Assembly: GCA_029781975.1 (NCBI GenBank)
Contig: JAKOVQ010000016.1
Location: 248,001 to 312,000, forward strand
Direction: 5' to 3'
Source of the DNA: Acidobacteriota bacterium
Lineage (GTDB): Bacteria; Acidobacteriota; Thermoanaerobaculia; UBA5066
DNA: 64,000 bases
Shown: positions 1-64,000 of the stretch, piece by piece
Position numbering within the stretch: position 1 is the first letter of the stretch
Layout: each line of letters starts with the position of its first letter
Program-made: the position numbers and the translations under genes
The notes under the pieces: generated by a model
Database searches by the model: none
What the model was told of the DNA's origin: nothing
What the model saw: the letters and a program-made list of their open reading frames with translations, nothing else

Positions 1-557
1 CCACGAGCGGCGTCCTGAGGATCCAGGAGTTCGTGGCCGAGCTCGAGCGGTTCGCGGCAACGCCGCCCCTGAAGCTCGAGGCGGTCGACCCGGCCGAGAT
101 CCTCGCGCGGGCGCAGAAGCTCCTGGCGCGCTCCCTGAGGAGCCATCGCGTCCGCCTCAGGAACGAGATGGACGACCCGGCGCCGAGGCTGCAGGCCGAC
201 GCCTCGCGCCTGACGGAGATCGTCGTGAACCTCCTCCGGAACGCGCGCAACGCCCTCTCGCGGCGGTTCGACGGGGGCGACCCGGACGCCTCGGCCTCGA
301 CGAAGCGGCTGATCATCGTCGAGTCGTTCGTGAAGGACCCGTACGTCGTCCTGGCCTTCTCCAACAACGGCGTCCCCGTCGCCGCCACGGACCAGGAGCG
401 GATCTTCCTCCCGTCGTTCCAGGCCAGGGACCCGGACCGGACCGGCCTCGGGCTCCCGGAGACGGCGGCCCTGATGAAGCAGATGGGGGGGGCGATCCAG
501 TGCGAGTCGCTCGGCGACGCCGGGACCCGCTTCCTCCTGACCCTCCCGCACGCCTGA
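1..557 (+). CDS. Sensor histidine kinase, C-terminal part (5' end outside window)
   Basis: The frame is open from base 3, so only the C-terminal part of the protein is visible. It holds a HATPase_c (GHKL) ATP-binding domain: the N-box reads EIVVNLLRNARNA, followed by a variant G1 region (LAFSNNGVPV), FLPSFQ and the G2 region TGLGLPETAALMKQMGG. This is the kinase half of a two-component sensor, which would phosphorylate a conserved histidine lying upstream of the window. The order N-box, F-box, G2 is normal and the C-terminus ends shortly after the fold, so the 3' end is complete. The sensed signal and the partner response regulator cannot be told from here. It ends 40 bp before the convergent sufT gene. 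Confidence 0.85.
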   Translation, partial: TSGVLRIQEFVAELERFAATPPLKLEAVDPAEILARAQKLLARSLRSHRVRLRNEMDDPAPRLQADASRLTEIVVNLLRNARNALSRRFDGGDPDASASTKRLIIVESFVKDPYVVLAFSNNGVPVAATDQERIFLPSFQARDPDRTGLGLPETAALMKQMGGAIQCESLGDAGTRFLLTLPHA

Positions 558-562
558 GGCGT

Positions 563-582
563 CTCTCGCCGGAGGGCGAGGG
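563..582. terminator. Small hairpin between convergent genes
   Basis: CTCGCC (565-570) pairs with GGCGAG (575-580) around a GGAG loop, extendable by a wobble pair. It lies in the 40 bp between two converging genes, so it may end transcripts from either side, but it has no T-tract. Confidence 0.35.
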
Positions 583-597
583 GTCGCCGGTCCCGGC

Positions 598-1182
598 TCA
601 GGCGATCCCGAGCGCCTTCCTCCCCGCGGGGCTCATCATGTCGGCGCTCCACGGCGGGTCCCAGACGAGCTGGACGTCCGCGTCCGAGACTCCCGGGATC
701 CGCAGCACCTTCTGACGGGCGTCCGCCGCGATCGCGGGGCCCATCCCGCAGCCGGGCGCCGTGAGCGTCATCTTCACCGAGACGCGCGCCCCGCCCCGCG
801 GCGCCTGCGAGACGACGAGGTCGTAGACCAGCCCCAGGTCGACGATGTTCACGGGGATCTCGGGGTCGTAGCAGTCCCTCAGGCGCGCCCAGACCGCCTC
901 CTCGTCCACCGGTCCCGCAGCGGGGACCGCGGCGCCGGGAGCGGAGGACGGCCGCCCGCCTCGCCCGGGAGCCTCGCCGGCCGGCGCCAGCCCGAGGGCG
1001 TCCGCGTCGGCGGCCGAGACCCGGAAGAGGACGTCGTGTCCGGCGGCCCTCACGGTGTGGCTCCCGCCGAGGGACTGGAAGAGGAGGAGGGGCGTCCCGG
1101 CGTGCAGCGTCACGGGCCGGCCGCTCGGGATCTCGAGCGCGGGGCAGTCGCGAGAGAGGACGAGCGGCCGGGGCTCGGACAT
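598..1182 (-). CDS. sufT: SufT-like Fe-S cluster assembly protein (MIP18/DUF59 family)
   Basis: The 194-residue protein has an N-terminal beta-rich segment (residues 1-65) as in annotated SufT proteins, a Gly/Ala/Pro linker, and a C-terminal DUF59 domain (about 95-194). That domain carries the family motif DPEIPVNIVDLGLVYD and the conserved reactive cysteine in TAPGCGMG (Cys145). DUF59 proteins help mature or carry Fe-S clusters to client proteins in the cytosol. The ATG start follows GGAGGGAG, which lies in the last codons of the upstream MFS gene (gap 4 nt), so the two genes are cotranscribed. A third Fe-S gene, erpA, lies just upstream in the same direction, supporting the role. The exact client is unknown. 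Confidence 0.85.
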   Translation of the reverse strand: MSEPRPLVLSRDCPALEIPSGRPVTLHAGTPLLLFQSLGGSHTVRAAGHDVLFRVSAADADALGLAPAGEAPGRGGRPSSAPGAAVPAAGPVDEEAVWARLRDCYDPEIPVNIVDLGLVYDLVVSQAPRGGARVSVKMTLTAPGCGMGPAIAADARQKVLRIPGVSDADVQLVWDPPWSADMMSPAGRKALGIA

Positions 1183-1186
1183 GGCG

Positions 1187-2425
1187 TCAGCTCCCTCCGG
1201 GGGCCCGGTCGAGCTCCGTGCGGGCCGGCTCGGCCGCCGGGCGCGAAAGGGCGAAAACCGCGACGAGGAACGCCACGACCTCGAGGACGAGGCCGGTCCC
1301 GTACGGGCCGATCGCGCCGTAGCGGAGGTAGACGTTCTCGCCCCAGAACGGTCCGACGATCCGGCCGAGCGACGAGAGCGACTGCCCCGCGCCCAGCACC
1401 TCCCCCTGCTCGCGCGAGGCGGCCGAGCGCGACAGGAGCGAGGCGAGCGACGGGTTGAGGATGCCGTTGCCGCAGGCGACGACCACGAGGACGGCCACGA
1501 GCGCCCAGAGGCTCCGGACGAGGAGGAGCGCGACGAACGAGAGGGCGATGAGGCCCGTTCCGACCGCGACGAGCCTCTGCTCTCCGAGCCGCGGGACGAG
1601 CCGCTTGAGGAGACCGCCCTGGACCGCGGCCCCGGTCACCCCGAGGACGACGAAGAGCCAGGCCACGGTCGACGGGCCGGCCGAGAAGCGCCCGGCGACG
1701 AACTGGGCGAACGTCGCCTCGAGGTTCGCGAAGGCCGTCGTCGCGACGAACGTCAGGACGAGGAGGGCTCCCACGGCCGGGCGCCGGGCGGCCGCCGCGA
1801 GGCTCGCGACGGGGAAGAGCGAGCGGGTCGGCCCCTGGGGCGGGCCCGGGGGGCGCGTCTCGGGGAGCTCGAGGAGGGCCCAGACGAACGCCGTGGCGGA
1901 GAGGGCGGCGGCGACGAGACCGGGCACCGCCTCGCCCGCCTTCACGGCGAACCCGCCGATGGCCGGGCCGAGGACGAAGCCGAGGCCGAACGCCATGCCG
2001 ATCAGCCCCATGCCGCGGGCCCGCTGCTCCCGCTCCGTGACGTCGGCCACCACGGCCTGCGCCGTCCCGATGTTGGCCGCCGTCGCGCCGGCGACGAGCC
2101 GCGAGACGAAGAGGAGCGTCAGGGAGCGGGCGAAGGCGAAGAGGAGATAGCCGGCGGCGGAGCCCGCGAGCGAGACGAGGAGGACCGGGCGGCGCCCGAC
2201 CCGGTCGGAGAGACGCCCGAGCAGGGGGGCGAAGAGGAACTGCATCGCCGAGAAGCTCGCCATCAGGAGCCCGAAGGCCATCGGGCTCGGCTGGTAGCGC
2301 TCGGCGTACAGGGGGAAGAGCGGGATGACGATGCCGAAGCCGACCAGGTCGATGAAGACCGCGAGGAAGACGACGGCGAGGGGAGAGCGCCGCCGGGGCC
2401 GGCGGTCACGTTCGGGCGACGTCAC
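1187..2425 (-). CDS. MFS transporter, drug/H+ antiporter type
   Basis: The 412-residue protein is made of about twelve hydrophobic helices after a basic N-terminus. The loop between helices 2 and 3 reads GRLSDRVGRRPVLL, the signature of the major facilitator superfamily, and FVLGPAIGGF resembles the antiporter motif C of the TetA-like DHA1 group. It would export a small molecule, possibly a drug, against protons at the inner membrane. It starts with GTG. It lies 66 nt after erpA and 4 nt before sufT on the same strand, an odd neighbour for Fe-S genes, so its substrate should not be inferred from context. Confidence 0.85.
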   Translation of the reverse strand: MTSPERDRRPRRRSPLAVVFLAVFIDLVGFGIVIPLFPLYAERYQPSPMAFGLLMASFSAMQFLFAPLLGRLSDRVGRRPVLLVSLAGSAAGYLLFAFARSLTLLFVSRLVAGATAANIGTAQAVVADVTEREQRARGMGLIGMAFGLGFVLGPAIGGFAVKAGEAVPGLVAAALSATAFVWALLELPETRPPGPPQGPTRSLFPVASLAAAARRPAVGALLVLTFVATTAFANLEATFAQFVAGRFSAGPSTVAWLFVVLGVTGAAVQGGLLKRLVPRLGEQRLVAVGTGLIALSFVALLLVRSLWALVAVLVVVACGNGILNPSLASLLSRSAASREQGEVLGAGQSLSSLGRIVGPFWGENVYLRYGAIGPYGTGLVLEVVAFLVAVFALSRPAAEPARTELDRAPGGS

Positions 2426-2471
2426 GCTAGGCTCGGGAGGGCTCCGCCCAGGCGTCGGGCGGGATCCTCCG

Positions 2472-2492
2472 GGGCGCCCCCGGGGGGCGCCC
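2472..2492 (-). terminator. Strong palindrome at the end of erpA
   Basis: GGGCGCCCC (2472-2480) pairs perfectly with GGGGCGCCC (2484-2492) around a 3-nt loop, directly at the erpA stop codon. There is no T-tract, so it may attenuate rather than stop read-through into the MFS gene. Confidence 0.4.
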
Positions 2493-2863
2493 TACGCGAA
2501 GCTCTTCCCGCAGCCGCAGCCCTGGGTGGCGTTGGGGTTGTCGACCGAGAACCCGGCGCCCCGGAAGTCCTCGATCCAGTCGACGGTGGCGCCGTTCAGC
2601 TTCAGCGCGCTCGCCGTGTCGACGAGGACCTCGATGTCGCGCACCTTGAGCCGGTGGTCCGTCGGCTTGCCGTCGTCGAAGGTGAACCCGTACTGGAAGC
2701 CCGAGCAGCCGCCCCCCTGGATGAAGACCCGGAGAGCCTTCCCGGCCGCCTCCGGCATCTTCGTGGCGAACTCCTTCACCTTGTCGACCGCCCGGTCGGT
2801 GAGGCTGAGCGAGAAGGTGGCTTCGAGGGGAACGGATGCGGTCGTCACGGAAGGGGTGGACAT
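2492..2863 (-). CDS. erpA: Iron-sulfur cluster insertion protein ErpA / A-type carrier
   Basis: The 123-residue protein belongs to the HesB/IscA/ErpA A-type Fe-S carriers. The three conserved cysteines are present: one in GGGCSGFQYGF and two in the C-terminal QGCGCGKSF. The protein receives clusters from a SUF or ISC scaffold and passes them to apo-enzymes. An N-terminal extension of about 17 residues precedes the fold. The ATG is preceded by AGGAGG on the minus strand. SufT follows downstream in the same direction. ErpA and IscA/SufA are hard to tell apart by sequence alone; the NPNA motif before the last cysteines fits ErpA. Confidence 0.88.
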   Translation of the reverse strand: MSTPSVTTASVPLEATFSLSLTDRAVDKVKEFATKMPEAAGKALRVFIQGGGCSGFQYGFTFDDGKPTDHRLKVRDIEVLVDTASALKLNGATVDWIEDFRGAGFSVDNPNATQGCGCGKSFA

Positions 2864-2999
2864 CTGCTTCCTCCTGCTGGCGGAGTCGGATTCCCGACAT
2901 TGGCCCGCCGCAAACCTCTATTCTGCGGATGGGTCTCGACGGCGTCAACGGGTCCGCCCTGAACGCCTTTCGCAAGATCCGGACCACGACGGGTTGAAC

Positions 3000-3046
3000 A
3001 CACGATCAATTGTGGTCGCCGAAAAAAAACCTACAAGTAATTGCGT
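3000..3046 (+). promoter_or_regulatory. Putative tandem NrdR boxes upstream of nrdJ
   Basis: Two 16-bp sites start at 3000 (ACACGATCAATTGTGG, 12 of 16 matches to the NrdR consensus acaCwAtATaTwGtgt) and at 3031 (CTACAAGTAATTGCGT, 10 of 16). Their start-to-start distance is 31 bp, about three helical turns, which is the usual NrdR arrangement. The second box covers the likely -35 of nrdJ. The match was counted by eye; nrdR itself is not in the window. Confidence 0.5.
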
Positions 3047-3070
3047 TCCCACCTTTCCTTGCCGTACCAT
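3041..3070 (+). promoter_or_regulatory. Candidate nrdJ promoter
   Basis: TTGCGT (3041-3046) and TACCAT (3065-3070) are separated by 18 bp in an unusually AT-rich stretch. Transcription would begin near 3077, giving a leader of about 55 nt with the Shine-Dalgarno AGAGGAGGT at 3115-3123. The -35 match is weak. Confidence 0.4.
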
Positions 3071-3131
3071 CACTGACCTAGAAACGACCTGAATTTCACC
3101 GGCACACCGACGACCAGAGGAGGTCTTCTCC

Positions 3132-6029
3132 GTGACGAGCGCTGCCGACCGACCCGACCCGACCCCGACCGTCGACACCCGGACCCAGCGGGCCTCCGGG
3201 CTTCGCGGCCTCACGTTCAAGCGCGTCTACTCCGACGGGGTGACCCCTCCCTTCGAGGCGGTGGAGTGGGAGCTGAGGACGGCCGCGATCACGAACGAGA
3301 AGGGGGAGGTCTTCTTCGAGCAGAAGGACGTCGAGGTGCCGAAGGCGTGGTCGATGACCGCCACGAACATCGTCGCGCAGAAGTACTTCCACGGGAAGGT
3401 CGGCACGCCCCAGCGCGAGCGCTCCGCCCGGCAGCTGATCGGGCGGGTGGTGGAGGCGATCACGGGCTGGGGGCACGCCCGGGGCTACTTCCGGACCGCC
3501 GCGGACCGGGACGTCTTCCACGACGAGCTCGCGGCGATCCTGGTCCGGCAGGTCGCCAGCTTCAACTCGCCCGTCTGGTTCAACGTCGGGATCGAGCCGA
3601 AGCCCCAGGCCTCCGCCTGCTTCATCAACGCGGTCGGCGACTCGATGGGCTCGATCCTCGACCTCGCCAAGACCGAGGGGATGCTCTTCAAGTTCGGCTC
3701 GGGGACCGGCTCGAACCTCTCGGGCCTGAGGTCCTCCAACGAGTCGCTCTCCTCGGGCGGCATCGCCTCCGGCCCCGTCTCCTTCATGAAGGGCTTCGAC
3801 AGCTTCGCGGGCGCGATCAAGTCGGGCGGGAAGACGCGGCGGGCGGCGAAGATGGTCATCCTGAACATCGACCACCCGGACGTCGAGGAGTTCATCGAGT
3901 GCAAGGCCAAGGAGGAGCGGAAGGCCTGGGACCTCATCGAGGCGGGCTGGGACGGCTCCTTCGGCGGCGAGGTCTACAGCAACGTCCTCTTCCAGAACGC
4001 CAACCACTCCGTCCGCGTCACCGACGAGTTCATGAAGGCCGTGGAGGCCGGCGCCGAGTGGACGACGCACGCCGTGACGACCGGCGAGCCGATGAAGCGC
4101 CACGACGCCCGGACGCTCCTCCGAAAGATGGCCGACGCGGCGTGGGTCTGCGGGGACCCCGGGATCCAGTACGACACGACGATCAACCGGTGGAACCCGT
4201 GCAAGGCGACCCACCGGATCAACGCGTCGAACCCCTGCTCGGAGTACATGTTCGTCGACGACTCGGCCTGCAACCTGGCGTCGCTGAACCTGATGAAGTT
4301 CGCCAAGGAGGACGGCGGCTTCGACGTGGAGCGCTTCCGCCACGCGGTGGACGTCGTCTTCACCGCGCAGGAGATCCTCGTCGACGAGGCGTCGTACCCG
4401 ACCCCGGCGATCGAGCGGAACTCCCACGACTTCCGGCCGATCGGGCTCGGCTACGCCAACCTCGGCGCGCTCCTGATGTACAACGGCCTCCCCTACGACG
4501 GCGACGAGGGGCGCGCCTACGCGGCGGCCGTCACGAGCCTCATGCACGGGCAGGCGTTCCTCACGTCGTCGCGCATCGCCTCGGAGATCGGCCCCTTCCG
4601 GATGTACGAGCCGAACCGCGAGGCGTTCCTCGACGTCATCGCGATGCACCGCGACGCGGCCCGCGCGGTCCCGCGCGTCGGCGTCCCCAAGGAGCTCCAC
4701 GACGCCCAGGCGGGGGTCTGGGACCTGACCCTGGAGTCGGGGCGCCAGCACGGGTACCGGAACGCGCAGGCCACCGTCCTCGCGCCCACCGGGACCATCG
4801 GCTTCATGATGGACTGCGACACGACGGGGGTGGAGCCCGACCTGGCGCTCGTGAAGTACAAGAAGCTGGTCGGCGGCGGGACGATCAAGATCGTCAACAA
4901 CACGGTCCCCCACGCGCTCCAGCGCCTCGGCTACTCGGCGGAGCAGACCGCCGCGATCGTCACCCACATCGACGAGAAGGGGACGATCGAGGGCGCCCCC
5001 GGCCTCGAGCCGCGCCACCTCGCGGTCTTCGACTGCGCGTTCAAGGCGCTCGGCGGGACCCGCTCCATCGACCCGATGGGGCACGTGAGGATGATGGCGG
5101 CCGTCCAGCCGTTCCTCTCCGGCGCCATCTCCAAGACGGTCAACATGCCCCCCGACGCGACCGTGGAGGAGATCGCGAACGTCTACGTGGAAGGGTGGAA
5201 GCTCGGCCTGAAGGCGATCGCGGTCTACCGCGACGGCTGCAAGCGGACGCAGCCGCTCAACACGGCCGCCTCGAAGTCCGACGACGGGGTGAAGGGGACG
5301 AAGGGGTCCGCGGGCGAGGCGCGCCCCGCGCCGGCGGCGGCCCCGGCCGTCCCGCACGTCGCGGCGCCGCGGCGCCGCAAGCTCCCGGACGAGCGGCGGG
5401 CGCTGACGCACAAGTTCTCGGTCGGCGGGCACGAGGGGTACATCACGGTCGGCCTCTACGAGGACGGGACGCCGGGCGAGATCTTCCTGACGATGGCGAA
5501 GGAGGGCTCGACGATCTCGGGCCTGATGGACGCCTTCGCCACGGCGATCTCGCTGACGCTCCAGTACGGCGTGCCGCTCGAGGCGCTCGTCGAGAAGTTC
5601 AGCCACATGCGATTCGAGCCCTCGGGCTACACGAAGAACCCCGAGATCCCGATCGCCAAGAGCCTCGTCGACTACATCTTCCGATACCTCGCCTCGCGCT
5701 TCCTGACGCCGGACCTGAAGGCGCGGGCGGGCGTCGTCTCCCGCGAGGAGCCCGGTGCCGAGGGAAGCAGCTCCGCCCGGGCCGCCGGCCCCGACCTCCT
5801 CGGCGTCGCCCCCGACCTCGCCCGGTCGATCACGAACGCCTTCGAGCAGGCCAGGCTCGTCGGCGCGCGCCCGATCGGCTTCCAGAAGCCGGGCGCCTCC
5901 GCCCTCCCGGCCCCGACGTTCCAGAACAGCGCCGACGCGCCGAGCTGTCACCAGTGCGGCCACCTGATGGTGAGGAACGGCGCCTGCTACAAGTGCACGA
6001 ACTGCGGGGAGACGTCGGGCTGCAGCTGA
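3132..6029 (+). CDS. nrdJ: Adenosylcobalamin-dependent (class II) ribonucleoside-diphosphate reductase
   Basis: The 965-residue enzyme reduces ribonucleotides to deoxyribonucleotides using a B12-generated thiyl radical. The catalytic barrel shows SPVWFNVG (about 146-153), SACFINAVGD, the loop FGSGTGSNLSGLR (188-200) and the radical-site signature NPCSE (367-371). A TSCPD domain follows near 765-870. The C-terminus is a zinc-ribbon-like cysteine cluster (CHQCG, CYKC, NCGETSGCS), where the redox-active C-terminal cysteines of the family lie. The GTG start is placed by AGGAGGT 7 nt upstream. No class Ia or III genes are nearby. The upstream region carries likely NrdR boxes, so regulation by dNTP level is probable. 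No B12-box typical of a cobalamin riboswitch is visible. Confidence 0.96.
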   Translation: MTSAADRPDPTPTVDTRTQRASGLRGLTFKRVYSDGVTPPFEAVEWELRTAAITNEKGEVFFEQKDVEVPKAWSMTATNIVAQKYFHGKVGTPQRERSARQLIGRVVEAITGWGHARGYFRTAADRDVFHDELAAILVRQVASFNSPVWFNVGIEPKPQASACFINAVGDSMGSILDLAKTEGMLFKFGSGTGSNLSGLRSSNESLSSGGIASGPVSFMKGFDSFAGAIKSGGKTRRAAKMVILNIDHPDVEEFIECKAKEERKAWDLIEAGWDGSFGGEVYSNVLFQNANHSVRVTDEFMKAVEAGAEWTTHAVTTGEPMKRHDARTLLRKMADAAWVCGDPGIQYDTTINRWNPCKATHRINASNPCSEYMFVDDSACNLASLNLMKFAKEDGGFDVERFRHAVDVVFTAQEILVDEASYPTPAIERNSHDFRPIGLGYANLGALLMYNGLPYDGDEGRAYAAAVTSLMHGQAFLTSSRIASEIGPFRMYEPNREAFLDVIAMHRDAARAVPRVGVPKELHDAQAGVWDLTLESGRQHGYRNAQATVLAPTGTIGFMMDCDTTGVEPDLALVKYKKLVGGGTIKIVNNTVPHALQRLGYSAEQTAAIVTHIDEKGTIEGAPGLEPRHLAVFDCAFKALGGTRSIDPMGHVRMMAAVQPFLSGAISKTVNMPPDATVEEIANVYVEGWKLGLKAIAVYRDGCKRTQPLNTAASKSDDGVKGTKGSAGEARPAPAAAPAVPHVAAPRRRKLPDERRALTHKFSVGGHEGYITVGLYEDGTPGEIFLTMAKEGSTISGLMDAFATAISLTLQYGVPLEALVEKFSHMRFEPSGYTKNPEIPIAKSLVDYIFRYLASRFLTPDLKARAGVVSREEPGAEGSSSARAAGPDLLGVAPDLARSITNAFEQARLVGARPIGFQKPGASALPAPTFQNSADAPSCHQCGHLMVRNGACYKCTNCGETSGCS

Positions 6030-6038
6030 GGCGCGCTC

Positions 6039-6066
6039 GCGGGGAGGGGCCCCCGCCCCTCCCCGC
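6039..6066. terminator. Bidirectional hairpin between nrdJ and the zinc-ribbon gene
   Basis: GCGGGGAGGGGC (6039-6050) pairs without mismatch with GCCCCTCCCCGC (6055-6066) around CCCC. It fills the 40 bp between two converging stop codons. Confidence 0.6.
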
Positions 6067-6069
6067 GGC

Positions 6070-6501
6070 CTACTTCTTCCCGAAGAGACGGTCGAAGGCG
6101 GCGCGGGCGGCGTCGGGCGTCTCGGCCGTCTTGCGCCCCGTCAGGTCCATCGCGATCGCCGGCTCGTAGAGCCGGCACGCGTTCTCCCGCGACTTGGCCG
6201 CCACGGGCGTCTCGATCGGGGCCCGGCACTGGTTGGGGGCCGCCGAGTCGAAGTGCCGGCACTGGACGCAGGCGCGAAGGGGGGCGCCGCACTTCCTGCA
6301 GACGACGCCGGGGAGGATCTCGGCGTCGCTCCGCTCGCCGCAGGCCTTGCAGCGGAAGACCTCCTCCGACGGCCGCCCGGCCGACCGGCCGCGCGGGGCC
6401 CCCTCGATCCGGGAGGGCGCATCGAAGCCGCCCGCCCCACCTCGGGACGTCGAGGGCGTCGAGTCCTGGTATCCGCGCTGGCGGTACTTGCGGTCGGTCA
6501 T
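6070..6501 (-). CDS. Small zinc-ribbon protein of unknown function
   Basis: The 143-residue protein has a disordered, Gly/Ser/Arg-rich first third and then a cysteine-rich core: FRCKACG, GVVCRKCG, RACVQCRHFD, NQCRAP and ENACRLYEP. The spacing suggests a classical four-cysteine zinc ribbon followed by a second cysteine cluster. I place the start at the ATG whose codon ends at 6501 because it is preceded by GGAGA and because residues further upstream in the frame look non-coding. Similar small cysteine-rich proteins occur in several high-GC phyla, from general memory, but no function is assigned. The start lies 68 bp from the divergent 4-TM gene. Confidence 0.7.
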   Translation of the reverse strand: MTDRKYRQRGYQDSTPSTSRGGAGGFDAPSRIEGAPRGRSAGRPSEEVFRCKACGERSDAEILPGVVCRKCGAPLRACVQCRHFDSAAPNQCRAPIETPVAAKSRENACRLYEPAIAMDLTGRKTAETPDAARAAFDRLFGKK

Positions 6502-6519
6502 CGGCTCTCCGGCACGAGC

Positions 6520-6545
6520 TTGACGCGCCGGGCCGGCGGCGTCAA
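6520..6545. repeat. Inverted repeat in a divergent intergenic region
   Basis: TTGACG (6520-6525) and CGTCAA (6540-6545) form an inverted repeat with a 14-bp GC-rich centre, midway between the divergent starts at 6501 and 6569. It could be an operator or a pair of outward -35-like elements; neither has a convincing -10 at normal spacing. Confidence 0.3.
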
Positions 6546-6554
6546 CGGCGGGTG

Positions 6555-6560
6555 TATCGT
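6555..6560 (+). promoter_or_regulatory. -10 element, leaderless start
   Basis: TATCGT ends 8 nt before the GTG at 6569 and there is no Shine-Dalgarno sequence, so the mRNA probably begins at or next to the start codon. Confidence 0.45.
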
Positions 6561-6568
6561 CACCACCC

Positions 6569-6931
6569 GTGCGCTTCCTCGTCCACGTCCTCGTCACGGC
6601 GGCGTCGCTGGGGGCGGCGGCCGCGCTCGTCCCCGGGATCCGGTCCGACGGCGTCCTCTCGCTCGTCCTGGCGGCGCTCGTCTTCGGGGTCGTCAACGCC
6701 CTGATCAAGCCGGTCCTCAAGCTCCTCTCGTGCCCGCTGATCCTCCTGACGCTCGGCCTCTTCACCCTCGTCCTCAACGGCGTCCTGCTCCTCCTGGCGG
6801 CGCGGCTCGGCGGGCTCCTCGGGATCGGGTTCCACGTCGACGGCTTCTGGGCGGCGTTCCTCGGCGCCCTCGTCGTCTCGGTCGTCTCGACCCTTCTCTC
6901 CTGGCTCGTCGGCGACGACCGGCGGCGCTGA
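6569..6931 (+). CDS. Phage-holin-family IV / YvlD-like 4-TM membrane protein
   Basis: The 120-residue protein is almost wholly hydrophobic with four predicted membrane helices. It has the family pattern FGVVNALIKPVLKLLSCPLI near the middle (short stretch at residues 47-66), which marks the bacterial YvlD/phage holin superfamily IV. Despite the name these are chromosomal membrane proteins of poorly known role, often linked to envelope stress; no phage genes are nearby. The GTG start has no ribosome-binding site but a -10 hexamer sits just before it. The gene stands alone between a divergent zinc-ribbon gene and the aromatic leader. Confidence 0.8.
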   Translation: MRFLVHVLVTAASLGAAAALVPGIRSDGVLSLVLAALVFGVVNALIKPVLKLLSCPLILLTLGLFTLVLNGVLLLLAARLGGLLGIGFHVDGFWAAFLGALVVSVVSTLLSWLVGDDRRR

Positions 6932-6993
6932 GGCGGCCCGGGACCGGCGCCACGGCACGGCGCTCCGGCAGACGCCCCCTTTCGGCGGGGGGC

Positions 6994-7012
6994 TTGACAG
7001 GGCGGTTACCCT
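6994..7012 (+). promoter_or_regulatory. Promoter region of the aromatic attenuator transcript
   Basis: TACCCT (7007-7012) resembles the -10 before the tmRNA in this window and ends 11 nt before the leader ATG. An exact TTGACA lies at 6994-6999, too close to pair with that -10 and without a good -10 at 17 bp. Which element is used is unresolved. Confidence 0.35.
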
Positions 7013-7023
7013 AGGCGGAACCG

Positions 7024-7107
7024 ATGCGAGCCCCCTCCCTCACCTCCCTGTTTACGGGCATCGGCGGCTTCTACGCGGAGCCGCACGGGGAGGGGCCGCC
7101 GAGCTGA
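7024..7107 (+). CDS. Putative Phe/Tyr-containing leader peptide
   Basis: A 27-codon reading frame begins with ATG at 7024 and stops at TGA 7105-7107. It contains Phe10 (TTT, uncommon in this GC-rich DNA) and the adjacent pair Phe16-Tyr17 (TTC TAC, 7069-7074), products of the pathway controlled by the next gene. AGGCGG precedes it loosely. A ribosome stalled at Phe16-Tyr17 would leave segment 2 (7087-7095) free, while one that reaches the stop would cover it. This placement is what a transcription attenuator needs. The frame is too short for codon statistics, so the call rests on geometry and context. If transcription used the TTGACA at 6994, the start codon would lie at or before the mRNA start, which would weaken the call. 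Confidence 0.55.
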   Translation: MRAPSLTSLFTGIGGFYAEPHGEGPPS

Positions 7108-7177
7108 ACCAAGCAAGCGGTCCGGGCCGGAGACGAGCCCCCCTCCCCGAGATGGCGGAGGGGGGCTCTTCCCGTTT
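7032..7177 (+). promoter_or_regulatory. Four-segment transcription attenuator
   Basis: Segment 1 CCCCTCCC (7032-7039) can pair with segment 2 GGGGAGGGG (7087-7095). Segment 2 can instead pair with segment 3 CCCCTCCCC (7140-7148), forming an antiterminator. Segment 3 is the left arm of a perfect 12-bp terminator stem (7135-7146 with 7157-7168, 10-nt loop) followed by TTCCCGTTT. These mutually exclusive pairings match the trp/phe type of attenuation. The tail is not a pure T-run. Read from the sequence; folding energies were not computed. Confidence 0.6.
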
Positions 7178-7200
7178 CTGGGGCGCCGAAGGAGACCGCG

Positions 7201-9144
7201 ATGACGACCGAGACGACGAACGGCACGCTCCCGTCCGAGGCCCCCCGCCCGATCCTCCGCGCGGGCTACCAGGGCCAGCCCGGCTCCTTCGGGGCCCGCG
7301 CCGCGGCGCGCTGCGGGCGCCCGCTGCCGTACGCGACGTTCGGCGACCTGGTCGAGGCGCTCCGCCGGGGGGACGTCGACGCGGCCCTCCTCCCCGCGGT
7401 CGAGAGCGTGACCGGGCCCGTCCTGGAGCCGCTGGCCGCGCTCGCGGCCGCCCTGGCCGACCCGGGAGCGCCCGGGCTGCGCGTCACCGCGGAGCTCTCC
7501 GTCCCGATCCGCCTGGTCTTCGCCGTGCCGCACGGCCTTCCGGCGGCCGACGTCGAGGAGGTCCTCTCGCAGGCGCCGGTCCTCAGGCAGTGCCACCTCC
7601 TCCTCGACCGGCTCGGAGCGCGGCCGGTCGAGACGGCCGACACGGCCGCCGCGGCGGCCGAGGTGGCGCGGCTCGGCGGGGCCCGCGCGGCGGTCTGCTC
7701 CGAGGAGGCGGCGCTCGCGCACGGCCTCGTCCCGCTCGAGGAGGACGTCTCGGATGCCCGCCCGAACGCCACCCGGTTCTGGAGGGTGGAGCGGACGGAG
7801 CGGACGGAGGCGACGGACGGGGCGCCCCCCCCGGCCGGCGGCGGCTTCCCCCGGGTCCTCCACTACCGGGGCGAGCGGATCCCCGAGCTCCTCTCGGGGA
7901 CGGGGGCCGAGCTCCTCCGCGTCGCCCCCGGTGTCGGCTTCGCCGTCGTCTCCCCCAAGGCGCTCCAGGCGGTGGCGCGGGAGCTGAAGGCGGCTCCCGA
8001 GGAGACCGCGACGTGGCTCGGGCCGCGCCCGGAGACGGCGACCCCGCCGCGGCGCCCGGCGCTCCCGAAGGCCACCGCGGTCCGCGAGCCCAGCGTCGTG
8101 AGCGTGGGGCGCTTCGCGGTCGGCGGCGGGAAGAGGGCGCTGATCGCGGGCCCCTGCGCCGTGGAGTCGGAGGAGCAGGTGATGCGGCTCGCCCACGCCG
8201 TCGCCCGGGCGGGGGCGACGGCCCTGCGTGGCGGCGTCTTCAAGCCGAGGACCTCGCCGTACGCGTTCCAGGGGCACGGCCTCGTCGCGCTCCGCTGGAT
8301 GAAGGCGGCCGGCGACGCGGTCGGGCTCCCGATCGTCACCGAGGTGATGGCCCCGGCCCAGGTGGAGAAGGTGGCCGAGCTCGCGGACGTCCTCCAGATC
8401 GGGGCGCGCAACTGCCAGAACTACGACCTCCTCAGGGAGGCGGGGCGCGCGGGGCGGGCCGTCCTCCTCAAGAGGGGCTTCGGGACGACCGTCGAGGAGT
8501 GGCTCTCCTCGGCCGAGTACCTGATGGACGCGGGGTGCGCCGACGTCATGCTCTGCGAGCGGGGGATCCGGACGTTCGAGAACTCCACGCGCGGGACGCT
8601 CGACCTCTGCGGTCTCCTGGCGGCCCGCTCGCTGACGCACCTCCCGATCCTCGCCGACCCCTCGCACGCGGCGGGGCGCCGGGACCTCGTCGTCCCCCTC
8701 TCGCGGGCAGCCTGGGGAGCCGGCGCGGACGGCCTGATCGTCGAGGTCCACGACACCCCCGAGTCGGCCTCGTGCGACGGGCCGCAGGCGCTCCTCCCGG
8801 AGGACCTCGAGGCGCTCTGCGACGACCTCGGCCTCGTCCCCCGGACGGCCGACTCCGTCGAGCGGGTCCGAGGGGCCATCGACGTCACCGACCGCGAGAT
8901 CGGGCGCCTCGTGACGCGCCGCCTCGAGCTCTGCCGGATGGTGGCCGAGGCCAAGAGCGCGGCCGGGGTCCCGATCCGCGACGCGGCGCGGGAGGCGCTC
9001 GTGAAGGAGCGCTTCGCCAGGACCCCAGGCCTCGACGAGGCCGCGGCCGCCCGCCTGGCCGACTCGCTCATCGCCCTCGGGCTCGCCGCCGAGGGGTGGC
9101 GCGAGGAGGGGGAGGAGCCGGCCGCCGGCTGCCGCGCCTCGTGA
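7201..9144 (+). CDS. Prephenate dehydratase-like / DAHP synthase / chorismate mutase fusion
   Basis: The 647-residue protein joins three aromatic-pathway domains. Residues 17-197 resemble prephenate dehydratase: [10 protein letters not shown] at the start and the catalytic TRF at 191-193, although the usual PIENS...G loop is altered to PAVESVTGP and no ACT domain follows. Residues about 290-545 are a type I-beta DAHP synthase with GPCAVE (metal Cys319), [16 protein letters not shown] (His489), IVEVH (Glu515) and SCDGPQA (Asp526). Residues about 553-635 are an AroQ chorismate mutase ([15 protein letters not shown]). The DAHP synthase should be active; the first domain may be a catalyst or a phenylalanine sensor. 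ATG follows AAGGAGA. The attenuator upstream fits control by Phe/Tyr supply. Confidence 0.88.
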
Positions 9145-9162
9145 GGGGGGCTGCGGCCGGCG

Positions 9163-9582
9163 TCAGGCGCCGATGATCTTGATCAGGACCCGCTTCGGGC
9201 GCCGCCCGTCCCACTCGCCGTAGAAGACCTGCTCCCACGGGCCGAAGTCGAGCTTCCCGTCGGTGACGGCGAGGACCACCTCGCGTCCCATCAGCTGCCG
9301 CTTCACGTGGGCGTCGCCGTTGTCCTCGCCCGTCTGGTTGTGGCGCCAGCGGGAGGTCGGCTCGTGCGGCGCGAGCTCCTCGAAGAACCGCTCGAAGTCG
9401 CCCAGGAGGCCGCGCTCGTCGTCGTTCACGAAGACCGACGCGGTGATGTGCATCGGGTTGACGAGGCAGAGCCCCTCGCGGATGCCGCTCTCGGCGAGCG
9501 CCGCCTCGACCTCGGGCGTGATGTTGACGAACCCGATCCGCCTCGGGATCTCGAAGGTGAGGACCTTGCGGTAGGACTTCAT
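9163..9582 (-). CDS. yjbQ: YjbQ family protein (secondary thiamine-phosphate synthase type)
   Basis: The 139-residue protein matches the YjbQ/UPF0047 family: [20 protein letters not shown], the histidine-bearing region [20 protein letters not shown], and the ending [19 protein letters not shown]. Family members form trimers with a metal-like site and a side activity making thiamine phosphate; the physiological role is not settled. I start it at the ATG ending at 9582 because the protein then begins exactly where family members begin (MKSYRKV). Upstream on the minus strand TACCAT (9591-9596) ends 8 nt before the start with no ribosome-binding site, so the message is probably leaderless. It converges with the aromatic fusion gene, 18 bp apart. 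Confidence 0.9.
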
Positions 9583-9590
9583 GGGCCCCG

Positions 9591-9596
9591 ATGGTA
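9591..9596 (-). promoter_or_regulatory. -10 element of yjbQ, leaderless start
   Basis: TACCAT on the minus strand ends 8 nt before the ATG at 9582; no Shine-Dalgarno sequence is present. Confidence 0.4.
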
Positions 9597-9658
9597 GCGG
9601 GCCGAGACCGCCGCCCCGTCCGGAAGGGCCGCGGGGGTCGAGGGGGCCCGGGAAGGGC

Positions 9659-11806
9659 TCAGTCGAGCGAGGCGAGGCCGCCGACGGCGCTCTTCTCCTC
9701 ATCGCTCCCCGGCGCGGCCCGCCGCCGCGCCTCCTCGTACAGCCGACGGGCGTCCTCCCTGCGGCCCTGCGCGCGGTAGAGCGCGGCGGCGCCGAGCCGC
9801 GCGGCGTTCGCCTCGGGCGACTCGGGGCCCCGGGCCAGGATCTCCTCGTAGAGCGCGACCGCCTGGGTGGCGTCTCCCGCCCGGTCCGCCTGGAGGGCCA
9901 GACCGAGCATCGCCGGAAGGCGAGCCGACGCCTCCCCCGTCCGGACGAGCTCCGCGTAGATGCGTCCCGCCTCGTCGTTCCGCCGGAGGGTCTCGAGGAG
10001 GCGGGCCTTGCGGAGGAGCGCCCGGCCGTGGATCCCCTCCCCGAGCGTCGCCGCCTCGTCGAGCGCGCGGAGCGCCTCGTCGGCATCTCCGGCCCGTCCG
10101 GACGCATCGGCCAGCGTCAGGAGGAGGCTCGCCCGGGCCCGGGGCGCCGTGAAGCTTCCGAGCGCCTCGCGGTAGAACGCCGCCGCGACCTTGGCCCCCT
10201 GGTCCCGCTCGAGGAGCGCCCCCTTCTCCAACGCCTTCTGGAGCAGCTCGTCGGGGGACGGAGGGCGGGACCCGGCGCCGCCGAGCGCTCCCTCCCCCCC
10301 GCCGTCTCCGAGACGGGGGAGCGCCTCGGCGCGCCGCTCCGCGGGGCCCGGAGCCACGAGGCCCGGCTCCGGGCTCATGGCCTTCCAGACGACGGCGGCC
10401 GCCAGGACGACGCCGCAGACGGCGGCGGCGAGGTAAAGGCCGGTGCGGGAGCCGGGAACTTCCGGGGCCGGGGCCGCGGGGGCGGGACGGGCGCCCGCTG
10501 CCCCCGCGGGGGCCGCGACCGGCGCCACCAGCGCGGTGATCTGGCCCTGCACGTAGGGGTCCTTCGGCTCGAGCTCCCGGAGGCGCCGGAAGAAGCGCAT
10601 CACGCTGAGGAAGTCCTTCTCGAGGCGGTAGAGCTTGGCCAGCTGGAGCAGCAGGGCGACGTTGTCGGGGTCCTTCCGGACCTCCTCCTCGAGCTCGCGG
10701 ATGCGCGGGTTCTGCACCGGCCCGTCCCTCTGGCCGACCCGGCTCGCCACCTCCCGGAAGAGGCTCTGCGCCTCGGGGCTGCGGGGGTCGTAGGAGACGG
10801 TCTGGTAGGCCGCCCAGAGGGCCTCCTCGCGCGGCGCCTTCGCGTCGGCGAGGAGGCGCTGGGCCGCGCTGGCGGCGTCGGCGGCGCGGGCGCGGTTCCT
10901 CTCGGCGGTGAAGGCGACGGGATCCGCGACGAACCGCCGGAAGAGCTCCGCCGGGTCTCCCACCTTCTCCGCTTCGAGGACCGTTCGGATCGCCTCCTCG
11001 GCCTCCTCGGCGCGCGGATGGCGCCGGTCGCGCTCCTTCTCGTGGAGCCGGCGGACGATGCGGTCGACCGCGAACGGGATCGTCGGGTCGATCCGGGACG
11101 GAGGGTCGGGGACGACCTCGGTGATCCGACGGAGGGTGACGGCGACCGAGTCGGCGTGGAACGGGTTCGTCCCGGTCAGGAGCTCGTAGAGCACCGTCCC
11201 CACCGAGAAGAGGTCCGAGCGGGGGTCGAGCGTCTCCCCGCGCGCCTGCTCGGGGGACATGAAGGCGGGGGTCCCGACCACGGTCCCGGTCTGGGTCAGG
11301 CGGGTCAGGTGCTCGGCGTGGGAGACGCCGAAGTCGGCGATCTTCACGGCGCCTTCCCGCGTCCACATGATGTTCGCCGGCTTCACGTCGCGGTGGACGA
11401 TCCCCTTCCGGTGCGCGGCTCCCAGGCCGCGGAGCGCCTCCGCCGCGACGTGGAGGGCGACCTCCCACGGCAGGCGGACGACCCGGTCCCTCAGCAGGTG
11501 GACCGGACCGCCGTCGATGTACTCCATGACGATGTAGGTCGACCCCGCCCCCGGATTGCAGTCCAGGAGCTCGACGACGTTCCGGTGCTTGAGCGAGATC
11601 TGGATCCGGATCTCGTGGAAGAACCGGTCCCGGAAGTCGGCGTCCCCAGCGATCTGCGGGAGGATCCTCTTCAGGGCGACCTGGCGCCCGCTCCTCTCGT
11701 CCACCGCGAGGAAGACCTCGGCCATCCCACCCACCGCCAGGCGCTTCACCAGGCGGTACGAGTCGAGCCGGGGACCGGCCGGCCGGGGGGGGGGCTCGGG
11801 GGGCAC
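9659..11806 (-). CDS. Membrane Ser/Thr protein kinase with C-terminal TPR repeats
   Basis: The 715-residue protein starts with a Hanks-type kinase domain (about 17-275): GGMAEVFLA loop, catalytic Lys46, Glu65, HRDVKPAN (138-145), DFG (158-160) and the APE-equivalent SPE (184-186). All catalytic residues are present, so it should be active. Residues about 350-420 hold a short helical, TPR-like segment, then an Ala/Pro linker, one membrane helix (about 457-478), and a C-terminal region (about 525-715) of TPR-like helices that would lie outside the cytoplasm. This kinase-TM-TPR plan is common in acidobacteria and myxobacteria. It starts with GTG right after TAGAAT, so it looks leaderless. Its substrates are unknown; the nearest divergent gene is a Fur-family regulator. 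Confidence 0.9.
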
Positions 11807-11812
11807 GGACCG

Positions 11813-11818
11813 ATTCTA
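11813..11818 (-). promoter_or_regulatory. -10 element of the Ser/Thr kinase gene, leaderless start
   Basis: TAGAAT on the minus strand ends 6 nt before the GTG at 11806, with no ribosome-binding site. Confidence 0.5.
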
Positions 11819-11879
11819 GGAGCCGCGGAGCCTCCCGGCCCGGGCGATCCTGCGTCTCGTCTCGGGACGCGCGTTGGGA

Positions 11880-11885
11880 TATCGT
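11880..11885 (+). promoter_or_regulatory. -10 element of the Fur-family gene, leaderless start
   Basis: TATCGT ends 6 nt before the ATG at 11892. No Shine-Dalgarno sequence is visible. Confidence 0.5.
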
Positions 11886-11891
11886 TCGCGC

Positions 11892-12350
11892 ATGACCGAG
11901 ATGACCGAGGAACGCCGCCTGTTCGCCGAGTTCCTGAGGCGGAGAGGCCTGAAGACCACCCGCGAGCGCACGGCGCTTTTCGACGAGATCTTCTCGACCC
12001 ACCGCCACTTCGACGCGGACGACCTCGTGGCGCGGATGCGGGAGCGAGACAGGAAGGTGAGCCGGGCCACCGTCTACCGGACGCTGGAGCTCCTGCACGC
12101 CTGCGGCCTCGTGAACCGGGTCCGGCTGAGCGACGAGAAGTACCGCTACGAGCGGATGCGGGTCGGCGAGCACCACGACCACCTGATCTGCACGGGGTGC
12201 CACCGGGTGTTCGAGTTCGTCGAGCCACGGATCGAGGAGCTCCAGGAGGCGGTCTGCACGCGGTACCGCTTCAGGCCCTCGTCGCACTCGCACCAGATCT
12301 GGGGCCTGTGCGAGGGGTGCGCCGCCGAGAAGGAGAAAGCCGCCGGCTAG
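11892..12350 (+). CDS. Fur family metal- or peroxide-responsive repressor
   Basis: The 152-residue protein has the winged-helix DNA-binding domain of the Fur family (LKTTRERTALFDEIF, SRATVYRTLELL) and the metal-binding dimer domain with EHHDHLICTGC and a C-terminal LCEGC pair. The two CxxC pairs would hold structural zinc. Fur, Zur and PerR cannot be separated safely from sequence. I chose the ATG at 11892 over an upstream TTG because a -10 hexamer ends 6 nt before it. The photolyase gene follows after 20 nt in the same direction, which suggests a shared transcript and favours a stress (PerR-like) role, as inference. It is divergent from the Ser/Thr kinase. Confidence 0.88.
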   Translation: MTEMTEERRLFAEFLRRRGLKTTRERTALFDEIFSTHRHFDADDLVARMRERDRKVSRATVYRTLELLHACGLVNRVRLSDEKYRYERMRVGEHHDHLICTGCHRVFEFVEPRIEELQEAVCTRYRFRPSSHSHQIWGLCEGCAAEKEKAAG

Positions 12351-12370
12351 CCGCCGCCGTAGCGAGGGGG

Positions 12371-13807
12371 ATGGCTCCCGCGCTCTGCTGGCTCCGGCGC
12401 AACCTCCGCCTCGACGACAACGCCCCGCTCGCGGCCGCCGTCCGCGACGCGGGGGCCGTGATCCCCGTCTTCGTCCTCGACGACCATTACCTCGACCACG
12501 ACTTCTCCCCCCCGCGCCTCCGCTTCCTCGCCGACTCGCTGAGGGAGCTCGCCGATGCCCTCGGGCGCAGGGGATCCCGCCTCGTCGTCCGCGCCGGCCC
12601 CGCTGGGGAGGCGCTCGCCGCGCTCGCCGCAGAGACGGGAGCCGACCGGGTCTACGCCCACCAGGACCACGAGCCGCACGCCCGCGCGCTCCACGCCCGG
12701 GCCGCCGAGGTCCTGGAGCGTCGCGGCGCGAGGCTCGTCCTCGTCCCGGACCTCCTCCTCGTCGACCCCGCGACGCTGACGGCGGCGAGCGGGCGTCCCT
12801 TCGCCGTCTACACCCCTTTCGCCCGGCGCTGGCGAGAGGCCGACAAGCCCGGCCCGCTCCCCGAGCCCGTCGCCCTCGACACCCCGCCCGCGGTCCTCGC
12901 CTCGTCGTTCCCGTCCGTCCCGCTCGGCCGGCCGCGCGGCCTTCGGGAACGCGGCGCGCCCGAGAACCCGCCGGGCGGAAGCCTCGAGGCTCGGCGGCTC
13001 TGGGACCTCTTCCGCGCCGGCCCGCTCCAGGGCTACGCCCGGCGGCGGGACCTCCCCGGCGAGGCGGGGACGTCGCGCCTCTCGCCCCACCTGCGGTTCG
13101 GGACGATCGGGGTCCGCCGCCTCCTCCACGAGGCCCGCGAGGCGTGGCGCGCAGCGGACGCCGCGGGCCGCGCGTCGATCGACGCCTTCGTCGGCGAGCT
13201 GGCCTGGCGCGAGTTCTACGCGGCCCTCCTCGGGCGCGAGCCCCGGCTCGCCGCCGAGCCGTTCCGGCGGGAGTTCGAGGCGTTCCCCTGGGTCGGGGGG
13301 GAGGAAGGCGAGCGCCGGCTCGCCGCGTGGCGGGAGGGCCGGACCGGCTACCCGGTCGTCGACGCGGGGATGAGACAGCTGGCGCGCGAGGGGTGGATGC
13401 ACAACCGCGTCCGGATGGTGACCGCCTCGTTCCTCGCGAAGCACCTCAGGGTCGACTGGAGGCGCGGCGAGGCGCTCTTCCGCGCGCGGCTCGCCGACGG
13501 CGACCTCGCGTCGAACACCGGCGGCTGGCAGTGGGCGGCGGGCTGCGGGACCGACGCCCAGCCGTTCTTCCGGATCTTCAACCCCGTCCTCCAGGGGGAG
13601 CGCTTCGACCCGGACGGGGCCTACGTCAGGCGCTACGTCCCGGAGCTCGCCCGGTGGAGGGGCGCGGGACGGGACCTCCACGCCCCCTGGCGGTCGCTTT
13701 CGCCCCCGGCGGACTACCCGGCCCCGATCGTCGACCACGCCGCGGCGAGACGGGAGGCGCTCGAGGCGTTCGACCGGCTCCGGGGCGGCCGGGCGGGAGC
13801 GCGCTGA
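12371..13807 (+). CDS. phrB: Deoxyribodipyrimidine photo-lyase
   Basis: The 478-residue flavoprotein repairs UV-made pyrimidine dimers with blue light. The N-terminal Rossmann domain begins LCWLRRNLRLDDNAPL and would hold an antenna cofactor. The C-terminal helical domain binds FAD: GYPVVDAGMRQL, EGWMHNRVRMVTASFL and WQWAAGCGTDAQPFFRIFNP are the class I signatures. Length is normal. ATG follows AGCGAGGGGG. It lies 20 nt after the Fur-family gene. A cryptochrome is possible, but the residues that mark CPD photolyases are kept. Confidence 0.93.
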   Translation: MAPALCWLRRNLRLDDNAPLAAAVRDAGAVIPVFVLDDHYLDHDFSPPRLRFLADSLRELADALGRRGSRLVVRAGPAGEALAALAAETGADRVYAHQDHEPHARALHARAAEVLERRGARLVLVPDLLLVDPATLTAASGRPFAVYTPFARRWREADKPGPLPEPVALDTPPAVLASSFPSVPLGRPRGLRERGAPENPPGGSLEARRLWDLFRAGPLQGYARRRDLPGEAGTSRLSPHLRFGTIGVRRLLHEAREAWRAADAAGRASIDAFVGELAWREFYAALLGREPRLAAEPFRREFEAFPWVGGEEGERRLAAWREGRTGYPVVDAGMRQLAREGWMHNRVRMVTASFLAKHLRVDWRRGEALFRARLADGDLASNTGGWQWAAGCGTDAQPFFRIFNPVLQGERFDPDGAYVRRYVPELARWRGAGRDLHAPWRSLSPPADYPAPIVDHAAARREALEAFDRLRGGRAGAR

Positions 13808-13823
13808 CGGCGAGCGTCGCCCT

Positions 13824-13839
13824 TCCGGCCGCGGCCGGA
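13824..13839. terminator. Palindrome between convergent genes
   Basis: TCCGGCC (13824-13830) and GGCCGGA (13833-13839) form a short perfect stem in the 40 bp between the photolyase and transglycosylase stops. No T-tract. Confidence 0.35.
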
Positions 13840-13847
13840 TACCCCCG

Positions 13848-16121
13848 TCAGGGACGGGTCGCGCCCGCGGCGGGGAGCCGCGCGGCGTCGAGGGCGGCGT
13901 ACGCCCCCTCGTAGAAGAGGACGCGGCTCACGTACTCCCGCGTCTCGCGCAGGGGGATCGCCTCGAGGAACTCGTCGGAGGCCAGCTCCGCCCCGTCCCG
14001 TTTCCAGCGTTCGACTCGCCCCGGCCCCGCGTTGTACGCGGCGAGCGCCGCGATCGTGTCGCCGCCGAACCGCCGGAGCATGTCGGCGAGGTAGGCCGTC
14101 CCGAGGCGAACGTTGACCTCGGGGTCCTCGAGGTCGGGCCGCGCGCCCCTCCTCTCCCGCCGGGCGAGAATCCGCGCGGTCCCCGGCATCACCTGCATCA
14201 GGCCGACGGCCCCGGCGCCGGAGCGGACGACCGGGTGGAAGAGGCTCTCCTGCCGGATCAGGCCGAGGAGGAGGGGCTCCGGGACGTCGAAGGCCGCGGC
14301 GTTCCGGGCCACCACGTCGCGGTGGGCGAGAGGGTAGTACGCGCGCCGGACGTGGAGCGGAACGGCGCCCTCCTCCGGCGTCCCGAGCTCGGGATACCGG
14401 GCCTTCAGCAGCCAGACGGAGCGCCGGTAGTCTCCCCGGGCGGCAGCGAGACGCGAGGCGAAGAGGGCGTCGAGCGAGCCCTCCTCCTCCGCGGCGTCCT
14501 CTGCCAGCGTCGGCAGGCCTCCTGCGAGGAGTTCCCTCGAGGGGGGGCCGGGCCGGTCGGCCGGCGGCACGTCGGGGTCGGGATCGTTCTCCACGGGCGG
14601 GGGGGACGGGGGGAGCGGGACCCCGAGGGCGCGTGCCGCCCAGCGGGCGGGGAGGTCCGCCGAGGTGCCCGCCAGGAGCGAGGCGAGGAGGGGGCGGGCG
14701 GTGGCCCCGTCGCCGGCCTTCAGCCGGGCCCGGGCTGCCCAGTACGTCGCCCGGCGCCGGGTCGTCGGGTCCCGATAGAGCGACGCGATCCGGTCCCAGC
14801 GGGCAGCAGCATCCCGCCAGGCCTCGCCCCCCCCGTCCCGGTAGCGTCGGAAGGCGTCCTGGAGGAGCTCCTCGGCGCCCGTCGTGGCGAGCGGCTCGGC
14901 GGCGACGAGCGGCGGGACGAGGGCGAGCGCCGCCTGGAACAGGCCGAACCGGACGCCGGTCCGGATGCCGTCGACGCGGAGACGCTGCGCGTCGGCGTCG
15001 GGGAGCGGCCTGGCGAGTGCGGCGGGGACCCGTCCGAGAAGCTCCTCCGCGGCCCGGCGGAGCTCGGGGGCGGGCGCCGCGGGCGAGGGCCGGGCCCGGA
15101 CGGCAGCCCGGTGCCGCCTGCGGGAGCGAGGGGCCCTCGCCGCCGGGCGGGGCTCGCGGAGGAGGCGGAGCTCGGCCGTCAGGACGAGCGCCTCGCGGCG
15201 CGCCGCCTCGGGCCCCTCCGCGGGCGGCGGGAGCCGGCGGAGGACCTCGAGAGCCTTGCGGGTCCTTCCGGAGAGGAGGAGGACCTCGGCGGCGGGAGCC
15301 TCGAATCCGGGCGCCCGGAGGAGAGGCTCGGCGAGCTGTCCCGCCTCCTCGTTCCGCCTCCCGACCAGCGCCCGGGCCCGCGCCATCCGGACGGTGGCCG
15401 GGGAGCGCCGGATGGCCTCGTCGAACCGGAGGCGCTCCTCCGGCGTGAAGAGGTCCGGGGCCCGCTCGGGGGCGTCCGGCGCCACGGCGCAGAGGGAGAC
15501 CCACTCCGCGGCCGAACCGGCGGCGTCGGGGGCCGACCGGGCCCGGACGATCCCGCGGGTGACGACGGCGCGCGGGCCCCGGGCCCCGCGCGTCTCCCAG
15601 GAGGCGAGCGCCTCCAGGACGGCCGAGCGGTCGGCGGAGCTCCGGGCCCGGGCGGCCGCCTCCCTGAGGGCGCTGCGGGCGATCGGCTCGAGGGTCGCGA
15701 CCCGGGCGAGCTCGAGGAGGCCCGGAAGGACGTCCCGCCCGAGGGGGGCGCCGCGGGGGAGCCGCTCCTCGGCCCGGAGCTGAAGGAGCCGAGGGAGCCC
15801 GGGAAGGCCGAGCGCCTCGCCGGGGACGGCCAACGCTTCCGCCGGGCCGAGCTGCGGCGGCTCTTCCTCGAGAGCCGCCACGGCCCGGGCGAGGGCCCCG
15901 CGCGCCGCTGCCAGCGCGGGAGCCGGCTCCGCCCGAGGCGCAGCGGGCCGCGGAGGGACGGCCCCTGCCGAGCCGGTCGCCGCAGCGGGTGTCGCTACTC
16001 CGGGGAGCGCCCCGCTCTCCGACGGCGACGCCCCTCCTCCCGCGAGGACCGCGGCCAGGACGAGGGCGGTGGTCGCGAGGGGGGGACGCCTCAGCGGGTC
16101 ACGGCATCGGCCCGAGGGCAT
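13848..16121 (-). CDS. Slt70-like soluble lytic murein transglycosylase
   Basis: The 757-residue protein has a signal peptide (hydrophobic LATTALVLAAVLAGGGA near residues 15-31), a long Ala/Leu/Arg-rich superhelical region resembling the U-shaped Slt70 ring, and a C-terminal SLT goose-lysozyme domain. The domain shows GLIRQESLF with the catalytic glutamate, SGAGAVGLMQVMPGTA, and AYNAGPGRVERW. It would cut peptidoglycan in the periplasm to give anhydro-muropeptides. The ATG lies 23 nt inside the end of the upstream GAF/proline-rich gene, so the two are translationally linked. Length is somewhat above the E. coli enzyme. Confidence 0.9.
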   Translation of the reverse strand: MPSGRCRDPLRRPPLATTALVLAAVLAGGGASPSESGALPGVATPAAATGSAGAVPPRPAAPRAEPAPALAAARGALARAVAALEEEPPQLGPAEALAVPGEALGLPGLPRLLQLRAEERLPRGAPLGRDVLPGLLELARVATLEPIARSALREAAARARSSADRSAVLEALASWETRGARGPRAVVTRGIVRARSAPDAAGSAAEWVSLCAVAPDAPERAPDLFTPEERLRFDEAIRRSPATVRMARARALVGRRNEEAGQLAEPLLRAPGFEAPAAEVLLLSGRTRKALEVLRRLPPPAEGPEAARREALVLTAELRLLREPRPAARAPRSRRRHRAAVRARPSPAAPAPELRRAAEELLGRVPAALARPLPDADAQRLRVDGIRTGVRFGLFQAALALVPPLVAAEPLATTGAEELLQDAFRRYRDGGGEAWRDAAARWDRIASLYRDPTTRRRATYWAARARLKAGDGATARPLLASLLAGTSADLPARWAARALGVPLPPSPPPVENDPDPDVPPADRPGPPSRELLAGGLPTLAEDAAEEEGSLDALFASRLAAARGDYRRSVWLLKARYPELGTPEEGAVPLHVRRAYYPLAHRDVVARNAAAFDVPEPLLLGLIRQESLFHPVVRSGAGAVGLMQVMPGTARILARRERRGARPDLEDPEVNVRLGTAYLADMLRRFGGDTIAALAAYNAGPGRVERWKRDGAELASDEFLEAIPLRETREYVSRVLFYEGAYAALDAARLPAAGATRP

Positions 16122-18060
16122 CGGGCTTGCCGTCGGCCAGGACGCGGACCAGCTCGTCGTGGAAGAAGTCGGTCCCCTGGCGGACCGACTCGGGCGTCCT
16201 CTCGACGAAGAGCTGGCGGCTCCTCTCGATGTCGTCCTTCAGCCGCTGGTAGAGGTCTCCCGCGGCCCGTCCCTCCTGGACCTTCCGCTCGTTGTAGAGC
16301 TTGATCTCCGAGACGAGGAGCCGGGCGAGCCGCCTGGCGTCCTCGACGGCCCGCTGAGGGTCGTCGGCGGAACGGAAGCCCCGTCCCCCCCGCGGGACGA
16401 AGCCGGCGGGCGGCGCGATGGGGGTAGCCGGGCCGCCGGACGACAGGTCCGGAGGAGGCGGGGTGGTGACGGTCCCGACGGGAGTCGGCGGCGCCACCGG
16501 TCGCGGCGGCGGCAGGGGGGCGGGCGCCGGGGAGGGGGTCGGCAGGTCGGCCATCCCCCCACCCGCCGGCGAGCTCTTCAGCTGCTCGAACGCCAGGGTC
16601 AGGTCTCCGCGCGACGTGGGAGGCGGGCTCGGGGGAGGAGTGGCGCGGACCGGGGGAGGCGTCGGCTGATAGGGGCGCGGCGTCTGCCCGAGGAGGTCCG
16701 GGCTCGAGGCCAGGGGATCCAGCTTCCGCCGCGCGGCGCTGGAGGCCGACTCCTCGAGGGCCCGGAGCGCCTCTCCGGCGTCGGTCATCTTGCGGCGGAC
16801 GCGCGCGGAGACGTCCTGGGAGTCGAGAGGGCTCCGACCGCCCGCGAGCTCCGCCTGCGAGGAGGGCCCGGCCGCAGGAGCCGGAACGCCTCCCGGGAAA
16901 GAGACCGGCGGGCTCGTCCGCTGCGGCTCGGGTGCGTGGAAGGCGGGTGGCGGCGGCGGGACCGGCCAGGAGGGGGTGACGGCCGAGAACGACGGCGGGG
17001 GCGGCGGGGGTGCCTGCGGGGGAGGCGGCGGAGGAGGCTGCGGCGCGGGCGGAGCAGCCGGCTCCTCCTGGATCGCGGCCACCGCGATCGTCCGTCCGGG
17101 CTCCGAAGGCGGCGGAGCGGGCGCCGCCGGGGCGGCGGCGGGCGCGGGCGGCTCCTCGCCGGCTGCACGAGCCCCGCGGGCCTCACGGGCCGCGAGCGCT
17201 GCAGCGGCCTGCTCCTGGGCCGGGGTGCGGAAGACCGGGTACGCCTCCCCGCGCGGCGTCAGCGCCGGCGAAGGGATCTTCTTGCGTGCGGCGAGGAGGT
17301 CGACGGTCAGGCCGGTCAGGAACGTCAGGACCTCGAGGGCGGCCTCGTTGAGCCGTCCCTCCTCGCCCGGGAGCTCGTCCGCCACGAGGAGACCGGAGAG
17401 GCGGTCGCGGATCACCATCGGGACGAGGAACGTCCGGGCAGGAGCCTGGCCGCCGGCGGCGCGGCGGAGCGGGCTCTCCTCGTCGGGTGGCGCCGCCAGC
17501 AGGCTCCGCTCCGCCTTGATGGCCGCGGCGAGGAAGGGGTCCTCGGAGCTCCCGAGGTCGATCGCCTTGACGACGTCGTCGCGCCCGCCGGAGGCGTCGA
17601 AGCCCATCGCCTTCCAGCCGGTGATCCGGTCGCCGCGCAGGACGAGGAGCGCGACGCGCGACGAGTGGACCAGGGCCTCGGCGAGGAAGCGCGTCAGGAC
17701 GTCCACCTGCGAGCGGGCCGACTCGATCGCCGAGAGCGACCCTTTCACCAGGGTCCAGTCGGCGGTCCCGGCACCGGGGACCGGCACCTCCACCCGCTCG
17801 ACCACCTTCTCGACGACCCGCTCGACGACCTTCTCCGGCGGCAGCGGCGGGGGGAGGGCGTCCTCGAGGAGCATCGCCATGATGTCCTCGGGGAAAAGCG
17901 GCTTGGCCTGAGCGGGGATCTTCTCGCCCATCGCCGTCAGGAGGCTGACGACGTCGGCGCGGGTGTCGGCGAGCGCGGACTTCCAGGAGGCGAGATGGTC
18001 CTCCAGGTGCGTCGAGAGCGATTCGATGAACCGACGGGTGACGACGGGGTCGACCGGCAT
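16099..18060 (-). CDS. GAF-like domain protein with long proline-rich linker, function unknown
   Basis: The 653-residue protein has three parts. Residues 1-95 are helical (THLEDHLASWKSALADTRAD) and end in a valine/glutamate repeat (VVERVVEKVVERVEV). Residues about 98-265 look like a GAF domain (VDVLTRFLAEALVHSSRVALLVLRGDR, FLVPMVIRDRLSGLLVADE). A disordered Pro/Ala-rich stretch of some 300 residues follows, then a charged C-terminal helix bundle (ARRLARLLVSEIKLYNERKV, 570-640). That helix pattern recurs in other high-GC bacteria from general memory. The gene precedes a lytic transglycosylase and overlaps it by 23 nt, hinting at an envelope link. No enzymatic motif is seen. A consensus TATAAT lies 41 nt upstream, with GGAGG as ribosome-binding site. 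Confidence 0.75.
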   Translation of the reverse strand: MPVDPVVTRRFIESLSTHLEDHLASWKSALADTRADVVSLLTAMGEKIPAQAKPLFPEDIMAMLLEDALPPPLPPEKVVERVVEKVVERVEVPVPGAGTADWTLVKGSLSAIESARSQVDVLTRFLAEALVHSSRVALLVLRGDRITGWKAMGFDASGGRDDVVKAIDLGSSEDPFLAAAIKAERSLLAAPPDEESPLRRAAGGQAPARTFLVPMVIRDRLSGLLVADELPGEEGRLNEAALEVLTFLTGLTVDLLAARKKIPSPALTPRGEAYPVFRTPAQEQAAAALAAREARGARAAGEEPPAPAAAPAAPAPPPSEPGRTIAVAAIQEEPAAPPAPQPPPPPPPQAPPPPPPSFSAVTPSWPVPPPPPAFHAPEPQRTSPPVSFPGGVPAPAAGPSSQAELAGGRSPLDSQDVSARVRRKMTDAGEALRALEESASSAARRKLDPLASSPDLLGQTPRPYQPTPPPVRATPPPSPPPTSRGDLTLAFEQLKSSPAGGGMADLPTPSPAPAPLPPPRPVAPPTPVGTVTTPPPPDLSSGGPATPIAPPAGFVPRGGRGFRSADDPQRAVEDARRLARLLVSEIKLYNERKVQEGRAAGDLYQRLKDDIERSRQLFVERTPESVRQGTDFFHDELVRVLADGKPDALGPMP

Positions 18061-18101
18061 GATTTCCGCGCCTCCCTTTCCTTCCCGGGCCGTGGATGGC
18101 G

Positions 18102-18107
18102 ATTATA
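18102..18107 (-). promoter_or_regulatory. -10 TATAAT of the GAF/proline-rich gene
   Basis: On the minus strand TATAAT (exact consensus) lies 41 nt before the ATG at 18060; GGAGG precedes the start. No good -35 at 17 bp is seen. Confidence 0.5.
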
Positions 18108-18135
18108 GAGCGGCGGGGAGGACCACCGCCGGCGG

Positions 18136-18164
18136 TTGACGGATCCGGGACGGGTCCTTAAACT
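18136..18164 (+). promoter_or_regulatory. Promoter of rpsU-mutS2-dnaG-rpoD
   Basis: TTGACG (18136-18141), 17-bp spacer, TAAACT (18159-18164). This is one of the best sigma-70 promoters in the window. Transcription would start near 18171, about 60 nt before rpsU. Confidence 0.65.
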
Positions 18165-18229
18165 CCACAGTTCGCCTCGGCCCGGCATCCCGCCGGGTCA
18201 CTCCGGGCTCGAAAGGGGGGACGCCGGAA

Positions 18230-18436
18230 GTGCCGCTCATCCACGTCAAGGAGGACGAGTCGTTCGAGAACGCGCTGCGCCGGTTCAAGCGCAAGTGCGA
18301 GAAGTCGGGGATCCTCTCCGAGCTCAAGAAACGGCAGCACTACGAGAAGCCCTCCGCCAAGCGCAAGCGCAAGCTGATCGCCGCGCGCAAGAAGATGCTC
18401 CGGAAGCTGGCCGAGGAGAGGCGGGCGGGAGTCTAA
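18230..18436 (+). CDS. rpsU: 30S ribosomal protein S21
   Basis: The 68-residue, very basic protein begins [20 protein letters not shown] and continues with [15 protein letters not shown], the S21 signature. S21 sits near the 3' end of 16S rRNA and aids initiation. The GTG start at 18230 puts the protein at normal length. It is the first gene of the macromolecular synthesis operon (rpsU, mutS2, dnaG, rpoD) and has the operon's promoter. Confidence 0.96.
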
Positions 18437-18450
18437 CGCCCGCACGCTCG

Positions 18451-20841
18451 ATGCGTCACCAGGAGCTGGACTGGCCCGGCGTGCTTCGGCTCGCCGGGCG
18501 TTTTTGTTCGACCGGGCGGGGACGGGACCGGATCCTCTCGGCGCTCCCCTCCCCCGACCCCGCCGAGGTTCTGAGGCGGGCGGCCCTCACGCGCGACCTC
18601 GTGGAGCGGAGCGGGCACCGTCCCGCCGCGCCCCTCGGGGGCCTCGACGAGGCGGCGCCCCTCCTCCCCCGCCTGGGCGCCCCGGGCCGCGCCCTCCCCC
18701 CGGAGGACCTCCTCGACCTCTTCGTCCTGGTCGAGCGCTCCGAGGAGGTCCGGGCGATGGTCCCCGTCGAGGGGCTCGAGCTCCCCGCCCTCACGTCCCT
18801 CCTCGCCCCGCTCCCCGACCTCTCCGACCTCCTCGCCGAGCGGGACGTCGTCTTCGAGCCCGACGGGAGGATCCGCGACACCGCCTCGGCGCGCCTCGCC
18901 TCGATCCGGGCCGCGATCGTGAGGGTCCGGCGCGACGTGGTCCGGCGCCTCGAGGAGTACGTGAGGGCCCGGCCGGACGCCTTCGCCGACGCCTACGTCA
19001 CCGAGAAGGGGGGGCGCTACTGCCTCCCGGTCCGGTCGGATAGGAGGGAGAGCGTCCCGGGGATCGTCCACGAGAAGTCGGGCTCCGGGCAGACCCTCTT
19101 CGTCGAGCCGCTCGCGCTCGTCGAGGCGAACAACGCCCTCGCCGAGGCGCTCGAGGAGGAGCGGGAGGAGATCCACCGGATCCTCCTGGCGCTCACCTCC
19201 CGCTTCTCCTCCCGGAAGGCCGAGCTCTCCTTCGCGGTCGAGGTCCTGACGGAGCTCGACGCCTACCAGGCGCGCGCGGAGCTGGCGCGCCGGTCGGAGG
19301 CGACCTTCCCCTCCTTCGGCGACGCGCTGGTCCTCCGCGGGGCGCGGCACCCGCTCCTCGACCGGCGGCTGGCGCCGCTCCGCGAGGAGGTCTTCGGCGA
19401 GCGCCCCGAGGAGCGGACGGGCGACGCGGTCCCCCTCGACATCGCTCTCTCGGGGCCGCGGCGGATGCTGGTCCTCTCGGGGCCGAACGCCGGGGGGAAG
19501 ACCGTGGCCCTGAAGACGGTCGGCCTCTTTGCGCTCCTCGCCCAGTCGGGCTTCGCCCTCCCCGCCGCCGAGGGGACCGAGCTCCCGGTCTTCGACGACG
19601 TCCGCGTCGTCGCCGGGGACGCGCAGGACCTCCTGGGCGACCTCTCCTCCTTCGCCGCGACGATGACCCGGACCGCGGCGGTCCTCGACGCCGCGACCGA
19701 GCGGACCCTCGTCCTCCTCGACGAGCTGGGGAGCGGCACCGACCCGGACGAGGGGGGAGCCCTCGCGGTCGCCGTCCTCGAGGAGGAGCTCCGGCGGGGA
19801 GGCTTCGCGGTCGCCACGACGCACCTCTCCTCCGTCAAGGAGTGGGCCTACGGCCGCGACGACGTCCTCGCGGCCGCGATGGAGTTCGACGAGGCCGCCG
19901 GCCGCCCGACGTTCCAGGTGAGGCCGGGGGCGACGGGGCGATCGCGTGCGCTCGCCCTCGCGCGCCGCGCGGGCCTGCCGGAGCGCGTCGTGGAGGCGGC
20001 CCGCGCGCGGCTCGGCTCGGGGTGGGCCGCGGCCGACGCGGCGCTCGAGAGGCTCGAGACGGAGGCGCGCGCCGCGCGCGAGGAGGCGGAGCGCCTCCGG
20101 GAGGAGCGGGCGGCCCTCGGGGCGGTCCGGGACGCGGCCCAGCGCGAGCGCGAGGCCCTCGCCGCCGAACGGGCGCGGCACCGCGAGAAGGCGCGCCTCG
20201 AGGTGGATCGCGCGCTCCAGGCCCTCCGCGAGAGGACGCGCCGCGAGCTCGACAGGATTCGCGACGAGGCGCGCGCCGGCCGCGCCGTCGCCCGCGGGGC
20301 GCTGACCACGGTGGTGCAGGCGGCCCGCCAGGAGGCGGACGCGGTCCTCGGCGGGGACGAGGGCTCCGCTCCCGCCCTCCCGCTCCAGGTCGGAGGGCGC
20401 GTCCGGGTCACCCCGTTCGGGACCACCGGGAAGCTCCTGGCGCTCGACGAGGCGCGGGGCCACGCCGAGGTCGAGGTGGGGGGGAAGCGGATGCGCGTCG
20501 CGGCGGCGGACCTCCGCGGGCTCGACGAGGCCGGCCGGCCGGCGTCCCCGCGCGGGACCTCCGCGAAGGTCTCCGCTCCCCCGGCGCCGGTGTCGGCCCG
20601 GGCCGAGATCGTCCTGATCGGCCTCAGGGTCGATGCGGCGCTCCCCGAGCTCGAGAAGGCGATCAACGACGCCCTCCTCTCGGGAAAGGGGAGCCTCCGG
20701 GTCGTCCACGGCTTCGGGACGGGCCGGCTCGCGGCGGCGGTCCGCGAGTTCCTCGCCGAGCACCCCGGCGTCTCGGGCCATCGCCCCGGGGACGCCTCCG
20801 AGGGGGGCGACGCCGCCACCATCGCCGAGCTCGCGGAGTAG
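18451..20841 (+). CDS. mutS2: MutS2 (Smr-domain MutS homologue)
   Basis: The 796-residue protein has the MutS core and ATPase: Walker A GPNAGGKT near residue 344, Walker B LVLLDELGSGTDPDEGG, and ATTHLSSVKEW. A long charged coiled coil follows (about 510-620), then a C-terminal Smr domain with HGFGTGRLAAAVREFL. The usual DLRG of Smr is replaced by LIGLRVDAAL, which may affect nuclease activity. MutS2 acts on collided ribosomes or recombination intermediates, not in mismatch repair. I chose the ATG at 18451, the first good start after rpsU. It sits between rpsU and dnaG, 6 nt before dnaG, an unusual insertion in this operon. Confidence 0.9.
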   Translation: MRHQELDWPGVLRLAGRFCSTGRGRDRILSALPSPDPAEVLRRAALTRDLVERSGHRPAAPLGGLDEAAPLLPRLGAPGRALPPEDLLDLFVLVERSEEVRAMVPVEGLELPALTSLLAPLPDLSDLLAERDVVFEPDGRIRDTASARLASIRAAIVRVRRDVVRRLEEYVRARPDAFADAYVTEKGGRYCLPVRSDRRESVPGIVHEKSGSGQTLFVEPLALVEANNALAEALEEEREEIHRILLALTSRFSSRKAELSFAVEVLTELDAYQARAELARRSEATFPSFGDALVLRGARHPLLDRRLAPLREEVFGERPEERTGDAVPLDIALSGPRRMLVLSGPNAGGKTVALKTVGLFALLAQSGFALPAAEGTELPVFDDVRVVAGDAQDLLGDLSSFAATMTRTAAVLDAATERTLVLLDELGSGTDPDEGGALAVAVLEEELRRGGFAVATTHLSSVKEWAYGRDDVLAAAMEFDEAAGRPTFQVRPGATGRSRALALARRAGLPERVVEAARARLGSGWAAADAALERLETEARAAREEAERLREERAALGAVRDAAQREREALAAERARHREKARLEVDRALQALRERTRRELDRIRDEARAGRAVARGALTTVVQAARQEADAVLGGDEGSAPALPLQVGGRVRVTPFGTTGKLLALDEARGHAEVEVGGKRMRVAAADLRGLDEAGRPASPRGTSAKVSAPPAPVSARAEIVLIGLRVDAALPELEKAINDALLSGKGSLRVVHGFGTGRLAAAVREFLAEHPGVSGHRPGDASEGGDAATIAELAE

Positions 20842-20847
20842 CGCGAC

Positions 20848-22662
20848 GTGGAGGGCGGCTACGAGATCACCGACGACCTGAAGCGCGACGTCCTCGCGGC
20901 CACCGACCTCGTCTCGCTCGTCGGGGCGACCACCGCGCTGAAGAAGACGGGGGCCTCCTGGAAGGGGCTCTGCCCCTTCCACGGGGAGAAGACCCCGTCC
21001 TTCCACGTCCACCCGGAGAAGGGGTTCTACTTCTGCTTCGGCTGCGGGGCGAAGGGGGACGCGATCACCTTTGTCCGCGAGACCGAGCGGCTCGACTTCC
21101 CGGAGGCGGTGGCCTACCTCGCCCGGCGCGCCGGGATCCCCCTCCCCGCGAGGCGCAGCGGGACGCGCGCGGACCGCTCGCGCGACGGCCGGGCCGCCGA
21201 GGCCCTCGCCGCCGCGGCCCGGTTCTTCCGGGAGCAGCTCGCGCGCCACCCGGTGGCGCGCGGGCTCCTCGAGCGGCGCGGCATCCCGGCCGACGAGGCG
21301 GCCGGCTACGGGTTCGGCGCCGCCCCCGACTCGTGGGACGCCCTCATGCGCTCCCTCTCGGGCTCCTTCGCGGAGGAGGCGCTCCTCGAGGCGGGGCTCC
21401 TCCAGAGGAACCCCGAGACGGGACGGGTCTACGACCGGTTCCGCAACCGGCTCACGATCGAGATCCGCGACGCGAGGGGCGAGGTCCTCGGCTTCGGGGC
21501 CCGCGCCCTCGGGGACGACAATCCGAAGTACCTCAACACGCCGGAAACCTCACGCTTCTCGAAAGGGAGGCTCCTCTACGGGCTCGACCGCGCCCGCGAG
21601 GCGATCCGGAAGACCGAGACCGCCGTCCTCGTGGAGGGTTACTTCGACCGGATCGCCCTCGAGCGCGCCGGCATCGCGGGCGCCGTGGCATCGATGGGAA
21701 CCGCGCTCACCCCCGCCCAGGCCGACCTCCTCGCCCGGCACGCGCCTGCCGTCGTCGTGGCGTACGACGGCGACCCCCCCGGGCAGGCCGCGAGCCGCAA
21801 GGCCTTCCCGCTCCTCCTCGAGCGGGGGGTGAAGGTGCGCCACCTCCTCCTCCCCGACGGCCACGACCCCGACTCGTTCCTCGCGGCGCACGGGGGGGAG
21901 GCGCTGGCGGCGGCGGTCGAGGGGGCGCCGTCCCTCCTGGACGCGCTCCTCTCCGGGATCCCCCGGGAGGCGTCCGACCCGGAAGGCAGGGCGGAGAAGA
22001 TCCGCGAGGCGGCGGAGATCCTCCGGGCGGCGCCCGACCGGGTCCTCCGGTACGAGCTCCTGTCGGGCCTCGCCCGCGGCGCCGCGATCCCGCTCGGGAC
22101 CCTCATCGACCGGGGCGAGACGCGGTCCCGCCCGGTCCGCGCCCTTCGCGAGGAGCCGCCGCAGGCGCTCACCGGCGCCGAGGAAGCGGCGGTCACGGAG
22201 ATCCTCGCCCTCTGGCCGGCGAGCGCGTCCGTCGTGGGGAGGGTGCCCGAGGGACTCTTCACCCACCCCGACGCCCGGGCGGTCGTCGAGGCGGTCCGTG
22301 GCCTCGACCCCGGGGCGCCAACCCTTGATTTTTCTGAACTTGCGTCCCATCTTGGGGACGGCGCGGGGCAGCTGGCGGCGCGGCTCCTCCTCGGGGAGCC
22401 GACGAGCCCAGATGGTTCCGCCGAGGGGCCTTCACTGGAGCGGCTATATAAGCTGTTGCTCCGCCTGAACATACGACGCCTAGAGGAGACCAGAAAGGAT
22501 TTGCAGCCCCGGATTGAGGCCGCTTTGGCCGAGGGGAGCCCGGACGAGGTGTCGCGCCTCCTGGGAGAGAAGAAGCGACTTTCCGACGAGATCCGCCGGC
22601 TCCAACGGGATTCCAGGTTTCGCAGGACGCGGACTCGCACCAGCGAGCCCGATGGGGAGTAA
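20848..22662 (+). CDS. dnaG: DNA primase DnaG
   Basis: The 604-residue primase begins with a CHC2 zinc-binding domain ([23 protein letters not shown]). The catalytic core has the Toprim segment [16 protein letters not shown] and [17 protein letters not shown] with the metal-binding acidic residues. A C-terminal region (about 430-604) would bind DnaB helicase. It makes RNA primers at the replication fork. GTG start, 6 nt after mutS2 and 5 nt before rpoD, so all three are cotranscribed. The base composition drops noticeably near 22320-22520, inside the C-terminal region. Confidence 0.96.
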
Positions 22663-22667
22663 TTCGA

Positions 22668-24404
22668 GTGACGGTTGAAGAACGGCATCCAGAGCTCCGG
22701 GCGCTGATCGCTCTCGGGAAGGAGAGGGGCTACCTCCTCTACGACGAGATCTACGGGGCCCTTCCCGAGGACGTGACCAACGCGCCGGAGGAGCTCGACG
22801 AGATCTACATCCGGCTCGGCGACTACGGAATCGAGGTCGTCGACGTCCCGGAGAAGGCCACCGGCAAGAAGGTGGGGATCGTCCCGCCCCCGGCCGAGGC
22901 CGTCGCCCTGCCGGACCTCTCGACCGTCGAGAAGACGAACGACCCGGTCCGGATGTACCTGCGCGAGATGGGGACGGTGAAGCTCCTCGACCGCGAGGGA
23001 GAGGTGGAGATCGCCCGCCGGATCGAGCACGGCGAGGCGCGCATCTACCAGGCCCTGTCGACCAACCGGATCGTCCTGAGCGAGATCCTGAAGATCGTCG
23101 AGGCGGCCAAGAAGGACAAGAACGTGGCCCGCGGCTTCCTAGAGTTCGCGGCGGCCGCCCTGGAGGACTCGGAGGAGGTCGACCCGAGGACCGCGAAGCG
23201 GATCGAGGAGGTCCTCGCCCACTTCAAGAAGATCGCCAAGCTCGACGCCGACCTCAGGAAGCTCCTCGAGAAGAAGAAGGCGGCCAAGGCGAAGAAGGCC
23301 GCGGCCAAGCCCGCCCGCCCCTCGAAGACGGCCAAGCCCGTCCGCGCGGTCCCGGTCGTCGACCCGACGATCGACCGCCGCATCTCCGAGATCGCGCGCC
23401 TCATCCACGCCATCGACTTCACCCCGGCGACCCTGCAGAGGATGATCAACATCCTCAAGGACATCGACCGGCAGTTCGCGATGCCCGAGGCGACGATCCG
23501 CCAGGACCTCGCGAACCTGAAGAAGGAGAAGAACGAGGTCCGCCGCGACTTCTACAAGCGCCGCGTCTCCAAGTACCGGCAGATGCTGAAGGAGCTGGAG
23601 GAGAAGTACGGCGTCTCCCACGAGGAGATCCGGAAGACCCTCCGGCAGATCCGCGACGGGGAGGAGGAGGCCGATCAGGCCAAGCAGGAGCTGATCGTCG
23701 CCAACCTGCGCCTCGTCGTCTCCATCGCCAAGAAGTACACCAACCGCGGGCTCCAGTTCCTCGACCTGATCCAGGAGGGGAACATCGGCCTGATGAAGGC
23801 CGTCGAGAAGTTCGAGTACCGCCGCGGGTACAAGTTCTCCACGTACGCCACCTGGTGGATCCGGCAGGCGATCACGCGCGCGATCGCGGACCAGGCCCGG
23901 ACCATCCGGATCCCGGTCCACATGATCGAGACGATCAACAAGCTGACCCGCACCCAGCGCTCCCTCGTCCAGGAGCTCGGCCGCGAGCCGACCGCCGAGG
24001 AGATCGCCAGGCGGATGGACATGCCGGCCTCGAAGGTCCGGAAGATCATGAAGATCGCGCAGGAGCCGATCTCCCTCGAGACCCCGATCGGGGAGGAGGA
24101 GGACAGCCACCTGGGCGACTTCATCGAGGACCGCAACGTCGTCTCGCCGATCGACGCCGTCATCATCGCCAACCTCCGCGACCAGACGCGCCGGACGCTC
24201 AAGACGCTCACCCCGCGCGAGGAGCAGGTCCTGCGGATGCGGTTCGGCGTCGGCGACGGGGCCGAGCACACCCTGGAAGAGGTGGGCAAGAGCTTCAACG
24301 TGACGCGGGAGAGGATCCGGCAGATCGAGTCGAAGGCCCTCCGGAAGCTCCGCCACCCCTCCCGCGCCAAGCGCCTCCGTCCCTTCGTGGACGTGAGCGT
24401 CTGA
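22668..24404 (+). CDS. rpoD: RNA polymerase primary sigma factor RpoD
   Basis: The 578-residue protein has region 1.1 at the N-terminus, region 1.2 ([21 protein letters not shown]), a lysine/alanine-rich non-conserved insert (about 200-240), region 2 with [29 protein letters not shown] and [12 protein letters not shown], region 3, and region 4 ending [18 protein letters not shown]-like ([20 protein letters not shown]). This is the housekeeping sigma factor. GTG start preceded by GGGGAG. It closes the rpsU-mutS2-dnaG-rpoD operon. Confidence 0.97.
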
Positions 24405-24476
24405 CCCCTTCCCGCTCCCCGGGCGCGTCCGGACGCTCCCTCCCGGGGGCGGCGGGGCGGGGCCCGTGCCGCGTGC

Positions 24477-24482
24477 TATCCT
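24477..24482 (+). promoter_or_regulatory. -10 element of the tRNA gene
   Basis: TATCCT ends 14 nt before the mature tRNA 5' end. Confidence 0.5.
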
Positions 24483-24496
24483 CCAGGCGGCTGAGT

Positions 24497-24569
24497 GGGT
24501 CCGTAGCTCAGCGGTCAGAGCCACCGGCTCATAACCGGCGGGTCCTCGGTTCGAATCCGAGCGGACCCA
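24497..24569 (+). tRNA. tRNA with CAU anticodon (tRNA-Met, or tRNA-Ile2)
   Basis: GGGTCCG (24497-24503) pairs with CGGACCC (24562-24568), discriminator A at 24569. The D-arm is GCTC...GAGC, the anticodon loop is CTCATAA with CAT as anticodon, and the T-arm is CTCGGTTCGAATCCGAG. The first anticodon-stem pair is an A-C mismatch. The encoded 3' end reads ACCG, so CCA is added later. CAU is shared by elongator tRNA-Met, initiator and lysidine-modified tRNA-Ile2; the A1 position and initiator features exclude the initiator (it has a G-C first pair), but Met and Ile2 remain open. Confidence 0.9.
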
Positions 24570-24616
24570 CCGGCGGCGGGAGAGCTTTCAGGAGTGCCAC
24601 GAAGCAAGGAACGAAC

Positions 24617-24642
24617 CCTCCGGCGCATCGAGGCGCCGGAGG
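24617..24642 (+). terminator. Hairpin after the tRNA
   Basis: CCTCCGGCGC (24617-24626) pairs perfectly with GCGCCGGAGG (24633-24642), 6-nt loop. No T-tract. Confidence 0.45.
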
Positions 24643-24655
24643 TCTATCCGAGACG

Positions 24656-24681
24656 GAACGGGCGCCGCTGAGCGCCCGTTC
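24656..24681 (+). terminator. Second hairpin before the zinc-ribbon coiled-coil gene
   Basis: GAACGGGCGC (24656-24665) pairs perfectly with GCGCCCGTTC (24672-24681), 6-nt loop, followed by GCCGTTTC. With the hairpin 14 nt upstream it makes a double stop after the tRNA, or a leader structure of the next gene. Confidence 0.5.
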
Positions 24682-24702
24682 GCCGTTTCAGGGAGGACCT
24701 CT

Positions 24703-25449
24703 TTGGTCGACAAGCCGTCGCTGAACCCGCTGGACCGCCTCTTCAAGATCCAGGAGCTGCTTTCCGAGGCCCGGTCGAAGGCCGAACGCCGGACCCGGGT
24801 CCCGGATCACCTCCAGCACGTCGAGGCCGCCTTCCAGGACGTCGTACGACGCCGCCAGGAGGCGGCGGCGAAGATCCAGAAGGCCGAGGCGCGGAAGCGA
24901 GTGCTCGACGGGGAGATCGCCGAGCTGAACGAGCAGGTGCAGAGGACCCAGGCCAAGCGCGGCGCGGTGAAGACGAACCGCGAGTACGGCGCCTTCCTCG
25001 ACGAGCTCGACCAGACGCAGCGGGCGATCCGCGAGCGCGAGGACGAGATCCTCCGCCTGGAGGAGGCGCTCCAGAGCGCCCACGCCGAGGCGGCGCCGCT
25101 CGAGGAGGGCTTCGCCGCCGAGCAGGCGAGCTACGACGAGCAGATGGGCGAGTGGCGCGCCGAGCAGGCGCGGCTCCTCGAGGAGGCGACCGCCGCCGAG
25201 CGGGCGGCCGCCGAGCTGAAGGTCGGGATCGACAAGCGGCTCCTCGTCCAGTTCGACCGGATCGCGAAGATGCGCGAGGGCCTCGCCATCGCCCGCGTCG
25301 TCATGGCCGGACCGCACCAGGCGGCCTGCTCGGCCTGCCACGTGAGGCTCCGCCCGCAGCTCCTCTCCGACCTCCGCCTCTCGCGCGAGATGGTCACCTG
25401 CGAGAGCTGCAAGCGGATCCTCTACTTCGACGCCGCGACGTCGGCATGA
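24703..25449 (+). CDS. Coiled-coil protein with C-terminal C4 zinc ribbon (DUF164/CT398 type)
   Basis: The 248-residue protein is a long alpha-helical hairpin (about residues 8-185, charged heptads such as LDGEIAELNEQVQR) followed by a zinc ribbon with CSACH and CESCKR. This matches the DUF164 / CT398 family, soluble proteins proposed to bind nucleic acids or secretion and sigma factor partners; the role is not settled. The start is TTG at 24703, supported by GGGAGG upstream and by the family's typical N-terminus. It is followed after 51 nt by RNase HI. Confidence 0.85.
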   Translation: MVDKPSLNPLDRLFKIQELLSEARSKAERRTRVPDHLQHVEAAFQDVVRRRQEAAAKIQKAEARKRVLDGEIAELNEQVQRTQAKRGAVKTNREYGAFLDELDQTQRAIREREDEILRLEEALQSAHAEAAPLEEGFAAEQASYDEQMGEWRAEQARLLEEATAAERAAAELKVGIDKRLLVQFDRIAKMREGLAIARVVMAGPHQAACSACHVRLRPQLLSDLRLSREMVTCESCKRILYFDAATSA

Positions 25450-25500
25450 CGGGGCCCGGCGCGCCGGGGCGCTTCCCCGCGACGGGCGCGTGACGAGCTC

Positions 25501-25899
25501 GTGACGGGCGCTCCGCTCGTCCTCTACGTCGACGGCGCCTCGCGCGGGAACCCCGGCCCGGCGGCCTGGGGTGTCTGGTCCCCCTCCGGCCTCGCGCTGA
25601 ACGGCGTCCTCGGGCGGACCACGAACAACGTCGCGGAGTGGACGGCGTTCGTCAGGGCGCTCGAGGCGGCGGCCGCGGCCGGGGCGACGGACGTCGAGAT
25701 CCGGGCCGACAGCGAGCTCGTCGTCAAGCAGTGGAGCGGCCTCTACAAGGTGAAGGCGCCCCACCTGGCGCGGTTCGTCGCCGAGGCCCGCCAGAAGGCG
25801 CGCGCCCTCGCCTCGCTCCGCGTCGTCCACGTCCCGCGCGAGGAGAACCGGGAGGCCGACCGCCTGGCCAACGAGGCGCTCGACCGGGGCGGGCGGTGA
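25501..25899 (+). CDS. rnhA: Ribonuclease HI family protein
   Basis: The 132-residue protein has the four catalytic acids of RNase HI: Asp11 (YVDGASRGNPG), Glu46 (NNVAEWTAF), Asp70 (RADSELVVKQ) and Asp120 (READRLANEAL). It would cut the RNA strand of RNA-DNA hybrids. It lacks the basic protrusion of the E. coli enzyme and resembles the shorter archaeal/Bacillus-like type. GTG start. Its stop overlaps the GTG of the next gene (GTGA), so translation is coupled. Confidence 0.9.
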   Translation: MTGAPLVLYVDGASRGNPGPAAWGVWSPSGLALNGVLGRTTNNVAEWTAFVRALEAAAAAGATDVEIRADSELVVKQWSGLYKVKAPHLARFVAEARQKARALASLRVVHVPREENREADRLANEALDRGGR

Positions 25900-26558
25900 G
25901 CCGGGCGCGGGAGATCGCGGAGCGCCTCGCCGAGGTCCGCGGCCGGATCGCGGACGCGGCCCGGCGGGCCGGGCGCGACCCGGCCGGGGTGACCCTCGTC
26001 GCGGTCACGAAGACGAAGCCGCTGGACGACCTCCTCGCCGCCTACCAGGCGGGCGTCCGCGACTTCGGGGAGAACCGCGTCCAGGAGGCGGAGGCGAAGT
26101 TCCCGTCGCTCCCCCCCGACGCCGTCCGGCACCTGATCGGGCCGATCCAGTCGAACAAGGCGAACCGCGCCGCGCGGCTGGGCGACGTCCTCCACGCGGT
26201 CGACACCGCGGCCCTCGCCGTCCGGCTCGACCGGGCGGCGGCGGAGGCTGGCCGCCGCCTCGCGGTCTACGTCGAGGTCAACACCGGGGGGGAGGCGACG
26301 AAGGCCGGGGTAACCCCGGGGGCAGCCGAGGAGCTCGTGACCCGGGTGCGCTCGCTCGCCGCCCTCGACCTCAGGGGCCTGATGGCGATCCCGCCTCCCG
26401 GCGACACCCGCCCGCACTTCGTCCTCCTTCGCGAGCTGGCCGCGCGGCTCGGCCTCTCCGGCCTCTCGATGGGGATGAGCGACGACTACGAGGCGGCCGT
26501 CGAGGAGGGCGCCACCGCCGTCCGGGTCGGGACGGCCCTCTTCGGGACGCGCGGCTGA
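25896..26558 (+). CDS. yggS: YggS/PROSC family pyridoxal-phosphate homeostasis protein
   Basis: The 220-residue protein is a single TIM barrel related to alanine racemase. The PLP lysine is Lys39 (LVAVTKTKP), followed by the family motifs FGENRVQEAEAKF, HLIGPIQSNKAN and LSMGMSDDYEAAVEEGATAVRVG. It binds PLP and keeps free PLP and amino-acid pools balanced; no catalysis is known. It starts at GTG overlapping the rnhA stop by GTGA. The gene is often near cell-division genes, and here divIVA lies two genes downstream. Confidence 0.92.
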   Translation: MSRAREIAERLAEVRGRIADAARRAGRDPAGVTLVAVTKTKPLDDLLAAYQAGVRDFGENRVQEAEAKFPSLPPDAVRHLIGPIQSNKANRAARLGDVLHAVDTAALAVRLDRAAAEAGRRLAVYVEVNTGGEATKAGVTPGAAEELVTRVRSLAALDLRGLMAIPPPGDTRPHFVLLRELAARLGLSGLSMGMSDDYEAAVEEGATAVRVGTALFGTRG

Positions 26559-26612
26559 CGTCGGTGCGGCCGGGGCGCGACGGCCGCCCCGGGCGCTCTC
26601 CCGCCGCTTTGC

Positions 26613-26618
26613 TACGCT
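26613..26618 (+). promoter_or_regulatory. -10 element, leaderless start
   Basis: TACGCT ends 7 nt before the GTG at 26626; no ribosome-binding site. Confidence 0.45.
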
Positions 26619-26625
26619 TCCGGCC

Positions 26626-27339
26626 GTGAGATCCGACGGCTCGTACACCGTCCGATGGGCCGGTCCCCCGGGGTGGCGGGCGATCCCCCCCGTGACCCGC
26701 ACGGCCCTCGCCCTCGCCGCGGCGGGCTACCTCCTCGGCCTCCTCGTCCCCGGGGCGGCGTACCTCCTGGCCGCGATCCCGTCGCGGATCCTCGCGGGGG
26801 AGGTGTGGCGGCTCGTCACGTACCCCCTCGTCATCGCGGGGATCGTCAACCTCCTGTTCGCGCTCCTCCTCCTCTGGAGCTTCGGGACGGAGATGGAGGC
26901 CGTCTGGGGCTCGCGCCGCTTCGCCCTCTTCCTCGTCGCGGCGTCCGCCTCGGCGGCGGCGCTCGGGACGCTCGCGGCCCTCGCCCTCGGGACGGGGCTC
27001 GCCGTCGGGGCCGGGATGTCGGGGCTCCTGACGGCGCTCATCGTGGCGTGGGCGCTCCGCGGCCTCTCCCTCCCGGCGAACCTTTTCGGCGTCCTCCCGA
27101 TGACGCGCGGCGTCTTCGCGCTCCTCGCGCTCGTCCTCGTCGTCTTCTCCGAGATCGAGGCGACCCGGTCGGTCGCGCAGCTCGTCTTCGTCCTCGGCGG
27201 CCTCCCCGTCGCGTGGCTCTTCTCTGCGCGCCGCCCCTCGGGAGGGTCCCCGACGTTCCGCCCGCGCCGGATCCGGAACCCGTTCCGCAGGCGCCGCTTC
27301 ACGGTCGTGGACGGCGGGTGGAACGGCCCGGTGAACTGA
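26626..27339 (+). CDS. Rhomboid-like membrane protein lacking the catalytic histidine
   Basis: The 237-residue protein has six predicted membrane helices. The rhomboid hallmarks are present in part: VWRLVTYPL, WSFGTEMEAVWGSRRF and the serine motif GAGMSG (Ser132). However the conserved HxxxN of helix 2 is replaced (NLLFAL in place of HLLFNM), and the last helix has QLVFVLGG in place of the histidine-bearing segment, so no catalytic dyad is visible. It is probably an inactive rhomboid (pseudoprotease) that binds membrane clients, or a derlin-like protein. The tail is basic. GTG start right after TACGCT. Confidence 0.7.
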   Translation: MRSDGSYTVRWAGPPGWRAIPPVTRTALALAAAGYLLGLLVPGAAYLLAAIPSRILAGEVWRLVTYPLVIAGIVNLLFALLLLWSFGTEMEAVWGSRRFALFLVAASASAAALGTLAALALGTGLAVGAGMSGLLTALIVAWALRGLSLPANLFGVLPMTRGVFALLALVLVVFSEIEATRSVAQLVFVLGGLPVAWLFSARRPSGGSPTFRPRRIRNPFRRRRFTVVDGGWNGPVN

Positions 27340-27361
27340 GAGCCCCCCCGATCGCGCCTGC

Positions 27362-27367
27362 TAACAT
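27362..27367 (+). promoter_or_regulatory. -10 element of divIVA, leaderless start
   Basis: TAACAT ends 6 nt before the ATG at 27374. Confidence 0.45.
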
Positions 27368-27373
27368 GAGGCG

Positions 27374-27889
27374 ATGAGAACCTCCCTCACCCCCCTCGAG
27401 CTCCGGAAGCGGTCGTTCAGCCCGCGGTTCCGCGGCTTCGACCGGAACGAGGTCCTCCAGTTCCTCGAGCTGATGGCCGACGACCTCGAGGAGCTCCACC
27501 GGCAGCTCGACGAGCTCGATCGCGAGAACGTCCGCCTCAAGGACGAGCTCGCCCGGCACCGCGAGAACGAGGAGACCCTGCGCCAGACCCTCGTCGTGGC
27601 GCAGCGCTCGGCCGAGGGGCTCCGGGCGAACTCCGAGAAGGAGGCCGAGCGGATCGTCGCCGAGGCCGAGCGGCAGGCCGACCGCCTCGTCCAGCAGGCG
27701 CTCGAGAAGGTCGCGGAGAAGGAGAAGAGGATCCGGGAGCTCAGGGTGGAGCGGAAGAACTTCCACCTGAAGCTCCAGGGGATGCTCGACATGTTCCAGC
27801 AGGTCCTCAACTTCGACCGCGAGGAGGAGGACCTCGACAGCTCCGTCTCCGTGATGAGGGCCAAGCGCCGCGAGGGGGAGACCGCCTGA
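27374..27889 (+). CDS. divIVA: DivIVA domain protein
   Basis: The 171-residue protein begins LTPLELRKRSFSPRFRGFDRNEV, the membrane-binding DivIVA/GpsB N-terminus, and then forms a long coiled coil (about 28-150). DivIVA proteins mark curved membranes at poles and septa and organise division and growth. The length suits a small DivIVA. Its stop codon overlaps a CTG that seems to start hutI (CTGA). ATG start with a -10 hexamer 6 nt upstream and no ribosome-binding site. Confidence 0.85.
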   Translation: MRTSLTPLELRKRSFSPRFRGFDRNEVLQFLELMADDLEELHRQLDELDRENVRLKDELARHRENEETLRQTLVVAQRSAEGLRANSEKEAERIVAEAERQADRLVQQALEKVAEKEKRIRELRVERKNFHLKLQGMLDMFQQVLNFDREEEDLDSSVSVMRAKRREGETA

Positions 27890-29172
27890 GCAGCCGGGTC
27901 GTCGTCCGGCACCTCGACTCGCTGGCGACGCCGACCGGAACCGCGGCCTGCCGGGGGAGCGCCCAGGGTGCCGTCCGCCGCGTCCGCGACGCGGCCATCC
28001 TCGTGGACGGGGGCTCGGTCGCCTTCGCCGGTCCCGACGCGGAGTTCGTCTCGCGCTTCGGGGAGACGGCCGCGCCCGGCGACGTCGTCCTCGACGGGGC
28101 GGGGAAGACGGCCCTCCCCGGCTTCGTCGACCCGCACACCCATCTCCCCTGGGCGGGCTCGCGCGAAAGCGAGTTCAACGAGCGGCTCAAGGGGAGGAGC
28201 TACGCCGAGATCGCCGCCGCGGGAGGCGGGATCGTGGCGACCGTCGAGGCGACGCGCCGCGCGAGCCGCGAGGAGCTCGCGGCGCTCGTCCGCCGCCGCC
28301 TCGATACGATGCTCCTCCACGGGACGACGTTCTGCGAGGCGAAGACGGGCTACGGCCTCGAGCTGGCGAGCGAGCTGAAGCAGCTCGGCGCGATCCTCGA
28401 CGGGAGCCGCGGGCATCCCGTCGGCGTCGTGGCGACGGCGCTCCCCGCGCACGAGGTCCCGCTGGAGCTGCGCGCCTCCGCGTCCGGGAGGGCCCGCTAC
28501 GTCGACACCTGCTGCGACGAGATCCTCCCGGCGCTCGCCGCGGGAGGGGCGCGGTTCGCCGACGTCTTCTGCGAGACGGGGGTCTTCGACCTCGCCGAGT
28601 CGCGCCGGATCCTCGAGGCGGGGAAGCGCCACGGCCTCGTCCCGCGCGTCCACGCCGACGAGCTGACGCCGCTGGGGGGCGCCCGGCTCGCGGCCGAGGT
28701 GGGGGCGGCGTCGGCGGACCACCTCCTCTTCGCGCAGCCCGACGGGATCGAGGCGATGGCCCGCGCGGGGGTCGTCGCGACCCTCCTGCCGGGGACGTCC
28801 GTCTTCCTCCGGATGAACCGCTACGCCCCGGCCCGCGCGATGATCGACGCGGGGGTCGCCGTGGCGATCGGCACCGACTGCAACCCCGGCTCCTCGTACA
28901 CCGAGTCGCTCCCGGCCGTGGCGTTCTTCGCGGCGCTGGGGATGGGGCTGACCGTGGAGGAGACCCTCACCGCCCTGACCCTCAACGCGGCTGCGTCGCT
29001 CGGGGAGGCCGGGCGGCGCGGCTCGCTGGAGCCCGGGAAGGCCGGGGACGTCGTCCTGATCGACGGCCCGTCCCTGGAGCACCTCGTCTACCACTACGGC
29101 GTCAACCCGGTGACCGACGTGGTCGCCGGAGGGCGGGTGGTCGTCCGCGACCGCCGGCGCGCCCCCGGCTGA
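27886..29172 (+). CDS. hutI: Imidazolonepropionase, probably starting at CTG
   Basis: This amidohydrolase opens imidazolone propionate to formiminoglutamate in histidine breakdown. Signatures include PGFVDPHTHLPWAGSRE with the metal HxH, GGGIVATVEATR, EAKTGYGLELASELKQL, HADELTPLGGARLA, ADHLLF and GTDCNPGSS. The first usual start codon (GTG at 28003) would cut off about 39 residues of the N-terminal beta domain, which is clearly present upstream (RVVVRHLDSLATPTG, AILVDGGSVAFAG). The only plausible start is CTG at 27886, which overlaps the divIVA stop and follows GGGGGAG by 5 nt. That gives 428 residues, the family length. No hutH or hutU is nearby. Confidence 0.88.
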   Translation: MSSRVVVRHLDSLATPTGTAACRGSAQGAVRRVRDAAILVDGGSVAFAGPDAEFVSRFGETAAPGDVVLDGAGKTALPGFVDPHTHLPWAGSRESEFNERLKGRSYAEIAAAGGGIVATVEATRRASREELAALVRRRLDTMLLHGTTFCEAKTGYGLELASELKQLGAILDGSRGHPVGVVATALPAHEVPLELRASASGRARYVDTCCDEILPALAAGGARFADVFCETGVFDLAESRRILEAGKRHGLVPRVHADELTPLGGARLAAEVGAASADHLLFAQPDGIEAMARAGVVATLLPGTSVFLRMNRYAPARAMIDAGVAVAIGTDCNPGSSYTESLPAVAFFAALGMGLTVEETLTALTLNAAASLGEAGRRGSLEPGKAGDVVLIDGPSLEHLVYHYGVNPVTDVVAGGRVVVRDRRRAPG

Positions 29173-29194
29173 CCGCGTCCAGGAGGAGGCCTTC

Positions 29195-29833
29195 GTGACC
29201 GACCTCGTCTCCCTCTCCCTCCGCGACTTCGCCGCAGCCCTCGCCTCCGACAGCCCGGCGCCCGGGGGGGGCTCCGCCTCGGCCGCCACCGGCGCGGCCG
29301 GCGCGGCCCTCCTCGCCATGGCGGTCCGGCTGACCCTCGGCAAGGAGAAGTACCGCGACGCCTGGGCCGAGCTCGAGCCCCTCGCGTCCGCCCTCGACGC
29401 GGCCCGCGAGAGACTCCTCGGCCTCGTCGACGAGGACACCCGGGCCTTCGACGCGATCGTCGGCGCGCGCCGGCTGCCGAAGGAGTCGCCCGAGCAGAAG
29501 GCGGCGCGCGCGAAGGCGATCGACGACGCGACGGTCCTCGCCACGACCGTCCCGAACCAGACGGCGTTCTTCGCCGGCGAGGCGCTCGCCCGGGCGCCCC
29601 TCGTCCTCGAGAAGGGGAACCCGAGCTGCGCGTCGGATGCGTTCGTCGGGGCGCTCCTCCTCGGCGCCGCCGTCGACGGGGCCCTCGCGAACGTCAGGAT
29701 CAACCTCCCCGGCGTGGGGGACGCCGCGCTCGCCGACGGATTCCGCGAGGACGCGGAGCGGACGGCGGCCAAGGCGGCCGTCTCGCTCGCCGCCGCGCGC
29801 GACCTGGCCCGCGCGAAGGGGCTCGCCTCCTGA
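29195..29833 (+). CDS. Cyclodeaminase/cyclohydrolase family protein (FTCD C-terminal type)
   Basis: The 212-residue helical protein matches the formiminotetrahydrofolate cyclodeaminase domain: SDSPAPGGGSASA near residues 18-30, KYRDAWAEL, a middle segment with TVPNQTAFFAGEALA and a C-terminal ANVRINLPGV. It would convert formimino-THF to methenyl-THF with ammonia release. Next to hutI, this suggests that formiminoglutamate is processed through folate. GTG start with AGGAGG upstream. Confidence 0.87.
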   Translation: MTDLVSLSLRDFAAALASDSPAPGGGSASAATGAAGAALLAMAVRLTLGKEKYRDAWAELEPLASALDAARERLLGLVDEDTRAFDAIVGARRLPKESPEQKAARAKAIDDATVLATTVPNQTAFFAGEALARAPLVLEKGNPSCASDAFVGALLLGAAVDGALANVRINLPGVGDAALADGFREDAERTAAKAAVSLAAARDLARAKGLAS

Positions 29834-30951
29834 ACGGGGTCTCCCGGGCTTCCTGCCGCGCCGGGGCGCGGGGGGCTGCGCGCGTCCTCGCGGCGGCCCT
29901 CGCCCTCGGCGGCGCGTTGCGCGCCGGAGCGGCGCCGCCGCCGGCGCTGCTGGCGCCCGGCGTTTCGGGGCGCCTCGCGCTCGACCTTCCGGAGGGCGGC
30001 CGCTTCGGCCTCGACGGCGTGCGTCTCGCGGCGCCCGCCTTCCGTCTGCCCGACGCGCTCGACGGGCTCGGGGGGGCCGGCCCCGAGCCGCCGCCGCCCC
30101 CCGCCCCGAAGCTCTTCGACAGGAAGACGACGCTCGCCACCGTCGGCTTCTTCGCGGCGATCCCGATCGTCGGCTACTACAGCTGGTGGAAGGTCGAGGA
30201 GAAGGTCGCCTGGCACGTCGACCACGAGGGGTGGTTCGACCCGGACACCTACACCGGCGGCGCCGACAAGGTCTCGCACTTCGTCGTGTCGTCGATGGTC
30301 GAGGAGCTGATGGAGGGTCTCTACCGGGGACTCGGCAAGAGCGACGCGCAGGCGCGCCTCCTCGCTTTCTCGGCGGTCTCCCTCGGGGGGCTCCTCGTCG
30401 AGGTGGGAGACGGCTTCACCCGCTACGGCTTCTCGCCCGAGGACGCCGTCACCAACACCCTCGGCGCCTTCGCCTGGTCCCAGGTCGGGCGCCTCGGCCT
30501 GCGCGACACGATCGGCCTGAGGTTCGGGCGCGTGAAGTACATGATCCCCGACCCCTGCTGCCGCGCGCTCGGGTACGGCGCCGACTACTCCAAGGAGGTC
30601 TACAGCGCGGACCTCATCCTGAACGGCTTCCTCCCGCGGGTCGGGGTGAAGCCGGGTCCCGCGCGCTTCCTCCTCGTCTCCCTCACCTACGGTTCGAAGG
30701 GGTATCGCTTCTCGCCGGTCGACCACCGGGAGCGGAACATCGGCCTCGACATCGGGCTCAACCTCCCGGAGGTCCTGAAGGCGGTCGGCGTGAAGGAGTC
30801 GACCTGGTGGGGCAGGCCGCTCCTCTTCCTCTTCCGCTGGTTCCGCCTCCCGTACACCGCCTTCGGCTTCCACTACGACTTCAACCACCGCCACTGGTAC
30901 GGCTGGGACACCGGCGACGCGTTCGACCCGGGGTCGGTCATCTACGACTGA
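29830..30951 (+). CDS. DUF2279-like exported protein, probably starting at CTG
   Basis: The core (about residues 120-215 of the longer form) has ADKVSHFVVSSMVEELMEG and GDGFTRYGFSPEDAVTNTLGAF, as in DUF2279/YfiM-like predicted periplasmic proteins. The first usual start, TTG at 29917, has no ribosome-binding site and removes a signal peptide. In frame upstream a CTG at 29830 overlaps the preceding stop (CTGA) and follows AAGGGG; it gives a 373-residue protein with a good signal peptide (several Arg, then VLAAALALGGALRAGA before APPP). The C-terminal half is rich in aromatic residues and ends in beta-like strands. Function unknown; it may be lipid- or outer-membrane-linked. It converges with the PHP gene, 3 bp apart. 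Confidence 0.7.
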   Translation: MNGVSRASCRAGARGAARVLAAALALGGALRAGAAPPPALLAPGVSGRLALDLPEGGRFGLDGVRLAAPAFRLPDALDGLGGAGPEPPPPPAPKLFDRKTTLATVGFFAAIPIVGYYSWWKVEEKVAWHVDHEGWFDPDTYTGGADKVSHFVVSSMVEELMEGLYRGLGKSDAQARLLAFSAVSLGGLLVEVGDGFTRYGFSPEDAVTNTLGAFAWSQVGRLGLRDTIGLRFGRVKYMIPDPCCRALGYGADYSKEVYSADLILNGFLPRVGVKPGPARFLLVSLTYGSKGYRFSPVDHRERNIGLDIGLNLPEVLKAVGVKESTWWGRPLLFLFRWFRLPYTAFGFHYDFNHRHWYGWDTGDAFDPGSVIYD

Positions 30952-30954
30952 GCG

Positions 30955-32061
30955 TCAGGCCGCCCGCCGCTCCTCGAGCCAGGCGACGAAGCGGTCGCGC
31001 GACCACGAGTTGACGACCCGCTCGCGCGGGACGCCGGCCAGGCGCGCCACGGCCAGCGCGTACCGCTGGAAGTCGAGGTGCCGGTGCGCGTGGGCGTCGC
31101 TCGAGACGGTGAAGAGGCACCCCGCCTCGTTCGCGAGGCGCGCCAGGCGCGGGTCGAGGTCGAGCCGCTCGGGGCAGCCGTTCAGCTCGATCGCCACGCC
31201 CCGGCGCGCGGCGACGGCGAAGACGCGGGCCCAGTCGGCCCTCACGCCCGTCCTCACGTTGTAGAGCCGGCCGCGCGGGTGGCCGAGGACCGCGACGCCG
31301 GGGGTCTCGACCGCCCGGACGAGCCGGGCCGTCTGGTCGCGCGGGCTCCTCAGGCCGGTGTGGATCGACGCCACGACGCCCGCGAGCTGCGGCACCGTCC
31401 GGGGGGTCACGTCGAGCGTCCCGTCCTCGGCGATGTTCGCCTCGGCCCCCAGCAGCATCAGCAGCTCGCCGTCGGACGCCTCGTTCAGCCGCGCGACGTC
31501 GCGGGCCTGCGCCGCGAAGTCGGCCGGGAAGAGGCCGCCCGCGACCGAGCAGTCGCGCGCGTGGTCGGTCAGGAAGGCGTACCGGTCTCCGCGGAGGCGG
31601 AGCGCCCGGTGGAGGTCCGCGAGGGAGAGCGTGCCGTCGGAGCGGTCGGTGTGGAGGTGGAGGTCGGCGCGCAGGTCCGCGAGGCCCGCCGGGCCGTCTC
31701 CGGCGGAGGAGAGGATCCGGTCGACGTCGGCGCGGGTGAGGAAGTCGCGCTTGCGCTCGCGCGCGGGGTCCTCGCGGTCGAGGATCGCCGCCAGGCGGTC
31801 GGAGATCGACTCGTCCGAGCCGCACGCGAGGAACGCCCCGAGGGCGTCGGCGGCCCGCGGCGTGACGTGGGGGAGGGCGAGGATGTTGATCCGCCGGCCG
31901 AAGAGGTCGGCCGGGAGCTGGCGGAGCGCGGCCGCCGCGTCCCGGTAGTCCCGCGCCGCCCGCCCCCCCGGCTCCTCCGCGTCCGCCAGCGCCAGGAGGG
32001 CGGCGGCGAGCCGGCCGTTCGTGACGGGAGGCGCGGGACGGGTTCCGTTCGTCTCGGGCAT
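30955..32061 (-). CDS. PHP-domain metal phosphoesterase, PolX-like without polymerase
   Basis: The 368-residue protein resembles the C-terminal PHP half of bacterial PolX. The metal site shows DLHLHTDRSDGTLSLADL, FLTDHARD, GAEANI, SIHTGLR, LGHPRG and SSDAHAHRHLDF. A short helical N-terminal region (about 1-130) has the helix-hairpin-like DYRDAAAALRQLP and VTPRAADALGAF found in PolX, but the nucleotidyltransferase domain is absent. It may be a stand-alone phosphoesterase or nuclease in repair. ATG start at 32061; TAACAT lies 14 nt upstream. It is divergent from polA, with only 65 bp between the starts. Confidence 0.8.
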   Translation of the reverse strand: MPETNGTRPAPPVTNGRLAAALLALADAEEPGGRAARDYRDAAAALRQLPADLFGRRINILALPHVTPRAADALGAFLACGSDESISDRLAAILDREDPARERKRDFLTRADVDRILSSAGDGPAGLADLRADLHLHTDRSDGTLSLADLHRALRLRGDRYAFLTDHARDCSVAGGLFPADFAAQARDVARLNEASDGELLMLLGAEANIAEDGTLDVTPRTVPQLAGVVASIHTGLRSPRDQTARLVRAVETPGVAVLGHPRGRLYNVRTGVRADWARVFAVAARRGVAIELNGCPERLDLDPRLARLANEAGCLFTVSSDAHAHRHLDFQRYALAVARLAGVPRERVVNSWSRDRFVAWLEERRAA

Positions 32062-32075
32062 GGTCCCCCCCCCAG

Positions 32076-32081
32076 ATGTTA
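32076..32081 (-). promoter_or_regulatory. -10 element of the PHP gene
   Basis: TAACAT on the minus strand ends 14 nt before the ATG at 32061, implying a leader of only about 7 nt. Confidence 0.4.
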
Positions 32082-32111
32082 CGAGGAGGGCCGCCCCGCG
32101 GCTTGCCGCCG

Positions 32112-32117
32112 TAGACT
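32112..32117 (+). promoter_or_regulatory. -10 element of polA, near-leaderless start
   Basis: TAGACT ends 9 nt before the ATG at 32127; no ribosome-binding site. Confidence 0.45.
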
Positions 32118-32126
32118 CGCCCCGCC

Positions 32127-34931
32127 ATGCCCGAAACCCTCGTCCTGGTCGACGCCTCGGGGTACCTGTACCGCGCGTTTCACGCCATCCGCTCCCTGTC
32201 GGGACCGGACGGGCGGCCGACGAACGCCACCTTCGGCTTCGCCACGATGCTCCGGAAGCTCCTGTCGGCCCGGAGGCCGGACGCGGTGGCCGTCGCGTTC
32301 GACCGGAAGGAGAAGACCTTCCGGCACGAGATGGACGCCGCGTACAAGGCGCAGAGGGCGCCGATGCCGGACGACCTGGTGCCCCAGATCGAGGACGCCA
32401 AGAGGCTCTGCCGCGCGATGGGGCTCGCCGTCGTCGAGGAGCCGGGGTTCGAGGCGGACGACCTGATCGGGACCCTCGCCGACCGCGCGGCGCGGGCGGG
32501 GCTGAGGGTCGAGGTCGCCTCCGCGGACAAGGACCTCTACCAGCTCGTCTCGGGGGGCGACGTCGTCGTCTGGCACCCGGTCCACGAGAGGGTCCTCGAC
32601 GCCGCCGGGGTGCGCGAGCTCTTCGGCGCCCCGCCCGAGAGGGTGGTCGACGTCCTCGCCCTGATGGGCGACGCGGCGGACAACATCCCGGGCGTCGCGG
32701 GGATCGGCGAGAAGGGGGCCAAGGAGCTGGTGAACGCCTTCGGCCCGCTGGAGGCGATCTACGAGCACCTCGACGAGGTGAAGGGGAAGCGGCGCGAGTC
32801 GCTCGAGAAGGGACGCGACGAGGCCTTCCGCTCGCGCGAGCTGGCGGTCGTCCGCCGCGACGCGCCGGCCCCGGGCGGGACGACCGCCGCGGAGCTCCTC
32901 GGGACCTACCGCCTCCCGCCCCGCGACCGGGCCCGGGTCGAGGAGATGGCGTCGTTCTTCGAGGAGCTCGGCTTCTCGCGCCTGCGGAAGGAGCTCCTCG
33001 AGGAGGCCGAGCGGAGCGGGGTCGGAGGCCCGGCCGGGCCGGGGGCCGGGACGCCGATCGCCGCGGGCGAGGGCGGGACGGGCGAAGGCGCGAGCCCCGT
33101 CGAGGGCGGAGCGGCGCCGCCGCGCTCCGGCGCTCCCGCGACCTGGCTCACCGGAGCCGCCGCGCTCGCGGAGGCGACGGCCGCCGCCGTGGCGGCCGGA
33201 CGCGCCGGGCTCCACGTGGCGTGCGGTCCCGGCAAGCCCTTCCCGCCGATCCCCCTCGCGGCCTGCCTGGCGCTCCCGTCCGGAGGGACCGTCGCTTTCG
33301 CCCTCGACGGCCCCGACGGGGGCGCGGGCCGCGAGGCCCTCGGCCGCCTCCTGGGGCCGGACGGGCCCGTCGTCGTGGCGCACGACGTCAAGGCCCTCTT
33401 CCTCGCGGCGGGCGCCCTCGGCCTCCCGCGCCCCGCGCGGTTCGAGGACGCGATGCTCGCCGCCTACGTCGACGCGCCGGGCCTCCACGCGCACGACCTT
33501 CCGGGCGACGCGCGGGCGATCCTGGGCCTGCCGCCGGAGGCGATCCCGTCGGAGAAGGAGATCGGCGCGGCCTCGGGCCTCGACTCGGTTTCGCTCCTCT
33601 CGAGCGACCCGGGCCTCTCGTACCTCGCGCCGCGCGCACGCCTTCCCCTCGACCTCCTCGCGGCCCTCGCTCCCCGCTTCGCGGGGGCCGGGGGCGAGGC
33701 GCGGGCGCGGGTCCTCGCGGAGATCGAGCTGCCGCTCGTGCCGGTCCTCTCGCGGATGGAGGAGGCGGGGATCCGGGTCGACGGGGAGGCGCTCGCCGCG
33801 CTCTCGGTGGAGCTCGCCGCGCGGCTCGCCGCGCTGGAGCGCCAGGTCCACGAGGCGGCCGGGGAGCCGTTCAACGTCGGCTCGCCGCAGCAGCTCGGGC
33901 GGATCCTCTTCGAGAAGCTCGGCTATCCCGTCCTCAGGAAGACCGCCAAGACGAAGTCGTACGCGACCGGCTCCGACGTCCTCGAGGAGCTCTCGCTCCG
34001 GCGCGTCGGCCCGCTCCCCGGCCTCGTCCTCGAGTGGCGCGAGCTGTCGAAGCTGAAGGGGACCTACGTCGACGCCCTCCCGGCGCACGTCGCGGGCGAC
34101 GGCCGGATCCACACCCGCTTCGACCAGGCGGTCGCGGCCACCGGGCGCATCTCGTCGAACGACCCGAACCTTCAGAACATCCCGGTGCGAACCGAGGCGG
34201 GGCGGGCGATCCGCCGCGCGTTCGTCGCGCCGCCGGGGCGGCTCCTCGTCGCCGCGGACTACTCCCAGATCGAGCTGAGGATCCTCGCGCACCTCTCGGG
34301 GGACGAGGCGCTCATCGAGACGTTCCGGCGGGGCGAGGACATCCACCGGGCGACGGCCGCGCGGATCTTCGGGATCCACCCCGGCCTCGTCTCGCCCGAC
34401 CAGCGCCGCTCGGCCAAGACGATCAACTTCGGCGTCCTCTACGGCATGGGCCCGTTCGCCCTCGCCGGGCAGCTCGGCGTCCCGCAGGGGGAGGCGAAGG
34501 CCTTCATCGCCGCCTACTTCGAGCGCTTCCCCAGGATCCGCGGGTTCCTCGACGGGATCCTCGCGAGGGCCCGCGAGACCGGGGGGACCGAGACGATCTT
34601 CGGCCGCGTCCGCCCCATCCCCGGGATCGCGGACCGGAACCACGCCGTGAGGGCGAACGCCGAGCGGATGGCGATGAACGCGCCGTTCCAGGGCTCGGCG
34701 GCGGACCTCATCAAGAAGGCGATGATCACGCTCGACGCCGTCCTCTCGGCCCGCGCGCCGACGGCGCGGATGCTCCTGCAGGTCCACGACGAGCTCGTCC
34801 TCGAGTGCGACGCCGCGGACGCGGCGCGGGTCGGCGCCCTCGCGCGCGAGACGATGGAGGGGGTCGCGCAGCTCGCCGTGCCGCTCACGGTCGACGTCGG
34901 GAGCGGGCCGAGCTGGGCCGAGGCGAAATGA
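32127..34931 (+). CDS. polA: DNA polymerase I
   Basis: The 934-residue protein has an N-terminal 5'-3' exonuclease (DASGYLYRAFHA, FEADDLIGTLA, GDAADNIPGV), a middle 3'-5' exonuclease-like domain, and a complete family A polymerase (DYSQIELRILAHLSGD, RRSAKTINFGVLYGMG, LQVHDELVLE). The proofreading motifs are lost: the DxE of Exo I is not found and Exo II reads AHDVKALFLAAG, so the middle domain is probably inactive, as in Taq and many other bacteria. An Ala/Gly-rich insert of some 40 residues lies near 295-335. It fills gaps and removes RNA primers. The ATG at 32127 follows TAGACT closely. Confidence 0.95.
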   Translation: MPETLVLVDASGYLYRAFHAIRSLSGPDGRPTNATFGFATMLRKLLSARRPDAVAVAFDRKEKTFRHEMDAAYKAQRAPMPDDLVPQIEDAKRLCRAMGLAVVEEPGFEADDLIGTLADRAARAGLRVEVASADKDLYQLVSGGDVVVWHPVHERVLDAAGVRELFGAPPERVVDVLALMGDAADNIPGVAGIGEKGAKELVNAFGPLEAIYEHLDEVKGKRRESLEKGRDEAFRSRELAVVRRDAPAPGGTTAAELLGTYRLPPRDRARVEEMASFFEELGFSRLRKELLEEAERSGVGGPAGPGAGTPIAAGEGGTGEGASPVEGGAAPPRSGAPATWLTGAAALAEATAAAVAAGRAGLHVACGPGKPFPPIPLAACLALPSGGTVAFALDGPDGGAGREALGRLLGPDGPVVVAHDVKALFLAAGALGLPRPARFEDAMLAAYVDAPGLHAHDLPGDARAILGLPPEAIPSEKEIGAASGLDSVSLLSSDPGLSYLAPRARLPLDLLAALAPRFAGAGGEARARVLAEIELPLVPVLSRMEEAGIRVDGEALAALSVELAARLAALERQVHEAAGEPFNVGSPQQLGRILFEKLGYPVLRKTAKTKSYATGSDVLEELSLRRVGPLPGLVLEWRELSKLKGTYVDALPAHVAGDGRIHTRFDQAVAATGRISSNDPNLQNIPVRTEAGRAIRRAFVAPPGRLLVAADYSQIELRILAHLSGDEALIETFRRGEDIHRATAARIFGIHPGLVSPDQRRSAKTINFGVLYGMGPFALAGQLGVPQGEAKAFIAAYFERFPRIRGFLDGILARARETGGTETIFGRVRPIPGIADRNHAVRANAERMAMNAPFQGSAADLIKKAMITLDAVLSARAPTARMLLQVHDELVLECDAADAARVGALARETMEGVAQLAVPLTVDVGSGPSWAEAK

Positions 34932-34969
34932 CGGCCGGGAACAGGGGGCGGCTCGACGCCTCCAGCCGC

Positions 34970-34975
34970 TAGAAT
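34970..34975 (+). promoter_or_regulatory. -10 element of the TonB-like gene, leaderless start
   Basis: TAGAAT ends 7 nt before the ATG at 34983 and overlaps an earlier ATG at 34974, so it decides the start. Confidence 0.5.
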
Positions 34976-34982
34976 GGTCCGG

Positions 34983-36101
34983 ATGCGGCCGAGCTCTTAC
35001 GGCCTCCGTGGCCCCTGTGGTCTCCGCGGCCCCCGTGGCCTCGTGCCGTCGTCTGTCGCGCTCGCCTGCGCGGCTGCCTCCGTCGTCATCCGGCTCGGGG
35101 GCGGAGGGGGCGCCCTCGCGCAGATCCCCCAGGAGCCGAAGCCGGTCTCCGAGCCGATCCCGTTGACGACGCCGGCGCCGGCACCGCAGCCGGCCACGGG
35201 CACGGCCGTCCCCGCGGCGGGAGCTCCCGGGGCCGCCCCTCAGCAGGAGGCTCCTGCCGCTCCCGCGCCTCCTCCGGCCCCGACCCGGCCGCCCGGCCCG
35301 TTGGAGCCGATCGCCGATCCCACGCGCCCCGCGCCGCCGGACGTCCCCTTCGTCAACCCGCTCTTCGTCCCGGTCGACGTCCCCGCGAAGCTGACGGCCC
35401 GCCCGCCGCTGGCGGACTGGGAGTCGCGCGAGCCGCTCTTCGTCGCCGTGAAGGTCGACGAGACGGGACGCGTCCTCGAGGCGCAGGCCGTCGAGCCCCC
35501 CCTCCGGGCGTTCGGCCCGACCGTCTCGCTCCTGGCGGCCAAGTGGACCTTCAAGCCGGCCCGCAAGGACGGGCAGCCGGTGAGGACCTGGGCCACGTAC
35601 GGGATCGACCTGACGATCCAGCTCGAGGACGCCGCGTGGACGTCGTTCGACCTGACCCCCGTCGGGAAGACCGACCCGCTCCCCGAGATCGGCCCGGAGA
35701 CCGTCGGCGAGGCGTGGGTGACGCGGTACCCGAAGGAGATCACCCCTCCGGAGCCGGGCTACGTCTCGGTCGAGGACGTCGACTTCCTCCCGATGCCGGC
35801 CAAGTCGAGCTGGAAGGCCGAGTCGACCAAGCTCCGCTCGAAGATCCACGCCCTCGTGGAGGTCTCGACCCAGGGGCAGGTGAAGCGGATCGTCCCGATC
35901 GGCAAGGAGAACGAGAGCCTGATCCTGAAGTGGGTCCGCGGGGCCGCGCTCGGCTGGCGGTTCAGCCCCGGCTCCGTGGCGGGGAAGGCCGTCGACTCGT
36001 GGCTCGTCCTCGACGCGACGCTCGAGTACGCCCTCGACTCCGCCAAGGAGGTCGGGAAGCGCTCGATCAAGAAGAACCTCCGGGGGACGCCGGAGGGCTG
36101 A
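34983..36101 (+). CDS. TonB C-terminal-like exported protein
   Basis: The 372-residue protein has a hydrophobic N-terminal segment (VPSSVALACAAASVVIRLGG) that may be a signal peptide or anchor, a Pro/Ala-rich linker (about 40-115), and two regions that resemble the TonB/TolA C-terminal fold: FVAVKVDETGRVLEAQAVEP with AAKWTFKPARKDGQPV, and later HALVEVSTQGQVKRIVPIG with WRFSPGSVAGKAV. This suggests an energy-transducer relative or a periplasmic TonB-like binding protein; no ExbB/ExbD is nearby. I start at the second ATG because TAGAAT lies across the first. Confidence 0.65.
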   Translation: MRPSSYGLRGPCGLRGPRGLVPSSVALACAAASVVIRLGGGGGALAQIPQEPKPVSEPIPLTTPAPAPQPATGTAVPAAGAPGAAPQQEAPAAPAPPPAPTRPPGPLEPIADPTRPAPPDVPFVNPLFVPVDVPAKLTARPPLADWESREPLFVAVKVDETGRVLEAQAVEPPLRAFGPTVSLLAAKWTFKPARKDGQPVRTWATYGIDLTIQLEDAAWTSFDLTPVGKTDPLPEIGPETVGEAWVTRYPKEITPPEPGYVSVEDVDFLPMPAKSSWKAESTKLRSKIHALVEVSTQGQVKRIVPIGKENESLILKWVRGAALGWRFSPGSVAGKAVDSWLVLDATLEYALDSAKEVGKRSIKKNLRGTPEG

Positions 36102-36338
36102 AGAGGGTCCCTCCCGGGCCCCCCTGCCCGGGGCGGTCCGGGCGCGCTGCCGGCCCGCCGAGGCCTTCTCGGGACGGTTGACGCACTCCCCTTGCGCAGG
36201 ACCGGTTGACGCTGGACCTTTCGGGATGGAAGAATGTCCGTCGTTGTCCCATCGTGGGCGCCAAGGCGTGTTGATGGTTACTCGGGGGCATGACGTGGAC
36301 AGAATGCTCGAGATCGGATCGAAGGAAGGCACGGCCCG
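36102..36338 (+). promoter_or_regulatory. Promoter region of the EIIA-HTH/Ehr operon
   Basis: A short hairpin CCCGGGC...GCCCGGG (36113-36132) follows the TonB-like gene. GGTTGACGC then occurs twice (36176-36184 and 36204-36212). The second TTGACG (36206-36211) with an 18-bp spacer and AAGAAT (36230-36235) makes a fair sigma-70 promoter, leaving a leader of about 95 nt. The duplicated TTGACG could offer a second promoter or a regulator site. Confidence 0.45.
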
Positions 36339-37076
36339 ATGAAGGTCACGGTCAAGGACGCGGCGGAGCTCCTCGGGGTCTCGGAGAAGACGATCTACCG
36401 CTGGATCCGCTCCGGGACCCTCCCGGCCTACCAGGTCAGCGAACAGTACCGGTTCAACCGCGCCGAGCTCCTCGAGTGGGCGACCGCGAAGCGGATCAAC
36501 GTCTCGCCCCGCATCTTCGAGGAGCCCGAGGGGAGCGAGTCGCCGCTCCCCTCGGTCGCCGAAGCCCTCGCCCGCGGGGGGATCCACTACCGCGTCTCCG
36601 GCTCGCGCAAGGAGGACTCCCTCGCGGCGGTCGTCGAGATCCTCCCCCTGCCGCGGGAGGTCGACCGGGGCTTCCTCCTGAGCGTCCTCCTCGCCCGGGA
36701 GACGCTCGGCTCGACCGCGGTCGGCGACGGCATCGCGATCCCGCACGTGAGGAACCCGATCGTCCTCCACGTCGAGCAGCCCCTGATCGCCCTCTGCTTC
36801 CTCGAGGAGCCGGTGGACTTCGGCGCCCTCGACGGCGTGCCGGTGAGGATCCTCTTCACCCTGATCACCCCGACGGTCCGCGCGCACCTCCACCTCCTCT
36901 CGCGCCTGGCGTACCTCCTCCGGACGCCCCGCTTCCGCGACCTCCTCCTCGCGGAGGCGAGCCGCGAGGCGATCGGGACCGCGGCGCGCGACCTGGAGGC
37001 CGAGATCGACGCCCGGAGGGGCCGGGCCGTGGAGGCGCCGGCGGCGGCCGGGGCAGGGGCGGCGCAGGCCGGATGA
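36339..37076 (+). CDS. Excisionase-type HTH fused to PTS EIIA domain, putative operon regulator
   Basis: The 245-residue protein combines an N-terminal MerR/excisionase-like HTH (TVKDAAELLGVSEKTIYRWI, about 4-50) with a PTS EIIA type 2 (PtsN-like) domain (about 70-225). The phospho-acceptor histidine is kept (Ala-Ile-Pro-His136-Val-Arg-Asn). EIIA domains are phosphorylated by the PTS and often act as regulators. Here DNA binding could be tied to PTS phosphorylation or to a small-molecule signal. Its stop overlaps the next gene's start (ATGA), so it is cotranscribed with the membrane complex it probably controls. ATG with GAAGG upstream. The link to this complex is inferred from position. Confidence 0.82.
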   Translation: MKVTVKDAAELLGVSEKTIYRWIRSGTLPAYQVSEQYRFNRAELLEWATAKRINVSPRIFEEPEGSESPLPSVAEALARGGIHYRVSGSRKEDSLAAVVEILPLPREVDRGFLLSVLLARETLGSTAVGDGIAIPHVRNPIVLHVEQPLIALCFLEEPVDFGALDGVPVRILFTLITPTVRAHLHLLSRLAYLLRTPRFRDLLLAEASREAIGTAARDLEAEIDARRGRAVEAPAAAGAGAAQAG

Positions 37077-39094
37077 GCCCGGCGCCCCCCGTCGAGGCCG
37101 CGCTCCTCCTCGCCGCGATCGCCCTCTCCCTGGCGAGCGGGCTCCCGACCCTCGTCCGCCGCGACTCCGAGGGAGCCGCCCGGCTCGGGGCCCTCCTCGC
37201 CGTCGGGGCGGGGCTCGCGGCCCTCGCCGCCGCGATCCTCGGCCTCGCGGGCCGGACCGGGACCGTGGTCGACGCCGCCTGGCCCCTGCCGTTCGGCCGG
37301 CTCGTCCTGGCGGTCGACCCCCTCTCGGCGGCCTTCCTCGTCCCCGTCTCCGTCGTCTTCCCCCTCGCCTCGGTCTACGGCCTCGGGTACGAGCGGGGCG
37401 GGGCGAACGCGGCGGCGCGGCGGCGCACCATCCGGCTCTTCTCGGGCGCCCTCGCGGCTTCGATCGTCGTCGTGACGGTGGCGCGCGACGGCGTCGTCTT
37501 CCTCCTCGCCTGGGAGGCGATGGCGCTCTCGGCCTTCTTCCTCGTGACGGTGGAGCACGAGGAGGCGGGGATCCGGCGGGCGGGGTGGACCTACCTGGCG
37601 ACGACCCACGTCGGGACGCTCGCCCTGGTGGCGATGGTGCTCCTCCTCCGGCAGCGCGGCGGCGGCCTCGCGTGGCTCCCGCTCCCGGAAGGCCCCGCGG
37701 GGACCGACGCGGCGATCCTCCTCCTCGCGCTCGTCGGCTTCGGCGCGAAGGCCGGCCTCGCCCCGCTCCACTTCTGGCTCCCGGGCGCGCACGCGGGGGC
37801 CCCGAGCCACGTGTCGGCGCTCCTGTCGGCGGTGATGCTCAAGACGGGGCTCTACGGGATCCTCCGCGTCTCCGGGCTCCTGCCCCACGTCCCCGTGCCG
37901 CTCGCGGCGCTCGTCCTCCTCGCCGGGGCCGTGACGGCGCTCCTCGGCGTCGCCCTCGCGGCGGGGCAGGCGGACGTCAAGCGCGTCCTCGCCTACTCGA
38001 GCGTCGAGAACGTCGGGATCGTCGCGATGGGGATCGGCCTCGCCCTTTCGGGGCGCGCGGCGGGGAGGCCCGAGTGGGTCCTCCTCGGCGTGGCGGCCGC
38101 GGTCTTCCACACCTGGGTCCACGCCCTCTTCAAGGCCGCGCTCTTCCTGGGGGCGGGCTCGGTGGTCCACGCCACCGGGACGCGCGCCGTCGACAGGCTC
38201 GGCGGGCTCCTCCGGAGGATGCCGGCCACCGGGACGGCGTTCGTGGCGGGGGCGGCCGCGGCGGCCGTCCTCCCCCCGTTCGGCGGCTTCGCCGCCGAGT
38301 GGCTCCTCTACGCGGGGCTCCTCCGGGCCTTCCTCGACCCCGCCCACGGGCTCCTCCTCGCCCCCGTCGGCGTCGCGACGCTCGCGCTGGCGGGGGCGCT
38401 CGCCGTCACCGCGTTCGTCCGCCTCGCCGGGACGGTGCTCCTCGGCGAGCCCCGGAGCGCGGCGGCGGAGCGGGCGCACGAGTCCCCGCGGACGATGACG
38501 GCCCCCGCGATCCTCGCTGCCGCGGCCGCGGCGGCGGCCGGGCTCGCCCTCCCCTTCCTCGCCCCGGCGCTCGAGCGGGTGGCGTCGTCCTGGGGGGGCG
38601 GCAGCGAGGCGAGACTCGTCCCGACGCTCGCCGAGGCCGCGGCCCTCGGCCCGCTGACGGCCCTCCTCTCGTCCCTCGCGGCGTGCGTCCTCGTCGCCGC
38701 CCTCCTCGTCGCGCTCGCGTTCCGGCGGCGGGTGATCGCGGGGCGCCCGACGTGGGACTGCGGGTACGCCGCGCCCTCCGCGACGATGCAGTACACGGCG
38801 CGGTCCTTCTCGACCTGGGTCGCCGAGAGGCTCGCTCCTCCCCTCCTCGGGGTCCGGACCTCTCCCGGGCGCCCCTCGGGGCTCTTCCCGGCGCGCGTCG
38901 GCTTCGACTCGTCGACGCCGGAGCCGGTCGGGGAGAGGCTCCTCGAGCCGGCGCTCTCCCGCGCGGCGGACCGGCTCGGGCGGCTCCGCCGGTTCCAGCA
39001 CGGCCGGCTCAGCAGCTACCTCGTCGTCCCGGTGGCGACCCTCGTGGTCCTCCTCCTCTGGAACGCCCTCCGCGCCTTCTGGAGGCTGCCGTGA
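37073..39094 (+). CDS. hyfB: HyfB-like proton-translocating subunit, first copy
   Basis: The 673-residue membrane protein has some 14-16 helices and the NuoL/M/N antiporter core: LAWEAMALSAFFLV with a key glutamate, GFGAKAGLAPLHFWLPGAHAGAPSHVSALLSAVMLK with the pumping lysine, and YSSVENVGIVAMG. The C-terminus carries WDCGYAAPSATMQYT, typical of hydrogenase-4 subunit B rather than NuoL. It would move protons or sodium in a complex I-like machine. The ATG overlaps the regulator's stop (ATGA). A second, clearly related subunit follows with a GTGA overlap. Confidence 0.88.
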   Translation: MSPAPPVEAALLLAAIALSLASGLPTLVRRDSEGAARLGALLAVGAGLAALAAAILGLAGRTGTVVDAAWPLPFGRLVLAVDPLSAAFLVPVSVVFPLASVYGLGYERGGANAAARRRTIRLFSGALAASIVVVTVARDGVVFLLAWEAMALSAFFLVTVEHEEAGIRRAGWTYLATTHVGTLALVAMVLLLRQRGGGLAWLPLPEGPAGTDAAILLLALVGFGAKAGLAPLHFWLPGAHAGAPSHVSALLSAVMLKTGLYGILRVSGLLPHVPVPLAALVLLAGAVTALLGVALAAGQADVKRVLAYSSVENVGIVAMGIGLALSGRAAGRPEWVLLGVAAAVFHTWVHALFKAALFLGAGSVVHATGTRAVDRLGGLLRRMPATGTAFVAGAAAAAVLPPFGGFAAEWLLYAGLLRAFLDPAHGLLLAPVGVATLALAGALAVTAFVRLAGTVLLGEPRSAAAERAHESPRTMTAPAILAAAAAAAAGLALPFLAPALERVASSWGGGSEARLVPTLAEAAALGPLTALLSSLAACVLVAALLVALAFRRRVIAGRPTWDCGYAAPSATMQYTARSFSTWVAERLAPPLLGVRTSPGRPSGLFPARVGFDSSTPEPVGERLLEPALSRAADRLGRLRRFQHGRLSSYLVVPVATLVVLLLWNALRAFWRLP

Positions 39095-41145
39095 GCGCCG
39101 GGCTCGCCGCGCCGGCCCTCTCGCTCCCCCTCCTCCTGGCGCTCGTCTCGGCGGCGCTCTGGTCGGTGGCCGGGCTCCTCGGCGGGGGCCTCGAGCCGCG
39201 CCGGTCGGGGCCCAGGCTCTTCGCGGCCCTCGCGGTCGGCGCGGGGACGGTCGGTCTCGTCGGGGCGGGAGCGGCCTTCGTGGCCGGAGGAAGGGCGGTT
39301 CCGAGCGGGGCGGGCCTCGTCGGCCTCGACGCCCTCTCCGCCCTCTTCCTCGTCCCGATCTCGCTCACGGGGGGCGCCGTCGCGCTCTTCGGCCTCGGCT
39401 CGTGGCACGACGGCGAGCGGACGGGGCCGGGGCGGCGCCTCCGCCTCGCCCTCGGCCTGACGGTCGCGGCCCTCGTCCTCGTCGTCCTGGCGCGCCACGC
39501 CCTCGTCTTCCTCGTGGCGTGGGAGGTGATGGCCCTCGGCGCGTTCTTCCTCGTCGGGACGGAGGAGGACCGGCCCGGGACGCGCAGGGCCGCGTGGATC
39601 TACCTCGCGTCGGCCCACCTCGCGTTCCTCGCCCTCGCCGGCCTCTTCGCCCTCCTCCGCGCGACGGCCGGCTCCTTCCGCCTCGAGCCGCTCGCCGCCG
39701 GGATCGCCGCGACGCCGGCCGGGACGCTCCTCTTCTGGCTCGCGCTCGTCGGCTTCGGCCTGAAGGCGGGGCTCTTCCCGCTCCACGTCTGGCTGCCGCC
39801 GGCGCACGCGGCGGCACCGAGCCACGTCTCGGCGCTCCTCTCCGGCGTCGTCATCAAGATCGGGATCTACGGCCTCGTCCGCGTCCTGTCCCTCGTCCCC
39901 GACCCGCCGGCCTGGTGGGGAGGGACCGTCCTGGCGGTCGGCGCGGTGTCGGCGCTGACGGGGGTCCTCTCGGCGCTCGGACAGCACGACCTCAAGCGCC
40001 TCCTCGCCTACCACAGCGTCGAGAACGTCGGGATCATCGCCCTCGGCGTCGGCCTCGGGACGCTGGGGCGCACGCGGGGGGAGACGGCCTGGGTCCTCCT
40101 CGGGCTCTCCGGCGGGCTCCTCCACGTCGTCAACCACGGCCTCTTCAAGCCGCTCCTCTTCCTCTCGGCGGGGAACGTCGTCCACGCGACGGGGACGCGC
40201 GAGATCGACCGGCTCGGCGGCCTGGCGCGCCGGATGCCGGGGACGGCCCTCGCCTTCTCGGCCGGCGCCGTCGCCATCTGCGGCCTCCCCCCGCTGAACG
40301 GCTTCGTCAGCGAGTGGCTGGTCTACCTCGGCCTCGTCTCGACCGTCCTCGGCCGGCGCGTCCCCGACGCGGCCCTCGCCGCCCTCGCGGCCGCGGCCCT
40401 CGCCCTCGTCGGCGGCCTCGCGGTGGCCTGCTTCGTCAAGGCGTTCGGGGCGGTCTTCCTCGGGGAGGCGCGGACGGACGACGGGAGGGAGGCCCGCGAC
40501 GGCGGGGCGCTCCTCCTCGCGCCGATGGCGATCCTCGGCGCGGCCTGCCTCCTCGTCGGCCTCGGGCCCGCCCTCCTCGCCGGCCCCCTCGGCCGCGCCG
40601 TCTCGGTGGCGGCGGGGCCGTCCGCCGCCGCGCTCGGGCCGCTGGCCGCCGTGGCGCCGTTGAGGACGCTCGGGGCGGTCGCCTGGGCGATCGCCGGGAG
40701 CCTCGCCCTCGCGGCGTTCCTGGGGCTGCGCGCCCGCTCCGGTTTCCTCCGTGACCTGCGCCGCCCCGCCGGGGACGGCGACGCGGCGGCGTCGACGCCC
40801 GCCGTCACCTGGGACTGCGGCTACGCGGCGCCGACCCCGCGGATGCAATACACCTCGTCGTCGTTCGCCGCCACGCTCGTCCGGACGTTCCGCGGGGTCC
40901 TTTTCCCGCGCCACCACCGTCCCGACCTGACGGGCGGCGCCGTCCCGGAGCCCGGACGTCTCTTCCCCGCGCCGGCGACGTTCTCGAGCCACGTCCCCGA
41001 CGCGGTCCTCGACGTCGTCCTCGAGCCGGCCTTCGCGGGCGTCGCCCGCGTGGCGGCGCGTCTCCGGGCGATCCAGTCCGGCCGCGCGCAGACGTACCTC
41101 CTCTACGTGTTCGTCACCCTCGTCGTCCTCCTCCTGACCCTCTGA
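39091..41145 (+). CDS. hyfB: HyfB-like proton-translocating subunit, second copy
   Basis: The 684-residue protein is a paralogue of the preceding gene. It shares the same core (LVAWEVMALGAFFLVGTEE, GFGLKAGLFPLHVWLPPAHAAAPSHVSALLSG, YHSVENVGIIALGVG) and the C-terminal WDCGYAAPTPRMQYT and YLLYVFVTLVVLL. The two probably arose by tandem duplication and both keep the pumping residues. A complex with HyfB twice plus HyfF would have three antiporter-like modules, as complex I does. GTG start overlaps the previous stop. Confidence 0.88.
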   Translation: MSAGLAAPALSLPLLLALVSAALWSVAGLLGGGLEPRRSGPRLFAALAVGAGTVGLVGAGAAFVAGGRAVPSGAGLVGLDALSALFLVPISLTGGAVALFGLGSWHDGERTGPGRRLRLALGLTVAALVLVVLARHALVFLVAWEVMALGAFFLVGTEEDRPGTRRAAWIYLASAHLAFLALAGLFALLRATAGSFRLEPLAAGIAATPAGTLLFWLALVGFGLKAGLFPLHVWLPPAHAAAPSHVSALLSGVVIKIGIYGLVRVLSLVPDPPAWWGGTVLAVGAVSALTGVLSALGQHDLKRLLAYHSVENVGIIALGVGLGTLGRTRGETAWVLLGLSGGLLHVVNHGLFKPLLFLSAGNVVHATGTREIDRLGGLARRMPGTALAFSAGAVAICGLPPLNGFVSEWLVYLGLVSTVLGRRVPDAALAALAAAALALVGGLAVACFVKAFGAVFLGEARTDDGREARDGGALLLAPMAILGAACLLVGLGPALLAGPLGRAVSVAAGPSAAALGPLAAVAPLRTLGAVAWAIAGSLALAAFLGLRARSGFLRDLRRPAGDGDAAASTPAVTWDCGYAAPTPRMQYTSSSFAATLVRTFRGVLFPRHHRPDLTGGAVPEPGRLFPAPATFSSHVPDAVLDVVLEPAFAGVARVAARLRAIQSGRAQTYLLYVFVTLVVLLLTL

Positions 41146-41156
41146 AGGCAGCGAAG

Positions 41157-42077
41157 ATGCTCGACACGCTCGTCCAGACCCTTCTTCACGCCCTCGTCCT
41201 CGCGCTGGTCCCGCCGCTCCTGCCGGGGATCGTCAACAAGACGAAGGCCGTCTTCGCCGGGCGGACGGGCCCGCCGGTCCTGCAGCTCTACTACGACCTC
41301 GCCAAGCTGGCCGAGAAGGGGATCGTCCTCTCGCGGACGACCACCTGGGTCTTCTGGGCGGGCCCGCTCGCCGGCGTCGTGACGGCGCTCCTGGCCGGCC
41401 TCCTCGTCCCGCTCGGGACGCACCGGGCGCCGATCTCCTTCCCGGGGGACTTCGTCCTCTTCGCCTACCTCCTCGCGCTCGGCCGCTTCTTCACCGCCGC
41501 GGCGGCGCTCGACACCGGGTCCGCCTTCGAGGGGATGGGGGCCGCCCGCGAGGTGAGCTTCTCCCCGCTCGCCGAGCCGGCCCTCTTCTTCGGCTTCCTC
41601 GCGGCGGCGCGCGTCTCCGGCTCGCTCTCGCTCTCCGGCCTCCTGACCGGGGCCTGGACGTCGGGCTGGTTCGCCTCCGGCGGGGCGCTCCTCCTCGTCC
41701 TGGCGGCGTGGTTCGTCGTCCTCCTCGCCGAGACGTGCCGGATCCCGTTCGACGACCCGAACACCCACCTCGAGCTGACGATGATCCACGAGGTGATGGT
41801 CCTCGACCACGGCGGCCCGCTCCTCGGCCTCGTCCTCTACGGCTCGTCGGTGAAGCTCTTCGTCCTCGGGGCGCTCGTCGTCCGCCTCGCACTCCCCGTC
41901 CCCTCCGGCGGTCCGCTCCCCGCCTGGCTCCTCTTCGGCGCGGGGATGGCCGCGCTCGCGATCGGGATCGGCGTCGTCGAGTCGGTGATGGCGCGCCTGA
42001 GGCTCGTCCGGGTGCCGCAGCTCCTGGTCACGGCGTGCCTCCTCTCGGCCCTCGGGACCGTCCTGGTGATGAGGTGA
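41157..42077 (+). CDS. hyfC: HyfC/NuoH-like membrane-anchor subunit
   Basis: The 306-residue membrane protein has about eight helices and the complex I subunit 1 family motifs: GRTGPPVLQLYYDLAKL near the start, TGSAFEGMGAAREVSFS in the middle, and the acidic loop ETCRIPFDDPNTHLELTMIHE. This subunit joins the peripheral arm to the pumping arm and forms the quinone-site region in complex I. ATG start, 11 nt after the second HyfB. Its last codons run into a short octamer repeat (42066-42105). Confidence 0.9.
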   Translation: MLDTLVQTLLHALVLALVPPLLPGIVNKTKAVFAGRTGPPVLQLYYDLAKLAEKGIVLSRTTTWVFWAGPLAGVVTALLAGLLVPLGTHRAPISFPGDFVLFAYLLALGRFFTAAAALDTGSAFEGMGAAREVSFSPLAEPALFFGFLAAARVSGSLSLSGLLTGAWTSGWFASGGALLLVLAAWFVVLLAETCRIPFDDPNTHLELTMIHEVMVLDHGGPLLGLVLYGSSVKLFVLGALVVRLALPVPSGGPLPAWLLFGAGMAALAIGIGVVESVMARLRLVRVPQLLVTACLLSALGTVLVMR

Positions 42078-42105
42078 TGAGGTGTTGGGGTGACGAGGTG
42101 ATAAC
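42066..42105 (+). repeat. Five-unit octamer tandem repeat at the hyfC/hyfE junction
   Basis: Consecutive 8-mers read GTGATGAG, GTGATGAG, GTGTTGGG, GTGACGAG, GTGATAAC. The first units encode the end of HyfC and supply its TGA; the rest fill the gap before hyfE. The stretch is less GC-rich than its surroundings and contains several potential GTG/ATG starts and GAGG motifs. Confidence 0.7.
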
Positions 42106-42108
42106 GCG

Positions 42109-42750
42109 ATGAGCCGCTCCTTCGACCTCCTCCTCGTCGGCGTCATGCTCCTGAACTTCCTCGTCCTCGGGACGAGCCGGATCCGGGTCTGCATCCAGGC
42201 GGCGGCGCTCCAGGGGGTCCTCCTCGGCCTCCTCCCCCTCCTCGTCCACCGCTCCTTCGACTGGCGGACGGGCCTCGTGGCGGCGGGGACGCTGGCCGTG
42301 AAGGGGCTCGTGATCCCCTCCCTCCTCCTCAAGGCGATGCGCGACGTCCAGATCCGGCGGGAGGTGGAGCCGCACCTCGGCTTCGTCGCCTCCCTCTTCC
42401 TCGGGGGGATCGGGACCGGGCTGGCGCTCCTCTTCGCCGGCGGGCTCCCGCTGGCGCCGGAGCACGACGGGAGCCTCGTCGTCCCCGCCTCGCTCGCGAC
42501 GCTCCTGGCCGGCTTCCTCGTCCTGACGACGCGCCGCAAGGCGATCACGCAGGTGGTCGGCTACCTCCTCCTCGAGAACGGCGTCTTCGTCTTCGGCCTC
42601 CTCCTCCTCGAGGCGATGCCGTTCCTCGTCGAGGTCGGCGTCCTCCTCGACCTCTTCGTGGCGGTCTTCATCATGGGGATCGTCCTCGACCACATCCGGG
42701 CCGAGTTCTCGTCGCTCGACACCGAGCGGCTGGCCGAGCTGAAGGAGTAG
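42109..42750 (+). CDS. hyfE: HyfE-like membrane subunit
   Basis: The 213-residue membrane protein has about seven helices, and its C-terminal half corresponds to NuoK (QVVGYLLLENGVFVFGLLLL with the conserved glutamate). This matches HyfE of hydrogenase 4. It sits between HyfC and HyfF as in hyf operons. ATG start; the octamer repeat lies just upstream in place of a normal ribosome-binding site, although GAGGTG motifs within it could serve. Confidence 0.87.
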   Translation: MSRSFDLLLVGVMLLNFLVLGTSRIRVCIQAAALQGVLLGLLPLLVHRSFDWRTGLVAAGTLAVKGLVIPSLLLKAMRDVQIRREVEPHLGFVASLFLGGIGTGLALLFAGGLPLAPEHDGSLVVPASLATLLAGFLVLTTRRKAITQVVGYLLLENGVFVFGLLLLEAMPFLVEVGVLLDLFVAVFIMGIVLDHIRAEFSSLDTERLAELKE

Positions 42751-42752
42751 CG

Positions 42753-44195
42753 GTGCCCGCCCTCGTCCTCGTCGCCCTCCCGTTCGCCGCGGCCGTGGTC
42801 GCGGCCCTCCTCCGGTCGGACCGCGCCCGCGCGGCCCTCCTCCCCGCGACGGCGACCCTCCACCTCGCCCTCACCGCGGTCGCGCTCCTCCACCGCGTCG
42901 AGCTCAAGCCGGGCGTGTGGCTCCAGCTCGACGCGCTCGGCGCCGTCGTCCTCGGCGTCCTCTCCGGGCTCTTCTTCCTCGCCGCGCTCTACGCCCCGGG
43001 CTACCTCGCCCTCCGCTCCGACCGCCCGAACCGGGTCTTCTGCGTCGGCCTCCTCGGCTTCCTCGGCGGCGCCACGCTCCTCGTCCTCGCGCAGCACCTC
43101 GGCCTGATGTGGGTCGCGCTCGAGGCGACGACCCTCTCGACGGGGCCGCTCATCTACTTCAACAAGAACCCGCGGTCGATCGAGGCGACCTGGAAGTACC
43201 TGATGATCGGGTCGGTCGGCGTCGCCCTCGCCCTCCTCGGCTCGCTCTTCGTCGGCTACGCCGCGTACCTCGGGGGGCACGACGTCTCCCTCGTCTTCCG
43301 CTCCCTCCTCGACGAGGCGCCGCGCCTCTCGCGGCCGTGGCTCAGGGCGGGCTTCGTCTTCCTCCTCGTCGGCTACGGGACGAAGATCGGCGTCGCGCCG
43401 CTCCACAGCTGGAAGCCGGACGCCTACGGCGAGGCGCCGGGCCTCGTCGGGATGCTCCTCGCGGGCGGGATGACGAGCGCCGCCTTCCTCGCCCTGATGC
43501 GCGTCTACCGGATCGTCGCCGCGGCGGGCGAGGGGGCGTTCGCCCGCGAGCTCCTCCTCGCCCTCGGGGTCCTCTCGCTCGCGACGGCCGCGGTCTTCAT
43601 GGTCCGCCAGCGCGACCTCAAGCGGCTCCTCGCCTACTCGAGCGTCGAGCACATGGGGCTCCTCCTCATCGGGGTGGGGATCGGCGGGGCGGGGGTCTTC
43701 GGGGCGCTCTTCCACCTCGTCAACAACGCCTTCACGAAGGGGGTCCTCTTCCTCGCCCTCGGCAACATCCACCGCGCCTACGGCGGCAAGACGCTCGACG
43801 AGGTGACCGGGGCCCTCCGGCGGCTGCCGCTCTCGGCGGGGCTCTTCCTCGCCGGCTTCTTCGCCGTCACCGGCTCGCCCCCGTTCGGCCCCTTCATGAG
43901 CGAGCTGACGATCCTGACGGCGGCCTTCTCGGCAGGACGGCTCCTCCTGGCAGCGGCGATCCTCGCCCTCCTCGCGGCCGTCTTCCTCGGCATGGGGGGG
44001 ACCGTCCTGGCGGCCCTGCAGGGCGAGCCCCCGCCCGAGCCGGTCCGGGAGGCGTTCCGGGACACCCCCTCTCGGACGATCCCGATCGTCCTCGCCCTCG
44101 GGGTGGTCCTCCTCCTCGGCCTGACGATCCCCGCGCCCCTCCGCTCCCTCCTGACGACCGCGGCGACCGACCTCGGCGGAAAGGGGCTGCCGTGA
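42753..44195 (+). CDS. hyfF: HyfF-like proton-translocating subunit
   Basis: The 480-residue membrane protein has the antiporter core in a shorter form: WVALEATTLSTGPLI, GYGTKIGVAPLHSWKPDAYGEAPG, RDLKRLLAYSSVEHMG and FHLVNNAFTKGVLFLALGNI. This is HyfF/NuoN-like. GTG start, 2 nt after hyfE. Its stop overlaps the GTG of the large-subunit gene (GTGA). Confidence 0.9.
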   Translation: MPALVLVALPFAAAVVAALLRSDRARAALLPATATLHLALTAVALLHRVELKPGVWLQLDALGAVVLGVLSGLFFLAALYAPGYLALRSDRPNRVFCVGLLGFLGGATLLVLAQHLGLMWVALEATTLSTGPLIYFNKNPRSIEATWKYLMIGSVGVALALLGSLFVGYAAYLGGHDVSLVFRSLLDEAPRLSRPWLRAGFVFLLVGYGTKIGVAPLHSWKPDAYGEAPGLVGMLLAGGMTSAAFLALMRVYRIVAAAGEGAFARELLLALGVLSLATAAVFMVRQRDLKRLLAYSSVEHMGLLLIGVGIGGAGVFGALFHLVNNAFTKGVLFLALGNIHRAYGGKTLDEVTGALRRLPLSAGLFLAGFFAVTGSPPFGPFMSELTILTAAFSAGRLLLAAAILALLAAVFLGMGGTVLAALQGEPPPEPVREAFRDTPSRTIPIVLALGVVLLLGLTIPAPLRSLLTTAATDLGGKGLP

Positions 44196-45745
44196 GCGGC
44201 CCGCGCCTCGCGACGCTCCGGAACGGCTCGGCCCTGCCGCTCGCCGCGGTCCCGGACCTCCCGTTCGAGGACCTCCGCGACGCGGTCGTCCGCGAGACCG
44301 CCGAGGGAAACCGCCTCGTCTCCTTCTTCGCCTCCGTGCCCGAGCCGGCCTCCCCGGCTTCCTCGCGCGCCGGGGGCGAGGTCGAGCTCCTCGCCGTCGT
44401 CGCGGACGACGAGGAGGGGACGCTCGGGGTGGGGCGCGCGCGGCTCGAGGGCGAGCGGTTCCCGTCCCTCACCCCGGCCTGCCCGCAGGCCCACTGGTTC
44501 GAGCGGGAGATCGCCGAGCAGGCCGGCGTCGTCCCGGCCGGCCACCCCTGGCTCAAGCCGATCCGGTTCCACTCCTCGTGGCGGGAGGGGCACGACGCGT
44601 GGGGCCGCCCCGCTCTCGCCCACCCCGTCCCGGGCGTCACCGACTTCTACCGGGTCGAGGGGGAGGAGGTCCACGAGGTGGCGGTCGGCCCGGTCCACGC
44701 CGGCGTCATCGAGCCGGGGCACTTCCGCTTCCAGTGCCACGGCGAGGAGGTCTTCCACCTCGAGATCTCGCTCGGCTACCAGCACCGCGACGTCGAGCGC
44801 GCCCTGGCCGGCGGCCCGCACAAGGGGACGGTCCCGATCGTCGAGACGATCGCGGGCGACACGACGGTCGCGCACGCCTGGGCGTACGCCGAGGTCGTCG
44901 AGGCCCTCGCCGGCGTCGCAGTCCCGGCCCGCGCCGGGGCGGTCCGCGGCGTCGCGCTGGAGCTCGAGCGGCTGGCGAACCACGTCGGCGACCTCGGCGC
45001 CCTCGCCAACGACGTCGGCTTCCTCCCGACCGCCTCCTTCTGCGGCCGGATCCGCGGGGACTTCCTCAACATGACCGCGCTCCTGTGCGGCAGCCGCTTC
45101 GGCCGCGGCCTGATCCGGCCCGGCGGGGTGGGCTTCGCCCTCGAGCCGGAGCGGGCCGGAAGGCTCGCCGAGCGGCTCGTCGCGGGGCGAAGGGACGCCC
45201 TCGAGGCGATCGGCCTCCTCTGGGAGACCGCGTCGGTGACGGCGCGGTTCGAGGGGACGGGCGTCGTCTCGCCGAAGGACGCCGAGGAGATCGGGCTCGT
45301 CGGCCCCGCCGCGCGCGCGTGCGGCATCGGGCGCGACGTGAGGCACGACCACCCGCACGGCATCTACCGCTACGTCCACCTCCCCGTCGTCACGGCGAGC
45401 ACCGGCGACGTGGCGGCCCGCGCGGCCGTCCGAGCTGCCGAGGTGGAGCGGTCGGCCGACTTCGTCGCCGAGCAGCTCGCGGCGCTCCCCGAGACCCCCG
45501 CGAGGGTCCCGGTCGGCCCGCTGGCCGCCGACAGCCTCGCGGTGGCGCTCGTCGAGGGGTGGCGCGGCGAGGTCTGCCACGTGGCGCTGACGGACGGCGA
45601 CGGGCGCTTCCGGCGCTACAAGGTGACCGACCCCTCGTTCCACAACTGGTTCGGCCTCGCGCTGGCGCTCCGGGGCGAGGAGATCTCCAACTTCCCGCTG
45701 TGCAACAAGAGCTTCAACCTCTCCTACTGCGGACACGACCTGTGA
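44192..45745 (+). CDS. hyfG: HyfG-like large subunit (NuoC-NuoD fusion) without NiFe ligands
   Basis: The 517-residue protein fuses a NuoC-like domain (about 10-150) to a NuoD/hydrogenase large-subunit domain (about 165-517; FHLEISLGYQHRDVERA, GRIRGDFLNM). In hydrogenases the first ligand motif reads ERICGICSxxH; here the aligned stretch is ETIAGDTTVAH (218-228), with both cysteines gone. The last motif, DPCYSC in HyfG/HycE, is replaced by NLSYCG near the C-terminus, and there is no cleavable tail. The protein therefore should not hold nickel and is most like the energy-converting hydrogenase-related (Ehr) subunits. Its partner substrate, perhaps ferredoxin, quinone or formate dehydrogenase electrons, is unknown. 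Confidence 0.85.
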   Translation: MSGPRLATLRNGSALPLAAVPDLPFEDLRDAVVRETAEGNRLVSFFASVPEPASPASSRAGGEVELLAVVADDEEGTLGVGRARLEGERFPSLTPACPQAHWFEREIAEQAGVVPAGHPWLKPIRFHSSWREGHDAWGRPALAHPVPGVTDFYRVEGEEVHEVAVGPVHAGVIEPGHFRFQCHGEEVFHLEISLGYQHRDVERALAGGPHKGTVPIVETIAGDTTVAHAWAYAEVVEALAGVAVPARAGAVRGVALELERLANHVGDLGALANDVGFLPTASFCGRIRGDFLNMTALLCGSRFGRGLIRPGGVGFALEPERAGRLAERLVAGRRDALEAIGLLWETASVTARFEGTGVVSPKDAEEIGLVGPAARACGIGRDVRHDHPHGIYRYVHLPVVTASTGDVAARAAVRAAEVERSADFVAEQLAALPETPARVPVGPLAADSLAVALVEGWRGEVCHVALTDGDGRFRRYKVTDPSFHNWFGLALALRGEEISNFPLCNKSFNLSYCGHDL

Positions 45746-45755
45746 GCCGGCGCCG

Positions 45756-46541
45756 ATGATCAAGACCCTCCTCGCCCGCGCCCACCAGGGGCACCGGACC
45801 CTCGCCTGGCCCGACGGCCCTCCGCCGGAGCTTCCCGACCGCTTCCGCGGCCTCCCGGCGATCGACGCCGCCCGCTGCCCCGACGGCTGCCGCGCCTGCG
45901 CCGACGCCTGCCCGACCGAGGCGGTCTCCCTCTCGCCCGCGGGCCCGCGGGTCGACCTCGGCCGCTGCCTCTTCTGCCCCGAGTGCGCGGAGGCGTGCCC
46001 CGAGGGGGCGATCTCCTTCACGCGGGACTACCGCCTCTCCGTGCGGCGGCGCGAGGAGCTCGTCTTCTCCGGGGAGCCGCTCCCCCTGGCGACCAGCCTC
46101 GAGACCGAGCTCCGCCGGCTCTTCGGCCGCTCCCTCCGCCTCCGGCAGGTGAGCGCGGGCGGGTGCAACGCCTGCGAGGCGGACGTGAACGTCCTCTCGA
46201 CCCTCGTCTGGGACGTCGGGCGCTTCGGGATCCAGATGGTCGCCTCGCCGCGCCACGCCGACGGCCTCCTGATCACCGGCCCCGTCACGCGCAACATGGA
46301 GCTGGCGCTCCGCAAGACGTGGGACGCGGTGCCCGAGCCGAAGATCGTCATCGCGGTCGGGGCCTGCGCCATCGCGGGCGGGCCGTTCTGGCAGAGCCCG
46401 GAGCAGCTGGGCGGCGCGGCGGCGGTCGTCCCGGTCGACCTCTTCGTCCCGGGCTGCCCGCCCCACCCCGCGACGATTCTCGACGGGCTCCTCCGCCTCC
46501 TCGGGCGGCTCGAGAAGGACGGGCGCGTCGCCGCCCGCTGA
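45756..46541 (+). CDS. hyfI: Ferredoxin fused to HyfI/NuoB-like small subunit
   Basis: The 261-residue protein joins two functions usually split between HyfH and HyfI. Residues 36-90 are a two-cluster ferredoxin (Cys41, 45, 48, 52 and 71, 74, 77, 81). Residues 115-255 are the small subunit with its proximal 4Fe-4S ligands Cys137 and Cys140 (GGCNACE), Cys204 (GACAIAGG) and Cys234 (PGCPPHP). Together they can make an electron wire to the large subunit's site. ATG start, 10 nt after the large subunit. It closes the cluster; hypA follows after 49 nt. Confidence 0.9.
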   Translation: MIKTLLARAHQGHRTLAWPDGPPPELPDRFRGLPAIDAARCPDGCRACADACPTEAVSLSPAGPRVDLGRCLFCPECAEACPEGAISFTRDYRLSVRRREELVFSGEPLPLATSLETELRRLFGRSLRLRQVSAGGCNACEADVNVLSTLVWDVGRFGIQMVASPRHADGLLITGPVTRNMELALRKTWDAVPEPKIVIAVGACAIAGGPFWQSPEQLGGAAAVVPVDLFVPGCPPHPATILDGLLRLLGRLEKDGRVAAR

Positions 46542-46590
46542 CGCGGGCGCGCTCGACGGGCAGAATGACCTCCGCGGGGAGCCGCACGAG

Positions 46591-47034
46591 ATGCACGAGC
46601 TGAGCCTGGTGACCGAGGTCTACCGGACCGCCCGCCGGGCCGTCGACGCCCGCGGCCCGCACCGGATCGAGGTGGTCCGCCTCGCCGTCGGCGAGCTCTC
46701 CGCCGTCGAGCCCGCCCTCCTCGCGTTCGCGTGGGAGGCGGTGACGGCGGGGACGCCGGACGAGGGGTCCCGCCTCGAGGTCGACTTCCGGCCGGCGCGC
46801 CAGACCTGCACCGGGTGCGGGGCGTCGCCCGAGCGGGCCGTGGGGAGCTGGCTCAGGGTCTGCGGCGCCTGCGGCGGCCTCCTCTCCGTCGAGGGGGGGG
46901 ACGAGCTCGACGTCGTGTCGGTCACGTTCGAGGACCCGGCGGCGGAGGAGGCTGCGGAGGAGACGGCGGAGGAGGCGGCGGACGACGAGGCGGACGACGG
47001 GACCGGCGGACCCCCTTCCTCAGCCGGCTCCTGA
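46591..47034 (+). CDS. hypA: Hydrogenase nickel incorporation protein HypA
   Basis: The 147-residue protein begins MHELSLV, with the nickel-binding His2, and has the zinc site as two CxxC pairs (CTGCG and CGACGG). HypA delivers nickel to NiFe hydrogenase large subunits together with HypB. The normal length is about 115; here a highly acidic tail of some 30 residues (EEAAEETAEEAADDEADD) follows. Its 3' end overlaps hypF, which runs the other way, by 15 bp. Presence of hypA is at odds with the neighbouring large subunit, which lacks nickel ligands, so it likely serves another enzyme elsewhere. Confidence 0.92.
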   Translation: MHELSLVTEVYRTARRAVDARGPHRIEVVRLAVGELSAVEPALLAFAWEAVTAGTPDEGSRLEVDFRPARQTCTGCGASPERAVGSWLRVCGACGGLLSVEGGDELDVVSVTFEDPAAEEAAEETAEEAADDEADDGTGGPPSSAGS

Positions 47035-49410
47035 GGAGCGCAGCATCGCCGCAGCGACGGCGACCTGGCCGAGGGCGATCCCGCCGTCGTTCGGCGGGAC
47101 CCGGTGGTGGACGAGGACCCGGAACCCCTCCTCCTCGAGGCGCGAGACGGCCTTCTCGAGGAGGACCCGGTTCTGGAAGCAGCCGCCGGTCAGCGCGACG
47201 GCGGCCTCCCCCGAGGCGCGCGCCGCCGCGACGATCCCCTCGACGAGGGCGCCGTGGAAACGGGCCGCGCGCACCTCGCGCCTCACGCCGCGCGCGCCGT
47301 CGTCGAGGAGCGCGGCGAGGAGCGGTGCCCAGTCGAGGGTCGAGGGCGAGCCGGGCGGGCCCGGCCGGAGCGGGAAGGGATAGCTCCCCTTCTCGTCCGG
47401 GTCGACGAGCGCCTCGAGCGCCGTCGCGGCCTGCCCCTCGTGGTCGGCCTTCGGGTGGAGGCCGAGGAGCGCCGCGACCCCGTCGAAAAGACGCCCCGCG
47501 CTCGTCGTGACCGGGCTGTTCAGGCCGCGGGCGAGGAGCGTCCCGAGGAGGGCCCGCTCGGCCTCGGTGAAGAGGGGGTCGGCCGCCGCGCCGGCCGCGC
47601 CGCCGATCCCCGCCTCGTGGAGGAGGGCGAGGGCCGCGCGCCGAGGCTCGCGGACGGCGGCCTCGCCGCCGGGGAGCCGGAACGGGCGGAGGTGGGCGAC
47701 GCGGCGGACCGAGTCGGCCGAGCCGGCGAGGAACTCGCCCCCCCAGACCGTCCCGTCGGTCCCGTGTCCCGTCCCGTCCCAGGCGACGCCGAGGGCGCTC
47801 CCCTCGAACCCGTTCTCCGAAAGGCACGAGGCGAGGTGCGCGTGGTGGTGCTGGACGGCGACGAGCCGGAGCCGCCCCTCGGCGGCGGCGCGGCGGAGGA
47901 CGGGCGGGACGGCGAACGCCCCCTCGCCACCGGCCGCGGCGCGCGCCCACTGCGTGGAGAGGTACGACGGGTGGAGGTCGTGGGCGATCGCGACCGGCTC
48001 GGCCTCGTAGAGCCGGAGGAGGTCGGCGATCACCCGCTCGAACGCGCCCAGCGCCTCGGGCGTCTCGAGGTCGCCGACGTGCTGCGAGACGAAGACCTGG
48101 CTGCCGAAGCCGAGCGCGACCGCTCCCTTCAGGTGAGCCCCGACGCCGAGGAGGGGAGGGAGCGGGCCGGCCACGGGGACCGGGAGCGGCGCGAAGCCGC
48201 GCGAGCGACGGAGGACGGCGGCCTCGCCACGGAAGACCCAGGCGAGGCTGTCGTCCGCGTGCCGCTCGATGGGGCGGTCGTGGACGAGGAACAGTTCGGC
48301 GAGGCCGCGCAGCCGCTCCAGCGCCTCGCGCTCGTCGATGGCGATCGGCTCGTCGCTCCGGTTCCCGCTGGTGGCGACGAGGGGCGTCGCGAACGGCTCG
48401 AGGAGGAGGTGGTGGAGCGGGGTGGCGGCGAGCATCAGGCCGAGGCGCGGGCTCTCGGGGGCGACGTTGGGAGCGACGCTGGGAGCGACTGCCGATCTGT
48501 CGCCGTCCTCGGCGCCCCCGCCACACCCGCCGTGCCGCGCCAGGAGGAGGATCGGCGCCTCGGGCGAGGCGAGGAGCGCGGCCTCGGACTCGGAGACCGC
48601 GCAGAGGGCCCGGGCCGCCGCGACGTCGCGGACCATCAGGGCGAACGGCTTCTCGCGCCGGACCTTCCCGGCACGCAGCCGCGCCACCGCCCCCTCGTCG
48701 CGCGCGTCGCAGACGAGGTGGAAGCCGCCGAGCCCCTTCACCGCGACGACCTTTCCGCCGCGGATCGCCGCGATCGCCCCCTGGAGCGCCTCCTCCCCGG
48801 CCGCCAGGACCGTCCCGTCGCCTTCCCAGAGCGCGAGGCGCGGCCCGCAGGCGGGGCAGGCCGTCGGCTGCGCGTGGAACCTCCGGTCGCGCGGCTCCTC
48901 GTACTCGGCGCGGCAGGCGTCGCAGAGGGCGAAGCCCGCCATCGTCGTGTTCGGCCGGTCGTACGGGAGGGCCCTGACGATCGTGAAGCGGGGCCCGCAG
49001 TCGGTGCAGTTGAGGAAGGGATAGCGGAACCTTCGGTCGCGCGGGTCGAAGAGCTCGTCCCGGCAGGCGTCGCAGGTGGCGAGGTCGGGAAGGACCGCCG
49101 CGCTCTTCGTCCCCCCCGCGTCGCTCGCGACGATCCGGAAGCCCGCGAAGCCGGCCGGAGGGAGGTCCGCGTGGCGGAGGGCTCGGATCACGGCGCGCGG
49201 TGGAGGCGCGGCGACGAGCCGGGCGAGGAACCGCTCGACGGCGGAGGACGCCCCTTCCACCTCGAGCCGCACCCCCTCCGTCCCGTTGAGGACCCACCCG
49301 GCGAGCCCCTCGTCGGCCGCGAGCCGGTAGACGTACGGGCGGAAGCCGACCCCCTGGACCGCCCCCTCCACCTCCACCCTCAGCCGCCGCCGGGGCGGCG
49401 CCCCGCTCAC
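47020..49410 (-). CDS. hypF: Carbamoyltransferase HypF
   Basis: The 796-residue protein makes the cyanide ligand precursor of NiFe hydrogenases with HypE. Domains in order: acylphosphatase (about 8-95, EGAVQGVGFRPYVYRLA), two zinc fingers (CDACRDE, CTDCGPRF, CDACRAE, CPACGPRLA), YrdC-like domain (about 200-390), and the Kae1-like carbamoyl transferase (HDLHPSYLSTQW, VQHHHAHLAS, GVAWDGTGHG). All parts are present, so it should be active. GTG or ATG at 49410, 4 nt after selB, in the same operon. Confidence 0.95.
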   Translation of the reverse strand: MSGAPPRRRLRVEVEGAVQGVGFRPYVYRLAADEGLAGWVLNGTEGVRLEVEGASSAVERFLARLVAAPPPRAVIRALRHADLPPAGFAGFRIVASDAGGTKSAAVLPDLATCDACRDELFDPRDRRFRYPFLNCTDCGPRFTIVRALPYDRPNTTMAGFALCDACRAEYEEPRDRRFHAQPTACPACGPRLALWEGDGTVLAAGEEALQGAIAAIRGGKVVAVKGLGGFHLVCDARDEGAVARLRAGKVRREKPFALMVRDVAAARALCAVSESEAALLASPEAPILLLARHGGCGGGAEDGDRSAVAPSVAPNVAPESPRLGLMLAATPLHHLLLEPFATPLVATSGNRSDEPIAIDEREALERLRGLAELFLVHDRPIERHADDSLAWVFRGEAAVLRRSRGFAPLPVPVAGPLPPLLGVGAHLKGAVALGFGSQVFVSQHVGDLETPEALGAFERVIADLLRLYEAEPVAIAHDLHPSYLSTQWARAAAGGEGAFAVPPVLRRAAAEGRLRLVAVQHHHAHLASCLSENGFEGSALGVAWDGTGHGTDGTVWGGEFLAGSADSVRRVAHLRPFRLPGGEAAVREPRRAALALLHEAGIGGAAGAAADPLFTEAERALLGTLLARGLNSPVTTSAGRLFDGVAALLGLHPKADHEGQAATALEALVDPDEKGSYPFPLRPGPPGSPSTLDWAPLLAALLDDGARGVRREVRAARFHGALVEGIVAAARASGEAAVALTGGCFQNRVLLEKAVSRLEEEGFRVLVHHRVPPNDGGIALGQVAVAAAMLRSSGAG

Positions 49411-49414
49411 GCGC

Positions 49415-51331
49415 TCACTCGACGACCCGGGCGTCGCCGACCCGCCGCGTCCTCTTCCGCTGGTCGAGGTGCTCGAGGAGCGGGATCAGCGTCTTGCGCG
49501 TCAGGCCGAGGACGTCCCGGAACTGCCCCACCGAGAGCGTCTGCCCCTTCCAGGGGACGAGCTTGCCGATCGCCTCCTCGACGGCGTCGCGGTGGACGAC
49601 GACGTCGGGCGAGAGGCGGACGAGCGTCCCTCCCTTCAGGAGGTGGCCGACGAGGCCGTCGACCACGGCCGGCTTCGTCCCGAGCGCCTTCGCCAGGTCG
49701 AGGCTCCGCGGCACCTCGAAGCCCCCCGCCCGGTACGCCTCCTCGATGCGCGAGGCGAATCCCCCGGCGGCCTCGCTCACGTCGGTCGCGGCTGCCCCCG
49801 GCGGGCCGGCCTGGTCTCCGGCGACCGTCACCTTCCGCGCGGCGGCGAGGGTCGCGAGCCATCCCTCCGCGACCTCGTCGGAGAGGCCGGCGGCGAGCCG
49901 GGCGAGAAGCTCCTTCTTGGGGAGGAAGAGCGACGGCGCGCCGCTCCTCTTTCGCTCGGCGAAGAGGGCGGTCAGCCTCTCCGCCATCTCGACCGTCGCG
50001 GCCGCCGGGGCGTAGAGGCCGGGCGCGATCCGGAGCGCCTTGCCGTCCTTGACGAAGGCGTCGAGGTGGGCGGCCGACGTCGCCGTCGGGATACCGAGCC
50101 GGACGGCGAGCGAGGCGGCCGAGAGGGCCGCCGGCCCCGCCTCCGAGAGGAGGAGGAGCGCCACCTGGTGCTCGGTCCCCGTCGCCAGGAGGTGGGCGGA
50201 GTCGGCGGGGAGCGCCGCCCGCCGCCGGATGCGCGGGCGGGCCACGTCGAGGACGCGCCCGCCGCCGAGCGTCTCCTGCGGCGACGGGCGGCGGAGGACG
50301 AAGCGGTCGCCGCGGCGGGCCGGGACCGTCTCGGCGACGGTGAGCTGGACGACGACGCGCTCGCCGGGCCGGAAGAGGTCGGCGTCGGGCGCGCCGGAGA
50401 CCGGCGCGCGGTGGAGGCGGGCGCCGACGTCGGCCGTCCCGAGGTGGAGGCGGACGGCGATCCCGTCGTCGAGGGGGCCGGCGAGGTCGGGGAGGAGGTC
50501 GACCTCGGCGGTCAGGAGGGAGCTCGGCTCGAGCGACCCGGGCGCCACGAGCGCCATCCCGCGCTCCAGGTCGGAGCGGTCGACCCCCGCGAGGTTGAGG
50601 CTCGTCCTCTCGCCCGCCTCGGCCGCGCGCCGCTCCTCGCCGTGGACCTCGACGCGCCGCACCCTCACCTCGCGCGCGGACGGGAGGAGGGTGAGCCGGT
50701 CCTCGGCGGCGACCCGCCCGCCGTCGAGCGTCCCGGTGACGACGGGGCCGAACCCCTTCATCGTGAAGACCCGGTCGACGAAGAGGCGGGCCGGCCGCGC
50801 GGCCGGGTCGCGCCGGGCGGTGGCCTGAGCCGCCGCGGTGAGGAGCTTCCGCAGCTCCTCGATCCCCTGCCCGGTGACGGCCGAGACGGCGACGAGAGGC
50901 GCCTTCTCGAGGAAGCTCCCCCTCACGAGCGCGCGGAGCTCCTCGTCGACGACGGCTCCGAGCTCCGCGTCGGCGAGGTCGGCCTTCGTCCTGACGAGGA
51001 TCCCGTGGCGGAGCCCAAGGAGCCGGAGGATCGCGAGGTGCTCGCGCGTCTGCGGCATGACGCCGTCGTCGGAGGCGACGCAGAGGAGCGCCACGTCGAC
51101 CCCCTGCGCCCCGGCGACCATCGTCCTCACGAACCGCTCGTGGCCCGGGACGTCGACGAAGGAGAAGGTGATCCCGTCCCACGCCGCGTGGGCGAAGCCG
51201 AGGTCGATCGTGATCCCGCGGCTCTTCTCCTCCGGGAGGCGGTCGGGGTCGGTCCCGGTCAGGGCCAGGACGAGGGCGCTCTTGCCGTGGTCGATGTGGC
51301 CGGCGGTGCCGACGAGGACGCGGCTGCTCAT
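49415..51331 (-). CDS. selB: Selenocysteine-specific elongation factor SelB
   Basis: The 638-residue GTPase carries selenocysteinyl-tRNA to UGA codons. The G domain has GTAGHIDHGKSALV, DVPGHERFV and RTKADL, followed by translation-factor domains II and III with GFGPVVTGTLDGG, and C-terminal winged helices (about 380-638) that bind the SECIS RNA. The G1 loop serine/alanine pattern and length are typical. selA, selC and selD are not in this window, and I see no in-frame UGA gene here. It lies between a FAD protein (gap 4 nt) and hypF (gap 4 nt). The pairing hints that a selenocysteine hydrogenase or formate dehydrogenase exists elsewhere. Confidence 0.94.
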   Translation of the reverse strand: MSSRVLVGTAGHIDHGKSALVLALTGTDPDRLPEEKSRGITIDLGFAHAAWDGITFSFVDVPGHERFVRTMVAGAQGVDVALLCVASDDGVMPQTREHLAILRLLGLRHGILVRTKADLADAELGAVVDEELRALVRGSFLEKAPLVAVSAVTGQGIEELRKLLTAAAQATARRDPAARPARLFVDRVFTMKGFGPVVTGTLDGGRVAAEDRLTLLPSAREVRVRRVEVHGEERRAAEAGERTSLNLAGVDRSDLERGMALVAPGSLEPSSLLTAEVDLLPDLAGPLDDGIAVRLHLGTADVGARLHRAPVSGAPDADLFRPGERVVVQLTVAETVPARRGDRFVLRRPSPQETLGGGRVLDVARPRIRRRAALPADSAHLLATGTEHQVALLLLSEAGPAALSAASLAVRLGIPTATSAAHLDAFVKDGKALRIAPGLYAPAAATVEMAERLTALFAERKRSGAPSLFLPKKELLARLAAGLSDEVAEGWLATLAAARKVTVAGDQAGPPGAAATDVSEAAGGFASRIEEAYRAGGFEVPRSLDLAKALGTKPAVVDGLVGHLLKGGTLVRLSPDVVVHRDAVEEAIGKLVPWKGQTLSVGQFRDVLGLTRKTLIPLLEHLDQRKRTRRVGDARVVE

Positions 51332-51335
51332 GCTT

Positions 51336-52988
51336 TCAGTACTCCGGCCCCTGGACGGGCGTCGCGGGGTCCTCCGGCGCGTTCTCGCCGGCGAGGCGGG
51401 CGGCGAGGGCGCGGGCGACGCGGAGGCCGTCGAGCGCGGCGGAGACGATCCCCCCGGCGAAGCCGGCCCCCTCGCCGGCGGGGTAGAGGCCGGGGAGCGA
51501 CGGAGCCTGGCACGAGGCGTCCCGCTCGATCCTCACGGGCGAGGAGGTGCGCGACTCGGGGGCGATCAGGATCGCCTCGTCCGAGACGAACCCCTTCATC
51601 CGCCGGTCGAAGTGCCGGACCCCCTCCGCCAGCGCCTCGAGGTAGGGGCGCGGGTAGATCGCGTCGAGGCGGCGCGGGACGACCGCGGGCTCGTACGTCG
51701 ATCGCGGGAGGGGGCGCGGGTCGCGGCCGGCGAGGAAGTCGGTGACCCGGATCGCCGGCGCCGCGTAGCTCCCCCCGGCCACGTCGAAGGCCGCCCGCTC
51801 CACGCGCCGCTGGAACGCGACGCCGCGGAGGACCGCGGGCCCTTGCTCCGCATCGAAGTCCGGGAGGAGCGTCTGGACGACGAGGCCGGAGTTCGCGAAG
51901 CCCGACGAGCGCTTGTAGCGCGACATCCCGTTCGTCACGACCCCGCCGGCCTCGGACGAGCAGGCGATCACCTCGCCCCCCGGGCACATGCAGAAGGTGT
52001 AGACGCCCCGCCCCGAGGACGTCTGCGCGGTCTGCTTGTAGTCGGCGGGCGCGACGCCGCAGGCCGAGGAGAGCTGCCCGTACTGGATCCGGTCGATCGC
52101 GTCCTGCGGGTGCTCGATCCGCACCCCCATCGCGAACGCCTTGGCCGAGAGGGCGACGCCCCGGCGCTGGAGCATCTCCACCGTGTCGCGCGCCGAGTGG
52201 CCGAGGGCGAAGACGGCGGCGTCGACCGCGACCTCCTCGCCCGACTCGAGGAGGAGCGCGCGGAGCGGCCCGTCGTCTCCCCGGCGGACGACGTCGACGA
52301 CCTTCGCCCGGTACCGGAGCTCGACCCCCCGCTCGCGAAGGTGCCGCCTCACGTTCCGGAGGACGACGACGAGCCGGTCGGTCCCGATGTGCGGCTTGGC
52401 GTCGAAGAGGACCGTGTCGGGCGCGCCGAAGCGGTGGAGCGTCTCGAGGACGACGGCGATCTTGTCGTGGCGCTTTCCGCAGGTCAGCTTGCCGTCGCTG
52501 AAGGTCCCCGCGCCCCCTTCGCCGAACTGGACGTTGCTCTCGGGATCGAACGCCCCCCCCTTCCAGAAGCGCATCACCTTCCGGTAGCGCTCCTCCGCCG
52601 GGTCCCCCCGCTCGAGGACGACGAGCGGGACGCCGGCGTCGGCGAGGGCGAGGGCCGCGAAGAGGCCGGCGGGACCGGTCCCGACGACGGCGACGCGCGC
52701 GGACGCGGGGACGCGCGGGGCGAGGAGGGCCGGGGCCCGCGGCTCGGGGACCGGCTCGAGGAGGAGCGGGGGCTTCAGCCCCTCGCGCGCCCCTTCCAGC
52801 GGCTCGCGCGCCTCGAACTCCACCGCCGTCTCGTAGAAGAGGTCAGGGCGCTGGCGCGCGTCGAGGGAGCGCCTCACCAGGACGATGTCCGAGAGCGCCT
52901 CGCGGGCGACGCCGAGCGTCCGCGCGACGAGGGCGAGGTCGGGGAGCTTCGGCGCGCGGGTTCGGAGGCCGGAGAGGCGGTGGCGCAC
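51336..52988 (-). CDS. FAD-dependent protein of the COG2509 family
   Basis: The 550-residue protein has a FAD-binding Rossmann motif (VVGTGPAGLFAALALADAG) after an N-terminal domain of about 110 residues. It shows FGEGGAGTFSDGKLT, ALGHSARDT, MGVRIEHPQ, GRGVYTFCMCPGG and the closing GLYPAGEGAGFAGGIVSAALDG. These mark the uncharacterised COG2509 dehydrogenases. I start it at GTG ending at 52988 because the family N-terminus (RHRLSGLR) begins there and TAGAAT lies 10 nt upstream. It is the first gene of a selB-hypF operon. The substrate is not known. Confidence 0.85.
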   Translation of the reverse strand: MRHRLSGLRTRAPKLPDLALVARTLGVAREALSDIVLVRRSLDARQRPDLFYETAVEFEAREPLEGAREGLKPPLLLEPVPEPRAPALLAPRVPASARVAVVGTGPAGLFAALALADAGVPLVVLERGDPAEERYRKVMRFWKGGAFDPESNVQFGEGGAGTFSDGKLTCGKRHDKIAVVLETLHRFGAPDTVLFDAKPHIGTDRLVVVLRNVRRHLRERGVELRYRAKVVDVVRRGDDGPLRALLLESGEEVAVDAAVFALGHSARDTVEMLQRRGVALSAKAFAMGVRIEHPQDAIDRIQYGQLSSACGVAPADYKQTAQTSSGRGVYTFCMCPGGEVIACSSEAGGVVTNGMSRYKRSSGFANSGLVVQTLLPDFDAEQGPAVLRGVAFQRRVERAAFDVAGGSYAAPAIRVTDFLAGRDPRPLPRSTYEPAVVPRRLDAIYPRPYLEALAEGVRHFDRRMKGFVSDEAILIAPESRTSSPVRIERDASCQAPSLPGLYPAGEGAGFAGGIVSAALDGLRVARALAARLAGENAPEDPATPVQGPEY

Positions 52989-52997
52989 GGCGACCGC

Positions 52998-53004
52998 TAT
53001 TCTA
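52998..53004. promoter_or_regulatory. Shared bidirectional -10 element
   Basis: TATTCTA reads TATTCT on the plus strand (7 nt before GTG 53011) and TAGAAT on the minus strand (10 nt before GTG 52988). The two start codons lie only 22 bp apart and neither gene has a ribosome-binding site, so one symmetric element appears to start two leaderless mRNAs. Confidence 0.5.
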
Positions 53005-53010
53005 GGGACC

Positions 53011-53580
53011 GTGACGTCCGACGCCGGTCCGCGCGAGATCGAGGCGAAGTTCCGGCTGCGCGACCGCGCGGCGTTCGAGGAGGCGCTCCGCGCGCGCGGC
53101 GCCGCGCCGGGGCCGCGCCTCTTCGAGGCGAACGTCCTCCTCGACGACGACCTCCTCTCGCTCCGGGGGCGCGGCATGGCGCTCCGCGTCCGGTCGGTGG
53201 GGGACGGAGGGCTCCTGACGCTGAAGGGGCCGGCCGAGATGAGGGCCGGCCTGAAGGTCCGGCTGGAGCTGGAGAGCGGCGTCGACGACCCTCCCGCGGT
53301 CGAGGCGGTCCTCGCCCGGCTCGGCTACACGCCCCGGATCCGCTACGAGAAGTGGCGGACCGAGTGGCGGTTCGCCGACACCGCGCGCCCGCTCGTCCTC
53401 GTCGACGAGACGCCCCTCGGCCTCTTCGCCGAGGTGGAGGGGGAGGAGGAGGCCGTCCGGGCGCTCGTGGACGAGCTCGGCGTCGCCCCCGCCGAGCTGA
53501 TCCAGCTCTCCTACGTCGCGCTCTGGGAGGCGGCGCGGCGGGAGGACCCCTCGCTCCCCGCCGACATGGTCTTCGCGTGA
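53011..53580 (+). CDS. CYTH domain protein (class IV adenylate cyclase-like / triphosphatase)
   Basis: The 189-residue protein has the CYTH tunnel fold. It begins REIEAKF, the ExExK motif that binds metal and triphosphate, and continues with MALRVRS, LTLKGP, KVRLELES, RYEKWRTEW and LVDETPLGLFAEVEG. The family hydrolyses triphosphates or makes cAMP; most bacterial members are inorganic triphosphatases. GTG start directly after TATTCT. The nucleotidyltransferase follows after 37 nt. Confidence 0.87.
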   Translation: MTSDAGPREIEAKFRLRDRAAFEEALRARGAAPGPRLFEANVLLDDDLLSLRGRGMALRVRSVGDGGLLTLKGPAEMRAGLKVRLELESGVDDPPAVEAVLARLGYTPRIRYEKWRTEWRFADTARPLVLVDETPLGLFAEVEGEEEAVRALVDELGVAPAELIQLSYVALWEAARREDPSLPADMVFA

Positions 53581-53617
53581 CGGGGGCGCCCCGCCGATTC
53601 CCGCGGAGGGCCGCCGC

Positions 53618-54361
53618 GTGATCGCCCTCGTCCTGGCGGCCGGCTTCGGGACCCGGTTCCGCCCGGCGACTCTGACCACCCCGAAGCCGCTCCTCCCGTT
53701 CCTCGGCGTCCCGATCGTCGTCCGCCTCCTCGCGCACCTCCGGGCCCACGGCGTCACGCGCGCCGTCCTCAACGCCCACCACCTCGCGGAGGTCCTCCGC
53801 GCCGGCGTCGGCGACTCCTGCGCGAGGCTGCCGGTCGCCTGGTCGGTCGAGGAGGCGATCCTCGGAACGGCTGGTGGGATCCGGCGCGTCGCGGACCTCG
53901 GGCTCCTCGGCTCGGAGGGCGACGGGCCCTTCGCCGTCGTCAACGGCGACCTCTTCACCACCCTTCCGCTCGCACGCTGCCGCGAGGCGCTCGCCCCCGG
54001 CGTCGCCTCGGCCCTCGCCGTGATCCCGAACGCGACCCCGCGCGCGGCGACGCCGCTCTGGAGCGACGCGGCCGGCCGGCTCGTCGCCGTCGGCGGCGAG
54101 CGCCCCGGCGGGGCGAGCGGCCCGTGGCTCTTCACCGGGATCCAGGTGGCGGGCCGCGGTCTCCTCGACCGGCTCCCGGTGGGCCCTTCAGAGCTGGCGC
54201 GGGACGTCCTCGCGCCGTCGGCGCGCGCGCGCGACGGCGCGTTCGTCCTGGTCCCGCACCGCGTCCCCGAAGACGGCCTGTGGTTCGACCTCGGGACGCC
54301 CGAGCGGCTCGCGGCGGCCGAGAAGGCCGCCGCCGCCGCACGAGCCGCCGGACTTCAGTAG
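53618..54361 (+). CDS. Sugar-1-phosphate nucleotidyltransferase (MurU / GDP-mannose type)
   Basis: The 247-residue enzyme has the nucleotide-binding motif LAAGFGTRFRPATLTTPKPLLPF, the sugar-phosphate loop EEAILGTAGGIR and the metal Asp of VVNGDLF. It transfers a nucleotide to a sugar 1-phosphate. Length and motifs fit MurU (N-acetylmuramate 1-phosphate uridylyltransferase) or a mannose-1-phosphate guanylyltransferase. No sugar kinase is adjacent, so the substrate is open. GTG start. It overlaps the pseudopilin gene by 7 bp, tail to tail. Confidence 0.85.
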   Translation: MIALVLAAGFGTRFRPATLTTPKPLLPFLGVPIVVRLLAHLRAHGVTRAVLNAHHLAEVLRAGVGDSCARLPVAWSVEEAILGTAGGIRRVADLGLLGSEGDGPFAVVNGDLFTTLPLARCREALAPGVASALAVIPNATPRAATPLWSDAAGRLVAVGGERPGGASGPWLFTGIQVAGRGLLDRLPVGPSELARDVLAPSARARDGAFVLVPHRVPEDGLWFDLGTPERLAAAEKAAAAARAAGLQ

Positions 54362-54999
54362 GCCTTGATCCAGGTGCGGCGCGGGGCGCACCAGTCGTGG
54401 ATCTGGATCTGCGCGGTCATCGGGCTGACGCGGACCACCGTCTGCCGCCCCTGGCCGTCCGAAAGCCAGACCGAGCCCGGGGAGGCGTGCCCCATGGGCG
54501 AGAAGGAGCAGATGTCCGACCGGCCGAACCGGATCGGGTCGGAGAGGTCTCCGACGCTGCCGGGCGAGCCGCCGGCGGGGTCGCCGCCCGGGAAGTCGGT
54601 GAGGAACGAGGCGGTTGCGCGCGGGAAGCGGCCCCTCACGGAGAAGGGGGCGCCGATCGGCCGGTCGATCCCCGACCGGATGTCGGCGGTGAGGACGCCG
54701 TTCCCGTTCCGGTCCTCGTAGAGGGTGAAGGTGACGTCGCCGCCGCTGGAGAGCCACTTCACGCCGACGTCGCGTCCGGTGTCGAGGGCCCGCAGGCGGG
54801 CCCGGTTGAAGACGTTCGCCACGTCGCGCGCCGCCTCGCGGAGCATCGACTGCGAGAAGACGCCCGAGAGGGCGGGGACGCCGAGCGCCGTGACGACGGC
54901 GAGGACGGCGAGGGAGGCGAGGAGGTCGGGGAGGGTCACGCCGCGGCGGGCGGAGCCGCCGCGCGTCGGGAGCCGGAGCGGACGGGACTCGCGGTTCAT
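54355..54999 (-). CDS. GspH/FimT family pseudopilin
   Basis: The 214-residue protein has a basic leader and a prepilin peptidase site: Gly20 followed by VTLPDLLASLAVLAVV. The conserved Glu at +5 is replaced by Asp (Asp25), still acidic. The hydrophobic helix continues to about residue 43, then comes FSQSMLREAARDVANVFNRARLRALDTG, typical of FimT/GspH. The C-terminal domain holds two cysteines that may form a disulphide. FimT proteins can bind DNA in type IV pilus uptake. A comEA-like gene lies directly upstream, which fits a DNA uptake or pilus role. Confidence 0.82.
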   Translation of the reverse strand: MNRESRPLRLPTRGGSARRGVTLPDLLASLAVLAVVTALGVPALSGVFSQSMLREAARDVANVFNRARLRALDTGRDVGVKWLSSGGDVTFTLYEDRNGNGVLTADIRSGIDRPIGAPFSVRGRFPRATASFLTDFPGGDPAGGSPGSVGDLSDPIRFGRSDICSFSPMGHASPGSVWLSDGQGRQTVVRVSPMTAQIQIHDWCAPRRTWIKAY

Positions 55000-55020
55000 G
55001 ACGGGCCTCGGTGCGGGACC

Positions 55021-55052
55021 GACGGGGGAGGGCCGGACGGCCCTCCCCCGTC
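55021..55052 (-). terminator. Long hairpin between comEA and the pseudopilin gene
   Basis: GACGGGGGAGGGCC (55021-55034) pairs perfectly with GGCCCTCCCCCGTC (55039-55052) around GGAC. No T-tract on the minus strand; it could end or slow transcription after comEA. Confidence 0.5.
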
Positions 55053-55059
55053 GTCTCGC

Positions 55060-55560
55060 TCACCGGCCGGAGGCCTTCTCCCCGGCGGGGGCGTCGGGCG
55101 CCGACGGGCTCGGGCTCTTCGCAGCCTTGGTGGCCTTGTCCGCCTTGGCCGCCTTCGACCCCTTCGACGCCTTCGCTCCGTCGCCGGCCTTCGCCTTCGA
55201 CGAGAGGTGGACCTTCTCGGTGAGGGTCGTCGGGCCGGACGTCGAGAGGTAGGGGCGGAGCTGCGCGAACATCTTCTCGCCCACCCCCTTCACCTCCATC
55301 AGGTCCTCGGTCCGCTTGAAGGGGCCGTGCTGCTCGCGGTGGGCGACGATCCGCCCTGCGAGGCTCGGGCCGACGCGCGGGAGGCGCGCCAGCTCGTCGG
55401 CCGAGGCCTGGTTGACGTTGACGGTCCTCTTCGCCGGGGTGACCTCGGCCTCGGCCGCGGCGGGGGCCGCGGTGGCCAGGAGGGTGACGGCGAGGGCGGG
55501 GAGGACGAGGGCGCGGCCGATAGAGCCGCCGAGAGAGCCGCCGAAATTGCGCAGGGACAT
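55060..55560 (-). CDS. comEA: ComEA-like HhH protein with a lysine/alanine-rich tail
   Basis: The 166-residue protein has a signal peptide or anchor (ALVLPALAVTLLATAAPAAA), a ComEA helix-hairpin-helix domain (VNVNQASADELARLPRVGPSLAGRI, then MEVKGVGEKMFAQL), and a low-complexity tail rich in Lys, Ala and Ser (residues about 118-166). ComEA binds double-stranded DNA outside the inner membrane during uptake. The tail resembles the C-terminus of histone H1-like proteins and may add DNA affinity. ATG with GGAG upstream. comEC is not in this window. Confidence 0.85.
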   Translation of the reverse strand: MSLRNFGGSLGGSIGRALVLPALAVTLLATAAPAAAEAEVTPAKRTVNVNQASADELARLPRVGPSLAGRIVAHREQHGPFKRTEDLMEVKGVGEKMFAQLRPYLSTSGPTTLTEKVHLSSKAKAGDGAKASKGSKAAKADKATKAAKSPSPSAPDAPAGEKASGR

Positions 55561-55851
55561 GGTCTTTCTCCTTTCGGTTCAGGTGGGGCCGTCCGGAGCG
55601 CGGACGGTCCTGTCGGTGGTTTCTTGTCTGGGCTCGGGTCGCTGTTCCTCTCGTGACGCCGGCGCCGGGGCGCAGGCGTTCTCGGTTCGTATCTCTTGCT
55701 CTCTCTGGTTCTCTCGGCTCCTCCTTTCGTTCGCGTCGTCGCGGGACCTCCCCGGAGAGAGCAGGGGCGATGCCGGCGGGCGCCCGGATGTTTCACCCGA
55801 CTGAAAACGAGGGAGTTGCGCGCGGCGGCGTGCGTCCGGGTGAGGCGGGAC

Positions 55852-55960
55852 TGTCGGGTTCTCCTGTCACCCGGCGCCGGGGAGCCGCGCAAGGCGCTCC
55901 GCGGGAGGGGGTTCGCGCGGTCGACGAAAAGGGGTGGGGTGTCGGGTTCTCCTGTCACCC
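55852..55960. repeat. 21-bp direct repeat pair
   Basis: TGTCGGGTTCTCCTGTCACCC occurs exactly at 55852-55872 and 55940-55960, 88 bp apart. The second copy runs into a hairpin. Function unknown. Confidence 0.75.
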
Positions 55961-56002
55961 CGCGCGGAACGCGGGGTGAGGGCCCCGCGCGGCGTCCCGC
56001 GC

Positions 56003-56008
56003 TAACAT
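56003..56008 (+). promoter_or_regulatory. -10 element of the ubiX operon
   Basis: TAACAT lies 27 nt before the GTG at 56036, giving a short leader that holds the ribosome-binding site GGAGGAGG. Confidence 0.45.
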
Positions 56009-56035
56009 GTGAGGTTCGGATGCGGAGGAGGAGCG

Positions 56036-56650
56036 GTGGCCCGGTCAGCTGAGCTGATCCTCGGGATCTCGGGCGCCAGCGGGAGCCGGCTGGGGCTTCG
56101 CGCGCTTTCGCTCCTGGCGGCTTCTCCGGACGTCGAGCACCTCCACCTCGTCGTCTCCCCCCACGCGCTCCTCGTCGCCCGCGACGAGGTGGAGCCCGGA
56201 ATCCGGAGCGCGGCCGACCTGGTTGCCGCCGCGGGGCTCGACGAGGCGGCGCGCGGCAAGGTGGTCGTCCACGGCGAGGGGGAGCTCGACGCCCCGATCT
56301 CCTCGGGCTCGTTCGTCACGCTCGGGATGGCGGTCCTCCCCTGCTCGTCGGGGACCCTCGCATCCATCGCGCACGGCACGTCGCGCGGGCTCCTCTCGCG
56401 CGCGGCCGACGTCTGCCTCAAGGAGAGGCGGCGCCTCGTCCTGGGCTTCCGCGAGACCCCGTACTCGCTGGTCCACGCCGAGAACGTCGTCGCCGCGACC
56501 CGGGCCGGGGCGATCGTCGCCCCGCCGGTCCCGGCTTTCTACGCGGCCCGGACGGCGGAGGAGATGCTGGACGCGTACCTCCTGCGCGTCGCCGACCTCC
56601 TCGGCGTCCGCGTCGCCACGGCCGACTACCGCTGGAAGGGGGCCCCGTGA
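56036..56650 (+). CDS. ubiX: UbiX flavin prenyltransferase
   Basis: The 204-residue protein begins with LILGISGASGSRLG, the FMN-binding motif of UbiX/Pad1, and continues with SSGSFVTLGMAVLPCSSGTLASIAHG, RLVLGFRETPYS and PAFYAARTAEEMLD. It attaches a prenyl group to FMN to make the cofactor of UbiD-type decarboxylases in quinone synthesis. No ubiD is visible. The start is GTG at 56036 after GGAGGAGG; an earlier GTG at 56009 would add unlikely residues. The gene overlaps the next by GTGA. Confidence 0.9.
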   Translation: MARSAELILGISGASGSRLGLRALSLLAASPDVEHLHLVVSPHALLVARDEVEPGIRSAADLVAAAGLDEAARGKVVVHGEGELDAPISSGSFVTLGMAVLPCSSGTLASIAHGTSRGLLSRAADVCLKERRRLVLGFRETPYSLVHAENVVAATRAGAIVAPPVPAFYAARTAEEMLDAYLLRVADLLGVRVATADYRWKGAP

Positions 56651-57273
56651 AGAGACCGCCCGAGAGGCTCCTCCTCCTCGAGCACGACCCGTGGCGCCGC
56701 GCGAGCCTCGCCTCGTTCCTCCGGGGCGAGGGGTTCGACGTGGCGAGCGACGAGGACGGGGGGCCGCCCTCGATCGTCCTCCTGAACCTCTCCGACGAGA
56801 CCGGCGGCGTGGCGGCGCGCCTCGAGCCGCTCCGCAAGAAGTACCCCGAGGCCCGGATCCTCGCGTTCGTCCGGGAGGTCAACGCGCGGACGGCCTTCCC
56901 CTGCCTCCTGGCGGGGGTCAAGGGGGTCCTCCCGTTCGACGCCCCGCAGGACGAGATCCGCCACGCCATCGCCTGCGTGAAGGAGGGGTCCCTCTGGACC
57001 CCCCGCCCGGTCCTCTCGGAGTGGGTCGACCGGATCGTCCGCCTCGGGGTCGGGAAGGGGAGCGCCTTCACCCGCTCCGAGCAGCTCGTCCTCGAGGGGA
57101 TCCGCGACGCCCTGTCGAACAAGGAGATCGGGCGCCGGCTGGGGGTCACGGAGGCCACGGTCAAGTTCCACGTCGGGAAGCTCCTCCGGAAGACCGGCTC
57201 CGCCGACAGGCGGGAGCTGGCGCGCTTCGCGAGCGAGACCGTCCCCGTCCTCCCCGTCGAGATCGAGGACTAG
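56647..57273 (+). CDS. Atypical response regulator: degenerate receiver with LuxR-type HTH
   Basis: The 208-residue protein has an N-terminal receiver-like domain (about 5-120) and a C-terminal GerE/LuxR HTH (about 140-205, FTRSEQLVLEGIRDALSNKEI, ATVKFHVGKLLRKTG). The acidic pair is EHD near residue 18, but the phospho-acceptor position reads VLLNLSDE, with Asn in place of Asp. The signature Lys region is PFDAP. It should therefore not be phosphorylated in the usual way. It is coupled to ubiX by a GTGA overlap and followed by a strong terminator. Its targets are unknown; a role in quinone or redox control is only suggested by position. Confidence 0.8.
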   Translation: MKRPPERLLLLEHDPWRRASLASFLRGEGFDVASDEDGGPPSIVLLNLSDETGGVAARLEPLRKKYPEARILAFVREVNARTAFPCLLAGVKGVLPFDAPQDEIRHAIACVKEGSLWTPRPVLSEWVDRIVRLGVGKGSAFTRSEQLVLEGIRDALSNKEIGRRLGVTEATVKFHVGKLLRKTGSADRRELARFASETVPVLPVEIED

Positions 57274-57298
57274 ACCATGGACGAGTTCCGGCTAGCCC

Positions 57299-57326
57299 GG
57301 GGCTAGTTTCAAACTCGCCCTTTTTT
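57299..57326 (+). terminator. Intrinsic terminator of ubiX-regulator operon
   Basis: A stem GGGC-t-AGTT / AACT-c-GCCC with loop TCA is followed by TTTTTT (57321-57326), 26 nt after the regulator's stop. Textbook intrinsic terminator with one mismatch. Confidence 0.75.
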
Positions 57327-57377
57327 GAACTCGATCTCAACCGCCGACCGGTAGCGAACCAGACCCTCGGAGGTCCA

Positions 57378-57484
57378 TATTCTCGGCGTCCCCGAAACCG
57401 GGAGCCACGAACTCCTCCGAAGGGACACTCACTCCTCCGCACGGGGCGGTTGCGCGGGCCGGCGCGACCGCCCCCTTCTTTTTC
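57378..57484 (+). ncRNA. Candidate small RNA with two anti-Shine-Dalgarno motifs
   Basis: Between two terminators and no gene, a -10-like TATTCT (57378-57383) is followed by about 95 nt that end in a strong intrinsic terminator (57443-57483). ACTCCTCCG occurs twice (57411-57419 and 57431-57439), each complementary to ribosome-binding sites. No -35 is evident. Speculative; it may instead be the leader or read-through stop for ubiA. Confidence 0.35.
57443..57483 (+). terminator. Strong intrinsic terminator before ubiA
   Basis: GGGGCGGT (57443-57450) pairs with ACCGCCCC (57467-57474), continued by GCGC/GCGC around a GGGCCG loop, then CTTCTTTTT. About 13 pairs and a good T-tract. Confidence 0.75.
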
Positions 57485-57494
57485 TCCCGCCCGG

Positions 57495-57500
57495 TAGACT
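57495..57500 (+). promoter_or_regulatory. -10 element of ubiA, near-leaderless start
   Basis: TAGACT ends 9 nt before the ATG at 57510. Confidence 0.45.
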
Positions 57501-57509
57501 CCCCCGTCC

Positions 57510-58379
57510 ATGCCCCGCCCGCGCGTCGCCGACCTCCTCTCTCTCGTCGTCTTCGCGCACACGCTCTTCGCCCTCCCGTTCGCCCTCCTGGCCGCGGTCC
57601 TCGCCGCGGACGGCATCCCCCCCCTCCGGACCCTCGGCTGGATCCTCGTCGCGATGGCGGGCGCCCGCTCGGCGGCGATGGCGTTCAACCGGATCGTCGA
57701 CCGCGACGTCGACGCCCTCAACCCCCGGACGAGCCGGCGCGAGATCCCCGCGGGCGTCGTCTCCGTCCGGGCCGCCGCGCTCTTCTGCGTGGCGTCGGCC
57801 GCCCTCTTCGTCGTGGCGGCGGGGCAGCTGAACCGGCTCTGCCTCCTCCTGTCGCCGGTGGCCCTCCTCGTCGTCCTGGGCTACTCGTTCGCCAAGAGGT
57901 TCACGGCCGCGGCGCACCTCTTCCTCGGCCTCGCCCTCGCCATCGCGCCGGTCGGGGCGTGGGTGGCCGTCCGCGGGAGCTTCGCCTGGACGCCCGTCCT
58001 CCTCGGCCTGGCGGTCCTGACGTGGGTGGCCGGCTTCGACGTGATCTACAGCCTCCAGGACGAGGCGTTCGACCGCGCCCACGGCCTGAGGTCGCTCCCC
58101 GTCCTCCTCGGCGCGCGCGGGGCCCTCGTCGCCTCCACCCTCCTCCACGCGGGGACGCTGGCGCTCCTCTACGCGGTCTTCCTCGCGGCGGGCGGAGGCT
58201 GGCTCTTTGGCGCGGGGGTCGTCCTGGCGGGGCTCTTCCTCGTCCGGCAGCACCGCCTCGTCACGCCGAGCGACCTGTCGCGCGTCGACGCGGCCTTCTT
58301 CACGGCGAACGGCTGGCTCTCGGTCGGCTTCTTCGCCTTCGGCGCGGCCGACGTCCTCGCCCGGGGCGTTTTTCGCTAA
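57510..58379 (+). CDS. ubiA: UbiA family polyprenyltransferase
   Basis: The 289-residue membrane protein has about eight helices and both Asp-rich motifs: NRIVDRDVDALNPRT (first) and DVIYSLQDEAFDRAHGL (second). It attaches a polyprenyl chain to an aromatic acid in quinone synthesis. With ubiX nearby, the candidate reactions are 4-hydroxybenzoate prenylation (ubiquinone) or the MqnP step of the futalosine menaquinone route; the latter fits many acidobacteria, as inference. ATG right after TAGACT. A leaderless deoxynucleoside kinase gene follows after 12 nt. Confidence 0.9.
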   Translation: MPRPRVADLLSLVVFAHTLFALPFALLAAVLAADGIPPLRTLGWILVAMAGARSAAMAFNRIVDRDVDALNPRTSRREIPAGVVSVRAAALFCVASAALFVVAAGQLNRLCLLLSPVALLVVLGYSFAKRFTAAAHLFLGLALAIAPVGAWVAVRGSFAWTPVLLGLAVLTWVAGFDVIYSLQDEAFDRAHGLRSLPVLLGARGALVASTLLHAGTLALLYAVFLAAGGGWLFGAGVVLAGLFLVRQHRLVTPSDLSRVDAAFFTANGWLSVGFFAFGAADVLARGVFR

Positions 58380-58382
58380 GCT
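58377..58382 (+). promoter_or_regulatory. -10 element of the deoxynucleoside kinase gene
   Basis: TAAGCT overlaps the ubiA stop and ends 9 nt before the GTG at 58392; no ribosome-binding site. Confidence 0.4.
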
Positions 58383-58391
58383 CCACTCCCG

Positions 58392-59051
58392 GTGGGAGCC
58401 CCCAAGGCCGACAAGTTCCCGTTGCGGCACATCGCCATCGAGGGTCCGATCGGCGTCGGGAAGACCTCGCTCGCCGGGCTCCTCGCCAGGCGGTTCTCGG
58501 GGACCCAGATCCTCGAGGACGTCGGGAACCCGTTCCTGACCGACTTCTACGCGGGGAAGAAGGGGGCCGCCTTCCAGGCCCAGATCTACTTCCTCCTCTC
58601 GCGCTACCGCCAGCAGCGCGAGATCGCGCAGATGGACCTCTTCGAGAACCTGGTCCTGGCCGACTACACCTTCGCCAAGGACAAGATCTTCGCCCACCTG
58701 ACGCTCGACGACGAGGAGCTCGCCGTCTACGAGAAGGTCTACGCGCCGCTCGCCGAGTCGCTCCCGCGCCCCGACCTCGTCATCCACCTGACGGCGACCG
58801 TCGAGACGTGCCAGGCGCGGATCAGGACGCGGGCGCGCCCGTTCGAGAAGGCGATCACGTCGGACTACCTGCGGAACCTGATCGAGGCGTACAATTATTT
58901 CTTTCACCACTACCGGGAGACCCCGCTCCTCGTGGTGGACACGAACGAGATCGACTTCGTCAAGCGGAAGGGGGACCTCGACGACCTGATCCAGCAGGTC
59001 ACCCGCCCCTTCCGCGGCACCCAGCTCTACGTGCCGCGCGGATCCCGCTAG
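58392..59051 (+). CDS. Deoxynucleoside kinase (dGK/dAK type)
   Basis: The 219-residue protein has a P-loop IEGPIGVGKTSLA, a catalytic glutamate/arginine region (LEDVGNPFLTDFY), FFLLSRYRQ-like helix (IYFLLSRYRQQREI), the LVLADYTFAKDKIFA segment, and the lid RIRTRARPFEKAI. This fits the deoxyadenosine/deoxyguanosine kinase family that salvages deoxynucleosides. GTG start, with TAAGCT before it. panB follows after 163 nt. The specificity cannot be read from sequence alone. Confidence 0.9.
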   Translation: MGAPKADKFPLRHIAIEGPIGVGKTSLAGLLARRFSGTQILEDVGNPFLTDFYAGKKGAAFQAQIYFLLSRYRQQREIAQMDLFENLVLADYTFAKDKIFAHLTLDDEELAVYEKVYAPLAESLPRPDLVIHLTATVETCQARIRTRARPFEKAITSDYLRNLIEAYNYFFHHYRETPLLVVDTNEIDFVKRKGDLDDLIQQVTRPFRGTQLYVPRGSR

Positions 59052-59189
59052 GGACCGCGACGGAAGAACCGGAAGGCGCCCCCGAGGCCGCACCCGGCGA
59101 AGCGGACGATCCCGGAAGGGACGCCGACTCCCGCCAGGAGACGACCCCGGATCCGCCTCGATGGCCCCCTCCCGGGCCGTGCGGAAACG

Positions 59190-59210
59190 CGCCTCCTGAC
59201 GCAGGAGGTG
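59190..59210 (+). promoter_or_regulatory. Hairpin masking the panB ribosome-binding site
   Basis: CCTCCT (59192-59197) pairs with AGGAGG (59203-59208), the Shine-Dalgarno of panB, around GACGC; flanking C-G and G-U pairs extend the stem to 8. The ATG is at 59215. This could limit or gate translation. Confidence 0.5.
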
Positions 59211-59214
59211 ACCG

Positions 59215-60138
59215 ATGCCCCCGACCACTCCGCCGCATCCCGCGCCGCAGCCCGAGCCGCAGCCCCTGCCGCCGCGCGCCCCGCGGCTCACCGCGCCGGC
59301 CCTCCGGGCGCTGAAGGGCCGGAGGAAGATCGCGGCCCTCACGGCCTACGACGCCCCCACGGCGGCGCTCGTCGACGCGGCCGGGGTCGACGTCGTCCTC
59401 GTCGGCGACTCGATCGAGATGGTCGTCTACGGCGCCCCCGATACGCTCGGCGCGACGGTGGAGAGGATGGTCCCCCACGCGCGGGCCGTCTCGGGCGCGG
59501 TGCAGCGCGCCCTCGTCGTCGGCGACCTCCCCTACCTCTCGTACCACACCACCCCCGAGGAGGCGGTGAGGAATGCCGCGCGCTTCGTCGTCGAAGGCGG
59601 CTGCCGCGCGGTGAAGCTCGAGGGGGGCTCCGCCCGCCTCCCGATGATCGAGGCGATCCTGGGCGCCGAGATCCCGGTGATGGGACACCTCGGCCTGACG
59701 CCGCAGTCGGTGAACGCCCTCGGCGGGTTCAAGGTGCAGGGGAAGCGGGCGAGCGAGGGGAGGCGGATCCTGGACGAGGCCCGCCGCCTCTCGGACGCGG
59801 GGGTCTTCGCCCTGGTCCTCGAGTGCGTCCCGGCCGAGCTCGCGGCGCGGATCACCGAGGCGGTCCCGGTGCCGACGATCGGGATCGGCGCCGGGGCGGG
59901 GTGCGACGGGCAGATCCTCGTCCTCCACGACCTGATCGGCCTCGCCCCGGAGGGGGCGAGGAAGCCCCGGTTCGTCCGGCGGTACGCCGACGCCGGCGCG
60001 CTCATCCGGGAGGCGGCGGCGGCCTACGTGGCCGACGTGAGGGCCGGGACGTTCCCCTCCGCCGAGGAATCGTTCGCGGCCGACGGGGAGGGCGAAGGGC
60101 CGGTGCCGCTCTACGCGTCCCGCGAGGGGAAGCGGTGA
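59215..60138 (+). CDS. panB: 3-methyl-2-oxobutanoate hydroxymethyltransferase
   Basis: The 307-residue enzyme starts pantothenate synthesis by adding a hydroxymethyl group from methylene-THF. Motifs: [30 protein letters not shown] with metal Asp, [26 protein letters not shown], and [22 protein letters not shown] Pro-rich N-terminal extension of about 25 residues precedes the barrel. Its stop overlaps panC (GTGA). Confidence 0.95.
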
Positions 60139-61010
60139 GGACGGCCGCGACGGTCGGCGACCTCCGGCGGGCCCTCGCCGCGTACCGCGAGCAGGGGCAG
60201 CGCGTGGCGCTCGTCCCGACGATGGGAGCCCTTCACGCGGGGCACCTCTCCCTCGTCGAGGTCGCGCGGCGCCGGGCGGGGAAGGTCGTCGCGTCGGTCT
60301 TCGTCAACCCGAAGCAGTTCGGGCCCGGGGAGGACCTCTCCCGCTACCCCCGCGACCCGGAGGGGGACGCCGCGAAGCTCCGCGAGGCCGGGGTCGACCT
60401 CCTCTTCGCGCCGTCCGTCGAGGAGATGTACCCCGCCGGTTTCTCGACGACCGTCCACGTCGCCGGGGTCTCGGAGGGGATGGAGGGGGCCCGCCGGCCG
60501 GGGCACTTCGACGGCGTCGCCACCGTCGTCGCGCGCCTCCTCGGCCTCGTCCGGCCCGACGTGGCGGTCTTCGGTCAGAAGGACGCCCAGCAGGTGGCCG
60601 TCGTCACCCGGATGGCCCGCGACCTCGGCTTCGACGTCGAGATCCTCGTCGCGCCGACGATCCGCGAGGCCGACGGCCTCGCCCTCTCCTCGCGCAACGC
60701 CTACCTCTCCCCCGAGGAGCGCCGGAAGGCGCCCGCCCTCTTCCGCGCCCTCCTCGTCGGCCAGCTCACCTACGAGCTGGGGGAGAGGAAGGCCGCCCGC
60801 GTCCTCGAGGCGGTCCGCCGCGCCCTTTCGACCGAGCCGGCGCTCGTCCTCGACGCCCTCGACCTCGTCGACGCCACGACGATGCAGCCCCTCGCGCAGG
60901 TCGACCGCCCGGCCCTCCTCGCCGCGGCGGTCGTCGTCGGGAAGACCCGGCTCATCGACAACATCTGCTTTGGCGGTCCGGCCGCCGCCCCCCAGGAGAC
61001 CCCCCGATGA
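60135..61010 (+). CDS. panC: Pantothenate synthetase
   Basis: The 291-residue enzyme joins pantoate and beta-alanine with ATP. It has [16 protein letters not shown] (HIGH-like), [36 protein letters not shown] and [11 protein letters not shown] (KMSKS-like region). GTG start overlapping panB by 4 nt; panD overlaps its end by 4 nt (ATGA). Confidence 0.95.
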
Positions 61011-61399
61011 AGCTCACCCTCCTGAAGGCCAAGATCCACCGCGCCACCGTCACCGAGGCCAACCTCGACTACGAGGGGTCGATCACCATCGACCGCGACC
61101 TCCTCAGGGCGGCGGGCATCCTCCCGTACGAGCGGGTCGAGATCTACAACGTCACGCGGGGGACCCGCCTCGCCACCTACGCGATCGAGGGGGAGGCGGG
61201 CGGCGGGGCGATCGAGGTCAACGGGGCGGCGGCCCACCTGGCGGGACGGGGCGACCTCGTGATCATCGCGGCCTACGCCGAGATGACGCCCGACGAGGCG
61301 GCGGCTCACCGGCCGGCGCTCGTCTTCGTCGATTCTCGAAACAGGATCTCAGAATGCAAGAGCGCGGAAAAGCCGAGGACGATTTCCGCGGTCCGCTGA
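61007..61399 (+). CDS. panD: Aspartate 1-decarboxylase precursor
   Basis: The 130-residue proenzyme makes beta-alanine. It has [19 protein letters not shown] with the self-cleavage pair Gly24-Ser25, which yields the pyruvoyl group, then [14 protein letters not shown] and [22 protein letters not shown]. It completes a panBCD operon. The final residues after VFVDSRN may be a short extension. Confidence 0.95.
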
Positions 61400-61834
61400 G
61401 CGAGCGGGGGGAACGGGCCTTCCTCCTTCTCTAAGGGATTTCTTTCCAGAGATTTGCCGGTGTCATGCGGAATTTCAGGGGCTCGGTTCGAGGCTCCGAC
61501 GGAGCGTTTGCGCCGCGCGAGGGCCCATTTTTCCCTTGCGTCCCGGCCGAAGTTCGTGTCTCCTAACGCCGATCAGCCCGTGGCTTCCCGAGGTCCAAGT
61601 CCCCGGAGTCCCGTCAGGCTCGAGGATTTCGTCGTGTCTAGGAGGAGCGCTCCCATTCCCAAATCAAGGGGTCATCTCGGGGAAACGGCCCCACCGAAGC
61701 CTCCCGAAGTCCCGGAGCCGGTAAACAGTTTCCCGCCGATCCCGGTAGGCGGACGGACGGGCCGTATGCTCGGTCCCGTTGCCGCGCCCCACTCTCCTTT
61801 CTGACGGTCCTCGAAGAGAGACCACGGAGCCTCA
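61400..61834. other. Noncoding, lower-GC interval after panD
   Basis: This 435-bp stretch is visibly less GC-rich than its surroundings and contains no convincing gene; the open frames (for example 61454-61804) have no ribosome-binding site, no homologous motif and no codon bias like the neighbours. A -10-like TATGCT (61765-61770) could start the zinc-ribbon gene, giving a leader near 60 nt. An undetected RNA or a decayed gene is possible. Confidence 0.5.
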
Positions 61835-62125
61835 ATGTACACGGACAAGACCATCGCCTGCATGGACTGCGGAGCCCCTTTCATCTTCTCTGCCAACGAG
61901 CAGGAGTTCTACGCCCAGAAGGGCTTCTCCAACGAGCCGAAGCGCTGCAAGATCTGCCGCGACAAGCGGAAGACCTCCGGCTTCGGCGAGGGGGGCTCGC
62001 GCCAGCTCTACAACGTGACCTGCGACGCCTGCGGCAAGGCGACCCAGGTTCCGTTCAACCCCACCAACGGCAAGCCGGTCTACTGCCGCGACTGCTATCG
62101 CGACCGGCGCAGCTCGGCTCGCTGA
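61835..62125 (+). CDS. Double zinc-ribbon protein (zf_Tbcl type)
   Basis: The 96-residue protein has four CxxC-type pairs: CMDCG and CKICRDKRK in the first half, CDACG and CRDCYRDR in the second. This matches small bacterial proteins with tandem treble-clef-like zinc ribbons (probable zinc-binding domain), sometimes induced by cold or stress. The TNGKPVYCRDCY ending is typical. ATG with GGAG upstream. It ends at a strong shared terminator facing cutA. Confidence 0.85.
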   Translation: MYTDKTIACMDCGAPFIFSANEQEFYAQKGFSNEPKRCKICRDKRKTSGFGEGGSRQLYNVTCDACGKATQVPFNPTNGKPVYCRDCYRDRRSSAR

Positions 62126-62146
62126 GCCTTCCGGTCTGACCACCTT

Positions 62147-62177
62147 CCGGGGGCGGCGGTCGCGCCGCCCCCGGTTT
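62147..62177. terminator. Bidirectional terminator between the zinc-ribbon gene and cutA
   Basis: CCGGGGGCGGC (62147-62157) pairs perfectly with GCCGCCCCCGG (62164-62174), 6-nt loop, then TTT. It sits between converging stops. Confidence 0.65.
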
Positions 62178-62188
62178 CCCTGTCCGGG

Positions 62189-62548
62189 TCAGGCGTCGCC
62201 GGGCCCGGGTTCCGGGGGCTTTCTCCCGCCGGAGGTCGCCTCCGCGACCCAGCGGGCATAGGCCTCGTCGGCCCACGCCGCCGGGAAGGCGAGCATCTCG
62301 GGGACCTCGTAGGGGTGGAGGCCACGGATCGCCTCCCTCACGACCTCCACGTCGGCCGCCGTCTTGACGAGGAGGAGCACCTCGGCCTCGTCCTCGACGG
62401 TCCCCTTCCAGACGAAAAGAGACCTCAGTCCCGGGACGATGCTGACGCAGGCCGCCAGGCCCCGCTCGACGAGCGGGCGTGCGATCCCTTCCGCGGCCTC
62501 GGCGGAGGGGGCCGTCGTCAGGAGGAGGGTGACGCCGGGAGCGCTCAT
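62189..62548 (-). CDS. cutA: Divalent-cation tolerance protein CutA
   Basis: The 119-residue protein matches CutA1: LLTTAPSAEAAEGIARPLVERGLAACVSIVPGLRS near the start and EVLLLVKTAADVEVVREAIRGLHPYEVPEML with the conserved HPYEVPE. CutA forms stable trimers; its link to copper tolerance is unclear. The ATG at 62548 sits 6 nt after TACCGT with a full -35, so the message is leaderless. Confidence 0.9.
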   Translation of the reverse strand: MSAPGVTLLLTTAPSAEAAEGIARPLVERGLAACVSIVPGLRSLFVWKGTVEDEAEVLLLVKTAADVEVVREAIRGLHPYEVPEMLAFPAAWADEAYARWVAEATSGGRKPPEPGPGDA

Positions 62549-62554
62549 GGCCGC

Positions 62555-62583
62555 ACGGTAGGGACCGGACGGGGGGGCGTCAA
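62555..62583 (-). promoter_or_regulatory. Promoter of cutA
   Basis: On the minus strand TTGACG (62583-62578), 17 bp, TACCGT (62560-62555), ending 6 nt before the ATG. This is the clearest leaderless promoter with both hexamers. Confidence 0.65.
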
Positions 62584-62590
62584 GGCGTGG

Positions 62591-62596
62591 TACCCT
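62591..62596 (+). promoter_or_regulatory. -10 element of tmRNA
   Basis: TACCCT lies 11 nt before the mature tmRNA 5' end. Confidence 0.45.
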
Positions 62597-62607
62597 CGAT
62601 CCGACGT

Positions 62608-62968
62608 GGGGGCGCACCGGTTTCGACGGGGCCTTCCGCGATCGAGGAGCACGCCGAGCACGCCGTTCGCCTCGTAAAAACGACGGCAAAATAAAAGCTG
62701 CCAACGACAGCGAACTCGCTCTCGCGGCCTAAGACGCCGTGACGGGTTCCGGGGAGCTCGCCCGTCGCGCCCCGGGACTCGACGCAAAATTCGGGCTGGG
62801 GACGCCCTCGCCGCCTGAAGGGACGCCCCGAGATCGCCAGGCTCGCCTCCGTGTCTGGTCGCCCGGTCCCATGGGCGCGCGAGGTCAGAAAAAAAGCCCG
62901 GGCTGAGCGTGGAGAATCTCGACGTAGGAGCGCATCGGACGGGGGTTCGACTCCCCCCGCCTCCACCA
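62608..62968 (+). ncRNA. ssrA: tmRNA
   Basis: The 361-nt RNA has a tRNA-like end: 5' GGGGGCG pairs with CGCCTCC before ACCA (CCA encoded, 62966-62968), and GGTTTCGACGG follows at the 5' side with GGTTCGACTCC as T-arm. The tag frame reads GCC AAC GAC AGC GAA CTC GCT CTC GCG GCC TAA (62700-62732), giving ANDSELALAA after the tRNA-borne alanine; a preceding GCT at 62697 might add one more Ala. It frees stalled ribosomes and marks the product for proteolysis. One-piece form, with a pseudoknot-rich middle. Confidence 0.95.
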
Positions 62969-63062
62969 TTTCGCCCCCTGCACGCCGGGTCTCCTTCGGT
63001 CCGCGCGGGCGCGGCCGGAGCGCACGAGGATCTCCTCTCGACGCGGCCGGTGCGTCGTCTGC

Positions 63063-63068
63063 TATAAG
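63063..63068 (+). promoter_or_regulatory. -10 element before pdxA
   Basis: TATAAG lies 72 nt before the pdxA ATG, just after the tmRNA. Confidence 0.4.
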
Positions 63069-63140
63069 GCGGAGCGAGACCCCCGAGGACGCGCGGGACG
63101 CCGCGCCGGACGGGCGCCCGGGGGCGAAAGGCGAGGCGAC

Positions 63141-64000
63141 ATGGCGTACCGGCCGGTCATCGGAATCACCCTCGGCGACCCCGCGTCGATCGGGCCCGAG
63201 ATCGTCGTCAAGGCGGTGGCGGGGCCGGTCATCCGGAACTTCTGCCGGCCGCTCGTGGTCGGCGACGCCGCGACCGTCCGCCGCGCCCTCGCCTCGACCT
63301 CGCTCTCGCTCGCGGTCCATCCCGTCGCCCGCGTCGCCGACGCGCGGTTCGTCCCCGGCGAGCTCGACCTCCTCGAGGTCTCCGTCCCCGGGGTGGAGGA
63401 CGTCGTCTGGGGAAAGGTGCAGGCCGTCGCGGGGCGCGCGGCCTTCGCCTGCGTCGAGCGCGCCGTCGGCGCGGCCCTCGAGGGCGAGGTCGACGCCCTG
63501 ACGACCGCGCCGCTCCAGAAGGAGGCGCTGAAGGCGGCGGGGATCCCCTTCGTCGGGCACACGGAGATCCTGGCCAGCCTGACCGGGACCGACGACCCGC
63601 TGACGATGTTCGAGACGAAGGAGCTCCGGATCTTCTTCCTCACCCGCCACCTCTCGCTCACCGAGGCGATCCGGCGGATCACGGTCGAGGGGACGCGCGA
63701 CGCGCTCGTGCGCGCCGCGGCCGCGCTCGAGCGGCTCGGGGCCGAGCGCCCGCGGCTCGCGCTCGCGGCGCTCAACCCCCACGCGGGGGAGAACGGCCTC
63801 TTCGGCGACGAGGAGGCGCGCCTCCTCGCGCCCGCGGTCGCCGCCACCCGGGAGGCGGGCGTCGACGTCGAGGGCCCGCTGCCCGCCGACTCGGTCTTCT
63901 GGCACGCGGCGCGCGGCCGCTACGACGCGGTGATGAGCCTCTACCACGACCAGGGGCACGTCGCGGCGAAGATGTACGACTTCGAGCGGACGGTCTCGCT
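63141..64000 (+). CDS. pdxA: 4-hydroxythreonine-4-phosphate dehydrogenase (3' end outside window)
   Basis: 286 residues are visible and the frame runs off the window. It has IGITLGDPASIGPEIVVKA, TAPLQKEALKAAGIPFVGHTEIL, metal-binding His in GHTE and later LNPHAGENGLFGDEE and SLYHDQGHVAAKM, the PdxA signatures. It oxidises 4-phosphohydroxythreonine in the DXP-dependent pyridoxal phosphate pathway. ATG follows AGGCGAGG. About 40-50 residues seem to be missing. Confidence 0.94.
   Translation, partial: MAYRPVIGITLGDPASIGPEIVVKAVAGPVIRNFCRPLVVGDAATVRRALASTSLSLAVHPVARVADARFVPGELDLLEVSVPGVEDVVWGKVQAVAGRAAFACVERAVGAALEGEVDALTTAPLQKEALKAAGIPFVGHTEILASLTGTDDPLTMFETKELRIFFLTRHLSLTEAIRRITVEGTRDALVRAAAALERLGAERPRLALAALNPHAGENGLFGDEEARLLAPAVAATREAGVDVEGPLPADSVFWHAARGRYDAVMSLYHDQGHVAAKMYDFERTVS

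What the first reader, a model, noticed from the sequence alone, without database searches (positions are those of the whole stretch)
7024..7177. Complete Phe/Tyr transcription attenuator before an aromatic-pathway fusion gene
A 27-codon leader with Phe10 and adjacent Phe16-Tyr17 precedes four mutually exclusive RNA segments: 1 (7032-7039), 2 (7087-7095), 3 (7140-7148) and a 3:4 terminator of 12 perfect pairs (7135-7168). A ribosome stalled on Phe16-Tyr17 covers up to about 7084 and frees segment 2 to pair with 3; one at the stop codon (7105) covers segment 2 and lets the terminator form. The downstream gene makes aromatic precursors. Classical attenuation is well known in proteobacteria and actinobacteria but I know of none described for this kind of fusion gene.
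Basis: partly seen in the sequence, partly recalled or inferred. Interest (0 to 1): 0.75.

Follow-up and report, generated by a model that had tools for sequence, protein, structure and literature searches.

The report
Phe/Tyr leader-peptide attenuator in Acidobacteriota
Upstream of a three-domain gene for making phenylalanine and tyrosine precursors, a family of Acidobacteriota carries a short peptide gene and a set of competing RNA hairpins that most likely switch the gene on when Phe or Tyr runs short; this is the classical attenuation trick of E. coli, in a phylum where I found no earlier description of it.

Summary
Window 7024-7107 encodes MRAPSLTSLFTGIGGFYAEPHGEGPPS*, followed by a 12-bp perfect terminator-like stem (7135-7168), before a PDT-DAHPS-chorismate mutase fusion (7201-9144). 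Nine of 13 fusion-bearing genomes of one Acidobacteriota family (five genera) keep the leader, the antiterminator and the terminator at the same place; one genus (four genomes) lacks them and has the gene elsewhere. Covariation supports three pairings: a small hairpin with the last Tyr/Phe codons in or beside its loop, a two-part antiterminator, and the terminator. Phe/Tyr codons are 12% of leader codons against 3.8% in genes; TTT/TAT make up 57% of them against 2.6%. The last Phe/Tyr codon starts 12-17 nt before segment 2, and the leader stop lies 8-14 nt after it, as ribosome-mediated attenuation needs. The same genome has a second attenuator of this kind before ilvD. It is a new member of a known kind, in a phylum where the literature I could search describes none; no experiment was possible. 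An invariant promoter-like pair with a spacer about 10 bp too short (TTGACA-N7-TANNNT) stays unexplained.

The parts
6994..6999 (+). TTGACA box (-35-like)
   Evidence: TTGAC present in all nine attenuator loci; the ordinary spacing in this genome is TTGAC-N17..20-TANCCT, here N8
7007..7012 (+). TACCCT box (-10-like), 11 nt before the leader ATG; suggests a leaderless or nearly leaderless leader mRNA
   Evidence: TANNNT at the same place in nine of nine (eight fit TANCNT, G009 has TATGGT)
7024..7107 (+). leader peptide ORF MRAPSLTSLFTGIGGFYAEPHGEGPPS*
   Evidence: orthologous 25-31 aa frames in nine genomes; length differences in the ORF are multiples of 3
7051..7053 (+). control codon Phe10 (TTT, rare in these genomes)
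   Evidence: Phe or Tyr at codon 9-13 in nine of nine
7069..7074 (+). control codons Phe16-Tyr17 (TTC TAC)
   Evidence: Tyr or Phe as last control codon in nine of nine, its first base 12-17 nt before segment 2
7064..7084 (+). hairpin P1 (arms 7064-7068 and 7080-7084) with the control codons in or beside the loop; possibly the RNA polymerase pause hairpin (inference)
   Evidence: three of five pairs with changes on both sides, 95.6% of cells paired
7087..7095 (+). segment 2: antiterminator 5' strand (7087-7094 pairs with 7141-7148)
   Evidence: one pair is GC in four and CG in four genomes; forms in simulated stalled folds, less cleanly in G001/G007
7124..7127 (+). second antiterminator strand GGGC (pairs with 7137-7140)
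   Evidence: nine of nine paired; G-C to A-U in G001 and G-U in G011
7135..7146 (+). segment 3: terminator 5' arm, overlapping the antiterminator 3' strand (7137-7148)
   Evidence: terminator helix 99.1% of cells paired, three pairs with changes on both sides
7157..7168 (+). segment 4: terminator 3' arm, followed by TTCCCGTTT
7201..9144 (+). regulated gene: prephenate dehydratase - DAHP synthase - chorismate mutase type II fusion
   Evidence: Pfam PF00800, PF00793, PF01817; full-length relatives at 64-68% identity in the family

Best explanation
This is a ribosome-mediated (leader-peptide) transcription attenuator for the PDT-DAHPS-CM gene. A ribosome translates the 27-codon leader right behind RNA polymerase. 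When Phe-tRNA or Tyr-tRNA is short it halts at Phe10 or Phe16-Tyr17 and covers the RNA only up to the edge of segment 2 (a halt at 16-17 also opens hairpin P1). Segment 2 (GGGGAGGG) and a second strand (GGGC) then pair with the two halves of segment 3, the terminator cannot form and the gene is read. When Phe and Tyr are plentiful the ribosome runs to the stop codon and covers segment 2; segment 3 pairs with segment 4 and transcription ends at about 7170. Shown here: sequence, conservation, covariation, codon bias and spacing. Inferred: stalling, termination, direction of control and the start site.
For: Leader, antiterminator and terminator sit between the same type of upstream gene (Phage_holin_4_2 by Pfam in the window; similar reading frames in the relatives) and the fusion gene in nine genomes of five genera. 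Antiterminator plus P1: 94.8% of cells paired, 13 cells with changes on both sides (shuffles 4.9 +/- 1.5, 0 of 500 as high), slid partners 47-55% paired; terminator 99.1% paired, 7 such cells (0 of 500). F/Y codons 28 of 233 in leaders against 3.8% in genes; TTT/TAT 16 of 28 against 8 of 305. Last F/Y codon to segment 2 12-17 nt, segment 2 to stop 8-14 nt in all nine. The antiterminator appears in folds of the stalled state before segment 4 is made, and the terminator in folds of the ribosome-at-stop state (eight genomes; stalled state again for all nine). A covariance model finds only these nine places as strong matches in 120 genomes of the class. A second leader-peptide attenuator with branched-chain codons precedes ilvD in the same genome. 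The target gene makes Phe/Tyr precursors.
Against: No expression data. Only 2-4 control codons per leader. The window's U-tract is weak. No conserved 1:2 protector was found, so untranslated RNA may read through rather than terminate. In G001/G007 the 2:3 helix is short and bulged, and for G001 one of the two truncations tested folded differently. Leader sequences are related by descent, so p-values overstate independence, and I placed the alignment register for the pair counts by hand. In Streptomyces coelicolor a leader-like region before ilvB did not respond to codon changes (discussed in PMC1262725), so such anatomy alone is not proof.
Confidence: 0.88

Rival explanations
1. The structure is a terminator for the upstream gene or a constitutive attenuator, and the short frame is a chance ORF.
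For: High G+C DNA gives many spurious ORFs; the upstream gene ends at 6931 and the scan shows no other terminator-like site between it and the fusion gene.
Against: Leader frame, control codons, AT-ending codons, segment 2 and in-frame indels are conserved in nine genomes, and the antiterminator covaries. A plain terminator needs none of these.
Confidence: 0.05
2. A riboswitch or protein-binding attenuator that senses Phe, Tyr or another ligand directly, without leader translation.
For: P1 and the two-part antiterminator form a compact, covarying structure.
Against: Conserved unpaired content is mostly the leader's Phe/Tyr codons; no Rfam family matches; codon bias and spacing to the leader stop fit a ribosome, not a ligand pocket.
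Confidence: 0.04
3. The leader works by peptide-sequence-specific ribosome arrest (TnaC-like) instead of by uncharged tRNA.
For: The peptide has a recurring GG-x-Y-x-P motif.
Against: The Gly-Gly and Pro codons are the arms of P1, which explains their conservation at RNA level; the peptides are otherwise divergent.
Confidence: 0.03

Closest known systems
pheA attenuator of enterobacteria (pheL leader)
   Same: Phe-codon leader peptide, alternative antiterminator/terminator, target with chorismate mutase and prephenate dehydratase activities (general knowledge; pheA attenuation is named in PMC1183508)
   Different: Different phylum, no Rfam match, fewer control codons, Tyr codons included, DAHP synthase in the target, two-part antiterminator and no conserved 1:2 protector
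trp attenuators of Actinobacteria (PMC1262725) and the leaderless trpL of Sinorhizobium meliloti (PMC7298713)
   Same: Leader peptide with alternative stems; G+C-rich terminators in the Actinobacteria; in S. meliloti the RNA starts at the leader ATG, as is predicted approximately here
   Different: Trp instead of Phe/Tyr; different sequence; control codons here lie in a hairpin of their own
ilvD leader of the same family (G000:C15, L204; found here)
   Same: Same logic: control codons, G-rich segment 2 in the last leader codons, terminator with C-rich 5' arm
   Different: Long Val/Leu/Ile run, TTGACA box at ordinary distance, different stems

Membership tests
ribosome-mediated transcription attenuator (class) | short leader ORF with codons for the end product of the regulated pathway | tested here: met
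   F/Y 12% against 3.8%; nine of nine leaders
ribosome-mediated transcription attenuator (class) | mutually exclusive antiterminator and intrinsic terminator sharing a strand | tested here: met
   covariation and simulated folds
ribosome-mediated transcription attenuator (class) | control codons and stop codon placed so that a stalled ribosome frees, and a ribosome at the stop covers, the antiterminator strand | tested here: met
   12-17 nt and 8-14 nt in nine of nine
ribosome-mediated transcription attenuator (class) | 1:2 (protector) pairing in the absence of translation | tested here: inconclusive
   pairing to segment 2 not above shuffles overall; antiterminator forms in several untranslated folds
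ribosome-mediated transcription attenuator (class) | starvation-dependent read-through | not testable with these tools
   needs experiment
any Rfam 15 family (a leader family included) | covariance-model score at or above gathering | tested here: not met
   no match at gathering over 7024-7177; best sub-threshold match 21.7 bits against a cut-off of 70

The most novel reading that the evidence does not exclude
Acidobacteriota of this family control amino-acid genes (aro fusion, ilvD) by leader-peptide attenuation, and at the aro locus the leader mRNA is leaderless and made from an unconventional promoter whose TTGACA and TANNNT boxes are held about one helical turn closer than normal in all nine species, pointing to a dedicated activator or sigma factor.
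Probability: 0.25. Interest if true: 0.7.

Novelty: new member of a known kind. Interest (0 to 1): 0.52.

Why it matters
Leader-peptide attenuation was described in 2010 as shown only in Proteobacteria and Actinobacteria, with one Firmicutes his addition, and almost no predicted attenuator in Acidobacteria had an assigned function (PMC2965389). Two conserved cases in one Acidobacteriota family would extend it to that phylum and give ready targets for testing. The case also links an entry-point enzyme (DAHP synthase) to Phe/Tyr sensing through a gene fusion, and uses rare TTT/TAT codons as control codons.

Tried and rejected
Looked for the attenuator before single aroF genes and before the second, permuted fusion (CM-PDT-DAHPS, G000:C2): none seen. 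Looked at more distant fusions in other phyla: no leader seen by eye. Weak covariance-model matches that were inspected (G032, G074, G014, G003, G010) are gene-end terminators or chance; G012:C594 is an ilvD attenuator. trpE lies directly behind a hisIE-like frame without a leader of its own. The first scan of genome contigs with the single protein found no confirmed relative.

Full report
What is there. The window (sampled contig about 74% G+C) comes from a genome whose family members are Acidobacteriota MAGs: G011, G010, G006, G008, G002, G004 and G005 have contigs of the same lengths as the named records JAKPXO010000208, JARXKK010000032, JAEUQS010000717, PLZI01000131, CALAQS010000326, JAKLER010000158 and RHKY01000021. 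The finding's coordinates are right. The downstream gene is a prephenate dehydratase - DAHP synthase - chorismate mutase fusion; no ACT domain was detected by Pfam between PDT and DAHP synthase. The upstream gene is a Phage_holin_4_2 membrane protein, and similar reading frames precede the attenuator in the relatives.

Conservation. Of 14 genomes held for the family, 12 gave full-length fusions and a thirteenth, G009, a contig-end fragment; G003 has none. Nine of these 13 (G000, G001, G004, G005, G006, G007, G009, G011, G013; five genera) have the leader, segment 2, segment 3 and terminator directly upstream. The four genomes of genus g3 have the gene behind a different gene and no attenuator. 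A covariance model built from the nine finds them at 98-142 bits, while everything else listed in 120 genomes of the class scores 39 bits or less; the weak matches inspected were gene-end terminators or chance, apart from one ilvD attenuator.

Structure. Three pairings are supported by compensatory changes on a hand alignment whose register follows the codons. P1 (7064-7068 / 7080-7084) holds the last Tyr/Phe codons in or beside its loop; pair 5 is C-G in five and G-C in three genomes, pair 4 changes to A-U in G006. Antiterminator helix 2:3 (7087-7094 / 7141-7148) has a G-C to C-G exchange at one pair; helix P2b (7124-7127 / 7137-7140) has G-C to A-U in G001. The terminator has A-U to C-G and A-U to G-C changes. 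Segment 3 is thus split between two upstream strands in the antiterminator and used as one strand in the terminator. I chose the register by eye with the structure in mind, so these counts lean towards it; slid controls and shuffles are far lower. A MAFFT alignment without hand placement shows the same conserved blocks, but its RNAalifold consensus recovered the terminator and two short upstream helices, not the antiterminator, as expected when the terminator competes for the same strand.

Ribosome logic. The first base of the last control codon lies 12-17 nt before segment 2, about where a ribosome with that codon in the A site ends (general knowledge), and the leader stop lies 8-14 nt after segment 2, so a ribosome there covers it. 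Leaders are enriched in Phe/Tyr codons, and strikingly in the AT-ending TTT and TAT (16 of 28 against 8 of 305 in genes). Other leader codons are only slightly more AT-ending (GC3 0.91 against 0.95), so this is specific to the Phe/Tyr codons, though part of it may serve to keep the P1 loop unpaired. Rare codons are also known from the leu leader, but the theory of selective charging (PMC1183508) would not by itself explain TTT/TAT if, as usual, one tRNA reads both codons of each pair (general knowledge).

What is not supported. Without it, RNA that is not translated may form the antiterminator.

Promoter. TTGAC and a TANNNT box are present in all nine loci as TTGAC-N8-TANNNT. In this genome TTGAC-N17..20-TANCCT is the common arrangement (15 of 18 hits, among them one in a longer form; the N8 form occurs once, here), and other N8 matches in the family are about as frequent as the reversed control pattern. 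The box lies 10-13 nt before the leader start and no clear Shine-Dalgarno is visible in most of the nine, so the leader is probably leaderless or nearly so; S. meliloti trpL is a known leaderless case (PMC7298713). Why the spacer is one helical turn short I cannot explain.

A second case. One weak model hit led to a leader rich in Val/Leu/Ile before ilvD. The same is found in G000 (L204), G001, G002, G005, G006, G007, G012 and G013, with a terminator; an antiterminator-like pairing of the last leader codons with the terminator's 5' arm was folded for four of them. This makes leader-peptide attenuation a repeated device in this family.

Literature. Naville and Gautheret 2010 (PMC2965389) state that leader peptides were then known only from Proteobacteria and Actinobacteria, add a Firmicutes case, and note that attenuators in Acidobacteria had almost no assigned function. 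Searches of the open library found no later report for Acidobacteriota; subscription papers, among them a 2010 comparative survey by Lopatovskaya and co-workers (cited in PMC4833913), could not be read, so priority is not certain.

Verdict. Observation confirmed, interpretation supported with two corrections; new member of a known kind.

Noticed in passing
L204 (G000:C15, upstream of 98067-99686 on the minus strand); L200-L203, L205, L206, L190: Branched-chain leader peptide (e.g. MSRENAAAARISTPVPQAVAGSVVLSLLVLVLLVLVIGPPGVG*) plus terminator before ilvD in eight genomes of the family: a second classical attenuator.
   Followed up: partly
window 6994-7012 and the same place in eight relatives: TTGACA-N7-TANNNT: promoter-like boxes about 10 bp closer than the genome's usual spacing, with invariant spacing; unexplained.
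   Followed up: partly
L172 935-2956 (G000:C2): Second triple fusion with permuted order, CM-PDT-DAHPS (Pfam), without a leader; the genome thus carries two differently ordered versions.
   Followed up: partly
L227-L230, L233-L235, L237: trpE directly follows a hisIE-like reading frame: a joined his-trp operon in the family (read by eye, no domain search).
   Followed up: no
window 6037-6068: Strong terminator-like hairpin just after the ribonucleotide-reductase-like gene ending at 6029.
   Followed up: no
window 62573-62968: tmRNA gene, tag AANDSELALAA.
   Followed up: no

Follow-up and report, generated by a model that had tools for sequence, protein, structure and literature searches.

A nickel-ligand-free Ehr gene set in an Acidobacteriota bacterium, with a large-subunit site maintained by strong selection

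Introduction

The closest described relatives of the locus studied here are the energy-converting hydrogenase-related (Ehr) complexes of Geobacter, whose genes are given as ehrA-1, A-2, B, C, D, L and S (Coppi, 2005, cited through PMC13194489 and PMC7894505). In the literature, Ehr lacks the NiFe ligands and has no assigned function, and HydDB leaves it outside the hydrogenases. Ehr is abundant on formate in Geobacter proteomics, production of H2 from formate through Ehr has been suggested for Geobacter sulfurreducens (PMC7894505), and a 2026 paper calls the Geobacter complex already non-functional (PMC13194489). An Ehr large subunit (EhrL) with four cysteines was noted earlier in Desulfotomaculum ruminis (PMC3569383). 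A sequence-only reading of the present locus had stated that the electron donor and acceptor of Ehr are not established, in agreement with the literature that we found.

Better-understood members of the superfamily provide points of comparison. Formate hydrogenlyase and hydrogenase-4 (HycE, HyfG; PDB 7z0s) offer the nearest solved fold and the same membrane subunit types. MBS of Pyrococcus furiosus (PDB 6u8y) is nickel-free like Ehr and pumps ions, as Ehr is predicted to do, and the feeding by ferredoxin that is shown for MBS is likewise predicted for Ehr; the MBS proximal cluster has three Cys, a motif is shortened, and there is no proton path (PMC7684303). Complex I (NuoCD, NuoD) shares with Ehr the fold of its core, the charge axis, and the subunits of the pump.

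Here, we describe an Ehr locus within a window of 64,000 nucleotides (the whole stretch of DNA that was analysed) from an Acidobacteriota bacterium. The Ehr class was already known; what is new is the evidence for selection, the ancestry, a conserved regulator, and an apparent independence of quinone.

Results

Gene content and class membership

Positions 36,339 to 46,541 hold eight plus-strand genes encoding a regulator, five membrane subunits (two HyfB-like, one HyfC/NuoH-like, one HyfE-like, and one HyfF-like), a large subunit, and a small subunit (Table 1). The sequence-only reading had taken this whole interval as an Ehr-type complex. Its limits coincide with the start of the HTH-EIIA regulator gene and the end of the small-subunit gene, and the description applies to the seven subunit genes, the first gene encoding a regulator and no subunit.

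The locus is almost certainly a complete gene set of the Ehr class. Pfam, NCBIfam, and locus comparison gave a group-4-hydrogenase-like subunit set that includes antiporter-like membrane subunits, and the NiFe-binding cysteines are missing from the large subunit, both in alignment and among homologues. Subunit types and order (A1-A2-B-C-D-L-S) are those of the Geobacter Ehr loci, which bears out the assignment to Ehr. In four Geobacter-type loci (L019, L021, L028, and L066) the large subunit is about 60% identical to that of the window and carries the same AGDT and NLSYCG sites; together with L079 these loci share motifs and order with the window, and the Geobacter-type loci included in our tree fall in the window's clade. 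Orthology to the founding Geobacter Ehr is drawn through these loci, the G. sulfurreducens sequences GSU0739-45 lying outside the set compared. In part of the Geobacter loci one HyfB-like gene and the EIIA gene run divergently from the others, whereas in the window all genes lie on one strand.

Table 1. Genes and former nickel-binding motifs of the Ehr locus (positions in the window).
Feature	Coordinates	Strand	Evidence
HTH (excisionase-like) + PTS EIIA(Ntr)-like regulator	36339..37076	+	Pfam HTH_17 66.9 bits, PTS_EIIA_2 79.8 bits
EhrA1, HyfB/NuoL-M-like antiporter subunit	37073..39094	+	NCBIfam hydrogenase 4 subunit B 510 bits
EhrA2, second HyfB-like antiporter subunit	39091..41145	+	NCBIfam hydrogenase 4 subunit B 550 bits
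EhrB, HyfC/HycD/NuoH-like subunit	41157..42077	+	Pfam NADHdh 113 bits
EhrC, HyfE-like membrane subunit	42109..42750	+	NCBIfam hydrogenase 4 membrane subunit 82.8 bits
EhrD, HyfF/NuoN-like antiporter subunit	42753..44195	+	NCBIfam hydrogenase 4 subunit F 306 bits
EhrL, large subunit, NuoC-NuoD fusion, 517 aa	44192..45745	+	Pfam Complex1_49kDa 111 bits
Ex-L1 nickel motif, now AGDT (EhrL 221-224)	44852..44863	+	Alignment to HycE
Ex-L2 nickel motif, now NLSYCG (EhrL 509-514), within near-invariant 501-517	45716..45733	+	Alignment to HycE
EhrS, small subunit	45756..46541	+	Oxidored_q6 100 bits, Fer4_7 30.8 bits

The former nickel site is altered in a uniform way

The large subunit had been read as carrying AGDT in place of CGIC and NLSYCG in place of DPCYSC, with no C-terminal tail, and each of these points held. 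An HMM alignment to E. coli HycE pairs AGDT with CGIC exactly at residues 221-224 and pairs NLSY, the first part of residues 509-514, with DPCY, and EhrL stops three residues past G514, a tail being present in 0/81 homologues. In the multiple alignment, HycE C241, C244, C531, and C534 face EhrL A221, T224, S511, and G514, and the L1/L2 CxxC pairs of group 4 [NiFe] hydrogenases are absent from EhrL. The Pfam scan gave no NiFeSe_Hases (PF00374) match for EhrL, which also lies outside the five matches to that family in its own genome. Conservation of the four cysteines at shifted positions, the outcome that would speak against a lost site, is not seen in the alignment: L1 is without a cysteine and C513 is offset by one residue from a ligand position, so the ligands have not merely moved. 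Just 2 of 81 homologues have a cysteine in L1, and never more than one; at the ligand positions of L2 no homologue has any. Other EhrL cysteines are invariant or nearly so, namely C504 and C513 near the site and C182, C284, and C299 elsewhere.

A one-genome-per-species scan returned hundreds of relatives, of which the best 80, from many phyla, were kept. Across these and the window (81 sequences), G222, D223, and H228 of EhrL do not vary, every C-terminus fits [DN]FP[LI][CN]NKSFxLSYCGxD[LQ], and residues 501-514 form the least variable 14-residue segment of the protein (mean entropy of 0.05 bits vs 1.28 overall). The dN/dS ratio ranges from 0.09 to 0.22 in eight close pairs. Because identical AGDT and NLSYCG states recur in 80 homologues of many phyla, they are far from a chance outcome, and the pattern of substitution shows strong selection on the altered site, with no decay.

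The pocket around the vacated site

In HycE, roles of the proton-donor Glu, the buried path, and the canopy residues were described with the FHL structure (PMC9474812). EhrL keeps the aligned proton donor (E174; HycE E193), the buried path (H264, R375, and E417; HycE H284, R395, and E437), and the canopy Arg (R458), and the canopy Asp of complex I and hydrogenases has become Asn509. The Arg preceding L1 is replaced by Thr219 in most sequences of the window's own clade (Ehr1, below) and only there; C182, C299, and C513 hardly occur outside that clade, and part of a sister clade, Ehr2, shares C284 and C504.

The AlphaFold model of isolated EhrL has a mean pLDDT of 88.9, falling below 50 in residues 507-517, the last 11 of the site. 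Its best fold match is HycE (7z0s_E; Z 38.8, rmsd 2.6, 476 residues), and comparison with NuoD gave a Z of about 33 over 340 residues. As for the His, Tyr, and Asp of the well-established quinone site of complex I, EhrL D274 aligns with the invariant Asp, and both the His of the beta1-beta2 loop and the Tyr at L1 are absent, being Ile173 and Gly222 in 82/82 sequences.

The window's complex differs from formate hydrogenlyase in lacking the NiFe ligands, the canopy Asp, and the C-terminal tail, and its locus holds neither a protease nor a HycB/FdhF partner. It differs from complex I in lacking the quinone-site His and Tyr, the canopy Asp, and the NADH module (NuoE-F-G), which is absent from the operon and from the conserved flanks.

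Pump-type subunits and electron wiring are intact in their key residues

All membrane subunits and the small subunit had been judged functional in appearance, and residue mapping and conservation agree, with key residues intact in each. EhrA1 retains E148, K226, K257, and E409 (mapped on NuoM/HycC) and EhrA2 retains E145, K225, K256, and E408; both match NuoM in its Glu-Lys-Lys-Glu set. EhrD retains E124 and K211, with Thr in place of the TM8 Lys. Most E-channel residues are present in EhrB (Y104, R110, E132, E140, E192, E206, and E212) and conserved among 70 sequences, and most pump residues are conserved across 70-92 homologues.

EhrS begins with a ferredoxin-like domain for two [4Fe-4S] clusters, to which a NuoB/HycG-like domain is fused; the proximal cluster of the latter is fully ligated by conserved cysteines in hydrogenase spacing (C137xxC140, C204, and C234). 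The three-Cys proximal cluster of MBS is accordingly not found in EhrS; MBS is further unlike Ehr in keeping two of the four Cys of the nickel site and in having no proton path.

Ancestry of the cysteine-free site

A tree was built from group 4 large subunits of the window's phylum, collected with HycE and then with a closer relative. The window falls in a single clade, Ehr1 (support 100/100), which together with Ehr2 (site motifs ISGDT and NKSFNLSYSGNDL) makes up a cysteine-free group (99/98). Next out are three tailless sequences with four cysteines (CGxC; NKSFELCYxCTDR), and beyond them a third cysteine-free clade, Ehr3, followed by HycE and HyfG. Support is weak (88/54) for the branch uniting the four-cysteine clade with Ehr1 and Ehr2 to the exclusion of Ehr3.

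The four-cysteine clade (L096, L098, and L141) resembles Ehr1 in its C-terminal NKSF frame, the missing tail, and the gene order hyfB-C-E-F-L-S, but has CGxC and CYxC; its small subunit has fewer ferredoxin cysteines, and, unlike in Ehr1, an EIIA gene was not seen in the loci examined. In most Ehr2 loci the small subunit comes first and is without the ferredoxin domain. Given a nearest four-cysteine clade that shares the NKSF frame, the gene order, and the lack of a tail, and given that a four-cysteine site is unlikely to re-arise at identical positions, loss is the simpler history, and the nickel site was probably lost from a membrane [NiFe] hydrogenase ancestor, once or twice. The four-cysteine EhrL of Desulfotomaculum ruminis may be of the same type as this clade.

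A conserved regulator and no conserved partner

The HTH-EIIA gene is the conserved first gene of the locus: of 62 relatives with room for it, 61 have it ahead of the operon or in divergent orientation to it. Its phospho-acceptor His136 is kept in at least 93%. None of the Ehr2, Ehr3, and four-cysteine loci examined yielded such a gene, and we found no report of its association with an Ehr operon in the open-access literature.

HypA lies 50 bases downstream of the window's operon, and a HypF gene also adjoins it. A nickel chaperone link was considered and set aside, since the adjacency is not conserved: HypA neighbours the operon in just one of 80 relatives, and no locus examined from the same family or order has it there. 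The genome itself encodes three true NiFe hydrogenases that require HypA and HypF; after each comes an ORF that by eye resembles a protease. The downstream HypA and HypF genes are thus unrelated to the Ehr complex. Clustering of 1884 flanking ORFs revealed no partner gene conserved across the family; the flanks share no partner dehydrogenase, flavin subunit, or hyp gene, nor, across 80 loci, a formate dehydrogenase or HycB-type relay.

Quinone markers in the genomes of carriers

Gene content was compared between 39 Ehr1-bearing genomes and 14 control genomes. For the carriers, absences come mostly from MAGs and draft genomes and refer to known quinone pathways; read in this way, 16 of the 39 carriers have no MqnC/MqnE and no MenD (family-level scores). 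MenB exceeded the cut-off in none of the 16 (G415 came close), CydA is missing from 13, and RnfC is present in 10. In six of the 16 (G401, G411, G414, G415, G429, and G433) the sole NuoD-like match is EhrL itself; all six have RnfC and none has CydA, and in the three whose loci were examined in full (G401, G414, and G429) the operon is complete. MqnC, CydA, and two sets of complex I genes are present in the window's own genome, from which RnfC is missing.

The UbiA family was rejected as a quinone marker, matching 39/39 genomes and 14/14 controls. Genes for 2-oxoacid:ferredoxin oxidoreductase occur in all 39 carriers and discriminate poorly, as they are common in controls too (11/14).

From this gene content, a quinone seems unlikely to be an obligatory partner of the Ehr class. 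It may still be the partner in the window's own organism, the survey covering known quinone pathways in draft genomes, and some other quinone pathway in the marker-free carriers is possible. A search of the open-access literature returned no prior report of quinone-free Ehr carriers.

Discussion

We propose that Ehr is a ferredoxin-linked, proton-coupled ion pump whose acceptor would be neither H2 nor necessarily a quinone, a reading to which we give an even chance. A diffusible low-potential carrier, most likely ferredoxin, would deliver electrons to the two-cluster domain of EhrS, from where they would pass through the proximal [4Fe-4S] cluster to the vacated pocket of EhrL. There, a proton-coupled two-electron reaction would take place on a bound substrate other than H2, with a quinone not required, and this reaction, perhaps reversible in direction, would drive ions through EhrB and the antiporter-like EhrA1, EhrA2, and EhrD. 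The HTH-EIIA regulator probably controls the operon. The use of ferredoxin is suggested by the fused EhrS domain and by widespread POR genes.

The match of D274 to the quinone-site Asp, and the menaquinone marker and complex I in the window's own genome, run against this main reading. They belong more naturally to a ferredoxin:(mena)quinone oxidoreductase, in effect a pared-down complex I that lacks the NADH module and binds quinone in the former nickel pocket. The nearness of the EhrL fold to NuoD and the menaquinone marker genes of many other carriers also fit such an enzyme; the absence of the quinone-site His and Tyr from all sequences compared, the change of the canopy Asp to Asn, and the 16 carriers without menaquinone markers, six of them without complex I as well, do not, and we regard it as possible, if doubtful.

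A bolder form of the quinone-independent redox pump can be imagined for Ehr1, in which C182, C299, and C513 (with C284 and C504) would form a thiol, disulfide, or new metal site that replaces the nickel chemistry, and a dedicated EIIA regulator would link the pump to the phosphotransferase network; we consider this rather unlikely. Reduction of polysulfide or another disulfide, after the example of the Pyrococcus MBS, is improbable. MBS is the solved nickel-free member of the superfamily and is fed by ferredoxin (PMC7684303), and C504 and C513, which hardly vary, flank the EhrL pocket in sequence, but at the MBS cluster the motif is shortened and the ligands are three Cys, where EhrS retains the CxxC spacing and four Cys, and the proton path that EhrL has is missing from MBS.

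Very improbable is the view that Ehr is still a hydrogenase, or yields H2 from formate together with a formate dehydrogenase: its abundance on formate in Geobacter and the adjoining HypA and HypF genes are outweighed by the loss of all four ligands in the window and of nearly all in its homologues, by a HypA/HypF adjacency that is not conserved and is accounted for by the genome's true hydrogenases, and by conserved flanks without a formate dehydrogenase. A non-functional relic on its way to being lost, the status that PMC13194489 gives to the complex of Geobacter strain KN400, is hardly credible either. In its favour one may cite that H2 chemistry is not expected and that two ehr genes acquired missense mutations during long growth on electrodes (PMC13194489), but the low dN/dS, a C-terminal motif almost invariant across phyla, and intact pump residues make that claim hard to maintain.

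Ehr is widespread and stands between hydrogenases and complex I. For the proposed ferredoxin-linked pump, the nickel-bearing sister clade provides a before-and-after comparison in which the few changed residues can be named, and the apparently quinone-free carriers are a place in which the quinone hypothesis could be decided directly. With selection, ancestry, a conserved regulator, and apparent quinone independence in hand, the question of which reaction Ehr carries out becomes a testable one.

Cysteine-free large subunits and their four-cysteine relatives

The large subunits closest to Ehr are those of L096, L098, L141 and, in partial form, L115, which have intact CGxC and CYxC motifs together with the NKSF frame (the C-terminal segment around the second nickel motif, L2) and lack a C-terminal tail; these are probably true hydrogenases that do not need an endopeptidase. 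Within Ehr1, the window's own cysteine-free clade (AGDT / NLSYCG), two sequences keep a cysteine at the first position of nickel motif L1, and the one from Pontiella (L054, CGDT) is perhaps a leftover or a back-mutation.

Two further sets are cysteine-free. Ehr2 (L097, L105, L112-L114, L119, L144-L165) carries ISGDT / NLSYSGNDL, and in most loci read its small-subunit gene comes first and lacks the ferredoxin domain. The third subfamily (L116, L118, L121) is divergent, with a different gene order and the C-terminus QDFPI..ATFGLS..E.DR.

Genomic setting

In the Geobacter-type Ehr1 loci L050, L065, L066, L070, L072, L073 and L079, the EIIA-like regulator gene is divergent from the remaining genes, together with a HyfB-like gene where the contig reaches. 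A small MazF/PemK-like ORF, judged by eye, lies near the regulator in eight loci.

By raw counts without kinship correction, RnfC occurs in 10 (G400, G401, G407, G411-G415, G429, G433) of 16 Ehr1 carrier genomes without menaquinone markers and is absent from the five other carriers searched for it, all menaquinone-marker positive, including the window genome. The window's UbiA-family prenyltransferase gene lies ~11 kb from the operon.

Features of the window, and the Pontiella gene in its own locus
Feature	Position	Strand	Remark
tRNA-Met gene	24497-24571	+	
HypA-like gene	46591-47034	+	directly downstream of Ehr operon
HypF-like gene	47020-49410	-	directly downstream of operon, beyond HypA-like gene
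UbiA-family prenyltransferase gene	57570-58310	+	198 bits
tmRNA gene	62573-62968	+	tag AANDSELALAA
L054 Ehr1 large subunit	10001-11512		CGDT at L1

The HypA-like and HypF-like genes stand tail to tail with a 15-base overlap, and their adjacency to the operon is not conserved among related operons; they probably serve three other NiFe hydrogenases of the same genome.
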